This document shows, piece by piece, positions 1 through 64,000 of a stretch of DNA of 64,000 nucleotides (positions within the stretch are counted from its first letter, which is position 1; every line of letters begins with the position of its first letter). The notes below the pieces were generated by a model, which saw only the letters and a list, made by a program, of their open reading frames with translations, searched no databases and had not been told where the DNA came from. This DNA is from Hippopus hippopus (Eukaryota; Mollusca; Bivalvia; Cardiida; Cardiidae): the NCBI GenBank assembly GCA_946811185.2, contig OX328109.1, positions 4,774,001 to 4,838,000 on the forward strand, in the 5' to 3' direction. A program made the position numbers and the translations under genes.

Positions 1-430
1 ACAAGTCTTTTGGGGGAAAAACAGAATGAAGAACTCTATTGTTTTTGAACTTTTATTTATTGAACTTTTATTTACTGAACAGAACTAAACATTGAAACAT
101 TTTTTTTTGCAATGCATCATAAAAAATTTCTTGACAATGAAAAAAATTTCTTGACAATGAAAAAAATCACAAGCAAACATTTTTTGCAATGCATTATAAA
201 AAAATTTCTTGACAATGAAAAACATTTTCTTAACAATGAAAAAAATCGCACTGAAATATTTTTTTCACAATGAATTATTCACAACGAATTAATCGCAATG
301 AATTAATCACAATGAATTATTTTTCGCAACGAATTATTTTACAATGAATTAATCGCAAAAAACAGTATATAACAAATTTTATAATGCAAATTCGCAAACA
401 CCACGAGTTTCACATTTGTTTTCATATTCC
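1..430 (+). repeat. Left arm of element 1 inverted repeat
   Basis: AT-rich sequence built of short units such as TTGACAATGAAAAA and AATGAATTAATCGCA. It is the reverse complement of the right arm (7622-8213). The inner end lies inside the last codons of the 379-1035 gene. The outer end is cut by the window edge. The left arm is about 160 bp shorter than the right arm because it holds fewer tandem units. Confidence 0.85.
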
Positions 431-1035
431 GTAATGTCTTTATGTAATTGGTCATACCCAAAAAACATTGTATACTCACTGTCCATATCGTCGAAATCTC
501 GTAGTCCTATGAATGGAGCAACATGTCTATAAGTGTCTTTTGTTGAAAGAGCTGAATATACCACTTCTTCTGTAACATCTCTATCAAATAGAATATACCC
601 TACCATGGTCTCCTTTGATTCTCCGTAGGAATCATGAACAGATCCTTTTTTGTAGCGTAAGTAAAAGTCAAATAGAACTGATTTCATTTTCACAACGTTA
701 AGAAAACTTTCTTCTGTTGTTCCTATGATAAAAAATGTCCATCGGCTTGTGGATCTAAACAGCTTACTAATAACATTGTCTTTCATACAGCTATCTGCTA
801 AATAAGTCTTGAGAACGAGATCCAACCCCGAATCGTCCACCATCGTTGCAATAAAGTTGATTATACCATACACTTTGTAGGACTTTTCTCCTTTTGCAAT
901 CCACTTAAACAATTTTCCGATCCAAATTTTCACACAGAAAAATTTAATGTTAAGCTGTGTTCGTTCATCAAGCGTATGCTGTCGAACAAATTCTCCATAA
1001 ATTTTTTCACGTAGTTCTATTGGTAGCGGCAACAT
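379..1035 (-). CDS. Unrecognised 218-aa protein of element 1
   Basis: I do not recognise this protein. The open frame extends to a GTG at 1095, but the first ATG is at 1035, giving 218 residues starting MLPLPIELREKIY. It is mixed alpha/beta in character with no signal peptide or membrane segment. It follows the polymerase gene on the same strand with an 80-bp gap, so the two may share a transcript. Its last dozen codons (ending GVCEFAL) lie inside the left inverted-repeat arm, so the C-terminus is tied to the repeat sequence. A central stretch (RWTFFIIG, later GYILFDRDV) has a faint look of a viral Rep-like alpha/beta fold, but no HUH motif is present and I would not assign that. Confidence 0.6.
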   Translation of the reverse strand: MLPLPIELREKIYGEFVRQHTLDERTQLNIKFFCVKIWIGKLFKWIAKGEKSYKVYGIINFIATMVDDSGLDLVLKTYLADSCMKDNVISKLFRSTSRWTFFIIGTTEESFLNVVKMKSVLFDFYLRYKKGSVHDSYGESKETMVGYILFDRDVTEEVVYSALSTKDTYRHVAPFIGLRDFDDMDSEYTMFFGYDQLHKDITEYENKCETRGVCEFAL

Positions 1036-1112
1036 GATTGTTTTTGACCAACGGCTAATATTTTTTCCCCGACTTACTTCGAGTGATTGGTACACAACAA
1101 TGTGATATGAAA

Positions 1113-4100
1113 TTATTTTCTCAAGCTTTTATAACCATAGGGTACAGTATCAGTACCATTTACAATGACTCTCTTGGTGTATACAGAACGAAACGTTTTT
1201 GTTTGTGGTTCACTGGTAACCGTTCTATCTCTGTGTCTTTTAATTTTACAATCATACTGAATTTTGATTTCTACTGTACGATCCAAAGCACATTTCGAAT
1301 ATGTATCGAAATTTACCACCTGTTTTGTATTGTAATCCAGAGTAATCCCCTTTACTTTACATTTGCTTATCTCTTTTCCATCTTTTGTTTTCATTTTGTA
1401 AGCATAATTCTTAGGTCCAAGTCCTCTGAATTGAGTAATTTTACAAGCAGGCTCTTCATCAGTCCATTTTCCTAACCGGCTGTTAATAATAGGGGGATTC
1501 CATAATTCGGGGTCGTGAATGTACATACAACTATCTGTATCGAAATACAGAACTCTATCTTTTAACTTTTCAAGAACACTGTACAATTCCAATCTTGCAT
1601 AAGCTGTTACGTAAGAACCTACTACCACATTGGCTGTAGCATGGGTGTCAATATGTTCCAACTTTGATTCATAGTTAACCAAGATGAATGAACAGTCCTC
1701 GTCAAAGATTTCTACATGCTTTACAATGAAATTGGGATTGGTGACTAATTCAAAATATTTAGACGGATCGCTGATGTATTCCGTCTGGGTCATTTTTTCA
1801 CGCTGAGCTAATTTTCCCCAAAGGCAGTTCAACATAATCTTAGCAAATGATCTTCTCCCAGGATTTCTTTGAATACAACTTGGATCAAGACGAACACCTT
1901 CTGCCTTCTCATATTCACAAACGAACTGATCTTTTTCTGAGTCTGATTGACAGCAATCTGGATAACCACTGGCTTCTTGCTTAATTTTCAAGAAATTGTC
2001 CACATAATGTTTAAAGAACTGATCTGACACAGAATTGAAATGCCAAATTTCATACACTTGCAATAATCGATAGCCGCAGTCAAGAGCCTTGAATAATTCA
2101 AAAGTAACCCATGTTCCGACCAAAGCCCTCTCTTCTTTACCATGACTACAAATATTTGAGCTTTCTTCTGCACATTTCATACAGAGTGGAAACATCATTT
2201 TGTTGTTACAGTGAACTGGAAGAACGGGGTGAAACAAATCAGTTGGAGGCAAAACTTTGCATTTGATTAATCCCTCATATTGGCGAATATTGTTCATATC
2301 AATATTCTCAGCAGACAAAATTTTTGGCTGACCTACAGGATAGGATTTGTGTTTACAAACATAAGGGTATAGAGAACAGATATCGATGTACTTGATTTCC
2401 TTTTTGGTTTTTTCATCAACATCATATCCAATTTTTATTGCATTACATCTTCCCCCGGACAAACCATCCCTCGGATCGATAGGGTCCAAATGTGGATATA
2501 ACTTTTCAATGTGTTTTTTGTACTCTTTATCCTTCATCTTAGCATCAAATTCGTGTTCCCAAATGTACACTACATTATATCCCATGTCTTCGATATCTGC
2601 TATACGTTCAAAAGTACGTTCGTACAATTCAGACATGGGTTTTCCATTAATAGGATTGATCTGATTTCGATCTGTATAGCATACAGGACAACCATGATAC
2701 AAATCCCCAAGAAATTCATAAACAGTGTTTGATTGACGGTGAAAACCATCTACACTATATTTCCCGATTTGAACTTCACCACCATTTTTTGCATGCTGAA
2801 TATTAATACCTTTTTCCTGAGCAACGCTTTGAACCCATCGTATCGCTTTCATAGAAAAGCGTCGTCTGGATGAGTCTTTACTTGAAATGATAGCTATTTG
2901 ATTTTCTGGTAAATATTTGCTTCGCCACACCTTGTTACAGGCATCTGCGATGGTAATCGCCTCTAAAAATGGACAAATACCGCCCTGTTCGATAAACAGC
3001 TTTCTGAATTCAGCACATCCTCGTCTGAGGATATCAACGTCTGACCTACAGTACATTTCCATCTCCTTCTGAAAATTGAATTCCTCACCATTTTGAACTT
3101 TGTCATTATACCAAACTATAAATTTCGACCTAGCCTCTTCAGACATTGAGTCGGGCTTGTAATAAGACATATCCAAGTAGGGTCCGATGTAACTCCAAAA
3201 TTCATCTGTATTCGCCCAGTGAGGAAAGTAACCTTTTTTCATTTCTTGAAGACCAAAGGTGGGTGGAAATTTTGCCAAACCAAAACTCATGAAATTGAAA
3301 GAATCGATCAGACGTACACCGTTCAGTTCTAACTTCATAATATTGTTTCCATTCATGATCAATTTTGGAAGTTTTAACCCAACTTTGACAATATAGTCAA
3401 GAATGAACTGGCCGTCATAGCCTTTGAAATTATGGGCAATAGCCGTAACCCCTTTATGATGTTTTGAAAAGAGCCAGTTGCAAAATTGACTCAAAGTTTC
3501 TTCACCTTGAAAAATAACTTCCCTACCCTCTTCAAATTCACTGCATGTAGAACAATGAAAATCAAGTGATTTATCGATACATTCATCACACGCTCTGTGT
3601 GCAATACAATAATTCGGGATGTGTACACCTGTGTCTTGTTTGCATTCAAAATCAAAGAAAATAAACTGTGGTTTTTTGACTACAGAAGAACTCGTCTCGT
3701 CATCACTGTCATGGTTCAACTTACTTTGGTAAGGCTGAATATAGCATTGATGAGAAAAGTTAACAATTCTCTTACAGATATGACACTTTTTCTTTCCATT
3801 GCAAACATGATTTTTCTTTCTGACATGATATTGTGCACCGCATTTCGAGCAGAGTTTCACTAATTCACAAATGGATTTCTTTTCTTTACCATTTACAGTT
3901 CTGTGATTTTCAAAGCATTCAGCACTAAAAAATCGTCTACTGCAAACACTGCAAACATATTCTTTTGATTCTGATGGACATTTTCCTTCGCGATAACAAC
4001 CTTTACAGATATTTGAACAAGCATGACTTTCCCGGTGAGTGTAACCTACATCACAGAACTCACAATAATATCCACAACTAAGAAAACCTTTGATAGATTT

Positions 4101-5102
4101 GATGTAGTCATAATGGTTTTGATGAAAGTACAAATGTATGATCTTACTATTGGCTTTCACTTCTGGATGTTTAAATATTTTTTCCACTTTTGAATGCTGT
4201 TGGTGAACTTTAATGACATAGCCTTTTTCATACAAGAATGTTTGAATTTTTTTGTATTTATCAATTCCTACAGACTGTGTTGGTGAAACTCCAGCTTCAT
4301 GTAACAATTTCTCAGCTTCAGTCTTTTGAAGAGGACATTTTGAATGACGAATACGATCCCATTTTCTATTCCATGCCTCGGTGTTTTCACGTTCACTGTA
4401 GCAAATTCCCACAACAACGGCTCTCGCGAAACATAGTTGGTCATGATTGTCAATTTGAATAATAGATCGCTTCTTCTGGGCAAAAAACTTTGAATCTAAT
4501 TCTGACGATCTATTTTTTTGTTTTCCGCTACCATTTGGTGGTGTTGTATGTGTAATGTCAAATGTCATGAATCCATCGTTCAAGACGAAATCTGTATTCG
4601 ATTGTAAAACTCGTTCAATTTCATTCAGCATAGTTTCACCTTGTAACTGGTCTGCAGCTAAAAAAGGAATATGGATTCCCATTTCCAACGAAGGATGATT
4701 GATGGTAATTCTAATCATGTCCGTCGGGTTGGCATTTAACTTTCGAATGATTTCACAGGTAACATCGTCAAATAATCCAAGGAGTCTCTGAGGTGTTAAT
4801 TCTTCAAATTTCTTAAAACTCAGCATCAGCACATGTGATTCTGTTTTAAATTTTCTTGACTTCTTATTACCCTTTTCTGTTAAATCATATAGACTTTTCA
4901 TGTCTAAGTTAGAGTTGGTACTTTCATCGTCGCTATCATTTTCTTCTTTCAACGGTTTAGTTTTTTTCTTTTTTATTGGTGGAAACACCTCATCGTCACT
5001 TTCTTCTTTCAAAGGTCTAGTTTTTTTCTTTTTTGTTGGTGGAAACACCTCATCGTCACTTTCGCTGTCTGAATAGGTTATTATTCTTTTTCTTTTACCC
5101 AT
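1113..5102 (-). CDS. PolB: Protein-primed-type family B DNA polymerase, element 1
   Basis: 1329 residues, long for this family. Residues 10-60 hold a duplicated acidic/basic segment (DDEVFPP plus a KKKK run), probably nuclear localisation. About 215-330 (QIDNHDQLCFARAVVVG, and a later H-rich part) resembles the OTU-like region seen in some Polinton-type polymerases. About 345-465 is Cys/His-rich with many CxxC pairs. The 3'-5' exonuclease follows: FDFEC near 480, HNFKGYDGQFIL near 560, YCRSDVDIL near 687. A segment near 770-850 (VYEFLGDLYHGCPVC, then YIWEHEF) resembles a Vsr/PD-(D/E)XK-type nuclease insertion. Polymerase motifs are complete: A (DICSLYP, near 910), B (KIMLNCLWGK, near 1090), C (YFDTDS, near 1188). 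It should copy linear DNA from a protein primer. No frameshift or stop is seen, so it may be functional. Confidence 0.93.
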   Translation of the reverse strand: MGKRKRIITYSDSESDDEVFPPTKKKKTRPLKEESDDEVFPPIKKKKTKPLKEENDSDDESTNSNLDMKSLYDLTEKGNKKSRKFKTESHVLMLSFKKFEELTPQRLLGLFDDVTCEIIRKLNANPTDMIRITINHPSLEMGIHIPFLAADQLQGETMLNEIERVLQSNTDFVLNDGFMTFDITHTTPPNGSGKQKNRSSELDSKFFAQKKRSIIQIDNHDQLCFARAVVVGICYSERENTEAWNRKWDRIRHSKCPLQKTEAEKLLHEAGVSPTQSVGIDKYKKIQTFLYEKGYVIKVHQQHSKVEKIFKHPEVKANSKIIHLYFHQNHYDYIKSIKGFLSCGYYCEFCDVGYTHRESHACSNICKGCYREGKCPSESKEYVCSVCSRRFFSAECFENHRTVNGKEKKSICELVKLCSKCGAQYHVRKKNHVCNGKKKCHICKRIVNFSHQCYIQPYQSKLNHDSDDETSSSVVKKPQFIFFDFECKQDTGVHIPNYCIAHRACDECIDKSLDFHCSTCSEFEEGREVIFQGEETLSQFCNWLFSKHHKGVTAIAHNFKGYDGQFILDYIVKVGLKLPKLIMNGNNIMKLELNGVRLIDSFNFMSFGLAKFPPTFGLQEMKKGYFPHWANTDEFWSYIGPYLDMSYYKPDSMSEEARSKFIVWYNDKVQNGEEFNFQKEMEMYCRSDVDILRRGCAEFRKLFIEQGGICPFLEAITIADACNKVWRSKYLPENQIAIISSKDSSRRRFSMKAIRWVQSVAQEKGINIQHAKNGGEVQIGKYSVDGFHRQSNTVYEFLGDLYHGCPVCYTDRNQINPINGKPMSELYERTFERIADIEDMGYNVVYIWEHEFDAKMKDKEYKKHIEKLYPHLDPIDPRDGLSGGRCNAIKIGYDVDEKTKKEIKYIDICSLYPYVCKHKSYPVGQPKILSAENIDMNNIRQYEGLIKCKVLPPTDLFHPVLPVHCNNKMMFPLCMKCAEESSNICSHGKEERALVGTWVTFELFKALDCGYRLLQVYEIWHFNSVSDQFFKHYVDNFLKIKQEASGYPDCCQSDSEKDQFVCEYEKAEGVRLDPSCIQRNPGRRSFAKIMLNCLWGKLAQREKMTQTEYISDPSKYFELVTNPNFIVKHVEIFDEDCSFILVNYESKLEHIDTHATANVVVGSYVTAYARLELYSVLEKLKDRVLYFDTDSCMYIHDPELWNPPIINSRLGKWTDEEPACKITQFRGLGPKNYAYKMKTKDGKEISKCKVKGITLDYNTKQVVNFDTYSKCALDRTVEIKIQYDCKIKRHRDRTVTSEPQTKTFRSVYTKRVIVNGTDTVPYGYKSLRK

Positions 5103-5258
5103 CGTTTTAGCTCTGAGTGCAAAGACAATAATGCCAAAGTGAGAAAAAAACTAGCAATTTATATACCCTCTCCGTTGTAACAGTGTATAAATAAACCGTT
5201 AGTTGTGAAAATCTATTCATTCTCCTACTCGATTTCAGTCAGTACAGTTGATAAAAAT
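5103..5258. promoter_or_regulatory. Divergent promoter between PolB and the CCHC gene
   Basis: Short AT-rich spacer between divergent genes. On the plus strand TATAAATA (about 5186-5193) lies about 70 bp before the ATG at 5259, with an initiator-like TCAGTCAGT near 5235. On the minus strand TATATAAATTG (about 5154-5164) lies about 55 bp before the polymerase ATG. Two back-to-back TATA boxes suggest host RNA polymerase II promoters with ordinary leaders. Confidence 0.6.
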
Positions 5259-6110
5259 ATGAGTGAGTTAAAGCTGCAAAATACATCACCACTTAGTAAG
5301 AGGGTGTATCTGTATGTTAATCCATACAGCCACGATTATGAGATCAGCAATATACCATCAAAGTATAATGTTAAACATATCGGAAACTATGTGGGATCAT
5401 TTTTATCCCAACAACATTTAGAAGAAAAAGATGTTTACCGTACTACCAGCTACAGAGTTTTGGATCAAGCGACGATTGACAAACGATATGGTGCGAATGG
5501 TATGAGAACAAATATTTGTTTCACATGCAACGAAGCAGGACATTGGGCCAAAGAATGTGCAGAAAAAGAAAATCAGCTAGGAACAATTGTTTTTGTCTAC
5601 GTGAATCCACACAGTCACGACATTGAGATTTTACCATCGTTTTACAACGTTGATGGCCTCAAAGATATAAAATTCGTCGGCACACTAAATTCTTTCTGTA
5701 GTGAAAATACATGGAAAAAAAGTTCACCACAAGCTACATCCTCATCGGATGAAACTCAGATCGTAGACATGCAGAGCGATACAGCGGCTAACAGCGATTC
5801 AGAAATCTGCAAAATAACAGAACAGACAGAGAAAAAAATATCTACAAACGATAATCTAAGAAAACAACAAACTTTGGATCTAAAAAACGAATTTTCTGCA
5901 GAGCCGGGTTGTTCGTACGGAAAGGAAAATCAGCAAAACATCGAAAAGAAGAAAAAACGAGTAACAAAGAACTATTTCTTTTACAAATCAACAAAACATG
6001 AGGACAAAATCTGTCCAGATGTGGAATTAAAAAACAACGATAGGAAAAGAAAACGTAAAAACAAATGTGAATCTGACATCTCAAAGAAAAAGAAAAAACA
6101 TACTGAGTGA
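5259..6110 (+). CDS. CCHC zinc-knuckle protein with internal duplication, element 1
   Basis: 283 residues from the first ATG; an upstream GTG in frame is not needed. One retroviral-type zinc knuckle (CFTCNEAGHWAKEC) lies near residues 89-102, suggesting single-stranded nucleic-acid binding. It is flanked by two copies of a module that starts VYLYVNPYSHDYEI (near 16) and VFVYVNPHSHDIEI (near 113), each followed by a YNV...VG segment, so the protein arose by internal duplication. The C-terminal 150 residues are low-complexity and rich in Ser, Lys, Asn and Glu, ending in several KRKRK/KKKKK clusters (likely nuclear and DNA- or RNA-binding). It is transcribed away from the polymerase from a shared spacer. 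The role is inferred only: a replication or packaging accessory. An AATAAA signal follows at 6254. Confidence 0.8.
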   Translation: MSELKLQNTSPLSKRVYLYVNPYSHDYEISNIPSKYNVKHIGNYVGSFLSQQHLEEKDVYRTTSYRVLDQATIDKRYGANGMRTNICFTCNEAGHWAKECAEKENQLGTIVFVYVNPHSHDIEILPSFYNVDGLKDIKFVGTLNSFCSENTWKKSSPQATSSSDETQIVDMQSDTAANSDSEICKITEQTEKKISTNDNLRKQQTLDLKNEFSAEPGCSYGKENQQNIEKKKKRVTKNYFFYKSTKHEDKICPDVELKNNDRKRKRKNKCESDISKKKKKHTE

Positions 6111-6253
6111 AAAAAGATTTCAATACAATATTGATTATAAACAAAAAAAGACTGACTTGATTTTTTCATTCATTTTTGTCTTTTACAGTTCATTCATTTT
6201 TGTCTTTACAGTTCATGATTTTGATTTTTTCATTGTACATAAGTTCTTTTTGA

Positions 6254-6259
6254 AATAAA
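6254..6259 (+). terminator. Polyadenylation signal after the CCHC gene
   Basis: AATAAA about 145 bp after the stop codon of the CCHC gene. It is a conventional signal, in contrast to the histone-type stem-loops at the ends of two neighbouring genes. Confidence 0.45.
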
Positions 6260-6368
6260 AAATATAAAAATAATTACTTCTTACTTTTGACTTTTTTCTA
6301 GTTATGACTGTAAGTCTTTTTTTTACTTTTGACAATTTGAGAAGAAAGATCTTTCGTGCTAAATGGTT

Positions 6369-6384
6369 AGCCCTGAAAAGGGCT
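6369..6384 (-). terminator. Histone-mRNA-type 3' stem-loop after the zinc-ribbon gene
   Basis: On the minus strand AGCCCTTTTCAGGGCT followed by AACCA lies about 30 nt after the stop codon at 6415. Stem length (6 bp), loop (TTTC) and the ACCA 3' flank are those of the replication-dependent histone mRNA stem-loop; only the outermost pair is A-U instead of G-C. A purine-rich ACGAAAGAT about 12 nt further resembles the histone downstream element bound by U7 snRNA. Confidence 0.75.
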
Positions 6385-6414
6385 TTTTGAAGGATCTCAC
6401 ATTGACATCCAGCT

Positions 6415-6621
6415 CTACGATTCTTCCGCCCGACCCACTGGGATGATTTCACATCCACAGTGTTCGCAGCAAATCGTCGAACCTTCATCGTCATCATAAA
6501 ATCCTTCATCTGTATCTGGACAGTTATGCTTCTGCCCAAGATACTCGAGTATGGAAAAACATTTCCCACACTCTATCAGACATCTGTTTGCACAGTGAGG
6601 ACATACAAGAATTCGAACCAT
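6415..6621 (-). CDS. Small zinc-ribbon protein, element 1
   Basis: 68 residues starting MVRILVCPHCANRC. Cysteines are arranged as CPHC near residue 8, CLIECGKC near 14-21 and CCEHCGC near 51-57, with an acidic stretch (DTDEGFYDDDEG) between, so it probably folds around one or two zinc ions. Family not recognised. Its TATA box lies at 6661-6666 (minus strand) and the gene ends in a histone-type stem-loop at 6369-6384. It is divergent from the coiled-coil gene at 6969. The compact gene, shared promoter and stem-loop make it a real gene despite the size. Confidence 0.72.
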   Translation of the reverse strand: MVRILVCPHCANRCLIECGKCFSILEYLGQKHNCPDTDEGFYDDDEGSTICCEHCGCEIIPVGRAEES

Positions 6622-6658
6622 TCTGGAACAAATATGATTTTATGTAAAATATCACTGG

Positions 6659-6730
6659 GCTTTATAGCTTTACAGGAGGATTGAACTAACTGACCTATGA
6701 CGTCATTTTCTCCTATGTTTTTTCCCGCGT
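6659..6730 (-). promoter_or_regulatory. Promoter of the zinc-ribbon gene (TATA, CRE, E2F-like)
   Basis: Reading on the minus strand, GCGGGAAA (E2F-like, 6721-6728), TGACGTCA (CRE/ATF palindrome, 6698-6705), CAATCCTCCTGTAAAGC and TATAAA (6661-6666) follow one another. The same order and nearly the same bases recur on the plus strand at 8500-8580. The core is also found at 6853-6890. Confidence 0.65.
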
Positions 6731-6852
6731 CGGCGTTTCATTAACATTGTGCAATCAAATCGACGGTTATATTGGTGTTTTTTACCACTCCTAATTCGGT
6801 GTCACACAGTACAATACCGGTGCTTTCCGCCAGGTCCGCCCTCTTTAAAAAT

Positions 6853-6890
6853 TTCAATCCTCTGTAAACGTATAAAGCTCAGTGTTATTT
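6853..6890 (+). promoter_or_regulatory. Promoter of the coiled-coil gene
   Basis: TTTCAATCCTCTGTAAACG then TATAAAG (6871-6877) and CTCAGTGTTATTTT. It matches the cores of the promoters at 6659-6730 and 8500-8580. The CRE element is absent from this copy. The ATG at 6969 lies about 90 bp downstream. Confidence 0.65.
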
Positions 6891-6968
6891 TCATACATTC
6901 ACAATTTCTTTGATTCTCAGCTAACGATCACTTCGGAAGCAGTATCAATATTCAGAGGCAGTTACAAT

Positions 6969-7622
6969 ATGAAGCACAACTTAGATGAAATCAACTTGAG
7001 CGATTTTCCATCAGTGGAAAACAATGGAGACGTTCTTTCATCAATTATGAATTCGACAATTATCAATCCACCACCGGAGTTAAATTCGACAACCATCATT
7101 CCAGCGACAGTGTTTGACAACATTTATGAAGAGGTAAAGCAGCTAAATTTGAAACAAGATAGCATGATGATCCGAATCATAGATCAGTTGGAGACTTTAA
7201 ACAGACATTTGGAGGAAATTAAAACTTTAACCGCAAGTACTGATCAGCTCAGTAGAAATATCGAGGTTCTACGTCAACAGGATCAGCTCATTTCAACCCC
7301 TCCTGTGAAGATTCCTGTGGAGTTCGAGTTTGATAAATCCAATCTTCACAACTTAGTGGACTCTATCGTAAGTGTTGTGAAGAAAAATCAACCAAAGAAA
7401 AATCAACCAAAGGAAAAACAACCAAGAAAAACAACAAAACGGAAATCTGAGGAAGATGGTAACCATCTCCACAAGAAGCAGCGAGTTGATCAAAAACCAA
7501 CTATACCAATATTGACAGGGCAGGGCAAATACGGGAAAAACATTGACAATCACGTTGATTTCAAGATCCCGAAAAAACCAAAGACAGAACGAAAACAACC
7601 AAGAAAAACAACAAAACGGTAG
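6969..7622 (+). CDS. Coiled-coil protein with basic tail, element 1
   Basis: 217 residues from the ATG at 6969; the frame is open to a GTG at 6882, but that lies at the expected transcription start. Residues 55-115 form a likely coiled coil (heptads in IIDQLETLNRHLEEIKTL and following). The C-terminal 85 residues are extremely basic, with repeats of KKNQPKKNQPKEKQPRK and two copies of QPRKTTKR, the second ending the protein. This layout suits an oligomeric DNA-binding or DNA-condensing protein, or a terminal or core protein; no family is recognised. The stop codon abuts the right inverted-repeat arm. Its promoter shares the core of the two histone-like genes, but I see no stem-loop at its 3' end. 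Confidence 0.75.
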   Translation: MKHNLDEINLSDFPSVENNGDVLSSIMNSTIINPPPELNSTTIIPATVFDNIYEEVKQLNLKQDSMMIRIIDQLETLNRHLEEIKTLTASTDQLSRNIEVLRQQDQLISTPPVKIPVEFEFDKSNLHNLVDSIVSVVKKNQPKKNQPKEKQPRKTTKRKSEEDGNHLHKKQRVDQKPTIPILTGQGKYGKNIDNHVDFKIPKKPKTERKQPRKTTKR

Positions 7623-8213
7623 GAATATGAAAACAAATATGAAACTCGTGGTGTTTGCGAATTTACATTGCATAAAATTTGTTATATACTGTTTTTGCGA
7701 TTAATTCATTGTAAAATAATTCGTTGCGAAAAAATAATTCATTGTGATTAATTCATTGCGATTAATTCGTTGTGAATAATTCATTGTGAAAAAAATATTT
7801 CAGTGCGATTTTTTCATTGTTAAGAAAATGTTTTTTCATTGTCAAGAAATTTTTTTATGATGTATTGCAAAAAAAATGTTTGCTTGTGATTTTTTTTCAT
7901 TGTTAAGAAAATGTTTTTTCATTGTCAAGAAATTTTTTATGATGCATTGCAAAAAAATGTTTCATTGTGATTTTTTTCATTGTTAAGAAAATGTTTTTTC
8001 ATTGTCAAGAAATTTTTTTATGATGCATTGCAAAAAAATGTTTCATTGTGATTTTTTTCATTGTCAAGAAATTTTTTTCATTGCCAAGAAATTTTTTATG
8101 ATGCATTGCAAAAAAATGTTTCAATGTTTAGTTCTGTTCAGTAAATAAAAGTTCAGTAAATAAAGTTCAAAAACAATAGAGGTTTTCATTCTGTTTTTCC
8201 CCAAAAGACTTGT
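7622..8213 (-). repeat. Right arm of element 1 inverted repeat
   Basis: Reverse complement of 1-430 with extra internal units of about 80-90 bp, each containing ATGTTTTTTCATTGTCAAGA and GATGCATTGCAAAAAAATG (about 7850-8115). The match to the left arm ends at 8213 (GACTTGT against ACAAGTC at base 1). It begins immediately after the stop codon of the coiled-coil/basic gene. Homopurine and homopyrimidine runs would make the arms prone to unequal copy number, which is what is seen. Confidence 0.85.
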
Positions 8214-8275
8214 TCTGGTTACATTTTTTCCCATACAACGTCTCATAACTGCTAGTTAAACTCTAGTTTTTTCTT

Positions 8276-8425
8276 ACCCGAAAAAGAAAATGTAACAAAC
8301 CTATGGATTGGGTAACAATAAAATCCCCCGAACAAGAAAATGTAACAAACCCACGGGTTGGTCAACAATAAAATCCCCGAACAAGAAAATGTAACAAACC
8401 CATGGGTTGGTCAACAATAAAACAT
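8276..8425 (+). repeat. Tandem repeat beside the inverted repeat
   Basis: Three degenerate units of about 55 bp containing GAAAATGTAACAAACCYAYGG and GGTYAACAATAAAAT. It lies between the end of the right inverted-repeat arm and the promoter at 8500. Function unknown; iterons of a replication origin or enhancer are possible. Confidence 0.65.
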
Positions 8426-8499
8426 TTAGTATTAGAAATACAACGCTGAATCTGATTGGATAACATTAATTTGGAGCCAAAACAGCATGAAACGCCGAC

Positions 8500-8585
8500 G
8501 CGGGAAAAACATAGGAGAAAATGACGTCATGGGTCAGCTAGTTCAATCCTCCTGTAAAGCTATAAAACCCAGCGTTATTTCCCGC
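8500..8585 (+). promoter_or_regulatory. Promoter of the 70-aa gene (E2F-like, CRE, TATA)
   Basis: GCGGGAAA (8500-8507), TGACGTCA (8522-8529), CAATCCTCCTGTAAAGC, TATAAAA (8561-8567), CCCAGCGTTATTT and a second E2F-like TTTCCCGC (8578-8585). Almost the same string, inverted, drives the zinc-ribbon gene at 6621. An inverted CCAAT box (GATTGG) lies near 8454. The factor assignments rest on consensus matches only. Confidence 0.65.
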
Positions 8586-8616
8586 ACGTTGTTCATTTCT
8601 TCGAGTCGCAGATAAG

Positions 8617-8829
8617 ATGGAGACTGCACTTAGGGATATGGGTTTTTGGGAGCTTGCTCAACTGTCGGAGAAGAAGAAGGTCGTTGTACCAAAAACAGAA
8701 AGTTGGGATGATGACAACGAGGCACCGTTCTCGCTGAAGTTCAACCTGAGTGCTCAGGAGCTGAAAAGGTTAAAGAGGCGGACGGCGAGTAGCTGCGCAA
8801 CCTGCAGGAAGGTTGGAGGTTGTGCTTAA
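8617..8829 (+). CDS. Small 70-aa protein with histone-type 3' end
   Basis: Starts METALRDMGFWELAQ and ends CATCRKVGGCA. Not a histone and not recognised. It has an acidic centre (ESWDDDNEAPF), a basic stretch (KRLKRR) and a C-terminal Cys cluster that could bind zinc. TATA box at 8561 and an ATG about 50 bp further. The stop codon is followed about 45 nt later by a histone-type stem-loop (8874-8889) with ACCA flank. The promoter and 3' end match those of the zinc-ribbon gene of element 1, which argues that this gene belongs to the same element although it lies beyond the inverted repeat. Confidence 0.65.
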   Translation: METALRDMGFWELAQLSEKKKVVVPKTESWDDDNEAPFSLKFNLSAQELKRLKRRTASSCATCRKVGGCA

Positions 8830-8873
8830 AAACACAACCTCCAAAACCAGGTCCCTTTTAGGGACACCCCAAC

Positions 8874-8889
8874 AGCCCTTTTCAGGGCT
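8874..8889 (+). terminator. Histone-mRNA-type 3' stem-loop after the 70-aa gene
   Basis: AGCCCTTTTCAGGGCT followed by AACCATC, 45 nt after the stop codon. A purine-rich GGAAGAT follows about 12 nt later. A weaker hairpin, GTCCCTTTTAGGGAC, lies just before it (8851-8865). The stem and loop are identical to those at 6369-6384. Confidence 0.75.
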
Positions 8890-8899
8890 AACCATCTAC

Positions 8900-9640
8900 C
8901 ACGGAAGATCTACCTTTCTTCAAATTGTCAGACGTAAGTTCTATCTTTTCTTCAAATTGTCATTTCTTCAAATTGTCAGACGAAAGTTCTACCTTTAAGC
9001 TGTTAGACGAAAGTTCTATCTTCAAGTTGTCATTTCTTCAAATTGTCACAGCTCTTTTCAGAGCTAACCCAACAGTCCTTTTCAGGACTAACCATCTACC
9101 ACGAAAGTTCTATCTTCAAGATGTCAGACGAAAGTTCTATCTTCAAGCTGACAGACGAAAGTTCTATCTTCAAGTTGTCATTTCTTCAAATTGTCAGACG
9201 AAAGTTCTACCTTCAAGCTGTTAGACGAAAGTTCTATCTTCAAGTTGTCATTTCTTCAAATTGTCACAGCTCTTTTCAGAGCTAACCCAACAGTCCTTTT
9301 CAGGACTAACCATCTACCACGAAAGTTCTATCTTCAAGATGTCAGACGAAAGTTCTATCTTCAAGCTGCCAGACGAAAGTTCTATCTTCAAGTTGTCATT
9401 TCTTCAAATTGTCACAGCTCTTTTCAGAGCTAACCCAACAGTCCTTTTCAGGACTAACCATCTACCACGAAAGTTCTATCTTCAAGATGTCAGACGAAAG
9501 TTCTATCTTCAAGCTGTCAGACGAAAGTTCTATCTTTAAGTTGTCATTTCTTCAAATTGTCACAGCTCTTTTCAGAGTTAACCCATCAGTCCTTTTCAGG
9601 GCTAACCATCTACCACGAAAGTTCTATCTTTCTTTTAGAA
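8900..9640 (+). repeat. Tandem array of paired histone-type stem-loops
   Basis: Units of about 148 bp (first one about 218 bp because of extra ACGAAAGTTCTATCTTCAAG subrepeats). Each unit carries two hairpins 24 nt apart: AGCTCTTTTCAGAGCT and AGTCCTTTTCAGGACT, each followed by AACC. Hairpins lie at 9050, 9074, 9268, 9292, 9416, 9440, 9564 and 9588; the last two have mismatches. Every second hairpin is followed by ACCACGAAAG, like a histone downstream element. Open frames across this block are repeat-encoded and not genes. Confidence 0.8.
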
Positions 9641-9689
9641 GAGACGCGTTCCAAAGACTCACACTCCAAAGAGTTACACTCCAAAGAGT

Positions 9690-10300
9690 AAGAATCATTC
9701 ATAGATGCAGAAAAAAGACTAACTTCAACTCAATGTTCTGACATTTAGAAAAGAAAATTCATTCACAGAATAAAAAAGTCTAAGTCCAGCTCAGTGATCA
9801 GTCTTTTAGAGAAAAAATCATTCATAGATGCAGAAAAAAGACTAAGTCCAACTCAAGGTCCAGACATTTAGAAAGAAAATTCATTCGTAGGGTGAAAAAA
9901 ACTAAGTCCAACTCAATGTTCTGACATTTAGAAAAGAAAATTCATTCACAGAATAAAAAAGTCTAAGTCCAGCTCAGTGATCAGTCTTTTAGAGAAAAAA
10001 TCATTCATAGATGCAGAAAAAAGACTAAGTCCAACTCAAGGTCCAGACATTTAGAAAGAAAATTCATTCGTAGGGTGAAAAAAACTAAGTCCAACTCAAT
10101 GGTCAGGCTTTTAGAGAGAAAAAAATCATACATAGGTGTAGAAAAAACTAAGTCCAACTCAATGGTCAGGCTTTTAGAAAGAAAATCATTCATAGAGATG
10201 TAGAAAAAAGTCTAAGTCCAACTCAATGGTCAGGCAATTAGAAAGAAAATCATCCATAGGGTGAAAAAACTAAGTCCAACTCAGTGATCTGACCATTTTT
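9690..10300 (+). repeat. Minisatellite of about 60-bp units
   Basis: About ten degenerate copies of a unit containing AAAGACTAAGTCCAACTCAA, then GACATTTAGAAAGAAAAT and CATTCATAG. A higher-order duplication of about 180 bp is visible (9738-9917 against 9918-10097). It follows the stem-loop array directly and may be part of element 1 or of its flank. Confidence 0.8.
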
Positions 10301-10618
10301 ACCCAACCTGACAGTCATAAGGCCTGCACTTTGAATGCTAAATCCCTCTCAGGGTTGTGAGCATAGGAAAAACTCCCCTCCCCCCCTTTTGCAAAAAATT
10401 CCGCTCAGGGACGGGAGCCTAGGGACACATCCCCAGAATGTCCTCCACAAGGCCGCCATTTTGAATGCTATGATTCTATTTATAGTAACATTTTCATGCG
10501 GAATCTCGGACTTTATCGCTTACTCGCAACTTTTCGGACCTTTTGCAAGGATAAATTCCTTCGGGAGGGCAAACTAGGGACACATTTTTGTCAGGGACGG
10601 TGATATAGGGCACTCAGG

Positions 10619-10669
10619 GACGGTAGCATGGGATCTACCCCCGGCCTGGGTAGATCCCATGCTACCGTC
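10619..10669. repeat. Perfect 22-bp inverted repeat
   Basis: GACGGTAGCATGGGATCTACCC is followed after 7 bases (CCGGCCT) by its exact reverse complement. It lies within low-information sequence (10310-10780) in which I see no gene. It may be the core of a fold-back repeat. Confidence 0.8.
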
Positions 10670-10780
10670 CTTTACTACTCATAAGGTACATTACGCACAG
10701 AAGTCTAAATTCAAAAGAAAAAAAAAAAATATAGAAAACTTTACCTTTTTTGAGCGCCACAGGAGAAAATAGGAGCTTTT

Positions 10781-10847
10781 GCGGATGGTATAGATCAAGA
10801 TCAGACTGCACAAAAGGTGCAGTCTGATCTTGGATCTATAGCATCCG
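10781..10847. repeat. Hairpin repeat family A, copy 1
   Basis: Palindrome around GATCAAGATCAGACTGCAC with outer arms GCGGATG/CATCCG. Other copies lie at 35975, 53781, 54625 and 59503, with a half copy near 56150. No coding capacity. Confidence 0.8.
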
Positions 10848-10964
10848 ATTGTGTGTTGGTAAAACCTATAACATGAAAACCTTTGGGAAATTCAGATGAT
10901 AATATTTTTAGCCGTCGAAACAGGTATCTCACCACCCCCTCTTCTATATTAACCATGCGCTGAC

Positions 10965-11203
10965 AATAGGGGGTTTCATGCATTTACGTGATACATTATA
11001 CCAAGCAAGTTATTACATAATTGTGGATCCATAAAATCCATTTTTGTAGAACAACTGTCTGAAGCATGAGGTACGCTAGTCCTTTGACATGCAGAAAATT
11101 AACCAAGAGCAAAAAGTTTCGACTCAGACTGCGCAGGCTGACATGGGTTGATACTTTTTGCAGATGCATTAAGCCCCCATTTTACAGAGCAGTGCTGATA
11201 TAT
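10965..11203 (-). repeat. MITE-like repeat family C, copy 1
   Basis: Copy of a repeat of about 240-300 bp whose hallmark is GCGCAGGCTGACCTGGGTCGA, flanked by GCATTAAGCCCCC and TGACATGCAGAAAAT. The copy is in reverse orientation to those at 56738 and 58808. The next 290 bp (11204-11490) show nothing that I recognise. Confidence 0.7.
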
Positions 11204-11494
11204 TTTAGGAGTGGGATATTTTTACGACGGAATCTCCGTTTAAAAAAAAGAAATCTCATCAGTTCGCTATTAACGACTTTTTCGATTTTTTTCTCCTAAT
11301 CCTAATGATTTTTTATACCCTCTTTAAGAAAATAAAGCGAAAATAGAGGACATATGGCTTTAAAATCACGAATATGTCCCCGTTAGGTGACGCAAAGCGA
11401 CGAACCCGGATGCACAGGGGTAAACTGCGGTTGGGTTGTTGTGATATAAACATCATACAAATCATTGTAAAAAGAAGACAGTTGTTACACATTT

Positions 11495-11812
11495 GTTATT
11501 GATTGATTGATTGTATGGTGTTTAACACCGTTTTCAACATTATTTTTGTTATATTGCGGAGGCCAGTGCACTTATCCATGCTTTCCTAGAGTTTCTTTTA
11601 CCGAGTTCTCCTCACAATATTCTTTTCAAGCCACTGGCTGCTTTTCCACATAACCATCGTCGAAACAATGATTAGCGGTGAGAGAGGAATGAATCCTGTC
11701 GTAATGACTATTACCTATCCTCGGGAAGAGATTGGCCGGGCTGGGGATCAAACCAGCGACCTCCCATTCTCAAGTCCTGTGCGCTACCGACAGAGCTACC
11801 GGGACTGGGCTT
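11495..11812 (-). repeat. tRNA-headed SINE, copy 1
   Basis: On the minus strand the element starts with GGTAGCTCTGTCGGTAGCGC (A box) and a GGTTTGATCCCC-type B box. It then runs through a conserved body to the 3' end GTGTTAAACACCATACAATC with ATCAATCAATC tail units at 11495-11520. Other copies lie at 54800, 57450 and 63505. Confidence 0.75.
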
Positions 11813-11879
11813 GCAAATAACTGAAAAAAGAAGACAACGTGTTATGAAACACGTTCGAACATAGACAAAGAGCCCGATA

Positions 11880-12415
11880 CATACTTTAGCCGGGCTCTGT
11901 GAAAAGGAAGCTTAATGCATCTACAAAAAGTATCGACCCAGGTCAGCCTGCGTAGTCCGCGCAGGCTAATCTGAATCGAAATTTTTTGCTGTTGGTCAAT
12001 TTTCTGCATGTCAAAGGACCAGTCTACCTTATGATTCAGACAGTTGTTATACAACAATTGATTTTATCGATCCATATTTGGCTTGCAACGCGCGAAAAGG
12101 GGCATTCGGACATTTGCGTAAAGTGTCGTCTCGGATCAGCCTGCGCAGTCCGCGCAGGCTAATCAGGGACGACACTTTACGACTTCATCAGATTTTGTGC
12201 TTCAGCAGACTTGTGCAAAATAGAAAATTACATAAAAACGTAAAGTGTCGTTTCGGATTAGCCTGCGCGGACTGCGCAGGCTGATCCAAGACGACACTTT
12301 ACGCAAATGTCCGAATGCCCCTTTTCGCGTGTTGCAGGCCATTTATGTGATGACTTGCTTAGTACCGTATCATACATCACGGAAATGAGTTAGACTCCCT
12401 TTTGCCAGAGCATTG
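11880..12415 (+). repeat. Repeat family C, copy 2, split by an insertion
   Basis: Family C sequence from 11880 to about 12078 (GCATCTACAAAAAGTATCGA, GCGCAGGCTAATC) resumes at about 12342 (TTATGTGATGACTTGCTTAG) and ends near CAGAGCATTGCTC. The middle is the palindromic element at 12079-12341. Confidence 0.75.
12079..12341. mobile_element. Palindromic MITE nested in repeat family C
   Basis: Inverted ends of about 95 bp: TGGCTTGCAACGCGCGAAAA at the left and its near reverse complement at the right, each followed by a TAAAGTGTCGT block and an inner GCGCAGGC palindrome. It interrupts a family C copy, so it inserted later. Confidence 0.8.
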
Positions 12416-13440
12416 CTCAATTACTGTATTTTTAGTGGTGTCCGTGGTTGTGAGGTAGAGCGTCATTATCTCCCGCTAGATGGCATTCTACAAATACACA
12501 TTTATCTAATATGGGCATTCTGGGTACAGAACCGGACTACTTTTCAAAACAACCGTTACTTTGAATCTCAAAATGAAATAAACGTTTACTCAAAAAAACG
12601 CTACCTGGTGCAATTCAGTCAGCTATGACCGGCTAGCATGTAACCTATGCACCGGCCATTTATTAAAACAGCTCCTACATGCTTGGGTAATAGGCTAATA
12701 GGTTCGGTATAAGCCCTACTTTTCCCTAATATTCGGGGGTGGGTGATGCGTCATAGCAGACAGGTCGAATCCACTCGTCACAACTCGGCCGATTCCGTAC
12801 CTACATCTAACCTCGTCCGTATAACGGTCGTTTCCATTTGAACTGCGAATCACATGATCTTATACATTGGCGCGCCACTGTCAGTCGTTTAGCAATGACA
12901 TAAACAACCTTGGAGTTATTCACATCTGTTTATCTGTCGGTGAAAACTTTAATCGGAAATGATAAATAATGAATGTACGAACTGTTTGCCAACTCAACTG
13001 AAACATAGTTAGAAAGATTTCGATAGAAAATTGAAACTCAAGTTTTCTTTTTTTAAGAGGAGCCTTACAATTTTCAGAACGGTAAACCGGCGTATTTCCG
13101 GATATGTATCGATCTGATGCATATTAATCCACCAGATACAGCCGAGGGATATGATGGCTCCCATCACCCGAGGTATGCCGAATGAGGTCGAATCTTCGAA
13201 GAATATGACATGCGCAGACAACGGGTAGAACGTCGGCTTCGTAACCATAAAGTCCCGAGTTCGATACCCGGGAGCGGGTATCAACTTTGTGATTTTTCAT
13301 TGGCCCACACATTTGGCGCGAGTCCTGGTGTAGTTCCCAGGAAGCAGAATCGAGAGAGTTTAGTATAAGTTGTCAGAACTTGTTTCTCAATCGATGTAAA
13401 ATAAATATGTTTAAACTAAACTACTGTATTTTACATTTTT
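12416..13440. other. No gene seen; tRNA-like SINE remnant
   Basis: No gene is visible. 13211-13285 carries a tRNA-like stretch with GGTAGAACGTCGG and a GAGTTCGATACCC B box, repeated at 56200-56275. 12430-12480 shows a truncated relative. The rest is unrecognised sequence leading to the Polinton insertion point. Confidence 0.5.
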
Positions 13441-13446
13441 GACGTC

Positions 13447-13810
13447 AGTAGATTGAAAAATACACCTCCCGAGCCAAAAATGCTATTTTTCTATAATTTG
13501 TCCGGAAAAGAATATATGTCCCAGAAAAAAAAATTTAAAATTTGGTTAACCCCTAAAATTTATAACCGGTTTCATGGATAAAATTTTTTTTGATTTCTTA
13601 ACATCCAGATTTCATCCATCACTTACTTAATAACATACCAACAACCGCACTAATCACTTAATCAGTGTGTAACGGTGTGTGCGTCTATTAGTTAATGCTG
13701 CATATAATATATAAATGGGTGGTATATATATTATATGTGTAACCAAGGTAGATATTCATTTTACCATAAATTCAAAAATAAAGAAGTGAAAAAATTTTTT
13801 TGAATTTTTT
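13447..13810 (+). repeat. Left terminal inverted repeat of Polinton A
   Basis: 364 bp matching the reverse complement of 29899-30262 almost perfectly from AGTAGATTG to GAATTTTTT. Ends with the AG dinucleotide expected for Polintons. Confidence 0.95.
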
Positions 13811-13837
13811 AAATTTTAAGTTATAAATTAATTCAAG

Positions 13838-14302
13838 ATGGAGCCATTAAAGGAGTTCTTAAAAGAGTTAAACTTAGATAAGGAGGTTAAACTTATGAGA
13901 GCAGTAGATGGAATGGAGGAAAGTTTACTTAATAAGGATATTGTTATAAATAAATTTAAAAATTTAGTTTCAGATAAAGAACTATTAGCTAAATTTGCGA
14001 CACTCTTAGCTATTTGTGTAAAAGATATTTTAAATTCCATAGACCCTATACTTGTCTATAATGAAAGTTATACCTATAATTTTTGGAAAAAATTAAATGA
14101 ATTTAAAAACGTAAATAAAAAAGATTTACGTGAAATGTGTGCTATAAGACTAGGTCTTAAATTAGATAAAAAATTAAATAGAAATCGTGTGATATATCTT
14201 TGCGTAAAGCACATCTTTAAAGAATTTAATGATGAGAATTTTAATAGAATATCTTCAAATGCATTAGGAAAGATAAGAAGACTACCTATAAGCCGGGTTT
14301 AG
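13838..14302 (+). CDS. Unrecognised 154-aa helical protein, Polinton A
   Basis: Starts MEPLKEFLKELNLDKEVK. Predominantly alpha-helical by composition, Lys- and Leu-rich, without membrane segments or Cys motifs. First gene inside the left terminal repeat, convergent with PolB. There is no counterpart in Polinton B. Family not recognised; position next to the terminal repeat is typical of variable accessory genes. Spacing to the convergent PolB stop is about 50 bp. Confidence 0.65.
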   Translation: MEPLKEFLKELNLDKEVKLMRAVDGMEESLLNKDIVINKFKNLVSDKELLAKFATLLAICVKDILNSIDPILVYNESYTYNFWKKLNEFKNVNKKDLREMCAIRLGLKLDKKLNRNRVIYLCVKHIFKEFNDENFNRISSNALGKIRRLPISRV

Positions 14303-14351
14303 TTTAAACATATTAAAAAGACTGAAATATAATTTAATCCGTAAAATTAAA

Positions 14352-17300
14352 TTATATTCTATAATCCCCCCAAGCTAAAGTATTAATATTATTTTCTAAA
14401 ACAGACCTTTTATCATCATTTGAACTCAACGCTTTTTTGTTTAATTCCTCAGTATGAATTTCATGCTCCCTACTTCTTAAAACAGCCATTTTTCTATATT
14501 GGTCCTCTTTTGTAAATAAACACTCTTTATAATTATCAACATTTAACTCATTTTTAACAACTGACATTTTAATACCTTTACATCTTTTATCTTCCTTACC
14601 ATCTAAAGTTTTATAACCATACATTTTTGCTCTTAAACCAACAAACTCAGTCATAATTTTACCACCTAACTCATCTTTAAACTTTCCTACTACTCTAGCA
14701 TTACAATCATTTTTTAAGGGATGGTCTTTAGGATAATTGCTTGTATCAAACATTTCAACCACATCTTTCTCCATATCCTTATATAAATCTTCAGTTTCTA
14801 TCTCAAGGATGAAACTATCTGTATCAGTATAACACAAGTTAACCTTTTCACCATACTTAGCTTTATAATATTTATAATAAGTTTTTTGCATATGTTTTTT
14901 ACTAATGTCTAAAATGCTTAATCCTAAATAAATAGGTTTATCATATTTTAAAACAGTTTTTTTCATATGTACCGCTGATAAATTTTCATTAAATATTGTT
15001 CTGCGGTCAAAGTTTGGTTTTGCTATTAATTTCCTATAACGCTCCTCATTATTAACTAATTCTATATTTACCCTATTTCTAAGGTTTTCCATAGTCTTAC
15101 CAAAAACTGAATTATTCATTAACTTAAAAAAATCTTTCTCAAAATTATTTTTAGCTGCTTTCCTTAATGTTATATTTTTTTCAATATATGTTTTAAGCCA
15201 TGGGCTCTCCTCAAACTTAATTCCTCGGTGTATTTTAGTAATATTTAAACCTAATTCAACACATGTTCTTAAAGCTTCATGATGAATAACATAATTCTTT
15301 TTATTATATAAATTTGGAATAAGTTTTTCTACTTTGTCTATTTTTAAACGTTCAGGTGCTAAAGGAAAGTCACTATGTGAATCATGTAACTCTTTTGGAT
15401 ATTTTAAATCTACTTCTAATATACATGAGATTTTTTGCCAATTGTTTAATTCTTTATCTTTCATCCATTTAAAACCATGAGTAGGAAGAGGAGAACTCAT
15501 TGCCCCAGCATAAAGACTATTTGCATCAACATACATTAAATAGTTCGATGGTTTACCAGGGTCGTATGATTCACCCATATACTTATTATTTGCTTTTGCA
15601 TATCTTTTACTACACATACTAACACCTCCTCTGATACCCTTTTCACACATTAAAAGCATGTCAACATCACTTAAAAGTTCTAGGTTTACTTTCGTTATTT
15701 TTAATGCTGCATCCCAAGCTAAACCAGGAGCTGTATAATACCAACTAGGGTCTAAATTATAGTTTTCACGACAAACATCTCTGAAGTTCTCAAAAACATC
15801 CGCTAAAAGTAAAACCTCTATTTTATTGTAAAGTTCTAAATAATCCTTAAATGTTTTCATGTTAAAAGCTTTCCAAACTTTTAATGCATGAGTATAATCT
15901 TCATCACTAATTCCTTCATTATTTAAACTAGAGTAAAATGCTTCTTTAGGTGGTAATTTTTCCTCTTTAAGTTTATCAAAAGAATCTAGGTACTCATAAG
16001 GGAAAACTCCTTTTCTCCTAACCAAAGGCAACTCATTAACAGTAAAATATCTCGATAAAATTTTTAATTGGTTTTCTTCTAAATTACTCGAAAGTTTATC
16101 TAAACTAGAACTCATAAATTTAAAACTATCAACAAATTTAATTTTATGTGGTATATTTTTCCCAACACAAATATCTTTACTAAAACTAATATATTTTTCT
16201 TCATTGTTTGGAATGCAGTCAATTTTCCCTTCAGATTTACCAAGGCATTTAATAAAAAGATGAGCATCATATCCACTAAGATTATGTAGGTATACCGGAG
16301 TAAAGTTAGGATTTCTAGCTTTTAAATTGCATTCACTATGTGCGGCACCTCTATATTTACCCGTAAAATGACAATGGTCTCTTACCTTACAATTTTTAAC
16401 ATCATCAGTGAATTCTTCATTACATATCCAACAATATTTTTGGTTTTTATGTTCCATTTTTTCCTCTTCTGTAATTATAATAGGTTTTGGGTTTTGGTGA
16501 TATTTTTTGTGGATTTCTCGTATATCAATCTCTAACCATTCTATAAAAACTTTATCAGCATTTTCTCCAACATAACTTCTTAATATAGGAGCACGCACAG
16601 CATCATCAAAACATTTTATAATATAAACAAAACTACAAGGTATATGCTTTTGACGTTGTTTAGTATAACTTTTTTCTGGGTTTGGTTGGCATGTTTGCAT
16701 AGGTTTTAAAACACTTTCAAAATCAGCATATACACTAAAGGGAATCATTAATTTTCGCCAATAATTTTTAAAAGTTAACTTTTCACCTGGTTTTGGCATT
16801 TCTAAAGTAATAGGTTCGTGTTCGTTACAGTATTTTTTATGTTTTTCTAAAAGTTCTTTAGTAGTGAAATGATTTAAACATCGTTTACAAAATTCTATAT
16901 GTTTATGGTCTTTTGTTAGTTGGCTTCTAATTAATCTATGGAAATCATTTATAAGAGCGTAGTGTGTGTTTTCCCCAATTTTAATAAAAAGAAGGTCAAC
17001 ATGTTTATCTTTTTCCTCTTTGGTAACTCTTAAAGGATAAATAGTGTTTTTTATTCCTTCCTGATACCCATATACATTTACACTAATTTCAGGATTTTGC
17101 TTTTCAAACTTATCGATACCCTTAAAAGAAACAGGGTAAACGATTCCATCCATATTTAAACTACTTTCTTTTTCTTTCAAAGCTTTATCAACTCTTTCTG
17201 GGTGAGATTGTTTTGGATTAAGCTTTCTTGAAACACCCCATAAAAAACATTTATTATCTTTATTTTTCATATTAATAACTGCATTTTTGTTAGCAATCCA

Positions 17301-17927
17301 TTTTGGTAAGGATAACCAACCATGAGCGCTTAAAGGGTCATAAATGTCTGTATGTATTTCTAGTTTTACGATACTTCCAAAAGTCCAACCACTACCTTCT
17401 CTTTGGAAATTAGCTAAATTTTCTAAAACTTCATCTATCATTGTATTCAATAAATCCTCTATTTCTTCCCTGTTTAAATTTAAATGTTGACTACTATGAA
17501 AAGCATATTCCATAGGGCCTTGGTCAATATCTGTCATTAACCACATTTTACACCTAAGTACAAGTTTTACCTTTGTTTGTAAATTATTTCGAAGAGTATT
17601 TATAAGAGGCGTCCACGTTTCTGCGAAAAATCTTTGCGGGTTATAATTTTTTCTACCATCTATAACATGTTGAGTTGTATATCTTCTAAATGCTGAGCGC
17701 TCTATTCTAATCTCAAACGGTTGTCTTGGTGGATAATTCTCTCTAACATTTTGAACAATTTCATTAAAAACTTGTGGTAATTGGTTTTCTTCAACATTAC
17801 CAGTTAACCAATTAGTAAAATTATTGATTCTACGTTGGATTGATTGAGGTATAACATTCGTTACGGCCCTCCCAACATTTGATGCAGCTCTTCTAGCTAT
17901 ATTAGAAATTCTATTAAACCAGCTCAT
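14352..17927 (-). CDS. PolB: Protein-primed family B DNA polymerase, Polinton A
   Basis: 1191 residues. The N-terminal 330 residues are a Polinton-specific region with a CFLWGVSRKLNP...THYALINDFHRLI pattern, then a zinc finger (CKRCLNHF...HKKYC, near 350). Exonuclease motifs: YADFESV near 400, HNLSGYDAHLF near 550 and an Exo III-like LLLADVFENF near 705. Between Exo I and II sits CWIC...DHCHFTGKYRGAAH...CN (near 497-530), an endonuclease-VII-like His-Me finger motif common in Maverick polymerases. Motif A YVDANSLY near 800, motif B KLMNNSVFGK near 937, motif C YTDTDS near 1033: all catalytic residues present. Replicates the linear element by protein priming. Start ATG directly preceded by TATAAA. 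Intact, unlike the Polinton B copy. Confidence 0.95.
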   Translation of the reverse strand: MSWFNRISNIARRAASNVGRAVTNVIPQSIQRRINNFTNWLTGNVEENQLPQVFNEIVQNVRENYPPRQPFEIRIERSAFRRYTTQHVIDGRKNYNPQRFFAETWTPLINTLRNNLQTKVKLVLRCKMWLMTDIDQGPMEYAFHSSQHLNLNREEIEDLLNTMIDEVLENLANFQREGSGWTFGSIVKLEIHTDIYDPLSAHGWLSLPKWIANKNAVINMKNKDNKCFLWGVSRKLNPKQSHPERVDKALKEKESSLNMDGIVYPVSFKGIDKFEKQNPEISVNVYGYQEGIKNTIYPLRVTKEEKDKHVDLLFIKIGENTHYALINDFHRLIRSQLTKDHKHIEFCKRCLNHFTTKELLEKHKKYCNEHEPITLEMPKPGEKLTFKNYWRKLMIPFSVYADFESVLKPMQTCQPNPEKSYTKQRQKHIPCSFVYIIKCFDDAVRAPILRSYVGENADKVFIEWLEIDIREIHKKYHQNPKPIIITEEEKMEHKNQKYCWICNEEFTDDVKNCKVRDHCHFTGKYRGAAHSECNLKARNPNFTPVYLHNLSGYDAHLFIKCLGKSEGKIDCIPNNEEKYISFSKDICVGKNIPHKIKFVDSFKFMSSSLDKLSSNLEENQLKILSRYFTVNELPLVRRKGVFPYEYLDSFDKLKEEKLPPKEAFYSSLNNEGISDEDYTHALKVWKAFNMKTFKDYLELYNKIEVLLLADVFENFRDVCRENYNLDPSWYYTAPGLAWDAALKITKVNLELLSDVDMLLMCEKGIRGGVSMCSKRYAKANNKYMGESYDPGKPSNYLMYVDANSLYAGAMSSPLPTHGFKWMKDKELNNWQKISCILEVDLKYPKELHDSHSDFPLAPERLKIDKVEKLIPNLYNKKNYVIHHEALRTCVELGLNITKIHRGIKFEESPWLKTYIEKNITLRKAAKNNFEKDFFKLMNNSVFGKTMENLRNRVNIELVNNEERYRKLIAKPNFDRRTIFNENLSAVHMKKTVLKYDKPIYLGLSILDISKKHMQKTYYKYYKAKYGEKVNLCYTDTDSFILEIETEDLYKDMEKDVVEMFDTSNYPKDHPLKNDCNARVVGKFKDELGGKIMTEFVGLRAKMYGYKTLDGKEDKRCKGIKMSVVKNELNVDNYKECLFTKEDQYRKMAVLRSREHEIHTEELNKKALSSNDDKRSVLENNINTLAWGDYRI

Positions 17928-18021
17928 TTTATAGAAGTAAATATAATTTTCTTAACTTATCATCAAAAATTTTTTTTTATTGAAATTATATATATATTAA
18001 TCTTATTAATATATATATAAA

Positions 18022-18240
18022 ATGTGGGATGAAGAAGAATTTATGAAAAGATATACTAAACTTGAATTAGTAGAATTATGTGAAACTAAGGTACCTAGAA
18101 GATATGGTGAAAGAGGTATGAAAGATCGACTTAAATATGAGTTAGTTAAAAGACTTGTTAGTAATGGTATTAAACCAGATTTAAATAAAAAAACAATAAG
18201 AAAGTTACACTGGCAACTTTGGAAAATTAATAAACGTTAA
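18022..18240 (+). CDS. Small SAP/HeH-like protein, Polinton A
   Basis: 72 residues, MWDEEEFMKRYTKLELVELC..., basic and helical, with a helix-extension-helix look (LVELCETKVPRRYGERGMKD then LVKRLVSNG), as in SAP or Rho-N DNA-binding modules. ATATATATAAA runs into the ATG. The 3' end overlaps the convergent gene at 18227 by 14 bp. In Polinton B a pair of SAP-like modules is instead fused to the N-terminus of PolB, so this gene may supply the same DNA-binding role in trans. That link is inference. Confidence 0.6.
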   Translation: MWDEEEFMKRYTKLELVELCETKVPRRYGERGMKDRLKYELVKRLVSNGIKPDLNKKTIRKLHWQLWKINKR

Positions 18241-18565
18241 TCCTATATTTATCTTTCCAAACCCTTCCATTCCAATTCTCAATCGTTTGTGGACTGCGGT
18301 CTATAAATTGACCTGCTTTATAAATTGATGGAAAGGTTTTTATTTCTCCAGTTTCAACATCCTCTAAACTAACTTTCTTAGGATTTTTCATAATAGTATG
18401 TAATCTATCAAACTTAGGGTCTTTGCTTTTTTCTGGTTTAGGTGATTCACTCGGAAACAAACCATGTTCTTTCACCAACTCAACTAAACGCTTTTTATCC
18501 CAGTATGAGTAGAAATTTATATTATTTTCTTTAAGAATTTTTTTTAAATCTGTAACCTTTATCAT
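18227..18565 (-). CDS. SAP-like plus NUMOD1-like DNA-binding protein, Polinton A
   Basis: 112 residues. Residues 1-35 (VTDLKKILKENNINF then DKKRLVELVKEHGL) resemble a SAP/HeH DNA-binding helix pair. Residues 63-110 (VSLEDVETGEIKTFPSIYKA, QTIENW, DKYRI) match the NUMOD1 helix-turn-helix seen beside homing endonucleases. There is no nuclease domain, so it is probably a DNA-binding accessory. Sits between PolB and the major capsid gene in both Polintons (about 60% identical). TATATAAAAA precedes the ATG. Confidence 0.75.
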   Translation of the reverse strand: MIKVTDLKKILKENNINFYSYWDKKRLVELVKEHGLFPSESPKPEKSKDPKFDRLHTIMKNPKKVSLEDVETGEIKTFPSIYKAGQFIDRSPQTIENWNGRVWKDKYRINVY

Positions 18566-18586
18566 TTTTTATATAGGAAAAAAATC

Positions 18587-19873
18587 TTAATACACTACAC
18601 TCATTTTATTTCCATCAGACTGGAAGTTAATTAACCTATCACTAATAATAACAGCATATGCCTCTGTATTCGCAAGCACATTTTCAGTAAAACTCACTTT
18701 GATTTGGATATCAGTGACAGAGTATTTCAATTTCTCACTCTGTTTGGAAACATCAAACAAAAACAAAGGATAAAGGGTTTTATAATCTGAGGGAGTAATG
18801 TTAGGGTTTGACACCATTTCATTCATGTTATAAAACTTAGACCTAAATAGAGAAGCGTCCCCATACACTCTACTAAATTGGTTTGCGGTAAAACTGAGAT
18901 TATAATCAACAGCGGGATATCTAGTAGAATTTAACGTAACATAAATGTTTTTAACGTTTCTATGGTCAAATATGGCTGGATTTTGTTGTTGGTCACCACT
19001 TTTACCAGTTTGAAAACCAACAATGATAAAACGTGGCACTTCAGGTGATGATTTAACAGCAAGTCTCCAGGTAAATGATGTTGACTCGGGAACCGCAATA
19101 GAGTCGCACTGCCTCATTCTATATCCAACTGGTATTTTTTCTTTTTTCTCAATAATTTTATAAAGTTGCATTTTCTCTTCATCTGAGGGTAACACATGAG
19201 GTATAAACCAAGATACTCTAAGTAAATTAATTCTACCATCAGCAGGAGCAACACCATCTCGAAAGACCGCATCATTATCATCATTTCTCGTTAATGTGAG
19301 AGTTTGCTTCATTCCATACAATATCTTATCATAATCATCACAAAAACCAAATATATGTTTTAATGGAACTCTGAAGCTAAAGGTACCTCTTGGAAGAGGG
19401 TCATTAATAATATAATTTCTTCTTACAATAAAACCAGTGTTTCCGGCACCTGCGTTAGCTGCTGTATCTTTATACCACAATTGATTTAACCCTTGTGATT
19501 TAGAGAAATCATCCGGATATTTCAACAAACCAAGCATTGTAGTAGCCTGGCCAGGATTCAATACAGATTCAATCTCCATACCCGAAAGTTGATACTTAAT
19601 ATTTTTAAAAAGATACATGAGACCATTGTTTGTTAAAGAAATATTAGTGTTAGCATCATAAACTGCTCCATTATCACTTCTTACTAATTCGCCTACAATA
19701 AGTAAATAACTTTCACTAGGATGAGTAAAAATATCTTGGGTCTCGATGTTAATCCTAATATCTCCTCCTGTGTTGTTAAGGTTTGTACCGGTGATTGGTT
19801 CATACTCATGGTGTTCATACTCAACAATACTATCATCTTTTAAAATTGGTTCGGTGATTTTTAAAATATCCAT
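18587..19873 (-). CDS. MCP: Major capsid protein (double jelly-roll), Polinton A
   Basis: 428 residues from the ATG at 19873 (MDILKITEP); an in-frame extension to 19942 precedes the TATAAA motif and is not used in the sister copy. Long beta-rich protein. Motifs near the N-terminus (GGDIRINIETQDIF, SESYLLIVGEL) and C-terminus (PLFLFDVSKQSEKLKYSVTD) are those of Polinton/adintovirus hexon-like major capsid proteins, which form the trimeric double jelly-roll capsomers of icosahedral virions. Only about 31 residues differ from the copy in Polinton B (about 93% identity by eye), the strongest conservation between the elements. No stop or frameshift. First of a run of minus-strand virion genes. Confidence 0.88.
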   Translation of the reverse strand: MDILKITEPILKDDSIVEYEHHEYEPITGTNLNNTGGDIRINIETQDIFTHPSESYLLIVGELVRSDNGAVYDANTNISLTNNGLMYLFKNIKYQLSGMEIESVLNPGQATTMLGLLKYPDDFSKSQGLNQLWYKDTAANAGAGNTGFIVRRNYIINDPLPRGTFSFRVPLKHIFGFCDDYDKILYGMKQTLTLTRNDDNDAVFRDGVAPADGRINLLRVSWFIPHVLPSDEEKMQLYKIIEKKEKIPVGYRMRQCDSIAVPESTSFTWRLAVKSSPEVPRFIIVGFQTGKSGDQQQNPAIFDHRNVKNIYVTLNSTRYPAVDYNLSFTANQFSRVYGDASLFRSKFYNMNEMVSNPNITPSDYKTLYPLFLFDVSKQSEKLKYSVTDIQIKVSFTENVLANTEAYAVIISDRLINFQSDGNKMSVVY

Positions 19874-19926
19874 TTTATAATAGTGATTATAATTTTTAAA
19901 TGAGATAAAAATTATAATTGTGTTAC

Positions 19927-20283
19927 TTAAATTACAAACCAAAGCTGGGGAAAAGACTTATTATTATCATTAATATACACACCTCGAAGTTTAATGCTTT
20001 TTGCAGTATCCATACTAGTTTTAGGATAAACTTTATTACCGTATACAAGTGTTATTTCAGGTATACCCCAATTTTTTAAATATTTATTCACCTTTTCCTC
20101 AATCTCTTTCATCTCGATTACCTTTTCAGGAGATAACTTCACAACAGCTTTTTTATAATTATATTTCGTTTTATTAATTTCGAGGATTTCACAATCTTCT
20201 ATGTTTAAAGAAGCGCCTGTTATTTCAATAGTAGCAGTATTGTATTTTTCATAATCTACACGATTAAAATTTAATATAGGCAT
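19927..20283 (-). CDS. Unrecognised 118-aa protein, Polinton A
   Basis: Starts MPILNFNRVDYEKYNTATIE and ends FPQLWFVI. Alternating beta pattern in the first 50 residues, then a charged helix (EKVIEMKEIEEKVNKYLKNW) and a beta tail. No family recognised. Located between the major capsid gene and the pVI-like gene. The equivalent spacer in Polinton B (42629-42702) is only 74 bp, so this gene was lost there or gained here. A minor structural or assembly role is possible from position only. Confidence 0.65.
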   Translation of the reverse strand: MPILNFNRVDYEKYNTATIEITGASLNIEDCEILEINKTKYNYKKAVVKLSPEKVIEMKEIEEKVNKYLKNWGIPEITLVYGNKVYPKTSMDTAKSIKLRGVYINDNNKSFPQLWFVI

Positions 20284-20333
20284 TCTTTTTTATAATGAAT
20301 ATAATTTTCTTAACTTATTTATATTTTTTTTCT

Positions 20334-20732
20334 TCATACTGTTTTAATACCCGCTCCACTGTTTAATCTTTTAACTAAGTCTTGAATAGCAATGGCACTT
20401 CCATCTATTAATGTGCTAATGTTTTGCGTTTTAGGAGTATCATTAGGTTTTGGTGTTGTATTATATTTTTGTAAAATTTGCTTCGATTTTGGTGTCAAAG
20501 CTTTTGTAATTAATTTTTTCCCTGCTTCTACTGCCGCACTTTTTCCAACCTCTAAAGCTTTCTTTGCCCCTTCCTTAGCTACACTCTTTCCTACATCAAG
20601 AGCAGAAGACGCAATTTGTTTAGCTGCACTACTAGTAAAAAGCCTCGCTAAAAAGTTAGCAATACTATCAAAGATTCCGGAACCACCGTATGAATACCTT
20701 GTTTTAAATCCGTGTTTCTTAGTGATTATCAT
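20334..20732 (-). CDS. Small Ala/Lys-rich amphipathic virion protein (pVI-like), Polinton A
   Basis: 132 residues. An N-terminal basic, Tyr/Gly-rich stretch is followed by a predicted amphipathic helix (GIFDSIANFLARLFTSSAAK) and an Ala/Lys helix with repeats of GKSA (residues 47-78). C-terminal half is Pro/Thr-rich, ending RLNSGAGIKTV. This resembles membrane-lytic or cementing small proteins such as adenovirus pVI reported in adintoviruses, and short glycine pairs could be protease sites. It is 148 residues in Polinton B. Family assignment is tentative. Confidence 0.6.
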   Translation of the reverse strand: MIITKKHGFKTRYSYGGSGIFDSIANFLARLFTSSAAKQIASSALDVGKSVAKEGAKKALEVGKSAAVEAGKKLITKALTPKSKQILQKYNTTPKPNDTPKTQNISTLIDGSAIAIQDLVKRLNSGAGIKTV

Positions 20733-20737
20733 CTTTT

Positions 20738-21634
20738 TTATAGTATAAACATTAAATTTTTATAAGCGTTTGAATTTAAAACACCTTGTCTTTTTAATTC
20801 ATCACAAATGCTTACTACCTCATTTCTTACACCTGTATTACCTGCTTCTTTACTTGCCATCAACAGGTCTAGTCTTTCTAGTAATGCATTAGGGTCAGAT
20901 GGGATAACAATTCCTTTTCCGGATGTTCCCATATCATACCAAAAGTTGGAAAGCATGTTTTTCCATTTATATGATTTACCACTTTTTGGAGATTTAGATT
21001 TTGGGTCATTATTACGATAGAGGGTATTGCTGTTTACCATTATCTCATTGTAATTTTTGAAATCCTCATCATTATAAATATTTTCGTCTGGTTTTCTAGA
21101 TACGATTAATTCCCATAAACCAGGGGTACCCTCATAATAATCATCACCAACTAAAATATCATCGTCTAAAATGCCAACTGGTGTGTTGCCAATATAAAAT
21201 CTACCATCTTTGTCATATAACCCATACGTTGTATCAGCTTCAGACTTAGTAGCAAACTTTCTTAGGTACTTCTCCGCGAGTGGTCCAACAAAAACTGGAT
21301 ATTCTTCTGCTTCTTTAAAAGCCTGCTTAAGCTGTTCAGCTTCATCTTCTTCTGGTTTTCCATAAGCTGTGATAGATGGAAATGCTGGGAAAGTAATAGC
21401 TTCTGGTAATTTTTCTACACCTTCTTTAATAGGTTTAAGCCCCTCTGTAATCTCCTTTGTTGTAGCTTTTTGCGTTTCCGTTATAGGTTTAAAAAACTTT
21501 GACAAATCGGTTTGTAATTCTCGTTCACCTGTTCTCTCTGCTAGTAGATTATCCTTAATATTCCTTTTCGTTTTGAGATACTCTTTTACAATTAAGTCTC
21601 TTTTTGTAGGGTCAGTTATTTTTAGAAATGACAT
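20738..21634 (-). CDS. GTPGLWELI-motif Polinton protein, A copy
   Basis: 298 residues. The N-terminal half is helical and charged, with a coiled-coil look (KRDLIVKEYLKTKRNIKDNL and following). The C-terminal half carries YEGTPGLWELIVS near residue 168, a motif of an uncharacterised domain (I believe DUF8207) that recurs in Polinton-derived proteins of many animals. Ends RQGVLNSNAYKNLMFIL. Role unknown; position between capsid genes suggests a virion or assembly protein. Present in Polinton B with about 65% identity and differing mainly in the middle. Confidence 0.7.
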   Translation of the reverse strand: MSFLKITDPTKRDLIVKEYLKTKRNIKDNLLAERTGERELQTDLSKFFKPITETQKATTKEITEGLKPIKEGVEKLPEAITFPAFPSITAYGKPEEDEAEQLKQAFKEAEEYPVFVGPLAEKYLRKFATKSEADTTYGLYDKDGRFYIGNTPVGILDDDILVGDDYYEGTPGLWELIVSRKPDENIYNDEDFKNYNEIMVNSNTLYRNNDPKSKSPKSGKSYKWKNMLSNFWYDMGTSGKGIVIPSDPNALLERLDLLMASKEAGNTGVRNEVVSICDELKRQGVLNSNAYKNLMFIL

Positions 21635-21660
21635 TTTTAATTAGCAACATATTTTTTTAA

Positions 21661-21720
21661 CGTAGATTTTATCGTAGATTTTATCGTAGATTTTATCATA
21701 GATTTTATCATAGATTTTAA
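21661..21720. repeat. Five 12-bp tandem units
   Basis: CGTAGATTTTAT repeated five times with a CATAGATTTTAT variant, directly upstream of the 20738-21634 gene. Could affect its promoter. Absent from Polinton B. Confidence 0.85.
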
Positions 21721-21757
21721 TATATAAGAGCATATATAATGTTCTTATATATTTATT

Positions 21758-21843
21758 CATCATCATTATCCCCTATTTCACATTGACATTTACATCTAAA
21801 ATTTAACTTAGGTAATTTAAAAGGGAAGCTTTCCACCATGGTT
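21758..21843 (-). other. Conserved +1-frame Cys-rich tail after the membrane-protein gene
   Basis: In the +1 frame relative to the membrane protein, an ATG overlapping its last codons opens a short frame ending KLPKLNFRCKCQCEIGDNDDE. Polinton B encodes IKLPEIRCRCICEMGDTSDM in the same relative frame (44088-44150) but without an ATG. Conservation of CxCxC and of the acidic end in an otherwise diverged stretch suggests that it is translated, as a small ORF or by frameshift. Confidence 0.4.
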
Positions 21844-22503
21844 TTTCTCAACGAGCCTCCGAAAGGAATCCCTCGCTTCTTCCCTCCCTTTTTCAATCAA
21901 ACTTTCCTTTTCTTCAAGTGTTACCTTCTTTTTAAAGCTAGTTCTTATTTCACTCTTCATTTCTTCATATTTATTCATTTCATCCATTATCAACTTAAAC
22001 TCATCATCAGATATATGATTATCCATTAAAGCCTTTGATACATGATTAGCTATAGTATTAAGCTTAGCAGCAGCAAGAGTTTGAATTTTCAAATGTTTTT
22101 CAGCTTTATTAGTAGTTTTCCTAACAAATACTTTACTAACCAATGAAGAAAGACCGATTACACCAGCAGCAACTTCCAAACCTACAGCAGCGGGTGCCGC
22201 TGCAACAGTTGAAAGCAAAACAACACCTGCACCACCTAACGCTAATGAAACAACAACCAATCCACCTTCAACATTATCAACTACTTTAGCCATCCTACTA
22301 TATTTCTTATTCAATCTTTCCCTTTCAGTTATTTCCTTTTTGAGAAAATCTAAAACCTCAGATATTTTTTTAAGTCTATAAGAATGACCATTATCCATTG
22401 TTTCCATTTCAATATCTTCATTAGGTGGGGCGTTAGGGGTAACCCGTTCTTTGGGTAGTGGGGGATATAATTTATTAGGGTGTTCCTGATTTGTATCTGT
22501 CAT
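21817..22503 (-). CDS. Membrane/coiled-coil protein, Polinton A
   Basis: 228 residues. N-terminal 40 residues Pro-rich, then a charged helix. Residues about 78-122 hold two adjacent hydrophobic segments rich in Ala, Val and Gly (GGLVVVSLALGGAGVVLL, then APAAVGLEVAAGVIGLSSLV), predicted as a transmembrane hairpin. The C-terminal 100 residues are a highly charged coiled coil ending RRLVEKNHGGKLPF. Probably anchored in a membrane or virion inner membrane; no family name that I trust. A conserved Cys-rich stretch continues in the +1 frame past the stop (see the next feature). About 50% identical to the Polinton B copy. Confidence 0.7.
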   Translation of the reverse strand: MTDTNQEHPNKLYPPLPKERVTPNAPPNEDIEMETMDNGHSYRLKKISEVLDFLKKEITERERLNKKYSRMAKVVDNVEGGLVVVSLALGGAGVVLLSTVAAAPAAVGLEVAAGVIGLSSLVSKVFVRKTTNKAEKHLKIQTLAAAKLNTIANHVSKALMDNHISDDEFKLIMDEMNKYEEMKSEIRTSFKKKVTLEEKESLIEKGREEARDSFRRLVEKNHGGKLPF

Positions 22504-22524
22504 TTTATTAATATAATAATTTTT

Positions 22525-22902
22525 TTATGGCAAATATTTTAGATAGCAGAATAACTCTCCCTCAGGTATTTCGATTGGTTTTTGTGAGAAATTATAAATG
22601 TAGACTAAGATATCATTAACATCATTATCAAGATGTATACCATTAGAAATGGTTAAACTATCTTTCCATTTATTACTAATAGATATCACTACAACTCCTC
22701 GTGTAGCTATATAACCAAATCCTAACGGAACTCTCATACCATCATTAGGAGGAATCTTGATAGTTAGTTGTGAGTATATTTTCCATTTTAGAGAATCTTG
22801 CTTTAAGGGAGGATATCTTACTCCATGTAAATGAGGTTTCCAAAATATAGTTTTATGTTGGGTAGTAATATTAGGTTTTATACCAAATTTATGAATATCC
22901 AT
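22525..22902 (-). CDS. dUTPase-like fold protein, Polinton A
   Basis: 125 residues. From residue 42 it follows the dUTPase beta-barrel pattern: TIKIPPNDGMRVPLGFGYIA, ISNGIHLDND, then VYIYNFSQKPIEIPEGELFC. However, the catalytic Asp/Tyr motif (GVIDxDYRG in enzymes) reads GIHLDNDVND, and the P-loop-like C-terminal motif is absent. It is likely a structural or regulatory derivative rather than an enzyme, as with adenovirus E4-ORF1. Lies between the membrane-protein and pX-like genes. Similar copy at 44871-45251. Confidence 0.6.
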   Translation of the reverse strand: MDIHKFGIKPNITTQHKTIFWKPHLHGVRYPPLKQDSLKWKIYSQLTIKIPPNDGMRVPLGFGYIATRGVVVISISNKWKDSLTISNGIHLDNDVNDILVYIYNFSQKPIEIPEGELFCYLKYLP

Positions 22903-22932
22903 TTTTTATTTGTTGTAAATAATATTTAAATA

Positions 22933-23517
22933 TTACAATATAGCTCCTAGGATAGGGATATTAGCAAATGGACTATTAGGCCCAAGTAAAAGTCCTTTTC
23001 CATCATACATTTTTCCTCCTTGCTTTAAATACAACCCATCACCAACAGACTCTAATCCTTTACCTTTGTATGGTTTCAAGTATAATCCACTTCCATCAGT
23101 TTCAACTTGACAAACACATCCTCCTTTTTTAAGGTAAAGACCTGACCCCATAGCTTTTTGAACATCTGTTTGAGCTAATCCAGAAAGAGCACCAACACCT
23201 AAAGCTGGTAAAACGGTTTTTGCAAGCATCGGTAAAGCTCTAGCAGCCAACCCAGCCAACATTCCGAGAAAACCTCCCTCTATTTTCATGTTATGTTTAA
23301 GTTGTCTCGCAGTCATTTTAATAGTTATACCCACACCATCCTCATAGGCTTTAGCCATTTTCCTCGCTTGTGAATTGGTAATTGCTAAAACATCATTACC
23401 TTGTAAATCTTCATGACCTAAACGAATACTTACTGGGCAACTAGCTTTAACAGCATGTTGAAGTTTTTGCTTTTGTCCTTCAGATATATTTACTTTAACA
23501 TTAGTGTAACTCGTCAT
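22933..23517 (-). CDS. pX-like virion core protein, Polinton A
   Basis: 194 residues. After a conserved N-terminal half (YTNVKVNISEGQKQKLQHAV) comes a Gly/Ala/Leu-rich hydrophobic stretch (GGFLGMLAGLAARALPMLAK and on, residues 80-112). Then follow three repeats of a GxGLYLK motif (near 127, 145 and 163) and a tail ending FANIPILGAIL. This is the widespread Polinton/adintovirus protein compared with adenovirus pX/core and membrane-active proteins. Repeated GG-G sites fit adenain cleavage. The copy in Polinton B is about 92% identical. TATATAAA directly precedes the ATG. Confidence 0.75.
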   Translation of the reverse strand: MTSYTNVKVNISEGQKQKLQHAVKASCPVSIRLGHEDLQGNDVLAITNSQARKMAKAYEDGVGITIKMTARQLKHNMKIEGGFLGMLAGLAARALPMLAKTVLPALGVGALSGLAQTDVQKAMGSGLYLKKGGCVCQVETDGSGLYLKPYKGKGLESVGDGLYLKQGGKMYDGKGLLLGPNSPFANIPILGAIL

Positions 23518-23545
23518 TTTATATACGAGTATTTTTTTATTTAGC

Positions 23546-24319
23546 TCATCTCGCTTCTCTAATATGAAACCTAATCGTTAAATTTTCACCTCTAAGATTT
23601 AGTAAATTACCATCTTGGTCAGTAATATTTACATTTAGGTTATGTATTTCATCTAACGTTATTGGTAAGTATACTAAATTAACTGGTGACTCAATTATCT
23701 TATATCCAGGTGCAACATCTGGGAAAAAAGAGTAAATAGTATTTTTTGTTGAACCATTAACGTAACTTCCTGAAATAATATCTATGTTAACAAGCAAACT
23801 ATTTATGCTAAGAATGTTCACTACATTCTCTGACTCATGAAATCCTTGCGAATATTTAGCTCGAGTAAATCCTAATACTTTAGCGATGGAACCTGGTTGA
23901 TTAAAATCTACTTGATAACCATCATCAATAATAAGAACAGACTTTAGGGTATTAGTGTTCGCAGAAAAGTTAATAGGATACTCTTCATTAACTCTATCGT
24001 AATGACCATTTTTTCTCATTTCCTGACGAATCGTATCATTAATGTCAACGAGGTCATAACTTCCTTCAGGTATTTTTATTTTATTCCATGTGGTGCCATT
24101 GTCTGGAGAATAAACGAATGTGTTGTTCGTTTCATCAATGTTTGGAATAGAGTAGTAAGTTTCAAGGTTTACCAGAGCTATTTCGTATACTTTATCCTTT
24201 TCCAGTTGAATTGGAGGATTAAACCTTGTTCTAAAACGTGTTTTGTTGTCGCTTACTATGATTTGAAATGATGTTTTGTTGCTCGTATTTTTTACAATTT
24301 GTTCTAAAAGTTTTTCCAT
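23546..24319 (-). CDS. mCP: Minor capsid (penton-like) protein, Polinton A
   Basis: 257 residues, beta-rich. N-terminal pattern RFNPPIQLEKDKVYEIALVN followed by LETYYSIPNI is the signature of Polinton single jelly-roll minor capsid (penton) proteins. The C-terminus ends LTIRFHIREAR. The pentameric vertex capsomer is the expected role. About 93-95% identical to the Polinton B copy at 51414-52190, which lies in the opposite orientation relative to the rest of the element. TATAAA directly precedes the ATG. Confidence 0.85.
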   Translation of the reverse strand: MEKLLEQIVKNTSNKTSFQIIVSDNKTRFRTRFNPPIQLEKDKVYEIALVNLETYYSIPNIDETNNTFVYSPDNGTTWNKIKIPEGSYDLVDINDTIRQEMRKNGHYDRVNEEYPINFSANTNTLKSVLIIDDGYQVDFNQPGSIAKVLGFTRAKYSQGFHESENVVNILSINSLLVNIDIISGSYVNGSTKNTIYSFFPDVAPGYKIIESPVNLVYLPITLDEIHNLNVNITDQDGNLLNLRGENLTIRFHIREAR

Positions 24320-24340
24320 TTTATAATATTTAAATATTTT

Positions 24341-25123
24341 TTATACTATTCCAGGCATGTAAAAATTATCAAAACCGCTTCTATACTTTCCATAATATTT
24401 TTCACTGGTTAAGTCAATGATAACAAAACCATGTGGTCTTTCCCATGTCTCGTTACAAAATTTTCTAAACTCTTTCTTAGACATATCTTCACCTACGTGG
24501 TCGTTATAAATATGATTAAGGTTTTGTCGGTCTTGTCGGAAAAAACAAATAAAATTAGCGTTTTCTCTAATAGTTTGTCTATGTAGTCTAAAATAATTCT
24601 GTGAGAGGTAAAAGCAGTCAACATTACTATGCCTTCCTCGAATGTAGTAACACTCACATTTATTTTGCTTTTCTAAAAGTAAATCATCGAAAATCATTAA
24701 ATTTTTATTTCCTGAGTTTAACTCTCTCGGGTCAGGTACATCACTAGCATTTTCAAAGAAGTTACAATTTATATCCGATTTGTTTTTAATCGTTTTAACC
24801 CATTCTTCAACTAAAGCTGTTGGTGGAATGTTTAGTTCTTGTATCTCATCACGCATGTTAAACAATCTTAAAATACATTCTTTTGGTAGTTTCTCTTCAA
24901 AAGCCTTTTTTAGTATTAGGTATTCTGGTTGAAAAAGACTTTTTCCAAAAACACTCAAATCGTTGTAGTCAAGCCAATCTGGTCTGAGTAAAAGGTTTAA
25001 CAATAAAGTAGTTTTACCACATCCTGATTTTCCTATAATTAAACCCCTAATACTTTTTGGTAAAAGGGGGTGATTAAATCTCTTTGATACTACTTCATTC
25101 CATGATAAGTTCATAATATCCAT
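24341..25123 (-). CDS. ATP: FtsK/A32-type genome-packaging ATPase, Polinton A
   Basis: 260 residues, standard size. Walker A is GKSGCGKTT near residue 31; Walker B is NLMIFDDLLLE near 141; a downstream LSQNYFRLHRQTIRENANF carries the sensor Asn/Gln region. This is the Polinton packaging ATPase of the HerA/FtsK superfamily that pumps the genome into the capsid. Divergent from the plus-strand PLA2/integrase group with a 40-bp AT-rich spacer. About 90% identical to the copy at 50509-51285. Confidence 0.92.
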   Translation of the reverse strand: MDIMNLSWNEVVSKRFNHPLLPKSIRGLIIGKSGCGKTTLLLNLLLRPDWLDYNDLSVFGKSLFQPEYLILKKAFEEKLPKECILRLFNMRDEIQELNIPPTALVEEWVKTIKNKSDINCNFFENASDVPDPRELNSGNKNLMIFDDLLLEKQNKCECYYIRGRHSNVDCFYLSQNYFRLHRQTIRENANFICFFRQDRQNLNHIYNDHVGEDMSKKEFRKFCNETWERPHGFVIIDLTSEKYYGKYRSGFDNFYMPGIV

Positions 25124-25162
25124 TTTTATTTAAATACTTTTATTTTTTATATATAAAATAAG

Positions 25163-25318
25163 ATGTATTGCGTTAAATGTAAAAAACATACTGATACGAG
25201 TGATATAAAATATTCTGTTTCTAAAAATGGAAGAAATATGATGCAGGGGAAATGTGTTATTTGTGGAATAACTAAAACTCAGTTTATAAAAAAAAAACCG
25301 TCGGGAGTAGTATATTAA
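25163..25318 (+). CDS. Zinc-ribbon N-terminal part of the PLA2 protein, Polinton A
   Basis: 51 residues starting MYCVKCKKHT, with CVKC and CVICG pairs forming a zinc ribbon (the DUF5679-type motif common in Polinton and giant-virus proteins). In Polinton B this module is continuous with the phospholipase. Here the frames part at a run of ten A (25288-25297), where a -1 shift would join them. Either a one-base indel, a sequencing error or slippage separates the two parts. Confidence 0.65.
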   Translation: MYCVKCKKHTDTSDIKYSVSKNGRNMMQGKCVICGITKTQFIKKKPSGVVY

Positions 25319-25347
25319 ACAAATTTATAAATAATTTACCCGTTGAA

Positions 25348-25656
25348 ATGCATCTACCAGGGCACAACTTTACGGGGCCAGGTACCAAACTAAATAAAAG
25401 ACTCAATCCAGATTTAACACCGAAGGAATGGAGTAAACCTATAAACCGTGTTGATAAAGCCGCTTATAATCATGATGTTTGCTATCTTCAACACAATGAT
25501 ACTGCTACAAGAAACGCAGTGTGTGATAAGAATATGTTAACGGAGTTAGAAGGTATTTACAATCCTAGTATTAGAGAAAAAATGGAAAGAGGTTTGGTAA
25601 GTAGACTCATTGGAACGAAAATGAAATTTGGAATGGGAGTAAAAAAAAAAATTTAG
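25348..25656 (+). CDS. Parvovirus-type phospholipase A2, Polinton A
   Basis: 102 residues from the internal ATG. Calcium-loop motif FTGPGTKL near residue 9 and catalytic NHDVCY near 43, followed by a Cys/Arg helix, are those of the secreted-type PLA2 of parvovirus VP1 and of adintoviruses, used to breach endosomal membranes during entry. Its frame continues upstream to about 25297 with similarity to Polinton B. The end, at a run of eleven A, reads GVKKKI and stops, and the integrase continues in the -1 frame. Catalytic His and Asp are present. Confidence 0.8.
   Translation: MHLPGHNFTGPGTKLNKRLNPDLTPKEWSKPINRVDKAAYNHDVCYLQHNDTATRNAVCDKNMLTELEGIYNPSIREKMERGLVSRLIGTKMKFGMGVKKKI
25641..25651 (+). 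promoter_or_regulatory. Poly-A slippery site between PLA2 and integrase
   Basis: Eleven A residues directly before the PLA2 stop. The integrase follows in the -1 frame and lacks any ATG upstream of its first catalytic Asp. In Polinton B an eight-A run sits in the same place, with an ATGA overlap. It may be a programmed -1 frameshift or transcriptional slippage site. Confidence 0.4.
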
Positions 25657-26549
25657 CGGAAGAATTACATAAACCCGTAAAAAGAAATTTTAAGAAAAGG
25701 AAAGTTAGAGTAAACGGTATAGATAGGATATGGGCTGCGGATTTAGTAGACATGCAAGCATTTTCTAAGTTTAATCGTGGTGTTAAATACCTTCTCGCTG
25801 TCATTGATATCTTTTCTAAATATGGATATCTGATACCATTAAAAGACAAAACAGGAAAATCTGTTGCTATAGCATTAAAAAGTATTTTTAAGGAGAGAAA
25901 ACCTGAAAAAATGTGGGTGGATAAGGGCAAAGAGTTTTATAACAAAGATGTAAAAGACTTGGTTGAATTATATTCTACCGAAAATGAGGAAAAATCAAGT
26001 GTGGTTGAGAGATGGATTAGAACAATGAAAGAAAAAATGTGGAAGTATTTCTCCGCTAACTCTACAAACGTTTACATTAATGTGCTACCGGATTTAGTTA
26101 AAAAATATAATAACACGAGGCATTCATCTATTAAGATGACTCCGGTAGACGCTAGTAAAAAAGAAAATGAAACGAGAGTTTGGAGAAATCTTTACCCTGA
26201 TAATCTTGAAATAAGAGACTCTAATCCTAAGTTTTCCGTTGGAGACAAAGTAAGGATAACTAAAAAGAAAAAGACTTTTGAAAAAGGTTATACAACAAGA
26301 TGGACTGAGGAGGTTTTTACAGTTTCTGAAGTAAAACTTACATCACCTATAACATATAAAATTAAAGATTTTAATGGGGAAGAAATACAAGGTACCTTTT
26401 ATGAACCTGAACTGCAGAAAACCAGTCAAGAGTTGTATAGGATAGAAAAGGTTATTAAAAAAGGAAAAAAGAAATCTCTTGTAAAGTGGAAAGGTTATCC
26501 TGATGAATTTAATTCGTGGGTTGACAATAAAGATATTAGAAATATTTAA
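25653..26549 (+). CDS. INT: Retroviral-type integrase with chromodomain, Polinton A
   Basis: About 298 residues. Core starts with LAEELHKPV and GIDRIWAADLVDM (first catalytic Asp), then WVDKGKEF (second Asp) and the third acidic residue in KSSVVERWIRTMKEKM (DDE/RVE core). An SH3-like part (FSVGDKVRITKKKKTFEKGY) and a C-terminal chromodomain (VKWKGYPDEFNSWVDN) follow. It inserts the element into host DNA, giving 6-bp duplications. The only in-frame ATG (25752) lies after the first catalytic Asp, so translation must begin further upstream at a non-ATG codon or arrive by frameshift from PLA2. No internal stop, unlike the Polinton B copy. Confidence 0.88.
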   Translation, partial: LAEELHKPVKRNFKKRKVRVNGIDRIWAADLVDMQAFSKFNRGVKYLLAVIDIFSKYGYLIPLKDKTGKSVAIALKSIFKERKPEKMWVDKGKEFYNKDVKDLVELYSTENEEKSSVVERWIRTMKEKMWKYFSANSTNVYINVLPDLVKKYNNTRHSSIKMTPVDASKKENETRVWRNLYPDNLEIRDSNPKFSVGDKVRITKKKKTFEKGYTTRWTEEVFTVSEVKLTSPITYKIKDFNGEEIQGTFYEPELQKTSQELYRIEKVIKKGKKKSLVKWKGYPDEFNSWVDNKDIRNI

Positions 26550-26559
26550 CTATAAAAAA

Positions 26560-26976
26560 ATGTCAAATATTTCGATTGAAAACGTAATTTTACCGAATAA
26601 ACCGTTGAACAATTTCGAATTAGAGGGTGCCGTTAAAAGATTAAAGATTCCTTATTTTAGAGGAGTGTTTTTACTAGACTCACTACCGAGAAAACCGAGT
26701 AAAACAGAATGTGGTATAGTAAACTTTGATAAAAGTGATGGGCCTGGTACACATTGGGTCGCTTGGTATAAAAATGGTAAAACTAAAATTTATTTTGATA
26801 GTTATGGTATACAACCACCTATTGAAATTCGAGATTATTTAAAAAGTCCAATACAGTACAATACTGACCAATTACAACAAGCTGGGCAAGTATTTTGCGG
26901 TCATTTATGTTTGTACATTCTAAAAGAGTTATCTAGAGGTAACCAGCTCCAAAATGTTTTAAATAAACTTTTTTAG
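26560..26976 (+). CDS. PRO: Adenain-like cysteine protease, Polinton A
   Basis: 138 residues from the ATG at 26560, preceded directly by TATAAAAAA. His in GPGTHWVAW, an acidic residue in IYFDSYG and Cys in QVFCGHLCLYIL form the His-Asp/Glu-Cys triad of the adenovirus protease family (C5), with the conserved Gln upstream. It matures virion proteins. Size is right for Polintons. The copy in Polinton B (48663-49062) is broken by a 17-bp deletion. Confidence 0.9.
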   Translation: MSNISIENVILPNKPLNNFELEGAVKRLKIPYFRGVFLLDSLPRKPSKTECGIVNFDKSDGPGTHWVAWYKNGKTKIYFDSYGIQPPIEIRDYLKSPIQYNTDQLQQAGQVFCGHLCLYILKELSRGNQLQNVLNKLF

Positions 26977-26988
26977 TGCTATATAAAA

Positions 26989-28203
26989 ATGCCTGTTGAC
27001 AAATTCGGAAGAATGAAAGATGATGGTGAAACAAGCAGTGATGGTGTGTCACTCGCTTACATAAATAATAATTTTTTACGCAAAGATGGAACAACTGTTG
27101 TTACTGGGTCTATAAACATGAATGGCAATACATTAACGAGGGTTAGTAATCCAATAAATTCTCATGATGTTGCAACTAAGGATTATGTTGACGCCAACTC
27201 AGGGTTGTTGAATGAAAACGGTGGATACCACTTTACTGGATATTTAAATATGGGTTTTAATCCGATAAGAAATGTTAAGGACCCAAAAGAACCGGGTGAA
27301 GCTGCTACTAAAAATTATGTGGATAATGTTGATAGAGCCTTTGTTTATAAAGACGGGAGGTGGTATGAGGCAGATGATGCAATCTCAATGGGAGGACGAG
27401 TAATTAACAATCTCGGAACCCCCACGAGACACGACCAAGCCTCTAATAAGTTTTACGTGGATACCACCATTGAGGCAGCTACCGCGGGTGAAAAAGCTTT
27501 AACGAGAAAACAAGATGGGTCCTATTCAATAGATGGTGGAATAGATATGAATGGTAACCAGATTACTGGATTATCAAGCCCCATATCACAAGATGCGGTT
27601 ACCACTAAAGGTTATGTTGATGACCTCGTTAAAAATATTAGAGGTGGTCAAGGTGCTATGTATAAATCTTTCTCAATGAAAGCGGATGGAGAACTATCAG
27701 TAAAACAAAATATTGATATGAATAATTTAAGAATATATAATATAGCGGACCCAAGAGAACAAACAGATGCTGTCACTAGAGAATATATGGAGCGTTTCTT
27801 CAGTGCATATAAACCAAAACCTACTATAACCGTGTGGGCCGAAGAACAGGGACCAATTTCAAACGGTAATTACGAGTTTTCATTCGGTAATGGTAATTCA
27901 GGTAAAAGACACGGTTTAGGGGGTTACTGTATGAGTGCATCAGGTAGAATTATAAGAGGAAGTTTAACGATCGTTAAAAGGGATCGTAATGCACCAGAAG
28001 AGGTAAAAATTAATATAACGGTAAACGGAAATGAACAGGTTGATTACACTATTATTAAAAAAGCGGACGAAACTTGTAGCTGTACGATTTTTCCAAGGGC
28101 GTTGGAGGTAAATCAATGCGACATAATAAACTTTATTTCGAGAACAGATAACCGAGATGTAACACACGCTTACATATCTATTTTGATAGAATTGGACTTG
28201 TAA
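26989..28203 (+). CDS. Repeat-built fibre-like protein, Polinton A
   Basis: 404 residues. Five repeats of the phage tail-fibre type follow the pattern MNGNxIxNLxxP...DxVTKxYVD (for example MNGNTLTRVSNP then HDVATKDYVD; MNGNQITGLSSP then DAVTTKGYVD), near residues 40, 85, 130, 190 and 250. The conserved C-terminal head (about 280-404) holds EFSFGNGNSGKRHG and ends ISILIELDL. Such repeats form trimeric fibrous stalks, so this is likely the receptor-binding spike of the virion. The Polinton B version has only three repeats but the same N-terminus and head. TATATAAAA precedes the ATG. Confidence 0.7.
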   Translation: MPVDKFGRMKDDGETSSDGVSLAYINNNFLRKDGTTVVTGSINMNGNTLTRVSNPINSHDVATKDYVDANSGLLNENGGYHFTGYLNMGFNPIRNVKDPKEPGEAATKNYVDNVDRAFVYKDGRWYEADDAISMGGRVINNLGTPTRHDQASNKFYVDTTIEAATAGEKALTRKQDGSYSIDGGIDMNGNQITGLSSPISQDAVTTKGYVDDLVKNIRGGQGAMYKSFSMKADGELSVKQNIDMNNLRIYNIADPREQTDAVTREYMERFFSAYKPKPTITVWAEEQGPISNGNYEFSFGNGNSGKRHGLGGYCMSASGRIIRGSLTIVKRDRNAPEEVKINITVNGNEQVDYTIIKKADETCSCTIFPRALEVNQCDIINFISRTDNRDVTHAYISILIELDL

Positions 28204-28262
28204 ATATATATAATATATTATAAAAAAATATATTATATATTTATTTAGTCATTTTAAATATT

Positions 28263-29030
28263 TTACAAAATTCTTTTAATATAAGATTCTGTTCTACATA
28301 TGAGACATATATTAGTTGTAAACTTATTACATTTTTCACAGATTGGTATATGACCACAATTACAATATAGTACGTTAGGTTTAACTTCATTACATATAAC
28401 GCAAGATTCTGAATAAAAAGTTTTTGAACCATTATTTAATTGGTTAGCGGTTCCTATATTATCTTCTTCATCTAAATCTTCATTATCTTCTTCGAAAGAA
28501 TACGCTTCAATACCCCATATATAATCATGAGAAAATCGTATCATAGGAGAAAGAATTGCTCCATCATAATGTATTACATCATGATCATACATTTCATCAT
28601 TATTACATAAATCATATATTTCTTCTTTATAAGTTGTTAAATATGTATCATTCCATGGTTCTATTTTTAACCAATATGGACCTCTCCTAGGTAGTGTTAT
28701 ATCACGACTACGATAAAAGAGACCTATCCACATAGTTGAATTATATATACCATGTTCATATATTTCTTTACTAAAATGATAATAAATTGCTGCTTTTACA
28801 TTAATTAAATTTTGCACATAATTATAGGAACAAAATTTTGGAAAAAATATTTTTCTTTTTGATTCATTATGAAAAGGTAATTCTTCATATTTATTCCTTA
28901 TATGATTTTTTAACTTCTTTAATTCTTCAGATGTAAATCTATTTAGCACTTCTATTTCATTAACTACCTCTTTAGGTTGCATTATATCAACTACATCATA
29001 AAAAACTTCATTTGTATGTAAGGCGCTCAT
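28263..29030 (-). CDS. RING-finger protein, Polinton A accessory
   Basis: 255 residues. The N-terminal 160 residues form an unrecognised conserved domain (YHFSKEIYEHGIYNSTMWIG, YWLKIEPWNDTYLTTYKEEI). An acidic linker is followed by a C-terminal C3HC4-type RING (CVICNEV, YCNCGHIPIC, CEKC, CLIC near 210-250) like that of IAP proteins. Possible ubiquitin ligase countering host defences. Paralogue of the next gene; Polinton B has a different gene at this position. Confidence 0.72.
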   Translation of the reverse strand: MSALHTNEVFYDVVDIMQPKEVVNEIEVLNRFTSEELKKLKNHIRNKYEELPFHNESKRKIFFPKFCSYNYVQNLINVKAAIYYHFSKEIYEHGIYNSTMWIGLFYRSRDITLPRRGPYWLKIEPWNDTYLTTYKEEIYDLCNNDEMYDHDVIHYDGAILSPMIRFSHDYIWGIEAYSFEEDNEDLDEEDNIGTANQLNNGSKTFYSESCVICNEVKPNVLYCNCGHIPICEKCNKFTTNICLICRTESYIKRIL

Positions 29031-29099
29031 ACTTATTTTTTATAATTTAAAATTTTAAAAATTCAAAAAAATTTTTCTTTTAACAAAAGATTATGTTCT

Positions 29100-29870
29100 T
29101 CATATGGGACATATATTTAAGCTAGACATTCCATCACATTTACCACATATACATAAATGTCTGCAACCAAATGCTATATTAGGTTTATCTTCTGAAAATA
29201 TTTTTTGTTTTTTTGGTTTTCTTCTAAATTCTTCTGGAGGCATCACAGGTTTAACTTGCATAGTTAACCAAATCAATTCATTAGTAAATTCTATAAATGG
29301 TGAGTAATTACGATTGTTTTCATCATATATACCTAAGCTACTTGGACTATAAGTTGCATTATTTTCATATAAATTTTCAATATCATGTTCATAATAAGAT
29401 AAATAATCCCTATCTTGAGAAATAATTTTAAGCCAATAAGTACCTTTCATATAATAAGATGGTTCAGTTCTATTATCCATAATACCAATTAACATTCTAG
29501 AGGTATAAGGTCCTTCATAAATTTTTTTACTAAAATGATAATAAATTACTTCTTTCGCATCAATTAAACCTAAATAATAATCATTAGGTGTTATATAAGG
29601 AAAATATACTTTATTACGTATATCATCATAAACAGGTTTTTGAGTAATATGTTTATTAATAATATGTGATTCTAAACAAACAATATAAAAACGACGCAAC
29701 AAACGTTGTTTATTTCTTAATGCTGTTCCTTTATATTTTTTAGAAAGTCTTTGGTCTTCTTTATCATACTCTTCACGAGTTAGCCATTTAGTAATAGTGT
29801 AATCATTTCCATCATCAATAATATAATCAGGTTTTTCTAATTCATGTAAAAATTTGCTTAACACACTCAT
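29100..29870 (-). CDS. Paralogue of the RING protein with degenerate RING
   Basis: 256 residues from the ATG at 29870. Shares with its neighbour the segments YHFSKKIYEGPYTSRMLIG and YWLKI...DYLSYYEHDIENL. The C-terminal ring is incomplete: the first CxxC pair is missing (DKPNIAF instead), leaving CRHLCICGKC and CPI before the stop. Tandem duplication followed by decay or specialisation of the ring. Last gene before the right terminal repeat. Function unknown. Confidence 0.65.
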   Translation of the reverse strand: MSVLSKFLHELEKPDYIIDDGNDYTITKWLTREEYDKEDQRLSKKYKGTALRNKQRLLRRFYIVCLESHIINKHITQKPVYDDIRNKVYFPYITPNDYYLGLIDAKEVIYYHFSKKIYEGPYTSRMLIGIMDNRTEPSYYMKGTYWLKIISQDRDYLSYYEHDIENLYENNATYSPSSLGIYDENNRNYSPFIEFTNELIWLTMQVKPVMPPEEFRRKPKKQKIFSEDKPNIAFGCRHLCICGKCDGMSSLNICPI

Positions 29871-29898
29871 CTTGAAATATTTATTAAGAAATCTATAT

Positions 29899-30262
29899 AA
29901 AAAATTCAAAAAAATTTTTTCACTTCTTTATTTTTGAATTTATGGTAAAATGGATATCTACCTTGGTTACACATATAATATATATACCACCCATTTATAT
30001 ATTATATGCAGCATTAACTAATAGACGCACACACCGTTACACACTGATTAAGTGATTAGTGCGGTTGTTGGTATGTTATTAAGTAAGTGATGGATGAAAT
30101 CTGGATGTTAAGAAATCAAAAAAAATTTTATCCATGAAACCGGTTATAAATTTTAGGGGTTAACCAAATTTTAAATTTTTTTTTCTGGGACATATATTCT
30201 TTTCCGGACAAATTATAGAAAAATAGCATTTTTGGCTCGGGAGGTGTATTTTTCAATCTACT
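29899..30262 (-). repeat. Right terminal inverted repeat of Polinton A
   Basis: Reverse complement of 13447-13810, ending CAATCTACT and followed by the GACGTC target duplication. Confidence 0.95.
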
Positions 30263-30640
30263 GACGTCAGATGAAATAAGCTACAAAGTGTTTCACTTCT
30301 ACAGCATGGCACGCCTTTTCTTCAACTTCTAAAGATCTGTGCACTTTTGAAAATTAGAAGGCAAATAGTTTATGTGAATAAACATGAGTCGATAAATAAA
30401 ATTAACCAAGCTCGAAATATTTGAAAGGGTGTTTTTAAAATGCTTGAAGCAAGATTCAAAGTAGATTTTAGATACATAAGTTTATGTATTTTAATATGCA
30501 ATTTCAAGCGATACTGCATAAAGATGGCGCTTGAATGAAGTTTGGGATGCATTTGATGGTGCAAAATAAAGATATAAAGTCTTTGATACATTTTGACTCT
30601 TTACTGAACTATCCTACGTCTTAACGACTGGAGGGGAGGC
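30263..30640. other. Flank of Polinton A, no gene seen
   Basis: Begins with the GACGTC target duplication, then AT-rich sequence without recognisable features up to the first hairpin of family B. Confidence 0.4.
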
Positions 30641-30644
30641 CTTT

Positions 30645-30712
30645 GAAAACATTTTGGGAAAAGGAGAAAATGCTGGTCACCAGCATTTTCTCCTTTTCCC
30701 ACAATGCTTTCA
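30645..30712. repeat. Hairpin repeat family B, copy 1
   Basis: Palindrome around AAGGAGAAAATGCTGG/CCAGCATTTTCTCCTT with outer arms ending AACATT and AATGCT. Many copies occur in the window (31378, 31681, 31981, 36175, 55298, 55741, 59175, 59992, 63107, 63355). Wider flanks (ATTTGTCGTCTGC, AAGAGTTAA) are shared, so the hairpin is the centre of a larger non-autonomous element. Confidence 0.85.
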
Positions 30713-31059
30713 ATCCTTTCAAAAACAAATACATTTATTTCAGATATTAAAAATTTGTCGTCAGCACATGGTTTTGATATGAACCAATTTAAAACCTGTT
30801 CATAGGCTAAAGGGTTGAAGAAAATATGCTTATTTAAAAAAGAAAATCCTACAGGTAAATTTGTGGTTGGCTCATTTACCCGCATGAATTTTCACACAAA
30901 CGGTACACCTGCTTTCAAAGACATAAGGCCCGACCCTATTTTATCTCATGAGCCCAGATTTCGTTACGTTTATAACTACGAAATTTGGATTGCCTAATCG
31001 AAGTATAGAAAAATATCAGACTACAAAACACGCCAAATTTACAAATGGCAGGAAAAATG

Positions 31060-31061
31060 GT

Positions 31062-31097
<36 letters not shown>

Positions 31098-31385
31098 CGA
31101 TCGATCGATCGATTGATTGACTGGTTGACTGGTTGATTGATTGATTGATTGAAACTTAACGCTGTTTCAACATTATTTCAATTCAATTCAATTAATTGGC
31201 GGCCAATTCACCTATATAATTTTTAAGCTTTCTAGAGTTTCTTTTTACCATTTCTTCATATGTTTTTCTTCTGTCGCAATGACTATCATCAATCCTCGAA
31301 ACAAAAATTGGCCAACTTGAGGATTCGAACCAACGACCCTCCTACTTTTTTGATCTGTGCGTTACCGACTAAGCTTTTAAAACAT
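31060..31385 (-). repeat. Diverged tRNA-headed SINE with GATT tail
   Basis: Starts on the plus strand with a TTGATTGATTGATTG tract (31069-31150), then AACGCTGTTTCAACATTATTTC and the SINE body. The tRNA-like head is near 31310-31385 (GAACCAACGACCCTCC). Older and more diverged than the copies at 54800 and 63505. Confidence 0.6.
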
Positions 31386-31445
31386 TTATGGGAAAAGGAG
31401 AAAATGCTGGTTACAGCATTTTCTCCTTTTGACACAATTTTTTCT
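31378..31445. repeat. Hairpin repeat family B, copy 2
   Basis: AAGGAGAAAATGCTGG and its complement with minor loss in the loop. Confidence 0.8.
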
Positions 31446-31680
31446 ACCTTTTCCCAGACAAAATCTCATCACTTGAGCAACATTAACCTTGTCGTCTGTG
31501 AAAGCTCTCAATATCAACAGGTCGTCTGACAAAGTAGACAGATAAATAACATAAATAAGAAGACCCATCTTTCTGGGAAAAATACAATACCCTAATACAG
31601 AGATAAAAATAAATCAGATTTGTACTCAAAACCCCTCTATCTATGTTTTTATGACCTTGAGGGGAAACAAAAAGCTTTTG

Positions 31681-31755
31681 AATACATGGATGAAAAAAGA
31701 AAGAAGAAAATGCTGGGTACCAGCATTTTCTTATTGCTTTTTCCATGATGTTTTC
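31681..31755. repeat. Hairpin repeat family B, copy 3
   Basis: Diverged palindrome with core GAAAATGCTGG/CCAGCATTTTC. Confidence 0.75.
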
Positions 31756-31980
31756 GACTTTTCAGAGACTAATCCCACAGTTCTTTTGCAGTTTTGTCGT
31801 CTGCTAATACTTTTCAAGATGGATGAGTGTAAAATTTTGTCGTCTGGTTAGGAGTAAGATGGTTTGTAGGGTGTTTAACCCTTTACTATACGACAAAAGT
31901 TTAGACTGGTCCAAATTGAAAGGATTTGCAGACGACAAATTATTTCTCGCTCAAATCGTGAGATTTGTCTTTGATGGGAT

Positions 31981-32048
31981 AGAAAACATTGTGGGAAAAG
32001 GAGAAAATGCTGGTCACCAGCATTTTCTCCATTTTCAACAATGTTTTC
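31981..32048. repeat. Hairpin repeat family B, copy 4
   Basis: AACATTGTGGGAAAAGGAG core, almost perfect palindrome. Confidence 0.85.
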
Positions 32049-32099
32049 AAAAGGCTTCTTCCTCAGAGTCGTTAAAATATATGATTATTTGATAAAGGA

Positions 32100-32250
32100 T
32101 TAAATTGAAACTATTGACTCATTATTTTCAACACTATTTCAGTTATATCGCGGCGGCCAGTGCTCCCATCAAGCTTTCCTTGAATTTCTTTTACCAGTAG
32201 GCCTACTTCGCACAATGTTCTTCCGAAGCCACTCGCTGCTTTCCCACATA
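32100..32250 (-). repeat. SINE 3' fragment
   Basis: Matches the body of the tRNA-headed SINE (AACACTATTTCAGTTATATCGC, CTTTTACCAG) without the head. The stretch 32250-33000 after it shows no recognisable feature. Confidence 0.6.
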
Positions 32251-33000
32251 GTGGAGAAGGGTAAAACTGAAGCCATAAATTGTAAGATTAGCGTACTTCA
32301 AACAGACTGTAAACTCGATAAAGTCATGTTCAAAATTGATTTCAAGTGTTCTGTCCTGAAATACAACAGGCGGGCAAGAAATACAGGCTATTTGTTTTTG
32401 TCGGTGAAAGATCGAAATTTATTTCATCTCATGAACATCATCGGTATCATTTTCACGAGTGGCTCAGCCACAAATACATATATTTATATTTCATGCTTCT
32501 AGCCCCCCTTTTTTTTGGAAGGGGGGAGGGGAGGACTGACAAAATCCAGTTCAGTCGTTTTCGGTAATTTCCCGTGGTGTACCCCTTCCGCATAACAACG
32601 CGTTACAATATTACGTAAAGCGCGATAAATGTTGGGTAAATTACGTCATATTTCAGTCTGGTTGAATGGCACAGGCTGTTTACCTAGGTAAGCAGTGCGC
32701 AGGAACTACTGTTTCTGCCTTCTAATGAAGAGTTTGAAAATAAGATCAGTATTTTTCACAGGTCGTGAACATGAAATATGAAATAATATTCACCATTATT
32801 TCTCGATAAACTACTGAGAAGCATGAAATAAACGTTTTTTTTTTTTTAATTAAGTCTGTACCAGACGACAAAATTTTAGATTTTTCCAAATTCAAAGCAG
32901 ATGACAAATCAATTGTGGCTCAAATGATGGAAATTGTCTTTGATAAGGGGAAAAAAAACCAGAGTGGGAAAAAGTGAAAAATTCTATTTATCAGCATTTT

Positions 33001-33650
33001 GAGAGAGGTAGGTAGAGAGAGAGAGAGAGAGAGAGAGAGAGCTGAAAGAGGGGGATGGGGAGAGAGATGGCTGGAGATGACTGAGAGGAATGGAGAGATG
33101 GCTGAGAGACGGGAGCGGGGGAGAGACGGATAGCTCAGAGAGGGGATGGGGAGGGAGAGAGAAGTGGCTAAGGGAGAGGGGTAAAGAGATAGCTGAGAGA
33201 GAGGGGGGAGGGGAGGTAGAGAGATAGTTGAGAGATAGCTGAGGGTGATGGGGAGGGAGAGAGAGATAGCTGAGAGAGAAGGGGAAGGGAAGGGAGAGAG
33301 ATAGTTGAGAGATAGTTGAGGGTGATGGGGAGGGAGAGAGAGAGATAGCTGAGGGAGAGGGGGAAAGAGATAGCTGAGAGAGAGGGGAAGGGGAGGGAGA
33401 GAGATAGTTGAGGGTGATGGGGAGGGAGAGAGAGAGATAGCTGAGGGAGAGGGGGAAAGAGATAGCAGAGAGAGAGGGGAAGGGGAGGGAGAGAGATAGT
33501 TCAGAGATAGTTGAGGGTGATGGGGAGGGAGAGAGAGAGATAGCTCAGGGAGAGCGGGAAAGAGATAGTTGAGAGAGAGGGGGAAGAAAACGGTGAGAGA
33601 AAGAGAAAGCTGAGAACGGGAGTATGGAAGGGAGATAGAAAGAGATTTTT
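33001..33650 (+). repeat. GA-rich minisatellite
   Basis: Starts with a pure GA run, then irregular units containing GAGAGATAGCTGAG and GGGGAGGGAGAGAG. Purine-only over about 600 bp, likely able to form triplex DNA. Followed by a plus-strand SINE 3' fragment (33650-33760). Confidence 0.9.
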
Positions 33651-33992
33651 GTGCGAAGTAATGGTAAAATACACTCTAGGAAAGCATGGATAGGTGCACT
33701 GGTCGGCGCAATATAACTGATATAATATTGAAAACGGCGTTAAACACAATCCAGACTAACAAAGTCATCAGTATGCAAAGAGCTGACGCGTGTTTTATCG
33801 TAAATTTTCGACGTAATAAATGTTTATGCTTATTTAAGATTTTATATTTAGAGGTAAGAATAGTAAAACCTTATCTCGATATGAAATAAAACAGTGATAT
33901 AGAAAGAAAGACATGCCAAAATTTATTTCAAGTGGTATGCTGAAATAAAATTTACAGTATAGCGTTCAGTATTTGGGAAATAATAAAGTGGG

Positions 33993-34275
33993 TTATGCTC
34001 TGTGAAAGGGGTGCTTAATGTAACTGCAAAAGTAAACAGACTGACCTGGGACGATACTTTTTTGCTGTTGGTCATTTTTCAGCATGTCAAAGGATTATGC
34101 CATGTGAAAAGGGGTCTTAATGCATCTGCAAAAAGTATCGACCCAGGTCAGCCTGCGCGGACTGTTTCAGCCGGTTGTTATACAAATGGATTTTATGGAT
34201 CCATTATTATGTGATGACTTGCTTGGTATAATGGATCACTGAGATGCATTAAACCCCCTTTTGTCAGAGCGAAGC
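33993..34275 (+). repeat. Repeat family C, copy 3
   Basis: Contains GCATCTGCAAAAAGTATCGA and CAGCCTGCGCGGACTG, with a partial internal duplication of the 5' part. Confidence 0.7.
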
Positions 34276-34411
34276 TCAAGTAAATGAGGAATTCTGGTGC
34301 CGAATTCGCTACCAATTCTTACAGGGGCATTAAACAAGATTTCGGTTGGCAAGTTTTCAGAGAAAAATCTTAACAAAGACTGCTAATTTTCGTTCAGTTT
34401 TGTGCGACTGA

Positions 34412-34640
34412 TTGGTTGAATGCTGTTTCACGCCGCTTTCAACATTATTTCAATCATATCACGGAGACAGTTCACATATTAATATATTTCCTGGGTTTTA
34501 CTAGTACTAGACTAGGGCTCTAAAGTTTCTTGCCTAAGGAAACTCCCACGAAAACCCAGTGGATCCAGTGCGGCTCGAGCCCGGGGCCTACAGGTCATGA
34601 GTCCTACACTTTACAGCTGAGCCACGCAGTACCCCTCAAT
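34412..34640 (-). repeat. Second SINE type, copy 1
   Basis: Minus-strand head TGGCTCAGCTGTAAAGTG (A box) and GGGCTCGAGCC (B box); body contains CTTGCCTAAGGAAACTCCC. A related copy lies at 54220-54440. From 34640 to 35240 I see nothing further except a short duplicated phrase AAATGTTGCCCCTGATG (34866-34905). Confidence 0.65.
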
Positions 34641-35244
34641 TTCGTGCAAAGATTGCTTTTAAATTAAAACATAGATGGAAACACATATCGAAAACACGAG
34701 GAACTACCTTCCATATGCATCGAAAGTAGCAATTCCAAGATATGAAATTTATCAATTTATGTATCAAAGTTACATCTATACTCGTTTTCAGGCAGTTTTC
34801 AGCAAGTTTTTAACCCAATTCATCTTTATTTTATGAAACTATAATCATTCTTGTATCTTCATGCCAAATGTTGCCCCTGATGATGTCAAATGTTGCCCCT
34901 GATGGTTGCAAGATTGCACAGATTACGACGGATAGAAAATGCATTTCATGTTTAGGAGGCTTTCAAAGCAATCGCTGTTGTCATTTCCGGTTTTAAATGA
35001 GGACAAATCCCTTGTGTTTTTCTATCCCTTACACCAGACATATGGGTAATTTATCTATGTTTACACAGCTGAGCTATTCTACATACTTTCACGTTTTAAC
35101 AGATTTTTTTCTCTCTAGTTGTGAGGAAGTATCTGTAAGAGAGTTATTATTCGCTGGCAAACAAAGCACCCATTCTGCCGAAAAAAAATATGATTTATGA
35201 TCTCTCTGTGAGTGATTATTTAGCGCAATTATGAACGAATTTAA

Positions 35245-35455
35245 TGCATCTCCGTAATTCATTATACCATACAAATCAAGTTATCATATAATCATTGGTC
35301 CGTAAGATTCATTTTGCCTTACAACTGGTTTAATCCAGAGGTAGCATAGGTCCTTTGACATGCAGAAAATCTACCAATAGCTAAAAGTTTCAATCCAGGT
35401 CAGCCTACACAGGCTGACCTGAATCGACATTTTTTGCACGATACATTAAAGGCTC
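35245..35455 (-). repeat. Repeat family C, copy 4
   Basis: Reverse-orientation copy with TTTGACATGCAGAAAAT and CAGGCTGACCTGAATCGA. Confidence 0.65.
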
Positions 35456-35477
35456 AATAGCGGTCAAACAATCTATG

Positions 35478-35786
35478 TAGGTGTTTCAATGCATTTAGAT
35501 TTAAATTATACCATTTAAAAGTATGGAAAATATTGTGAAGATTACGATCTGTTATTGTGTGGTCAGTCCGAAAGTTAGTCGCTGGCATAAAAAAATGAAT
35601 TTCAAAATCAGGCTAAAAATAAACAAAAGATAGAATGACCTGGCAGGTTTTAACCTACTTTTGAAATTAATTTCTCTGCAGGCGACTAACACTGGGACCG
35701 ACCGTACAATAACAGATTGTCATCTTCACAATAATTTCCATACTTTTAAATGGTATGATTCAAATTTAAATGCATTTTAACACACA
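35478..35786. repeat. MITE with about 80-bp inverted ends
   Basis: Left end TGCATTTAGATTTAAATTA and the following CCATTTAAAAGTATGGAAA are mirrored at the right end (CCATACTTTTAAATGG ... AATTTAAATGCA). The inner 130 bp are not palindromic. No ORF. Confidence 0.8.
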
Positions 35787-35974
35787 CTTTGTTTACTTTT
35801 GGGTGCTATTATTACTTTAAAGCCCTTTCCACAGAGCAAGACTCAACTATGATTTATGATATACGAGTGCTTATTTAGCGCAGCTATAAATATAACGTTA
35901 AACTGTCTGCCTGCTTTCTAGCGCGTTCTGATACTTAAGGCCTGGGCTGCTGAGCGCGACTCTCTGAACTTTTG

Positions 35975-36040
35975 CGGACAGTGTAGATCAAGATCAGACT
36001 GCACAGAACGTGCAGTCTGATCTTGGATCTATACTGTCCG
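35975..36040. repeat. Hairpin repeat family A, copy 2
   Basis: CGGACAGTGTAGATCAAGAT ... palindrome, perfect in the outer 10 bp. Confidence 0.85.
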
Positions 36041-36174
36041 ATCAGGACATATCTTTATAAAAAAAAAAAAAGGTTGAAATAGCATTATTCGGGTTTTTAC
36101 AATTGACTTGAAAGTTTCATTTAACTTTTTACCACACAGTCCCGAGTTTTAACAACCCTGAGGGAGAAGTCTTT

Positions 36175-36242
36175 TGAAAACATTGTGAGAAAAGGAGAAA
36201 ATGCTGGTTACCAGCATTTTCTCCTTTTCCCACAATGTTTTC
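36175..36242. repeat. Hairpin repeat family B, copy 5
   Basis: Near-perfect palindrome with AAGGAGAAAATGCTGGT. The following 340 bp up to the Polinton B end contain no feature that I recognise beyond short ACCC-rich runs. Confidence 0.85.
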
Positions 36243-36583
36243 TACCTTATCAGAGAAAATTTCCAGCATTTGAACCACATTAAAATTGTCATCTTCGAAT
36301 GCTTTCAGTTTCGGACAAGTTTAAATTTATGTTGTGCAGGTAAAGAGTTACCTTATTGGACAGGTTAAGGATTAAAACAGGATTCAGATTTACTGTCGTA
36401 AATTTAAACTCTTTAACAGACGACAAAATTTTGGTCTCGTAAGTGAATAGTTATATCATTTTTTAACGAAAATTCCCTTATCTCTATCCCATATCCATAC
36501 ACCCACTCACCCACTCACCCACCCACACACACTTGCATTTATTTTCCATTTTGATTTCTTTGTTTGTTTGTTAGTAGATATAA

Positions 36584-37294
36584 AGTGAGAGAGCTGGGAC
36601 AGAACCCGGAAGTAAATTATCCCCCTCTTCCACTCAACCACAAAAACCCTCTCCCCTCAACCCGCCTAACCCTGGTCCCCTCAACCTGCCTAACCCTTGC
36701 CTAACCCTGGTCACCTCAACCACTCTCCACCCCGAACTCTCTGGCCCCTCCCACCTGCCTAACTCTGGACAACTCAACCACTAACTCTCTGGCCCCCTCC
36801 ACCCGCCTAACTCTGGACAAGTCAAGCACAAAACTCTCCCCCCATTAGGCTGGTCCCCTCCACCCGCCTAACCCCGGACAAGTCAAGCATAAAAAATAGA
36901 CTGGCCCCTCCCACCTGCCTAACTCTGGACAAGTCGAGCATAAACTCTCTGGTCCCCGCCACCCGCCTAACTCTGGTCAACTCGAGCACAAAACCCCCCT
37001 CCGTTAGAGTGGCCTCCCTCCACCGGCCTAACTCTGGTCTAAGCCAAGCGTAGAACTCTCCCCGCGCCTTAAGGTAAAAAAATGCATTAATGTCGTGAGA
37101 GGAACGCAAATATAAATGGTCGGAGTTGAGCGTAAAACTACCCTCGGTCCCCTGTCTCGCCCGAGGTCGGGGGCCGTGACTCGCAAGGTCAAATGGGGGT
37201 AAAGGTCAAACGGTGCATCGACCCCAGACGAGCAGACTCGACAAGCTCGAAGGCGAGTCAGCGATCGAGCAACCCGGCCTGACGACGAGTCACC
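36584..37294 (+). repeat. Left terminal inverted repeat of Polinton B
   Basis: 711 bp matching the reverse complement of 52186-52896. About 36630-37060 is a minisatellite of about 45-50-bp units (GCCTAACTCTGGACAAGTC with a GGTCCCCTCCACCC part). The inner 200 bp are GC-rich with repeated CGAG/CTCG. The 95-codon open frame here is repeat-encoded. Confidence 0.93.
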
Positions 37295-37306
37295 GACCCC
37301 AGACGC

Positions 37307-40300
37307 TCACTTTTGCTTTATCTTAGTATGCCCCCATGCTAACGTATCGATATTATTTTCGAGGATATGGTGTTTATCATCATCCCCGCTTAATGCGATT
37401 TTATTAACTACTTCAGTATACAACCCATGCTTATGACTCCTAATAACTACCATATTCCTTAATTGCGTCTTCTTTTCGAACAAACACTCTTTGTAATGTT
37501 CGTGCTTGATAAACGCCTTTACTACCTGCTTTGAAATTCCCTTGCATTTCTTATTCTCTTCACCCCCGCACATTTTATAGGAGTATAGTTTAGACCTGAG
37601 ACCCACGAACTCCTCGGAATTGTTCATGAGTTTGAAGAAGTCCTTTTCAAACGCCGTTTTAGCTTTCGTTCTCAGGTTAGTATTTTTATCGATATAAGGT
37701 TTTAACCATTCGCTCTCATCAAAAGTTAACCCTCTGTGAATCTTTTTAAGCTTTATACCCAAACTTAAATACAACTTTAAGTTTTCTCGATGTAATATGT
37801 AATTCTTTTTATGGTACAAATTAGGTATAAGTTTTTCGACTTTGACTCGCCCCGGCTCGTCCGGGATGCCTGCCTTTAATCTTTCGGGAGCTATAGGTAA
37901 ATCATTGTGTAAATCGTGTAATTCTTCGGGATATTCTAAGTCGACCTCTACTATACAGGGCTGGTCTCGCCAATTTCCTGGATTATCCATCCATTTGAAA
38001 TTACCGGTAGGAAGTTTTTGAGACATTGCCCAGCCATAAAGATTGTTCGCGTCTAAGTAAGTAATAAATCTCGAGGGTTTATTCGGGTCGTATTTCCCAC
38101 CCATATAACTATTATTCGCTGTCGCGTATCGTTTTAAAATGGTAGAGATACCTCCTCTTATTCCGTTTTCGATAAATAAAACCATATCTGGGTCGGATAA
38201 TAGTTCTAATTTTACCTCAGTAGTTTTTAACATCGCATCCCAAGCTAATCCCGGCGCCGTATAAAACCAAGATGGGTCCAGTCCGTAATTCTCGAAGCAA
38301 ACGTTCCTGAAGTTCTCGAAAACATCGGCTAGCAGTAAAACGTCAACCTTGTTATATAGGTCATGGTAATCCTTAAAAGTTTCCATCTCGAATGTCTTCC
38401 ATACATTTAACGCGTGTTGGTAATCTTCCTTATCAATTCCACTACATTTAAGCTTCGAGTAGAACTTCCTTTGTTTAGGTAGCTTCGTTTCTTCGAGTCT
38501 GCTATGGCTATCGAACCATTCGTACGGGAATATGCCTTTTTGAGAGACCATTTCAAGCTTTTTCCCCTCGAAGTATTTTGAGAGAGTAACCTTCTCCTTC
38601 TCGGATAGAGACCTGGCGAGTTCGTCTAAACTTCTAGCTAGGAACTTAAAACTATCGAGGAATCTAATCTCATGCGTTTTAGTCTTCTCTATAAATTGGT
38701 TCTCTTTTTTATCAAATACGTAGTAATCTATCGGTATCCTTTTAGACAGGCTTATATACGTTTCCATGTTTGTTGGTATACAACTCGTATCACCCTTTGT
38801 AGTCATTAAATCTTTTATAAATAAATGAGCATCATACCTACTAAGATTATGAAAGAATACGGGCGTAAAAGTAGGTTTTCCACATTTCAAATTGCACGTA
38901 TTGTGCGCGGCTCCCCTAAACTTTCAGGTGAAATGACAATGGTCTTTTACTTTTCCATCTGAATCCGTAAATGGTTTATTACATATCCAGCAATTTTCTG
39001 CTCTATCAAACTTCCTTTTATCCCTAGCCCTAAAAATTATTTCCCTCATTGGTATCTTACTTATTGCTTTTATAACCTCTTCTAATTCATTTACGAATTC
39101 CTCAGCCGCATTTTCGCCGGAATATTGGAAAACATCAGATGGGTAGACATCTTCGTAAAGCGATTTAAGGTAGAAACAGTACCCTGAGATTTTATGAGCG
39201 TGAATAACCTTCGTACTATTCCCCCTCTTTTCATATCGCCTTTCTAACGTAGCCTCCATATCTGCGTAAATTGTGAAAGGATGTCTCTGCTGTTTATGAA
39301 AATTCTCAAAAGATATTGTGGTACCCTCTTCAGGCAAGTCTATTCTACAGGCATCTTTTTTCTCGCAATACTCTAAATGTTTCTTTAAAGTTTTTTCTTC
39401 TTTGAAATGATTTAAACATCTTTGGCAAATATAAGTTTGACCGTTATGATTGGATATTTGTTTAGATAGCAATTTACTCAAGTCTTTAATCAAGCAATAA
39501 TGTTTGATGACTGTCTCGCTCATGACACCGTAAGGAGTCAGCGGCTCCTCCAGGTAGCCGACCTTCTCGAGAAGTAAAAGATTAATATGATGGTCTCTTT
39601 TATAAGTTTCCTTACTTATACTAAGTGGGTAAACACCGGTGTGATTATATCCGAAAATTGATACCGATATCGAAGGATTTTGTCTCTCAAATTTAATTCT
39701 ATCGGTAAGGGAAACGGGGTAGTTAATTCCTTCCATATTTATAGTGCTTAACAAAGGTTTTAGTCTAGCAATTCTTTCAGGGTGTTCACTAGTTGGGTTT
39801 AAAGCTATAAGAATACAATACGCAAAGCACATATCATCCTCCTTATTTATCGGGTTAATAACGCTTTTTGTTTTCGCTATGTTAGGAGGAGTTGGAAACC
39901 AGGAATTAGCTCTTAATGGATTAAACGCTGCTGTGTATAATCTTAAATCGATTACGAAAACGACTCTCCAATAATCTGTTTCCATTTCTTTGGCAGCTAT
40001 AGCTTCTAATATAGCTTCCGCCATTACATCATATATTTCATTCTCGTCTTCCCCTTCTAAGTTAGTGATTGGATGACCGGAATGGAAATTCATCTCTTTT
40101 AACTCTCGGGTAATAGAGTGTTTCATCATGTAATTCATGATGAGTTTAACTTTTGTCTGTCGGTTATTTCTAATAATACTGGTTACTTTACCTTTCGCTA
40201 GATCAAGGAACTGAGCTGGAGAATATTCTCCTTTACCTTCTATAAGATATTCTTTCGCGAATCCCTTTAGTGCGGATGATCTTTCTATAATCTCTATTTC

Positions 40301-40780
40301 ATCTTTATCCTTATATAACTGGTCTATTTTTATTTGTAAAGCTTTTATCCTAGGCGATATATTTATCGGAATTTCTTTAATGCTATCTAAATACTTTATC
40401 AACTCGTCAACTGAGGTTTTGACGCCCCCAGGCGGGGGACCTCGCGTCGAGGGTTTTGGGGGCGTGTAAGGTGTTGGTTGTAATACCTTGGCTTGAAAAT
40501 TGCCGATATTATAGTCTAATAATGACGCTCTCCGATTAAGTAAGAGATCGATTAATTCGCTTCTTTTGAGCCTAGAGTATCCTCTGATTCCACTAGACTT
40601 AGCTTCCTTTTTTAAGTCTTCTACTGTGGATCCTCGGAATTGATCGGTTAGACTAATAGGCGGGGGTTTACCTAGACGCGCGATTAATTCGGCTCTTTTA
40701 AGCCTAGAGAATCCTCTGATTCCTCTAGATCTTGCTAAATTTTTTAAACCTCTTACGGTATATATATTATAATTGATCAT
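37307..40780 (-). pseudogene. PolB: Broken family B DNA polymerase, Polinton B
   Basis: Two open segments (38924-40780 and 37307-38890) separated by a nonsense codon (TGA) at the end of DHCHFT in the endonuclease-VII-like finger. The N-terminus carries two SAP/HeH-like modules (VRGLKNLARSRGIRGFSRLK and VEDLKKEAKSSGIRGYSRLK) that Polinton A lacks in PolB. Exonuclease motifs (YADMEA, HNLSRYDAHLF) and motif A (YLDANNLYGWAMS) are present. About 155 residues after KLMNNS are missing in frame, removing the rest of motif B and all of motif C (DTDS), so it cannot polymerise DNA. In the shared parts it is only about 60% identical to Polinton A. Confidence 0.92.
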
Positions 40781-40925
40781 TTTTTTATATGTACCTTAAT
40801 TACTTAACTTAACTTCTTTCTTTTTTATCATTTTTTAGGTATATAAAAAATGATACATAACTTAATACTTCCCTGTCTGACTGTCTCGCCGAGCGTCCGG
40901 GTGTCGGGCGAGTGACGCAATAAAG
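40781..40925. other. GC-rich CGAG/CTCG spacer in Polinton B
   Basis: Contains CTGACTGTCTCGCCGAGCG (from about 40878). The same CTGTCTCGCC word recurs near 37151, 47705 (reverse), 51286 and 52316 (reverse), always in spacers or terminal repeats of Polinton B and nowhere in Polinton A. Confidence 0.5.
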
Positions 40926-41264
40926 TTAATCGATGGTAACCTTATATTTATCGTTCCAAATTCTCCCATCCCAATTCCCGATCGTTTGCGGGCATCGATC
41001 TATAAATTTACTCGCGCTATAAATCGAAGGAAAGGTTTTTATTTCGCCGGTTTTAACATCCTCTAAAGTGACTTTCCTAGGATTACGCGAAATAGTCTTT
41101 AATTTATCATACTTCGGGTCTTTGCTCCCTTCTTTTTTTGGTGGCTCCTCCGGTAACAGTCCACACGTTTTCGCTAGTTCGAGTAACCGCTTTTTATCCC
41201 AGTACCCGTAAAAAGGTATATCATTTCGTCTAAGAATTTTCTTTAAATCGCTAGTCGTTAACAT
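40926..41264 (-). CDS. SAP-like plus NUMOD1-like DNA-binding protein, Polinton B
   Basis: 112 residues, same length and layout as 18227-18565: a helix pair TSDLKKILRRNDIPF ... DKKRLLELAKTCGL, then the NUMOD1-like KVTLEDVKTGEIKTFPSIYS, QTIGNW and DKYKV. Open and well conserved, with the ATG preceded by ATATAAAA. No nuclease domain. The retention of this gene in a copy with dead PolB suggests recent decay. Confidence 0.75.
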   Translation of the reverse strand: MLTTSDLKKILRRNDIPFYGYWDKKRLLELAKTCGLLPEEPPKKEGSKDPKYDKLKTISRNPRKVTLEDVKTGEIKTFPSIYSASKFIDRCPQTIGNWDGRIWNDKYKVTID

Positions 41265-41341
41265 TTTTATATGTAACCGACTTATTTAACTTGACTTAAC
41301 TGTTTTTATCATTTTTTATATATAAGAAATAGCCTCTTAAC

Positions 41342-42628
41342 TTAATACACTACACTCATCTTATTTCCGTCAGACTGGAAGTTAATTAACCTATCGCTAA
41401 TAATAACGGCATATGCCTCTGTGTTCGCGGGCACATTTTCGGTAAAACTCGCTTTGATTTGGATATCAGTGACGGAGTATTTTAATCTCTCACTCTGTTT
41501 GGAAACGTCAAACAAAAACAGGGGATAAAGGGCTTTATAATCTGAGGGAGTAATGTTGGGGTTTGACACCATTTCGTTCATGTTATAAAACTTGGATCTA
41601 AATAGAGAAGCGTCACCATACACTCTACTAAATTGGTTCGCAACGAATGAAAGATTATAATCAACGGCGGGATATCTAGTAGAATTTAAGGTAACATAAA
41701 TATTTTTAACGTTACTATGGTCAAATATAGCGGGATTTTGCTCTTGATCGCCGCTTTTACCAGTCTGAAAGGCAACAATGATAAAACGCGGCACTTCGGG
41801 AGATGATTTGACGGAAAGTCTCCAGGTGAATGATGTTGACTGAGGAACTGCGATAGAGTCGCACTGCCTCATTCTATATCCGACCGGTATTTTTTCTTTT
41901 TTCTCTATGATTTTATAGAGTTGCATCTTCTCTTCATCCGCGGGTAGCACGTGCGGCATATACCAAGATATTCTAAGTAAATTAATTCTACCATCAGCGG
42001 GAGCGGCATTATCTCGAAAGACCGCATCATTATCATTATTTCTAGTTAATGTGAGAGTTTGCTTCATTCCGTACAATATCTTATTGTAATCGTCACAAAA
42101 ACCGAATATATGTTTTAATGGAACTCTGAAGCTAAAGGTACCTCTTGGAAGAGGATTATTAATAATATAATTTCTTCTTACGACGAAACCCGTGTTTCCA
42201 GCACCCGCGTTAGCCGTTGTATCTTTATACCAGCATTGATTTAACCCTTGTGATTTAGAGAAATCATCCGGATATTTTAACAAACCGAGCATCGTAGTAG
42301 CATGGCCAGGATTCAATACGGACTCAATCTCCGTGCCCGAAAGTTGATACTTAATATTTTTAAAAAGATACATGAGACCATTGTTTGTTAGAGAAATACC
42401 GGTGTTAGCATCGTAAACTGCTCCAGTATCGCTTCTTACTAACTCACCTACAATAAGTAAATAACTCTCACTAGGATGAGTAAAAATATCTTGGGTCTCG
42501 ATGTTAATCCTAATATCTCCTCCAGAGTTGTTGAGGTGTGTACCTGTGATTGGCTCATACTCATGGTGTTCATACTCATCAATGCTATCGTCTCTCAAAA
42601 TCGGTTCGGTGATTTTTAAAATTTCCAT
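41342..42628 (-). CDS. MCP: Major capsid protein, Polinton B
   Basis: 428 residues, the same length as the Polinton A copy with no gap and about 31 substitutions, while many codons differ silently: a sign of purifying selection on the protein. Motifs GGDIRINIETQDIF and PLFLFDVSKQSERLKYSVTD are retained. TATTATAAA directly precedes the ATG at 42628. The gene before it differs from Polinton A: the 118-aa gene is missing. Confidence 0.88.
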   Translation of the reverse strand: MEILKITEPILRDDSIDEYEHHEYEPITGTHLNNSGGDIRINIETQDIFTHPSESYLLIVGELVRSDTGAVYDANTGISLTNNGLMYLFKNIKYQLSGTEIESVLNPGHATTMLGLLKYPDDFSKSQGLNQCWYKDTTANAGAGNTGFVVRRNYIINNPLPRGTFSFRVPLKHIFGFCDDYNKILYGMKQTLTLTRNNDNDAVFRDNAAPADGRINLLRISWYMPHVLPADEEKMQLYKIIEKKEKIPVGYRMRQCDSIAVPQSTSFTWRLSVKSSPEVPRFIIVAFQTGKSGDQEQNPAIFDHSNVKNIYVTLNSTRYPAVDYNLSFVANQFSRVYGDASLFRSKFYNMNEMVSNPNITPSDYKALYPLFLFDVSKQSERLKYSVTDIQIKASFTENVPANTEAYAVIISDRLINFQSDGNKMSVVY

Positions 42629-42702
42629 TTTATAATAGCACTTATAATTTTAAATAAAATTATAAGTGTTCTAACCATCTCACTCGAGGCGAGGCTTGAT
42701 TT

Positions 42703-43149
42703 TCATACTGTTTTAATGCCCCTCCCACTGTTTAATCTTTTAACTAAGTCTTGAATAGCAATGGCGCTCTCTGTCTTTGCCAGAGAAGATCCATCTATTA
42801 ACGTATTAATGTCTTGCGTTTTCACCCCTGACGAGGCAGGGCGAGTCACCGGGGGCGGGGGCTTTGGAGTCGTAGCACCATATTTTTGTAAGATTTCCCT
42901 CGATTTCGGTGTCAACGCTTTCGTAACTAATTTTTTCCCCACATTTACAGCGGCGCTTTTTCCAACCTCTAAAGCTTTCTTTGCATCTTCCTTAGCTACA
43001 CTCTTTCCTACATCGAGGGCGGAAGACGCGATTTGTTTTGCCGCGCTACTAGTTAAAAGCCTCGCTAAAAAGTTAGCAACGCTATCAAAGATTCCAGCAC
43101 CACCATATGAATACCTCTTTTTAAATCCGTGTTGTTTAACGATGATCAT
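42703..43149 (-). CDS. Small Ala/Lys-rich amphipathic virion protein, Polinton B
   Basis: 148 residues. Same amphipathic helix (GIFDSVANFLARLLTSSAAK) and Ala/Lys stretch as 20334-20732, but with an insert of about 16 residues in the Pro-rich part (TTPKPPPPVTRPASSG) and ending LNSGRGIKTV. Likely a cement or membrane-active virion protein. Its start is separated by one base from the stop of the gene upstream, so they may be co-transcribed. Confidence 0.6.
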   Translation of the reverse strand: MIIVKQHGFKKRYSYGGAGIFDSVANFLARLLTSSAAKQIASSALDVGKSVAKEDAKKALEVGKSAAVNVGKKLVTKALTPKSREILQKYGATTPKPPPPVTRPASSGVKTQDINTLIDGSSLAKTESAIAIQDLVKRLNSGRGIKTV

Positions 43150-43150
43150 T

Positions 43151-44014
43151 TTATAATATAGACATTAGATTCTTATAAGCGCTCGAATTTAAAACGCCCT
43201 GTCTTTTTAATTCATCACAAATGCCCACTAACTCCTTTCTTACGCCCGTGTTACCCGCTTCTTTACTTGCCATCAACAGGTCTAGTCTTTCTATTAACGC
43301 GTTAGGGTCAGATGGGATAACAATGATGCCCCTTCCTTCATGATATATTTTATTATCCCAAATAGGTCTAAGTATAGTGTTCCATTTTTTACTTTTAGAA
43401 GATTTAGGATATTTACTTTCCCGCTTGTTGTCACGAAAAATGGAGTCGGTTTTTACCATCAACTTCGCGTAATTATTATAATCCTCCTCTCCAAAAATAT
43501 TACTATCCGGATTTTTAGATACGATTAACTCCCATAGACCGGGGGTACCTTCATATTCTTCACCATCCACAATAATATTGTTCTCCTGAATAACAATTGG
43601 TTTGTTACCGATATAAAACTTACCCTTTTTGTCATATATTCCGTGGGTTTTGTCAACTTCAGACTTAGTAGCAAACTTTCTTAAATACTTTTCCGCTATT
43701 TCTCCGATAAATATCGAATCCGTTTCTTTCGACGATTCATCATAAGCTGTGATAGAAGGAAAGGCTGGAAATTTAATGTTTTGTGGTAAGCTTTCTATAC
43801 CCTCTTTAATAGGTTTAAGTTCTTCCGTAATCTCCCTCGCTGTAGCTTTTTGCGTTTCCGTTATAGGTTTAAAAAACTTCGAAAGATCGGTTTGAAGTTG
43901 TTGTTCGCCCGTTTTCTCCGCTATTAGATTATCCCGAATATTCTTTCTCGTTTCGAGATACTCTTTTATGATTAAGTCCCTCTTTGCGGGATCCGTGAAT
44001 TTTAAAAAAGACAT
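43151..44014 (-). CDS. GTPGLWELI-motif Polinton protein, B copy
   Basis: 287 residues from the ATG at 44014 (MSFLKFTDPAKRDL); an in-frame extension to 44068 is not conserved in Polinton A. N-terminal helical part and YEGTPGLWELIVS motif retained. The region before the motif is shorter by about ten residues and diverged. Ends GVLNSSAYKNLMSIL. Role unknown; open reading frame intact. Confidence 0.7.
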   Translation of the reverse strand: MSFLKFTDPAKRDLIIKEYLETRKNIRDNLIAEKTGEQQLQTDLSKFFKPITETQKATAREITEELKPIKEGIESLPQNIKFPAFPSITAYDESSKETDSIFIGEIAEKYLRKFATKSEVDKTHGIYDKKGKFYIGNKPIVIQENNIIVDGEEYEGTPGLWELIVSKNPDSNIFGEEDYNNYAKLMVKTDSIFRDNKRESKYPKSSKSKKWNTILRPIWDNKIYHEGRGIIVIPSDPNALIERLDLLMASKEAGNTGVRKELVGICDELKRQGVLNSSAYKNLMSIL

Positions 44015-44087
44015 TTTTTTAAAAATACTAAAATAGTTTTTCAACTCAGTTTTCAACCCAGTTTTCAACGTAATATATCTGCGGATT

Positions 44088-44150
44088 ACATGTCTGAGGT
44101 GTCACCCATTTCACAAATACATCTACAACGGATTTCTGGCAATTTAATAT
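44088..44150 (-). other. +1-frame Cys-rich tail, Polinton B copy
   Basis: Past the stop of the membrane-protein gene, the +1 frame encodes KLPEIRCRCICEMGDTSDM, parallel to the Polinton A tail. No ATG opens this frame in the overlap, so expression would need a frameshift near the end of the membrane-protein gene. Confidence 0.4.
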
Positions 44151-44848
44151 TCGAGCAGGTTGCCGTGATGTTTTTCAACAAGCCTCCGAAAGGACTCCCT
44201 TTGCTCACGCCTCCCCCTTTCTATTAGACTTTCTTCGTTTTCTGAGGAAATCTTCTTCTTGATCTTGGTACGTATCTCTTCCTTCATGCTTTTATATTTA
44301 TCTAATTCTTCCATGATTAGTCTGAATTCATCATCAGAGATATAATTGTCGATTAAAGCTTTGGATATATGCGTTGAAACGGTATCTAACTTAGCGTCAG
44401 CTAACATTCTAATCTTTTGGTGCTTTTCTCCTTTGCTCCTACTATTTCTAACAACATACTTACCTACCAATGAAAGAAGGCCGGTTCCCAAAGCCGTTGC
44501 TTCTAATGCTACTACAGCCGGAATAGCTACAACGGTAGAAAACAAACCTATACCTCCCGCACCAGCAACCATTGTTACGGTTACCAGAATGATATCAACG
44601 TTGTCTACTATTCTAGAGGCACGAAAGTACTTTTTGGCTAGAGCTTCTCTTTCTCGAATCTCCTTCTCAAGAAACTGTTGTACTTCGGATATTTTTTGTA
44701 AACGGTAGGAATGACCTTTGTCATCCGCATGCATCTCAATAGGCCCCCGACCTGGAGTCGACTCCCCAGGCGGGGCGCTTGCTGTACTTTGTTCTTTGGG
44801 TAACTGAGGGTATATTTTATTAGGGTGTTTTTGATCCGCATCGGTCAT
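44144..44848 (-). CDS. Membrane/coiled-coil protein, Polinton B
   Basis: 234 residues. Pro-rich N-terminus, a charged helix, a hydrophobic hairpin near 83-127 (IILVTVTMVAGAGGIGLFST, then VVALEATALGTGLLSLVG) and a charged coiled-coil C-terminus ending RRLVEKHHGNLLEY. About 50% identical to 21817-22503, with the membrane segments the least conserved in sequence but conserved in character. ATG preceded by TAATAAA. Confidence 0.68.
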   Translation of the reverse strand: MTDADQKHPNKIYPQLPKEQSTASAPPGESTPGRGPIEMHADDKGHSYRLQKISEVQQFLEKEIREREALAKKYFRASRIVDNVDIILVTVTMVAGAGGIGLFSTVVAIPAVVALEATALGTGLLSLVGKYVVRNSRSKGEKHQKIRMLADAKLDTVSTHISKALIDNYISDDEFRLIMEELDKYKSMKEEIRTKIKKKISSENEESLIERGRREQRESFRRLVEKHHGNLLEY

Positions 44849-44870
44849 TTTATTAAACTACTATTTTTGT

Positions 44871-45251
44871 TTATGCCAAATATTTCAGATAGCAGATTAA
44901 CTCTCCCTCAGGTATTTCGATCAGATTTCGCGAGACATTATAAATGTGGACTGAGATATCATCAACCTCACTATCAAGATGTGTCCCATTAAGAATTGTT
45001 AAACTATCTTTCCATTTATTACTAACAGATATAACTACAACCCCTCGTGTAGTTATATAACCAAATCCTAGCGAAACTCTCGTGCTATCACGAGGAGGAA
45101 TCTTGATAGTTACTTGCGAGTATATTTTCCATTTTAGAGGATCTCGCTTTAAGGGAGGAAATCTTACTCCCTCTAAATGTGGTTTCCAAAATATTCCCCT
45201 CGCATGTCGGCCGAAGATATTAGACTTTATACCGAACTTATGAACCTCCAT
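44871..45251 (-). CDS. dUTPase-like fold protein, Polinton B
   Basis: 126 residues, parallel to 22525-22902 (about 75% identity). The catalytic motif position reads GTHLDSEVDD, again without the Tyr and Arg of active dUTPases, so loss of activity predates the split of the two elements. Conserved end EIPEGELICYLKYL. Structural or regulatory role inferred. Confidence 0.6.
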   Translation of the reverse strand: MEVHKFGIKSNIFGRHARGIFWKPHLEGVRFPPLKRDPLKWKIYSQVTIKIPPRDSTRVSLGFGYITTRGVVVISVSNKWKDSLTILNGTHLDSEVDDISVHIYNVSRNLIEIPEGELICYLKYLA

Positions 45252-45273
45252 TTTAATATAGAATTATATTAGT

Positions 45274-45861
45274 TTATAATATAGCTCCTAAGATAGGGAT
45301 ATTAGCGAATGGACTATTAGGCCCGAGTAAAAGTCCTCTTCCATCATACATTTTTCCTCCCTGCTTTAGATACAACCCATCACCGACACGAGATAACCCC
45401 CTACCTTTGTATGGTTTTAAGTATAATCCACATCCATCAGTTTCAACTTGACACACACTTCCTCCTTTTTTAAGGTAAAGACCAGATCCCATCGCTTTTT
45501 GTACACCCGTTTGAGCTAATCCAGAAAGAGCGCCAACACCTAGAGCCGGTAAAACGGTTTTTGCGAGCATCGGCAAAGCTCTAGCAGCTAACCCAGCTAA
45601 CATTCCGAGAAAACCTCCTTCTATTTTCGAGTTATGTTTAAGTTGTCTCGCTGACATTCTAATAGTTATACCCTTACCATCCTCATAGGCTTTAGCCATT
45701 TTCTTTGCTTGTGAATCGGTAATTGCTAAAACATCATTACCGCGTAAATCTTCGTGACCTAAACGAATACTTGTTGCTGAACAACCAGCTTTAACAGCAT
45801 GTTGAAGCTTTTCCTTTTGCCCTTCCGATATATTTACTTTAACATTAGTGTAACGCGTCAT
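45274..45861 (-). CDS. pX-like virion core protein, Polinton B
   Basis: 195 residues with the same N-terminal domain, hydrophobic Gly/Ala/Leu stretch and three GxGLYLK motifs as 22933-23517; about 92% identical. Glycine-rich sites fit protease processing. Marks the left edge of the block that is inverted relative to Polinton A. Confidence 0.75.
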   Translation of the reverse strand: MTRYTNVKVNISEGQKEKLQHAVKAGCSATSIRLGHEDLRGNDVLAITDSQAKKMAKAYEDGKGITIRMSARQLKHNSKIEGGFLGMLAGLAARALPMLAKTVLPALGVGALSGLAQTGVQKAMGSGLYLKKGGSVCQVETDGCGLYLKPYKGRGLSRVGDGLYLKQGGKMYDGRGLLLGPNSPFANIPILGAIL

Positions 45862-45940
45862 TTTATATATAACTATTTTTTATTTATCCCACACACGAGA
45901 CAGAGATTGATATCAACTTAATAATAAAGAAATTTCATAA

Positions 45941-47635
45941 ATGTCTGACTTTTTTGTATCCACTCACACTTTCATAGCATACACAAACTTAAACGACCTT
46001 GATTTAGGAGTAATCTTTGATGAAGTTGGCATAAATTCTTCTCTCATCCATACGCTATATAAAGAGAGAGAGAAAGGTTTTAAGAAAAGAAAGGTAAATA
46101 AAACGAGGCATTTATTAAACTGTATATCATTTACTTTTTCCGAAGGAGTTAACCTTAACCTTAAACTTTTTAGAAATGGGGTAATTCAGGTTACGGGTTG
46201 TAGGAACTTCGATGATTGTAAATCCGGTTTACTTTTATTTTGGAGCCTTAAATGTTGTCCCGAGTTCGATCATTTAGAGGCTCGTATAGTTTCGACAATG
46301 AGAAACGTTATTTTTAACTTAGGATTCCCAGTTGATAGAGAAAAGTTATTTCGCGTGATTAAAAATTCGAACGGTGTCGAGGTATCCTGCATTAATGAAA
46401 AGCATTATCGCGTAACTATAGACTCGATAGATGATATGCCGGTTTATAAAATTAGAATAGAAGACGAGGGATTAATAGAAGAACCGAGTATAACTTATAG
46501 CAAGTTTGCAATTAATAGAGCTAAGAAATATATTAGTATACTTATATTTACAACGGGGAAAGTCCTGTGTTCGGGTGTTCATGAGAAGTATCAAACTCGA
46601 GTTATAGAATGGTTATTAGATTTAGTAAAACGTGGTGATATAAAAGCGAAAGAAGCCAGCAATTTTTCGCTAAAAAAATATCTACTTCCGAGTTATCTTA
46701 AAGAGATCTCAGGCGAGTCAGACATGGACGGCATAAAAAAATTAAAATTAAGTAAGAAATCCTATGTAAAAATGAGGGGAGATATGAATTGTATCAAAAG
46801 TGGGGAATTTCGTAAAGAAGATCTTTCTATAGATTACCCGAATAAATATAAGAGCAGGGAGTATGAATTTGTTAAGATACCAGTAAAGTACAGATACTCT
46901 AATGGTAAAAGTGGTTCGTTGTTTATACGTACCCCCATTTTGTTTTCATACGGTGTTAATGCGTTTGATAAATTGGAAGGTAGCCCGCCCGATAAATCGA
47001 AGAAAAAAGGTAGCCCGCCCGATAAATCGAAGAAAAAAGGTTCGAAAGGTAGCTCGCCTGATCCCTCGGCCCCCGCCGATCCCTCGGGGCCGAAATCGGG
47101 AAAAAAAGGTCTAAAAGATTGCTCGTTACCTTTAATATGTTATAACGCTGGAAAACCTATGAAGAAGGAAAGAGCTTTTAAAGAAGATCTGGAAAAACTA
47201 ACGGATTTCTTCAAGGGGCGTTGTAAGGATGAAGAACTAAAAGGAGATAAGATTAGAAATTTAGGAGCAATTAATATTTTAAAATATAATGATAATGGAT
47301 CGGCTATGTTATACGCGAAACTTTACGAAAACGAAGAATCTCGGACCCTCTTTTACGATAAAGAGGGCAAGGAGGTAGACCCTCTTTCATATACGAGAAT
47401 AACTTGTAAGTTGTTTTGTATTTTAAAAGTAGAGGGAATATTTAAAAATAAAAGCGTTGAAACGATCCAGATTAAGGTTTGTTCGGTAAAGATAGTAGAA
47501 AAGGATGTGGAAATACCGAATACGAGGAAAAAGGAAATTGCACCTAATATTTTAGATGAAAGTCCGAGTGATGATGAGGAAGAGGATGATGAAGGTCCGA
47601 GTGATGATGATGAGGAAGAGGAGGATGATGAATAA
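45941..47635 (+). CDS. TBP-like plus SSB-like fusion protein, Polinton B
   Basis: 564 residues. The N-terminal half resembles a two-lobed TATA-binding protein of the giant-virus type: lobe 1 has KLFRNGVIQVTGCRNFDD (near 76) and lobe 2 has ISILIFTTGKVLCSGVHEKY (near 199), the classic strand pair of TBP repeats. From about 300 (FVKIPVKYRY, FIRTPILFSYGV, SLPLICYNAGK, MLYAKLYENEES, FYDKEGKEVDPLSY, then a KLFCILKVEGIFKNK strand pair) it follows the order of the single-stranded-DNA-binding protein of large eukaryotic DNA viruses. A GSPPDKSKKK repeat interrupts it, and it ends in an acidic DDDEEEEDDE tail typical of SSBs. Replaces the RING pair of Polinton A. Both assignments are by eye. Confidence 0.65.
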   Translation: MSDFFVSTHTFIAYTNLNDLDLGVIFDEVGINSSLIHTLYKEREKGFKKRKVNKTRHLLNCISFTFSEGVNLNLKLFRNGVIQVTGCRNFDDCKSGLLLFWSLKCCPEFDHLEARIVSTMRNVIFNLGFPVDREKLFRVIKNSNGVEVSCINEKHYRVTIDSIDDMPVYKIRIEDEGLIEEPSITYSKFAINRAKKYISILIFTTGKVLCSGVHEKYQTRVIEWLLDLVKRGDIKAKEASNFSLKKYLLPSYLKEISGESDMDGIKKLKLSKKSYVKMRGDMNCIKSGEFRKEDLSIDYPNKYKSREYEFVKIPVKYRYSNGKSGSLFIRTPILFSYGVNAFDKLEGSPPDKSKKKGSPPDKSKKKGSKGSSPDPSAPADPSGPKSGKKGLKDCSLPLICYNAGKPMKKERAFKEDLEKLTDFFKGRCKDEELKGDKIRNLGAINILKYNDNGSAMLYAKLYENEESRTLFYDKEGKEVDPLSYTRITCKLFCILKVEGIFKNKSVETIQIKVCSVKIVEKDVEIPNTRKKEIAPNILDESPSDDEEEDDEGPSDDDEEEEDDE

Positions 47636-47755
47636 AGTAGGGTCCCATCATCGGGTGACTCGCCCTCTCACTCGACGATCCCAGACGAGCCTCTAGCTCT
47701 AGGCGAGACAGACACCCAACGCGTGGAAAAATATAACTTGCTTGAAGTTATATTT
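47636..47755. other. Convergent GC-rich spacer of Polinton B
   Basis: Between the fusion gene and the convergent fibre gene. Contains repeated CTCG/GAGAC words (GGCGAGACAGACACCC near 47702) and a small hairpin TATAACTTG/CAAGTTATA (47732-47751) that could end both transcripts. Confidence 0.5.
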
Positions 47756-48655
47756 TTATAAATCTAATTCTATCAAGATAGATATATAAGCGTGTGCTAC
47801 ATTACGACTGTTTGACCTCGAGATAAAGTTTATGACGTCACCTCCTATCAGCTTTATTGGTGGTTTAAAAAAGTCACAACCCCAATCTTGGGTTGCTGGT
47901 TTGGAAATAGACTTATCAACATACTCTCTACCATGTACCATTATATTAACAAAAAGCTCTTCTCCAGGCAGTTTAGGATCCTCCTTTACGATTGCCATAC
48001 TTCCCCTTATGATTCTTCCATTCGCGCACATGCAATAACCGCCCTCCCCATGCTTTTTTCCAGAATTACCATTACCGAATGAAAATTCGAAATTACCGTT
48101 TCTAAGAGGTCCGTTTTCTTCTGCAAACACGGTTATAACAGGATGTATTTCTTTTATCTTTTTATCTAGGGTGGTATCTACGTAAAACTTACTAGCAGCC
48201 TGATCGAATGTCAAAGGGGGTCCGAGATTGTTAATTACCCGTCCAGCCATAGAGATTTCATCAACTGCCTGAAACCACCTTCCATCTCTATAAACGAAGG
48301 CTCGATTGAAGTTGTCAACATACCTCTTAGTAGCAACTTCACCAGGTTCTTTAGGTTCCTTAACATTTCGTATCTCGTTGAAACCCATATTTATAAATCC
48401 GAGTGCCTGATACCCCCCGTTTTCTTTTACCCACCCCCCACTCGAAGTTCCATCCACGTAATCCTTAGTCGCCACGTCGTGCGAATTTACCGGGTTACTA
48501 ACTCTCGTTAATGTATTACCATTCATGTCTATAGAACCAGTAACAGCGGTCGTTCCATCCACGCGTAAAAAGTTATTGTTCACGTAAGCGAGTGACACAC
48601 CATCACCGATTGTGCCGCTATCACCTTTCATTCTTCCGAATTTGTCAACGGGCAT
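47756..48655 (-). CDS. Repeat-built fibre-like protein, Polinton B
   Basis: 299 residues. Same first 75 residues and same C-terminal head (EFSFGNGNSGKKHG, end ISILIELDL) as 26989-28203, but only three stalk repeats (MNGNTLTRVSNP/HDVATKDYVD, MGFNEIRNVKEP/EVATKRYVD, MAGRVINNLGPP/QAASKFYVD). The stalk is about 100 residues shorter. Open frame, in inverted orientation relative to Polinton A. Confidence 0.7.
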   Translation of the reverse strand: MPVDKFGRMKGDSGTIGDGVSLAYVNNNFLRVDGTTAVTGSIDMNGNTLTRVSNPVNSHDVATKDYVDGTSSGGWVKENGGYQALGFINMGFNEIRNVKEPKEPGEVATKRYVDNFNRAFVYRDGRWFQAVDEISMAGRVINNLGPPLTFDQAASKFYVDTTLDKKIKEIHPVITVFAEENGPLRNGNFEFSFGNGNSGKKHGEGGYCMCANGRIIRGSMAIVKEDPKLPGEELFVNIMVHGREYVDKSISKPATQDWGCDFFKPPIKLIGGDVINFISRSNSRNVAHAYISILIELDL

Positions 48656-48662
48656 TTTAATA

Positions 48663-49062
48663 CTAAAATAGTTTATTTAAAACGTTTTGAAACGCCTTCC
48701 CACGGGATAACTCTTTTAGAATGTATAAGCATAAATGACCGCAAAATACTTGTCCTACTCCTTGGAATTGATCGGTATTGTACTGTATTGGGCTTCTTAA
48801 ATACTCTCGAATTTCAATGGGGGGTTGTACGCCGTAACTGTCGAAATAAATCTTAGTCTTACCGTTTTTATACCAAGCGACCCAATGTGTACCAGGCCCA
48901 CCGCTTTTATCGAAGTTTACTATACCGCATTCCTTTTTACTAGGTTTTCTCGGTAATGTATCTAAAATAAGGAATCTTTAATCTTTTCACCGCATCTTCC
49001 AATTCGAAATTGCTCAACGGTTTATTGGGTAAAATTACGTGGTCGATCGAAATATTTGCCAT
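48663..49062 (-). pseudogene. PRO: Adenain-like protease, frameshifted, Polinton B
   Basis: Alignable with 26560-26976 from MANISIDHVILPN to the end. A 17-bp deletion after KRLKIPYF (near 48970), bounded by a short AGA repeat, shifts the frame and leads to an early stop. The His and Cys motifs are still encoded downstream in the shifted frame. Loss of this protease would block virion maturation by this copy. Confidence 0.88.
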
Positions 49063-49064
49063 TT

Positions 49065-49964
49065 TTAGAACTGCTCGATATTCTTATTATCGACCCAAGA
49101 ATTAAACTCGTCGGAATAGCCTTTCCACTTTACAAGGGATTTATCTTTCTGTTTTTTAATAACCTTTTCTATCCTAAACGTCTCTTGGGTAGTTTTCTGA
49201 AGTTCGGGTTCATAAAATGCGCCTTCTATTTCTTCTCCATTAAGATCCTTAATACTATACGTTATAGGCGATGTATGTTTTACTTCGGAAACTATAAAAA
49301 CCTCTTCCGTCCATCTCGTTGTATAACCCTTCTCAAAGGTCCTTTTCTTTTTTGTTATCCTTACTCTATCTCCCACGGAAAACTTAGGCGCTTTTTCTTC
49401 ACCACTATGTGGGTAAAGGTTTCTCCAAACCGCAGTTTCATTCTCTTTCTTACTAGCCTCTACCGGCGTCATTTTAATAGAGGAATGGATAGTATTATTA
49501 TACTCCTTAACGAGATTTCGCAAGACATCGATGTAAACGATCGTAGAGTTGGCGGAGAAATACTTCCACATCTTCTCCTTCATCGTTCTAATCCATCGTT
49601 CAACGACGCTAGATTTCTCTTCGTTTTGTGTGGAATACAATTGAACCAACGCTTTTACGTCTTTGTTGTAGAACTCCCGACCTTTATCGACCCACAATTT
49701 CTCCAGCTTTCTTTCCTTAAAAATAGCTTTAAACGCTTCTGCCGTCACCTTGCCTGTCTTATTTTTCAACGGGACCAGCCACCCTTACTTCGAAAAGATG
49801 TCGATCACAGCGAGAAGATAATTATTGCCCCGATTATACTTAGAAAAAGCGCGCATGTCGACTAAATCCGCGGCCCATATACTATCGATACCGTTCACTA
49901 TAACCCTCCTCTTTTTAAATCTTCGTCTTACAGGTTTGTGCAATTCCTCCGCCAGAGTTGTCAT
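49065..49964 (-). pseudogene. INT: Integrase with nonsense codon, Polinton B
   Basis: Starts at an ATG that overlaps the PLA2 stop (ATGA) and runs MTTLAEELHKPV, GIDSIWAADLVDM. A TAA replaces a Tyr/Trp-region codon after DIFSK (near 49793), cutting the protein between the first and second catalytic Asp. The remaining 234 codons (49065-49769) keep WVDKGREF, KSSVVERWIRTM and the C-terminal chromodomain (VKWKGYSDEFNSWVDN). Fragment probably inactive. Confidence 0.88.
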
Positions 49965-50482
49965 TTTCGGGTTTTTTTTACGATCGAACGAGTTGGCGTT
50001 CCCATTCCGAACTGCATCTTCGTACCTATGAGTCTACTTACCAAACCCCGTTCCATCTTTTCTCTAATAGAAGGGTTGTAAATACCATCCAGTTCCGCCA
50101 ACATATTCTTGTCACACACCGCGTTTCTCGTGGCTGTGTCGTTGTGCTTAAGATAACAAACATCGTGGTTGTAATCAGCCTTATCGACGCGGTTGATTGG
50201 TTTGCTCCACTTCTTCGGCGTTAAATCTGGGTTGAGTCTTTTCTTTAGCTTAGTACCGGGTCCCGTGAAATTATGGCTGGGTAGATGCATTTTGAAAGGC
50301 ATGTTGTTTATGACTTTGTTTAGCAAGGATCCACCCGTTGGGGTCGATACAAATTGAGTTTTAGTTATCCCGCAAACCGCGCATTTCCCACGCTTCATAT
50401 TCCTGTTATTTCTACTAACCACGTAGCTTACATCTTTCGTATCGGTACGTCTCTTACACTTAACGCAGTACATCTTTTTCAT
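49961..50482 (-). CDS. Zinc-ribbon plus phospholipase A2 protein, Polinton B
   Basis: 173 residues in one frame. N-terminal zinc ribbon (CVKC, CAVCG), a 20-residue linker, then PLA2 with FTGPGTKL (near 76) and NHDVCY (near 112). This shows the full-length arrangement that is split at a poly-A run in Polinton A. Ends with a run of eight A twelve bases before its stop, and the integrase starts in the -1 frame over the stop. Likely virion entry lipase. A second possible ATG lies three codons in. Confidence 0.82.
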   Translation of the reverse strand: MKKMYCVKCKRRTDTKDVSYVVSRNNRNMKRGKCAVCGITKTQFVSTPTGGSLLNKVINNMPFKMHLPSHNFTGPGTKLKKRLNPDLTPKKWSKPINRVDKADYNHDVCYLKHNDTATRNAVCDKNMLAELDGIYNPSIREKMERGLVSRLIGTKMQFGMGTPTRSIVKKTRK

Positions 50483-50508
50483 ATAAAATAATAAAAGTTA
50501 AATAGAAA

Positions 50509-51285
50509 ATGGATATTATAAACTTGTCATGGAATGAAGTAGTATCAAAGAGATTTAATCACCCCCTTTTACCGAGAAGTATCAGAGGTTTAATTATAGG
50601 CAAATCGGGATGCGGTAAAACTACTTTATTGTTAAACCTTTTACTCAGACCGGGTTGGCTCGATTACAACGATTTGAGCGTTTTCGGAAAAAGCCTTTTT
50701 CAACCCGAATACCGAATACTAAAAAAGGCTTTTGAAGAAAAACTACCGAAAGAATGTATCTTTAAATTGTTTGACATGCGTGATGAGATACAAGAACAAA
50801 ACATTGTACCGACGGCTTTAGTCGAAGAATGGATTAAAACGATTAAAAATAAATCGGATATAGATTGCAACTTCTTCGAGAATGCGAGCGATGTGCCCGA
50901 TCCGAGAGAGTTAAACTTGGAAAATAAAAACCTGATCATCTTTGACGACCTGCTTTTAGAGAGGCAGAATAAATGCGAGTGTTATTACGTTCGAGGAAGG
51001 CATAGTAACGTCGACTGTTTTTACCTCTCACAAAATTACTTTAGACTACCGAGGCAAACCATCAGAGAGAACGTCAATTTTATCTGTCTCTTTTCGCAAG
51101 ACCTAAAAAACATTAACCATATTTATAACGATCATGTGGGTGACGATATGCCTAAGGACGAGTTCAGAAAATTCTGTCAAAAGGCGTGGGAAAAACCATT
51201 CGGCTTTGCCATCATTGACTTAACGAGTAAAAAGCACGACGGGAAGTATAGAAACGGTTTTGATAATTTCTATATACCGGTGTGA
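50509..51285 (+). CDS. ATP: FtsK/A32-type packaging ATPase, Polinton B
   Basis: 258 residues. Walker A GKSGCGKTT and Walker B NLIIFDDLLLE intact; LSQNYFRLPRQTIREN downstream. About 90% identical to 24341-25123, and the residue order is conserved to the end (NGFDNFYIPV). Divergent from the PLA2 gene by a 26-bp spacer. Orientation inverted relative to Polinton A. Confidence 0.92.
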   Translation: MDIINLSWNEVVSKRFNHPLLPRSIRGLIIGKSGCGKTTLLLNLLLRPGWLDYNDLSVFGKSLFQPEYRILKKAFEEKLPKECIFKLFDMRDEIQEQNIVPTALVEEWIKTIKNKSDIDCNFFENASDVPDPRELNLENKNLIIFDDLLLERQNKCECYYVRGRHSNVDCFYLSQNYFRLPRQTIRENVNFICLFSQDLKNINHIYNDHVGDDMPKDEFRKFCQKAWEKPFGFAIIDLTSKKHDGKYRNGFDNFYIPV

Positions 51286-51413
51286 CTGTCTCGCCAGCGG
51301 CTCGACGCGAGGTCGCCCTCTCACTCGACGACGCGGGGACGAGCCCAGCGAGTCAGCTCGTGAGTCGAGGCTCGTCAGGAATCGGTTTAAAGAATCTTTT
51401 CGCTTTTTAAAAG
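51286..51413. other. GC-rich spacer with CTGTCTCGCC word
   Basis: Contains TGACTGTCTCGCCAGCGG and many CTCG/CGAG steps, unlike the AT-rich spacers of Polinton A. No TATAAA motif directly before the minor capsid start at 51414, an exception to the general rule in these elements. Confidence 0.5.
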
Positions 51414-52190
51414 ATGGACATAGATCTTTTAAAAAAGATAGTAAAAAATACGGAACACAAAACGTCGCTTCAAATCATCGTAAGCGATAACAAAACGCGT
51501 TTTAGAACGAGGTTTAATCCTCCGATTCAGCTTGAAAAGGATAAAGTATACGAAATAGCTTTAGTAAACCTCGAAACTTACTACTCTTTTCCAAACATTG
51601 ACGAAACGAACAACACATTAGTTTATTCTCCGGACAATGGTGCCTCATGGATTAAAATAAAAATACCTGAAGGAAGTTATGATCTTGTTGACATTAATGA
51701 TACAATTCAGCAGGAAATGAGAAAAAAGGGTCATTATGATAGAGTTAATGAAGAGTATCCTATTAACCTTTCTGCAAACACTAATACCCTAAAGTCTGTT
51801 CTTACTCTAGAAGATGGATACCAAGTAGATTTCAATCAACCGGGATCCCTCGCTAAAGTATTAGGATTTACTCACGCTAAATACACGCGAGGATTTCACG
51901 AGTCGGAGAATGTAGTGAACATTCTTAGCATAAATAGTTTGCTCGTTAACATAGATATTATTTCAGGAAGTTACGTTAATGGTTCGACAAAAAACACTAT
52001 TTACTCTTTTTTCCCGGACGTTGCGCCAGGATATAAGATAATAGAGTCACCAGTTAATTTAGTATACTTACCAATAACATTAGATGAAATACATAACCTG
52101 GAGGTAAATATTACGGATCAAGATGGTAATTTACTAAATCTTAGAGGCGAAAATTTAACGATTAGGTTTCATATTAGAGAAGCGAGGTGA
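51414..52190 (+). CDS. mCP: Minor capsid (penton-like) protein, Polinton B
   Basis: 258 residues, about 93-95% identical to 23546-24319: RFNPPIQLEKDKVYEIALVN, LETYYSFPNI and the end LTIRFHIREAR all retained. The N-terminus differs slightly (MDIDLLKKIVKNTEHKTSLQ). Its stop codon is formed in the first bases of the right terminal repeat, so the gene abuts the element end, whereas in Polinton A it is internal. Confidence 0.85.
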   Translation: MDIDLLKKIVKNTEHKTSLQIIVSDNKTRFRTRFNPPIQLEKDKVYEIALVNLETYYSFPNIDETNNTLVYSPDNGASWIKIKIPEGSYDLVDINDTIQQEMRKKGHYDRVNEEYPINLSANTNTLKSVLTLEDGYQVDFNQPGSLAKVLGFTHAKYTRGFHESENVVNILSINSLLVNIDIISGSYVNGSTKNTIYSFFPDVAPGYKIIESPVNLVYLPITLDEIHNLEVNITDQDGNLLNLRGENLTIRFHIREAR

Positions 52191-52896
52191 CTCGTCGTCA
52201 GGCCGGGTCGCTCGATCGCTGACTCGCCTTCGAGCTTGTCGAGTCTGCTCGTCTGGGGTCGATGCACCGTTTGACCTTTACCCCCATTTGACCTTGCGAG
52301 TCACGGCCCCCGACCTCGGGCGAGACAGGGGACCGAGGGTAGTTTTACGCTCAACTCCGACCATTTATATTTGCGTTCCTCTCACGACATTAATGCATTT
52401 TTTTACCTTAAGGCGCGGGGAGAGTTCTACGCTTGGCTTAGACCAGAGTTAGGCCGGTGGAGGGAGGCCACTCTAACGGAGGGGGGTTTTGTGCTCGAGT
52501 TGACCAGAGTTAGGCGGGTGGCGGGGACCAGAGAGTTTATGCTCGACTTGTCCAGAGTTAGGCAGGTGGGAGGGGCCAGTCTATTTTTTATGCTTGACTT
52601 GTCCGGGGTTAGGCGGGTGGAGGGGACCAGCCTAATGGGGGGAGAGTTTTGTGCTTGACTTGTCCAGAGTTAGGCGGGTGGAGGGGGCCAGAGAGTTAGT
52701 GGTTGAGTTGTCCAGAGTTAGGCAGGTGGGAGGGGCCAGAGAGTTCGGGGTGGAGAGTGGTTGAGTTGACCAGGGTTAGGCAAGGGTTAGGCAGGTTGAG
52801 GGGACCAGGGTTAGGCGGGTTGAGGGGAGAGGGTTTTTGTGGTTGAGTGGAAGAGGGGGATAATTTACTTCCGGGTTCTGTCCCAGCTCTCTCACT
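52186..52896 (-). repeat. Right terminal inverted repeat of Polinton B
   Basis: Mirror of 36584-37294, including the same minisatellite. The stop codon of the minor capsid gene lies in its first bases. Confidence 0.93.
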
Positions 52897-52920
52897 TTAT
52901 AACTACTTTTGTTTGTTTTT

Positions 52921-52932
52921 TCACTCACTCAC

Positions 52933-52983
<51 letters not shown>
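52921..52983 (+). repeat. CT microsatellite beside Polinton B
   Basis: CACT repeats then a long CT run, 19 bp after the target duplication. Confidence 0.9.
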
Positions 52984-52985
<2 letters not shown>

Positions 52986-53780
52986 TTTCCACTATCAATA
53001 AAGTCACTTTCAAGTGATGGAACAATTATTTGAAAAATACAATCTTTGTTAGTCATATGAGACATTTCTTTCTGTATGTGAGTGTTAAAAAATATTATTA
53101 AGGACTTTTATCTCTAATATCATGTTTATCATTAGAATAAGTACATTACTAACAAACCCTTCATACTAACACTGAATTGTAAGGTATGATGGGAGATGGC
53201 AACTACTCCCATCATAACAGTTGACGTGGCAAATAAAAACTTAAAAACAATTGTTTTTGGACTCGTCCATTTTGAAAGCATTCTCAGACGTCAAAATTTT
53301 AATGGTGAGATTTGTCTTTATTGGGAAAGAAAACGTCGGGGAAAAAAAGGAGAAAGGGCCGGTTACTAGCGTATTGTCCTCCTTCCACCTTTAAGTGCCG
53401 TCTTCAATTCGGATCGTAAAATCATGGCATCGGTGGGTAAAAGGGTTTGATTCTAAACAACTAACAATCAAGTCTGACTCCATTTCGAAAAAAAAAGATC
53501 ACGTGGTTTGGTTTACACTCAATGGCACCGTGTCACGTGATTCTCTGGCATTGTTGAAGCTTTACGGTTGGCGCCAAATGAAACCACCTAAATGTATTTC
53601 CCAAACAAATTCCAAACAAAGAGTATAATTTGTTTATTTGAGTTGTAAACATTTTACGGGTTTTAAGTTGTACAGAGCCTGTCATTTGACCGCTTCGCTC
53701 TGACTGTCTATTTAACCCCTTTATCACACAGTCCCGAGTTTTAACCCTTTAGGCGCCATAGGCGAAAACAGTGACTTTTG
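52984..53780. other. No gene seen
   Basis: Unrecognised sequence with one badly diverged copy of hairpin family B (about 53326-53392). Confidence 0.4.
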
Positions 53781-53847
53781 CGGACGGCATAGATCAAGAT
53801 CAGACTGCACAGAACGTGCAGTCTGATCTTTGATCTATACCGTCCGC
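53781..53847. repeat. Hairpin repeat family A, copy 3
   Basis: CGGACGGCATAGATCAAGAT ... palindrome with one mismatch near the centre. It is followed to 54219 by sequence without recognisable features. Confidence 0.85.
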
Positions 53848-54219
53848 TTGTGTAGTCAAGCCTATAAAATCAACGTCTTTGTAAGTTTAAATAGATTGTA
53901 TTTAGAGTCGTCGAAAGAGGTCGAGTTTATATATTTGGCGCTGAGAGATTTAACAACCTTGAGGAAAAAACTGGCTCATAGGAAGGAGTTCGTCTTTGAA
54001 TGGGAAGAAAACAAAGTGGGAAAATGAGAAAAATGCGTGACAGCTGATACCCTTTAATTGTCATTCTGGCAAGATTCATTCCTGACTTACCGCTCAATAG
54101 TGGCTTCCATGATGTTTAATCGGGAAAGCAGCCAGAGCGTTGTACAAAGTACTGACATAGGAAACCCTAGGAATGAATAGACAGGTGCACTAGCCACCAG
54201 AAGAAGACTTGAATGATTT

Positions 54220-54440
54220 AATTTCAATTAGTGCTTCACGCCGATTTCAGCACTGTTTTAGTCACATCACGGCGACAACTCGCATTTTAATATGTGTTCT
54301 GGGTTTCGACCAGGAGTTCTGAAGTGTCTTGTCTAAGGACACTCCCACGATAGATCCAGTGCTTCTGGTGTGACTCGAATCCGGTGACCTCCAGGTAATG
54401 AGACCTTCATTTTAACAGTGGGCTACGCAAGATCCCCCCC
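54220..54440 (-). repeat. Second SINE type, copy 2
   Basis: Body CTTGTCTAAGGACACTCCC and a minus-strand head with GACTCGAATCCGGTGACC; related to 34412-34640. Confidence 0.65.
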
Positions 54441-54624
54441 CCCCCACTCCTTGAATTATGTAGAAAACAATGTTAGATACCAAACAAACGAACATAACGG
54501 TCAACAGTCAATTCTGTGCACAGGCGCCACTCAAGGGACGACATGCAACTGGCTGCTGTACGTAGGTTGGCTACTGCTCTCGGGTTAACCCTTAGGCTGC
54601 TAAGCGCGACTCAAGGATCTTTTG

Positions 54625-54690
54625 CGGACAGTGTATATCAAGATCAGTCTGCATAGAACGTGCAGTCTGATCTTTGATCTACACTGTCCG
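54625..54690. repeat. Hairpin repeat family A, copy 4
   Basis: CGGACAGTGTATATCAAGATC ... palindrome, preceded by a shared arm TAAGCGCGACTC. Confidence 0.85.
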
Positions 54691-54799
54691 CTTTACTGAA
54701 TTTTTAAAGACAAAAACAATCATGAAATTGCAGTTATTTTGGGGGTCTTATTTTTCGACGGAAAATGTCTGTTGGGTTTGTTCGGCAATTTAAGGTTTA

Positions 54800-55077
54800 A
54801 GATTGATTGATTGATTGTACAGTGTTTAACGCCGTTTTCAACATTATATCGCAGCGGCCAGTGCACCTATCCATGCTTTTCTGGATTTTCTTTTACCAGT
54901 ATTTCGCACAATATTCTTTCTAAGCCACCGGGTTGCTTTCCCACATAACCATCATTGAAACAATGGTCAGCGGTGAGAGAGGATTGAATCCTGTTGCAAT
55001 GACTATCATCAGTTGGCCGAAACGGGGATCGAACCAGCGACTCCCTGTTCTGACTGAGCTACTGGGGCTCGGCTTTG
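54800..55077 (-). repeat. tRNA-headed SINE, copy 2
   Basis: GATTGATTGATTGTACAGTG tail at the left. The minus-strand head near 55077 (CCCAGTAGCTCAGTCAG, GGTTCGATCCCCG) matches tRNA A and B boxes. Confidence 0.78.
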
Positions 55078-55297
55078 GGTTAAGAAAAAGCACCAAAAAA
55101 AAAAACCACACACAGTGGCTCTACTTAATACTATCTTCTGTCGTAAGAGCCTCAGAAATTTACGTATTAGGGAAAGGCTTAATTCTTGAATGACGTTAAA
55201 AAGGCTTCGATAAAAGTATAAACTCGTTAAAGTACACATAAAATGATCCTTAACGAAACATTGCCGCGTTTTAACGACATTGAAGAATAAATATATG

Positions 55298-55364
55298 GAA
55301 AACATTGTCGGAAAAGGAGAAAATGCTGGTCACCAGCATTTTCTCCATTTCCAACAATGTTTTC
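55298..55364. repeat. Hairpin repeat family B, copy 6
   Basis: AACATTGTCGGAAAAGGAG palindrome. Confidence 0.85.
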
Positions 55365-55740
55365 TTCCCCCTCAAATACAAATTTCTATTTTATCCTATA
55401 ATCTATTTCCTAATTGTCGTCTGCAAATGCTTTCAAAATTTTGTCAAAATCTTGTCGCCTGCTAAAGAGTTAATCTATAAATGTCACACTCAAGGTAAAC
55501 AAACATGTAAACATGGTTTATTTATAAAATCTATGATTTACATGAAAACCTTTTGATATTATCCGTTAATTTGCAAATCAGGTGAACCTAAACAACCCCG
55601 TCGTGGTGTGAAAAAAGTGATTGCCTTAAAGTCGGTCGAAGTCGGCCGAAGTAGCTTTAGGCATTCATTTCAATCTTTCAAAAACGGTTTTGTGACAAAT
55701 TAAGCATGGATCTTACGATGATATTTGTCTTTGATAGGGT

Positions 55741-55809
55741 AGAAAACAATGTTGGAAAAGGAGAAAATGTTGGTTACCAACATTTTCTTCTTTTACCACG
55801 ATATTTTCA
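55741..55809. repeat. Hairpin repeat family B, copy 7
   Basis: Variant with AATGTTGGTTACCAACATT core. Flanked by SINE 3' sequence from about 55890 to 56080. Confidence 0.8.
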
Positions 55810-56194
55810 AAAACTTTAATCTTCAAAATCGTTATAACATTGCTTGGTAAACTAGTTGGTTTTATTTTTTGGACTTTTATGCAGTTCTAAACATTACTCC
55901 AGATATATCACGGCGGCCAGTACACCGATCCATGCTTTTCTGGAGTTCCTTTCACCATTACTTCGCACAACATTCTTTTTAAGCGACTAGTTGCGACTGG
56001 TTGCTTTCCCACATATCGATGAGACTGAATGAATCCTTTCGCAACGTCTTTCACCAATTACAGAAACAGTTTGACTTAGCTTATGTTCGACTTCGTGACC
56101 CGTTGGTTACTTGCCCTGTACGTTAGGTCAACCGACTGAACTGCCGACCTACACGAAACGTGCAGTCTGATCTTAGATCAACATCTAACCTTGG

Positions 56195-56290
56195 CCTTGT
56201 GGTGTCCGTGAGTTGAGGTAGAACGTCGGCCTTGTAACCATAAGGTCCCGAGTTCGATACCCGGGAGAGGGTGTCAATTTTGGGACATTT
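56195..56290 (+). repeat. tRNA-like SINE remnant
   Basis: GAGGTAGAACGTCGG and GAGTTCGATACCCGGGAG, same family as 13205-13290. Just before it (56150-56185) lies a half copy of hairpin family A. The 450 bp after it (56290-56737) show nothing recognised. Confidence 0.6.
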
Positions 56291-56737
56291 CATCGGCCCA
56301 ATTTGGTGAAACCTGCCAATGGAAATGATAAACCACGTTAGAAATGAGTTTAATCTATAATCTTATTGTCAACGGAAACTTATTTAGAAAGATTTTGATT
56401 AAAATTATTAATTTTTGAAGTGGAGCGTTACGATTTTAAGAACAGTATTATTTCGCGGTTTATTTCCGGCAAAGAAATCGCGATCGTGGAGGTGCATATC
56501 ACCAGCCGAGGGCTTTAATCAACGAATCATCCGTGTTTTGCCGAATGATAAAGGACATAACTGTATCAATAATATAATGGCGGAATTTATACAAACACAG
56601 CTGGCTGTTTTCCTTTTCAAAATGCTATAGAAGTGGTAAGTGTACCAAAGCTTACCAAAATCTACTCAATAAAAAAAAACATGACCACGGTCCACTAAAA
56701 TTTTAGTAATTTATATTTCTGTTCGCTGTTTAACACC

Positions 56738-57048
56738 GTGAAAAGGGGGCTTAATGCATCTGCGAAAAGTATCGACCCAGGTCAGCCTGCGCAGTCCGCG
56801 CAGGCTGACCTGGGCCGAAACTTTTCGCTATTGGTAATTTTTCTGTATGTCCAAGGACCAGTCTACCTTATGATTGAGTCGGTTGTTTAAAAAAGTGGCT
56901 ATTTAAAAAATATTTATTTAATATTTATTTAAAAATATTTTATTTAAAAAAGTGGCTATTATGGATTAATAATTATGTGATGACTTGTATGGTATCTTGT
57001 ATCACGGAGATGCATTAAGCCCCCTTTTGTCAGAGCATGACTCATTTG
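56738..57048 (+). repeat. Repeat family C, copy 5
   Basis: Best preserved copy: CATCTGCGAAAAGTATCGACC then the palindrome GGTCAGCCTGCGCAG/CTGCGCAGGCTGACC-like core and an end near CCCCCTTTTGTCAGAGCAT. It carries an internal ATTTATTTAAAA duplication. Confidence 0.75.
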
Positions 57049-57449
57049 TTTTCAGTGTTTATAATAACTCTTTTGATCCGGTTAAGCTACAATAAAAATA
57101 TCCTTCGTACATATTTATGTAGATTTATTGTATTTTATTATGAAAACAGTCAATGATTATATATTGGTTTTTTTTTTGAGAAACACGGTCCACGAAAATT
57201 TTAGTAATTTATATTTCTGTTCGCTGTTTAACACCGTTTTCAGCATTATTTTCAGCTATATCGCAGTGGCAATTATCTCCCTTTTCTTAAGTATTTCCAA
57301 AAGCCTTCTATTTCATGGTCGTTAAAAAATCGGGATTGTGTGGTAAACGGTTAAAGAGAATTCAGCCAAGCTGAGAGGTGAGCCAACGACTCCTGGTTCC
57401 CGCACCGTTTTGTAGCCCTTCAAAGACAAGTCCCATTGTTCAAAAAGCT

Positions 57450-57745
57450 GCCGTGCCACGGTAGCTTAAGCGATAGCGCACAGGACTTGAAAACAGGTGG
57501 CCACTGGTTCGAATCCCTAGCTCGGCAAATTTCGCTCCGAGGACTGATGATAGTCATTGCGACAGGATTCATCCCCCTCTCACCGCTGATCATTATTTGG
57601 AAGATGGTTATGTAGGAAAGCAGCCAGTGGCTTGGGAGAATTGTGCGAAGTATTGGAAAAAGAGACTCAGGAAAGCACGGATAGATGCACTGGCCGAGGC
57701 GATACAATTGAAATAATGTTGAAGACGGCGTTAATTACCAATACA
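57450..57745 (+). repeat. tRNA-headed SINE, copy 3
   Basis: Head GGTAGCTTAAGCGATAGCGC (A box) and GGTTCGAATCCC (B box), body to GGCGTTAATTACCAATACAA. The full plus-strand orientation shows the element 5' to 3'. Confidence 0.78.
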
Positions 57746-58490
57746 AACCATACAAAGTAACCAAGCAGCTCTAAGGTTTTGATCATTAAGTCCAAAGATT
57801 TTGTCATGTTGTAAAGAATTAATCTATTTAGGACTTAACGCGTTAGCGTACATGAAAGTTAATTAACTAGTGTATGCCTGGATTGGTTATTGATGAAGAT
57901 CGATTCACTTTGAACACTGATCGATTGATTGATTGCCTGACTTACAAATATTCAATCAACTTTTCAACTTTGAATAGAAATCTCCGATATTTTCATACTT
58001 ATGGGTTATAAGTCAGCGGTAACAGTTTTATCTGTGTTAAGATAGTTTTGTGAATGGAAAAATGATGGACGATTTAAATGGGTAAGTTTGGAGTTTGATT
58101 AGTATATAGGCTTTCTGTGTCTGTCCGTCTGTGTGTCTGTCTTTCTGTGTCTATCTCGCTGTCTCTTATTCTCTATCTCTTTCCCTACCTTCCTTGCTCA
58201 GTAAGCAGCTTTTCATCTTAATAAAGTCTATCAGTCGTGGTGGAAGTCGCACTATTGTTTTCGCCGTAATTTAAAAAGGAGAGAGAGAGAGAGACGGACG
58301 GACGGACGTAGAGGGTGGCGGAGAGAGAGAGAAAGAGAAAGAGAGACAAAGACACACAGAGAGACGGAGAGAGAAACGGGGAGAGAGAGAGAGAGGGGGG
58401 GGGGAGGAAACAGACAGCTACCAAACCTCAATGAGAGATGCTTTTACCCATTATCAAATTTTTAACGACTGGGAGGAAGAAAACTTGAAA
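57746..58490. other. No gene seen; CT- and GA-rich microsatellites
   Basis: CT/GT-rich run at about 58110-58195 and a GA-rich run with GGACGGACGGACG at 58277-58405. Nothing else recognised. Confidence 0.5.
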
Positions 58491-58770
58491 TCAGTGGGGG
58501 GACAGAGGGAAAAAGCTGGCATCCAGCTGGCAACCAGTATTTTCTTCTTTTCCCACGATGTTTTCATCCCTTTTTGAGGGAGAGAAGTCTCCTGAATTAA
58601 GACGAATTTAATTTGTCGCTTGCCAGTGCTTCAAAACTTGGATAGGTCTAGAAATTTTCAGTTTGAAAAACAGTTAATTCTTTTACCAGAAATTCCCGAG
58701 TTTTAACGACCCTAAAAAATGAGGGCGTTTGGAAACATTGTGCGGAAAGGAGAAAATGCTGGTAATCAGT
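58490..58770. repeat. Degenerate family B hairpin copies
   Basis: A degraded palindrome at 58495-58563 and a half copy at 58730-58762 (GGAAAGGAGAAAATGCTGGT). Confidence 0.6.
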
Positions 58771-58807
58771 GGGTTAACTATATGTATATGTACCTGTAAA
58801 TCAGCCA

Positions 58808-59042
58808 TACTCTATGGAAAGGGGCCTTAATGCATCTGCGAAAAGTATCGACCCAGGTCAGCCTGCGCAGTCCGCGCAGGCTGACCTGGGTCGAAACTTT
58901 TTGCTATTGGTCCGTTTTCTGCATGTCTAAGGACCAGCCTACCTGAGGATTCAGTCGGCTGTTAGACAAAGTGGATTTTATAGATCCATAATTGTTTGGT
59001 GTCGGAGATGCATTAAACCCCCTTTTTCCAGAGCATGGCTCA
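58808..59042 (+). repeat. Repeat family C, copy 6
   Basis: CATCTGCGAAAAGTATCGACC and a near-perfect central palindrome around GCGCAGTCCGCGC. Confidence 0.75.
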
Positions 59043-59174
59043 AATTTATTAGATAAGTGTTAATCTTTTACCACACGACATAATTATAGACTGGTCCATT
59101 TTGAAAGCATTTCAAGTAAAAAACAAAAACATGAATGTGGGTGAAGTTTTGAGACTTGTCTTTGAAATGTAAGA

Positions 59175-59239
59175 AGACATGTGGGAAAAGGAGAAAATGC
59201 TGGTTACCAGCATTTTCTCCTTTTCCCACAATGTTTTCA
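59175..59239. repeat. Hairpin repeat family B, copy 8
   Basis: Near-perfect palindrome GTGGGAAAAGGAGAAAATGC and complement. Confidence 0.85.
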
Positions 59240-59502
59240 CAAAGCTATTTTCTTCAGGGTCGTTAAAACTTGGGATTGTATAGCTAAGGGTTTAAGGAGG
59301 GCCTAAATTGAAGAGCTAATTTTTCTAAATATTTAACGAAATCCTTTATGTCGTTAAATCTCTTATTTCAATATTTAAATGCATAATCAAGCCATTTATC
59401 TTTATCCTGCTAAATAACTAAATTAAAAATTTTAATTCGATGGTAAAAACCCAAATATTGCTATTTCAAAGTTATGTTTTGGGGGGAATAATGTCTCCTT
59501 AT

Positions 59503-59568
59503 CGGAGAGTGTAGATCCAAGATCAGACTGCACGTTCTGTGCAGTCTGATCTTGATCTACACTGTCCG
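59503..59568. repeat. Hairpin repeat family A, copy 5
   Basis: Inverted orientation relative to the other copies; the loop reads CACGTTCTGTG. Confidence 0.85.
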
Positions 59569-59681
59569 CAAAAGGTCAGTGAGTCGCGCTTAGCGGCTTA
59601 AGGGTTGATGTTTGATAAGGTCATGGTAAACGCATAAAGTAGTTCGGCACTTCATTACTTCATTTACATATTTAAGCGGCA

Positions 59682-59910
59682 TGCTCTAAGGGAGTTTAAT
59701 GTATCTCCGCGGTGTATGTACCAAGCAAGTTATCACATAATTGTGGTTTTATTAAATCCATCTCGCGTAACATTCGACTGGATCTGGAAGTAGACTGATG
59801 CTTTGCAACACAGAAAATTTAGAAGAAGCAAAAAAAAAATCCGACACATGTCAGCCTGCGCAGAGTCGATACTTTTTGCAGAAGGATTAAGCCCATTTTT
59901 CACGTCTCAT
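59682..59910 (-). repeat. Repeat family C, copy 7
   Basis: Diverged reverse copy lacking half of the central palindrome. Confidence 0.6.
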
Positions 59911-59991
59911 ATACACTCGGCTTTTTTGCCTCAATTTTAAATATTCTTCAAACAATGCAGTGGTCTGGCGACCCTAAATAGGTCAACGGTT

Positions 59992-60066
59992 GAAAACTTT
60001 TTTGGGAAAAAGAAAATACTAGTCACTAGCGGTATTCTCTTTCTTTTTCCCCCACAGTATTTTCTG
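59992..60066. repeat. Hairpin repeat family B, copy 9
   Basis: Diverged palindrome with ACTAGTCACTAGC core. After it, to 60900, I see no gene; a half hairpin lies at 60360-60392 and two TGACGTCA-like sites near 60750-60773. Confidence 0.65.
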
Positions 60067-60902
60067 CTCTTTAAATAACAGCCCCCTATTACAGTCTGCC
60101 ATGTTATATTTGTTGCCTGCATGCGCTTTCAGTGTTGACAGGTCTTAATATTTGTCGTCTGGTAAAGAGTGAATCCTTTAATTGTTATGTTTATAAACAG
60201 GAAGTGAATGGTGCATAACAACCAAAATATGTTTACGCAATGAAAAGTAAACCGGAAATGTCGTTATTTAATGAAAGACAAAATGAAGATCGAAGTAGCC
60301 TGGCTCGGACACACCAAAAACAGTTAAATCAAAAATTGACAAAAGGTGCAATATAAGCTTTTACCATGATTTTCTCCTTTTCCCACAATGTTTGCTTCGA
60401 AAGTATCTTATGCTTAAGCTTATCACCATAGTGACTTTTTGGGGCATATTACCATAATACCAGCTAGTGCAATGAACGATATGAATATTTATGCTACATG
60501 TATATGAATAAATTACTTTATTATACTGCAAAGAAATTTCTCATGATCTGATTGGATAATATGCCCCGAACATATATATCATGTACACTGGCAAAACCAA
60601 CGTAAAAGCAATTTCCCTTTCGGGAACCCCGTATACATGACTACACTATCAACACAACATCCAAAATGGCGGCGTCGATCAAGATTAACATCAAGATTAC
60701 CTTATGCGCCAAGCTGCACGTTTTAGCACGTATTACCGAGGTTTTAGTGACGTCAGTTCCCAGTGACGTCAGTTTTCATTGAATTGGGGCACTCAGAAGG
60801 GAAATTCTACTTCGTCAGCGTGCTCAATTTTTTAAACCAAAGAACAGGTAAAATTCGCTTAACAAACGTTGGAATGGTAAAACTATGCAGTATAATAAAT
60901 TC

Positions 60903-61046
60903 GTTGTACGGTCAGGTGGCAGGGGACTTGGAAACTTGTTCACGGCTGAGGTGAATCATGTCGCCACCTCGCCTTCGGCTCGGGGCAACATGATTCACCA
61001 CAGCCGTGAACAAGTTTCCAAGTCCCCTGCCACCTGACCGTACAAC
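60903..61046. repeat. Long palindrome with about 59-bp arms
   Basis: GTTGTACGGTCAGGTGGCAG ... mirrored by ... CTGCCACCTGACCGTACAAC around a 24-bp GC-rich loop. Only two single-base differences between the arms. Fold-back MITE. Confidence 0.9.
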
Positions 61047-61061
61047 TAATAATGTCATGCT

Positions 61062-61293
61062 TTGCCAATAGGGGGTTTAGAACATCTCCGTGATGCAGTA
61101 TTCCATGCAAGTCATCCTTTAGTTATGGATCCATAAAATCCATTTTGTCTTTCACAGACTGAACCATTGGGCACACTGATCCTTAGACATGCACGAAATG
61201 GACCGTTAGCAAAACATTTCGCGGAATGCGCAGGCTGACCTGGGTCGAAACTTTTTGCAGATGCATTTAAACCACTATTCACAGTACATGGCT
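61062..61293 (-). repeat. Repeat family C, copy 8
   Basis: Reverse copy directly after the palindrome, with GCGCAGGCTGACCTGGGTCG. Confidence 0.65.
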
Positions 61294-61718
61294 CATGTTA
61301 ATGTACATGTATCTGGAAAACATATTGGGGAAAGTAGAATTAAATCATTGCTAATCAATATCTGCTCCTTTTCCTGCATTATTTCTAGAAACTGCCGACA
61401 AGTAACTTGAAGTGAAATGCAGAAACGCTTTCAAAGAAAAAGGAATTTTGTTAGTTCCTCCTCTCTCTCTTCCTGAAAAACTTTGAACTGGAAAGTTTGG
61501 TAATATAATGAAGAAGACGATGACGATGTTAAGGGTACGGGTTAAAATCCGCAGTCATTTTTGAATAATATATCTGTAAAATTTATTACGGGCTGACAAT
61601 ATTTACACAGATTAAAACTGTCAAAGTTCAGCTGGAGCCGAGTCGCACAAATACAGTGCTCAACCCCAAAGAGAAATACTGGGAGAATTTCTCCATATTT
61701 GAACACCAGCCTGGTTAC

Positions 61719-62030
61719 CTTTCACTAAACTGCGTACGCACGAAATTTGCGTTCGCAGTTTTTGTAAGCAAGCATCTAGCAGTTTAGTGAAAGGTATCCT
61801 AAGGCTACATTTCACTAAACTGCGTAGATTTACGCAAATAATTTGTGGTTGTATATACACATATACGATCCCTGCTTTACCCAAAGATACGACCTGGCGT
61901 AAAATTATGCAAATATTTAATCAAATCGTTAAGTAATGCAATTTAGTGAAACTCGTTTTCAGACTTGATGCTTACCTAAACTGCGCACGCAAATTTCGTA
62001 TGTACGCAGTTTAATGAAAGGCAATCATTC
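61719..62030. repeat. MITE-like unit with TTTCACTAAACTGCG ends
   Basis: CCTTTCACTAAACTGCGTACG at the left and its mirror near 62005-62030; internal inverted copies near 61780-61830. Sequence before it (61294-61718) shows only a degenerate family B hairpin. Confidence 0.65.
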
Positions 62031-62084
62031 ACCAACCATTATTATTAACATTTTTAATCTTATTCGCACGAATGGTCTAAGTTT

Positions 62085-62150
62085 GAAAGAAACACAACTT
62101 CTGATTGGTTAAACCAAATGGTTTAGCCAGTCAAAAGTTGTGTTACTTTC
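62085..62150. repeat. Inverted repeat of about 28-bp arms
   Basis: GAAAGAAACACAACTTCTGA and its mirror around a TTGGTTAAACCAAATGG centre. Confidence 0.75.
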
Positions 62151-62269
62151 TAAATCTAGAATCAAACTTATGAAAATGCACATTGCGATTATTTTGATTT
62201 ACTAGTACTTGTGCCCACCGATTAGCGATGGATTAGTTTTACTCCATTTTAATTAAAAATGTATTTACA

Positions 62270-62720
62270 CCACTTTCAACATTATTTCAGTCATATTCAG
62301 GCTAGAACTTACTTATTCATGTCTTTCAAGGGTTTTAACCGGTATCAGGCTTGAACTATGCATTGCCTTGCCCAAGGAAACTCCCATGTGACAATAGCCT
62401 TCGACAAATGATATCCTGATTCATTAATCCTATGCCTTTATCTGCACCACCCTGACCCAGCCAGGTAGCTCAGTGGTTAGCGTATCTGACTCGCGACCAG
62501 GTGGTCACAGGTTCGATGCCCGGTTGAAACAATCTTTCTTTCCGGTGATTTTTCGCCTCCCAACTCTGATGCACGTGAGAAAAGTAGTCAGTGGCTTGAA
62601 AAGAAAGTTATGTCAGTACTAGTGTGAGTAAGCCAGGAAACACATGCGAAGGTGCACTGACCAATGTGATATTACATAAGCTACTAAAATGGCGTTAAAC
62701 TCCAATACAAACAACGAAAA
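62270..62720 (+). repeat. SINE remnants with tRNA-like head
   Basis: A minus-strand second-type SINE fragment (62270-62400) is followed by a plus-strand tRNA-headed unit at 62460 (GGTAGCTCAGTGGTTAGCG and AGGTTCGATGCCC). Its 3' part is duplicated at about 62715-62850. Confidence 0.65.
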
Positions 62721-63106
62721 GTAGTCAGTGGCTTGGAAAGAAAGTTGTGTCAGTACTTGTGTGAGAAAGCCAGGAAAGCCAGGAAACACATGTGTAGGTG
62801 CACTGACCGCCGTGAAATGACTTGAGCTGTTACAACGGCAATGAACTCCAATACAAACAGACAAACGAAACCTCATTCGAAGTACATAATCAGTTTTTGT
62901 GTGACAACCTTGAGCTTTAAGCTGGTTTTTAAGCCCCATCTCATCCCGTAATCCTCCCTATAAATGTAAAACTTGCGTGTTTTATTGGCTGGGATTAGAA
63001 TGCTAAGGTTGCTAAGCACTAGGTCTTAATTCTACCGTTCTATTGTTGTGAATCCACCCTTTACCATACAATCCTGAATTTTAACGAGCCTGGTGAAGAA
63101 GGCTTC

Positions 63107-63177
63107 TGAAAGCATTGTGGGAAAAAGGAGAAAATGCTGGTAACCAGCATTTTCTCCCTTTTCCCACAATGCTTTCT
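63107..63177. repeat. Hairpin repeat family B, copy 10
   Basis: Near-perfect palindrome around GGAGAAAATGCTGGTAACC. Confidence 0.85.
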
Positions 63178-63354
63178 ACCATTTCGAAAGACAAATCCAA
63201 TCGTTGGAGCGGCATTTGATTTGTCGTCTGCGAAAGAGCCATGCTCTGTGAAAAGGGTGTTTAATGCATCTGTGAAAAGTATCGATTCAGGTCAGCCTGT
63301 ACTCAACACATTACCAGATAATCCCGAGTTTTAACGGCCACTGAAAATAGAGCT

Positions 63355-63426
63355 TTTGAAAACTATGTAGGAAGAGAAGAAAATACTGATAACCAGCATT
63401 TTCTCTCCTTCCCACAATGTTTTTCC
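63355..63426. repeat. Hairpin repeat family B, copy 11
   Basis: Diverged palindrome GAAGAGAAGAAAATACTG; a partial family C copy lies just before it (63236-63300). Confidence 0.75.
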
Positions 63427-63504
63427 ATCCTTTAATATACAAGTTGTATCATTTCGGCCAGATTTAGTTTGTTGTCTGCAGATGCTTTAAATTTGGGCCT
63501 GCCG

Positions 63505-63825
63505 AGCCCCGGTAGCTCAGTCTTGAGAGTAGAAACAGAACTTGAGATCAGGTAGTCGCTGGTTCGATCCCCGGCTCGGACAATTTCTTTCGCAGGATTG
63601 ATGATAGTCATTGCGACAGCATTCATTCATGTCTCACTGCTGACCGTTGTTTCGACGATGGTTATGAAGGAAAGAGGCCAGTGGCTTGGAAAGAATATTG
63701 TGCGGAGTACTTGTAAAAGAAACTCCAGGAAAGCGTGGATAAGTGCACTGGCCGCTGCGATATAACTGAAATAATGTTGAAAACGGCGTTAAACACCATA
63801 CAATCTAAGATCAATCAATCTATCT
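63505..63825 (+). repeat. tRNA-headed SINE, copy 4
   Basis: Head GCCCCGGTAGCTCAG (A box) and GCTGGTTCGATCCCCGG (B box), body to GTTAAACACCATACAATC, then an AATCAATC tail. The last 170 bp of the window show nothing. Confidence 0.8.
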
Positions 63826-64000
63826 ATTTGGGCCTGTCGAAATGTTTGTCTTTTGGTAAAAGGGTAAGCTAATCAAGCTGAATTAATTCTACCATTTTGT
63901 TGAAAGGAACAGAATTCATCTTTGAATAAGGTTGCTTTATTTGGCTCATTCAATGCAGTGTACTTATCTTATATAATTCACTAGTGTATTAAGTTATGTT

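Follow-up and report, generated by a model that had tools for sequence, protein, structure and literature searches.

A TBP-like domain joined to a gp2.5-type single-stranded DNA-binding protein in a Polinton of Hippopus hippopus

TBP is a known transcription factor, and the question raised by this locus is what a domain resembling it might do when it stands in front of a single-stranded DNA-binding protein (SSB) in a Polinton. An earlier note, made from the sequence alone, had described such a fusion at 45941..47635 of the window, that is, the whole 64-kb stretch of DNA analyzed here. This position proved exact, all the motifs named in the note are present in the translation, and the ORF (564 aa, + strand, ATG start) carries the TBP-like and SSB halves in a single open frame. 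The ORF and its element comprise the following features:

36573..37294, +, left terminal inverted repeat, with TATAAAG at 36579-36585
37307..40780, -, DNA polymerase of the protein-primed type, in two ORFs (37307-38890 and 38924-40780; comparison with the sister element, phrog_1907)
41342..42628, -, double-jelly-roll capsid protein (PF21738, E=1.6e-57)
45941..46705, +, TBP-like half, residues 1-255 (Pfam TBP, 23.9 bits; profile comparison with shuffles)
46160..46231, +, first TBP-type hairpin, residues 74-97 (hhalign score 33.6 to TBP hairpin and helix)
46529..46645, +, second TBP-type hairpin and helix, residues 197-235 (hhalign score 34.7)
46772..47563, +, gp2.5-type SSB half, residues 278-541 (DUF2738; model and fold searches)
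46976..47104, +, Lys/Pro/Gly-rich insert in the SSB half, residues 346-388 (missing in most aligned copies)
47564..47632, +, acidic C-terminal tail, residues 542-564 (translation)
47756..48655, -, fibre-like neighbour, convergent with the fused gene (homologue beside fused and DUF2738 loci)
49065..49769, -, integrase-like ORF with chromodomain (Chromo above cut-off; 82% identity to the sister ORF)
50509..51285, +, packaging ATPase (Pox_A32, 36 bits, cut-off 22.8)
52186..52907, -, right terminal inverted repeat, with TATAAAG on the minus strand at 52901-52895

The element is a Polinton of 16,335 bp, bounded by terminal inverted repeats of 722 nt each which are 100% identical and flanked on either side by TTTGTT, as expected of a 6-bp target duplication, in a site that is TTTG-rich. 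Its gene set includes a capsid protein, a packaging ATPase, an incomplete polymerase and an integrase, the latter identified solely through the sister ORF, whose own rve match lies below the cut-off; no protease was identified among its genes. The C-terminal piece of the polymerase matches the phrog_1907 DNA polymerase (E=4.6e-14) and is about 153 residues short compared with the sister polymerase. In a relative (L184), the stretch corresponding to these residues contains FTDTDS, which we take to be polymerase motif C. Since the polymerase is both split and truncated, the copy present in the window is probably not self-sufficient. In a 173-aa ORF of the same element (49961-50482), a DUF5679 domain (E=4.4e-13) is fused to one resembling phospholipase A2 (E=4.8e-7).

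Comparison with the sister element of the window shows that the N-terminal pieces of the polymerases share 34% identity while the capsid proteins share 93%, and the element carrying the fused gene is thus a mosaic. The block encoding the ATPase, the integrase and the fibre is inverted between the two elements (23546-29909 vs 45941-52190), and the capsid block keeps its orientation. Within the sister polymerase ORF (14352-17927), residues 486-535 form a domain resembling endonuclease VII (Pfam E=1.1e-5, PHROGs E=3.6e-8). A further ORF of 1329 aa (1113-5102), weakly similar to the L184 Polinton polymerase (25% over 289 aa), perhaps belongs to a third element. Across the whole 64-kb window, no other ORF matches the TBP-like or the SSB half at E<=1. 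In the slot of the fused gene, the sister element has one clear RING ORF (28263-29030, E=1e-7) and a weak one (29100-29909, E=0.029, below cut-off), so that the proposed replacement of RING genes is correct with respect to the sister element. It does not extend further: RING and SSB genes are adjacent at three of the 30 DUF2738 loci retrieved with their flanks (L084, L095 and L096), which argues for a shared slot and not for a strict replacement.

The C-terminal half had been read as an SSB of the type found in large DNA viruses, and its sequence, its predicted fold and its nearest relatives all bear this out. DUF2738 scores 48.9 bits on the whole ORF (cut-off 23), and both the predicted model, in which the insert at residues 346-388 has a pLDDT below 50, and fold searches give an OB-type fold like that of gp2.5. 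The acidic C-terminal tail is also a feature of gp2.5, and most standalone SSBs of the host likewise end in one. Among homologues, ssDNA binding has been demonstrated for those of ranaviruses only (PMC8734342). No SSB was among the PDB sequence matches of this half, and the ORF gave nothing significant in PHROGs (best E=0.083). Similarly, no match was obtained among 5.8 billion proteins queried singly with the ORF and the C-half, among viral contigs queried with these two and also with alignment A1, or in the phage records searched. PF10927 had no match in 17 virus records selected through an RNA-polymerase motif, a negative that carries no weight because the control genomes did not match either. 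The linker (residues 256-277) and the insert, in which Gly/Arg/Pro-rich stretches occur, are far more variable than the two domains: alignments A1 and A2 show length differences of whole codons between copies.

For the N-terminal half, the TBP assignment is supported by profiles on both hairpins, and a single-sequence structure model is too poor to show a TBP saddle (mean pLDDT 36.4); this half is called TBP-like here, a label which does not assert the saddle fold. Pfam TBP scores 21.2 bits on the whole ORF, just below the cut-off (22.9), and exceeds it on residues 1-255 (23.9 bits), for which it is the sole Pfam family at E<=10. The signal requires both hairpins, since residues 1-133 alone match no Pfam family and residues 101-260 alone reach TBP at E=0.037 only. 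When residues 1-255 were searched against PDB sequences, all 11 matches at E<=10 were TBPs (best E=0.037), while the A2 profile retrieved one TBP at E=0.2, the whole ORF had no TBP among its PDB matches and a relative (L179) had no PDB match. Pfam TBP is also found at E<=1 in 15 of 15 related N-halves (best 1e-5), which are not independent as 14 of them are more than 84% identical, or nearly so, to that of the window, and in five of five further relatives, two of which exceed the cut-off (25.7 bits and, for L183, 30.2 bits).

Profile comparisons relied on archaeal TBPs drawn from 80 fetched loci, the 78 ORFs measuring 150-290 aa being kept and two shorter ones excluded. The hairpins at residues 197-235 and 74-97 each align separately to the same TBP hairpin and helix, with scores of 34.7 and 33.6 to be compared with at most 23.5 in 200 column shuffles, revealing a two-fold repeat with a hairpin and a helix in each unit. 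After addition of diverged standalone relatives, the best alignment placed residues 111-215 over TBP 6-72 (score 34.8) and the second residues 73-214 over TBP 56-162 (31.5), the best of 150 shuffles reaching 23.2 and an SSB alignment, used as negative control, 16.0; the hhalign probabilities of the TBP alignments are low (29-52%). The two hairpins are 126 residues apart, compared with 91 in TBP, i.e. about 35 extra residues. In nearly every row of A2, the hairpins retain their motifs around Phe, Gly and Val/Thr, positions which contact DNA in TBP.

The fusion itself is real and repeated across the genome. In the host assembly (1.07 Gb), from which all copy counts are derived, the ORF matches at least 120 stretches (77 of 479 candidates scored). 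Fifty loci were fetched, 30 by rank and 20 because both halves looked open, and 41 of them have an uninterrupted ORF over both halves; stops are present in several copies. DUF2738 has at least 150 matches, all above cut-off (150 of 278 candidates scored), and among those listed, 18 lie in open frames of at least 480 aa, corresponding to the fused type, and the other 132 in shorter frames, among them halves of disrupted fused copies. Thirty DUF2738 loci were retrieved together with flanks of 1.5 kb. The SSB profile strongly matches 29 of them (L097 at E=0.001), and a homologue of the fibre-like neighbour lies beside 29, indicating that standalone SSBs are Polinton genes occupying the same slot. 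At 30 fused loci retrieved with flanks, this neighbour is always present and the one on the opposite side is found in 22. A tree of 72 SSBs was computed from 41 fused copies, 22 standalone ORFs of at least 180 aa taken from the 30 DUF2738 loci (three shorter ORFs being excluded) and nine metagenomic proteins. All 41 fused SSBs group together in a single clade (100/100) nested within the standalone SSBs, and the long branches for which the program issued a warning (P0001 and L074) do not touch it. On the simplest reading of this topology, the fusion probably arose once, on an older Polinton SSB.

The two halves evolve differently. Pooled across every pairing of the 41 fused copies, and including neutral changes accumulated after insertion, pN/pS is 0.41 for residues 1-255, compared with 1.11 for residues 278-345, 0.74 for the insert and 0.96 for residues 389-541. 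Between more distant relatives, dN/dS ranges from 0.10 to 0.49 for the TBP-like domain (three of 15 pairs saturated) and from 0.17 to 0.63 for the SSB, except for the sole fused pair at 0.92 (three of 28 pairs saturated). The TBP half is under constraint and so, taking the family as a whole, is the SSB half; inside the fused clade, where its pN/pS of 0.96-1.11 departs from that of the TBP half, the SSB half looks relaxed or fast-changing.

The TBP-like domain also occurs outside this fusion. At one of the 30 flanked loci (L078), it constitutes a separate 273-aa ORF located about 41 nt after a standalone SSB. A genome search with this ORF gave at least 129 matches (141 of 151 candidates scored), and in at least six places, some with stops, an SSB lies just upstream of the TBP-like ORF (C9:60.90, C10:2.77, C5:64.60, C15:32.63, C18:23.17 and C9:32.08 Mb). 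At C2:67.16 Mb (L184 and L183; G000:C2:67161700-67166400), the domain is inside an open frame of 1455 aa. In the 1012 aa read, 503 aa share 59% identity with the sister polymerase, and parts reach 73-74% identity with the polymerase of the fused-gene element, the order being polymerase, acidic repeat linker and TBP-like domain. Similarly, a 456-aa frame at C10:43.66 Mb (L186; G000:C10:43662600-43664050) contains 78 aa of the polymerase C-terminus, then a linker of this kind and finally the TBP-like domain. With two such frames in addition to the SSB fusion, the domain is found attached to two replication proteins, and its place at the polymerase C-terminus hints at a role in copying the element DNA.

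Both termini of the fused-gene element read AGTAG(A/T)TATAAAGTGAGAG, and in elements of the fused family TATAAAG starts at the seventh base of both ends. The end 25-mer has 31 genome matches, all with TATAAAG because the search pattern contains it, and none in a backwards control; they form 15 pairs spaced 16-18 kb plus one single end. Among the matches listed, at least 15 of these 16 elements have a fused-type match inside, the exception being at C3:76.03 Mb. The sister element, which has neither TBP nor SSB, ends with AGTAGATTGAAAAATAC. A terminal TATAAAG was considered as a general mark of elements carrying a TBP-like domain, an idea weakened by the likely end of the polymerase-TBP element, which reads AGTAGATAGAAAAGG. 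TATA(A/T)A is found within 100 nt upstream of seven of the 14 gene starts of the element, a raw count in AT-rich host DNA, which weakens its use as proof of a promoter role.

On balance, we favor the view that the fused protein is a replication accessory of the Polinton, in which the SSB half is combined with a TBP-like half that holds the element DNA. The SSB half would provide the element with an ssDNA-binding protein of its own, of the T7 gp2.5 and large-DNA-virus type, and would coat the strand displaced during protein-primed replication. The two-repeat TBP-like module, presumably joined once to an older Polinton SSB, would most likely tether the protein to AT-rich sites of the element, be they termini, promoters or both. 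That either half binds DNA, where it would bind and what the protein does are all inferred. Weighing against this view are the low hhalign probabilities, sparse PDB matches and poor model of the TBP-like half, the near-neutral pN/pS of the SSB half within the fused clade and the broken polymerase of this copy. A more specific and tentative version is that the TBP-like domain is a terminus, or origin, recognition module which was joined independently to the SSB and to the polymerase C-terminus, minor-groove binding near the ends recruiting the replication machinery to the origin. A similar, modest likelihood is given to the TBP-like half being a promoter factor, with the SSB half coupling transcription to replicating templates, as the earlier note had suggested. 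Large DNA viruses do encode TBP-like proteins (ASFV B263R and mirusvirus TBP, in the available portions of the sources cited below), and half of the gene starts have the upstream hexamers mentioned above, but this count has the same limits and both the polymerase fusion and the tandem with the SSB argue for replication. From these polymerase fusions and tandem pairs, replication would be at least as likely a setting for the TBP-like domain as transcription.

Other readings concern the domain or the frame itself. That the TBP fold serves protein contacts, the partner being for instance the polymerase or a TFIIB-like factor of the host, and does not bind DNA, would agree with the limitation of clear alignment to the hairpin and helix parts and with the extra residues between the hairpins, but we consider it unlikely given the conservation of the Phe, Gly and Val/Thr motifs. 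Slightly less probable still is that the N-half is no TBP homologue, its pair of hairpins having arisen by chance or convergence; whole-domain scores are indeed weak and no confident model was obtained, but TBP is the only Pfam family retrieved, all five further relatives give it and the profile scores exceed those of all 200 and all 150 shuffles. Finally, the frame could be a degenerate read-through of two genes which never make one protein, as the stops in several copies, the broken polymerase of the element and the near-neutral SSB half of the fused clade might suggest. We regard this as the least probable, the frame being open in 41 of the 50 fetched loci (20 of which were picked for their open look), linker lengths differing by whole codons and the TBP half being constrained.

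The occurrence of a TBP-like domain on an SSB and, separately, on a polymerase would mean that a virus-like element recruited this fold into replication. In addition, the common SSB type links animal Polintons to large DNA viruses and bears on the source of the replication proteins of these viruses. No TBP-SSB fusion in a Polinton was found in the literature searched, a search outside which most subscription journals fall, and the words TATA, TBP and SSB are absent from the main texts of PMC11071308, PMC10120064 and PMC12721341. DUF2738 was found in one paper of the literature searched, whose available part reports its expansion in Hydra genomes, with 21 and 12 in two species (PMC7642931).

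Several known systems can be compared with this protein. The gp2.5-like SSBs, including ranavirus P31K/vSSB and, by fold, ASFV CP312R, share with it the DUF2738 Pfam family, a predicted OB-type fold and an acidic tail; here, in contrast, the SSB is Polinton-borne, follows a TBP-like domain and, in the copy described, contains a Lys/Pro/Gly-rich insert. The many DUF2738 copies of Hydra are a further instance of this family in an animal genome, given in that source as a domain count table only (PMC7642931). As for viral TBP-like proteins, the accessible parts of the respective sources indicate that ASFV B263R has been assigned TBP features in silico, alongside a list of putative TBPs of other large viruses (PMC5825884), that TBP is present in 59% of mirusvirus genomes (PMC10132985) and that the TBP genes in a study of Cymbomonas belong to mirusvirus-like elements (PMC10675990). 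The likeness to these proteins lies in the TBP-type hairpins at both repeats, recognized through archaeal TBP profiles, while the domain described here is longer than the TBP core, has extra residues in the second repeat and is fused to an SSB or a polymerase. Finally, the helicase SF1-pPolB of an Oxyrrhis PLV, as described in the accessible part of its source, is likewise a replication protein of a virus-like element bearing an extra domain, the fusion partner being a helicase in that case and a TBP-like domain here (PMC12721341).
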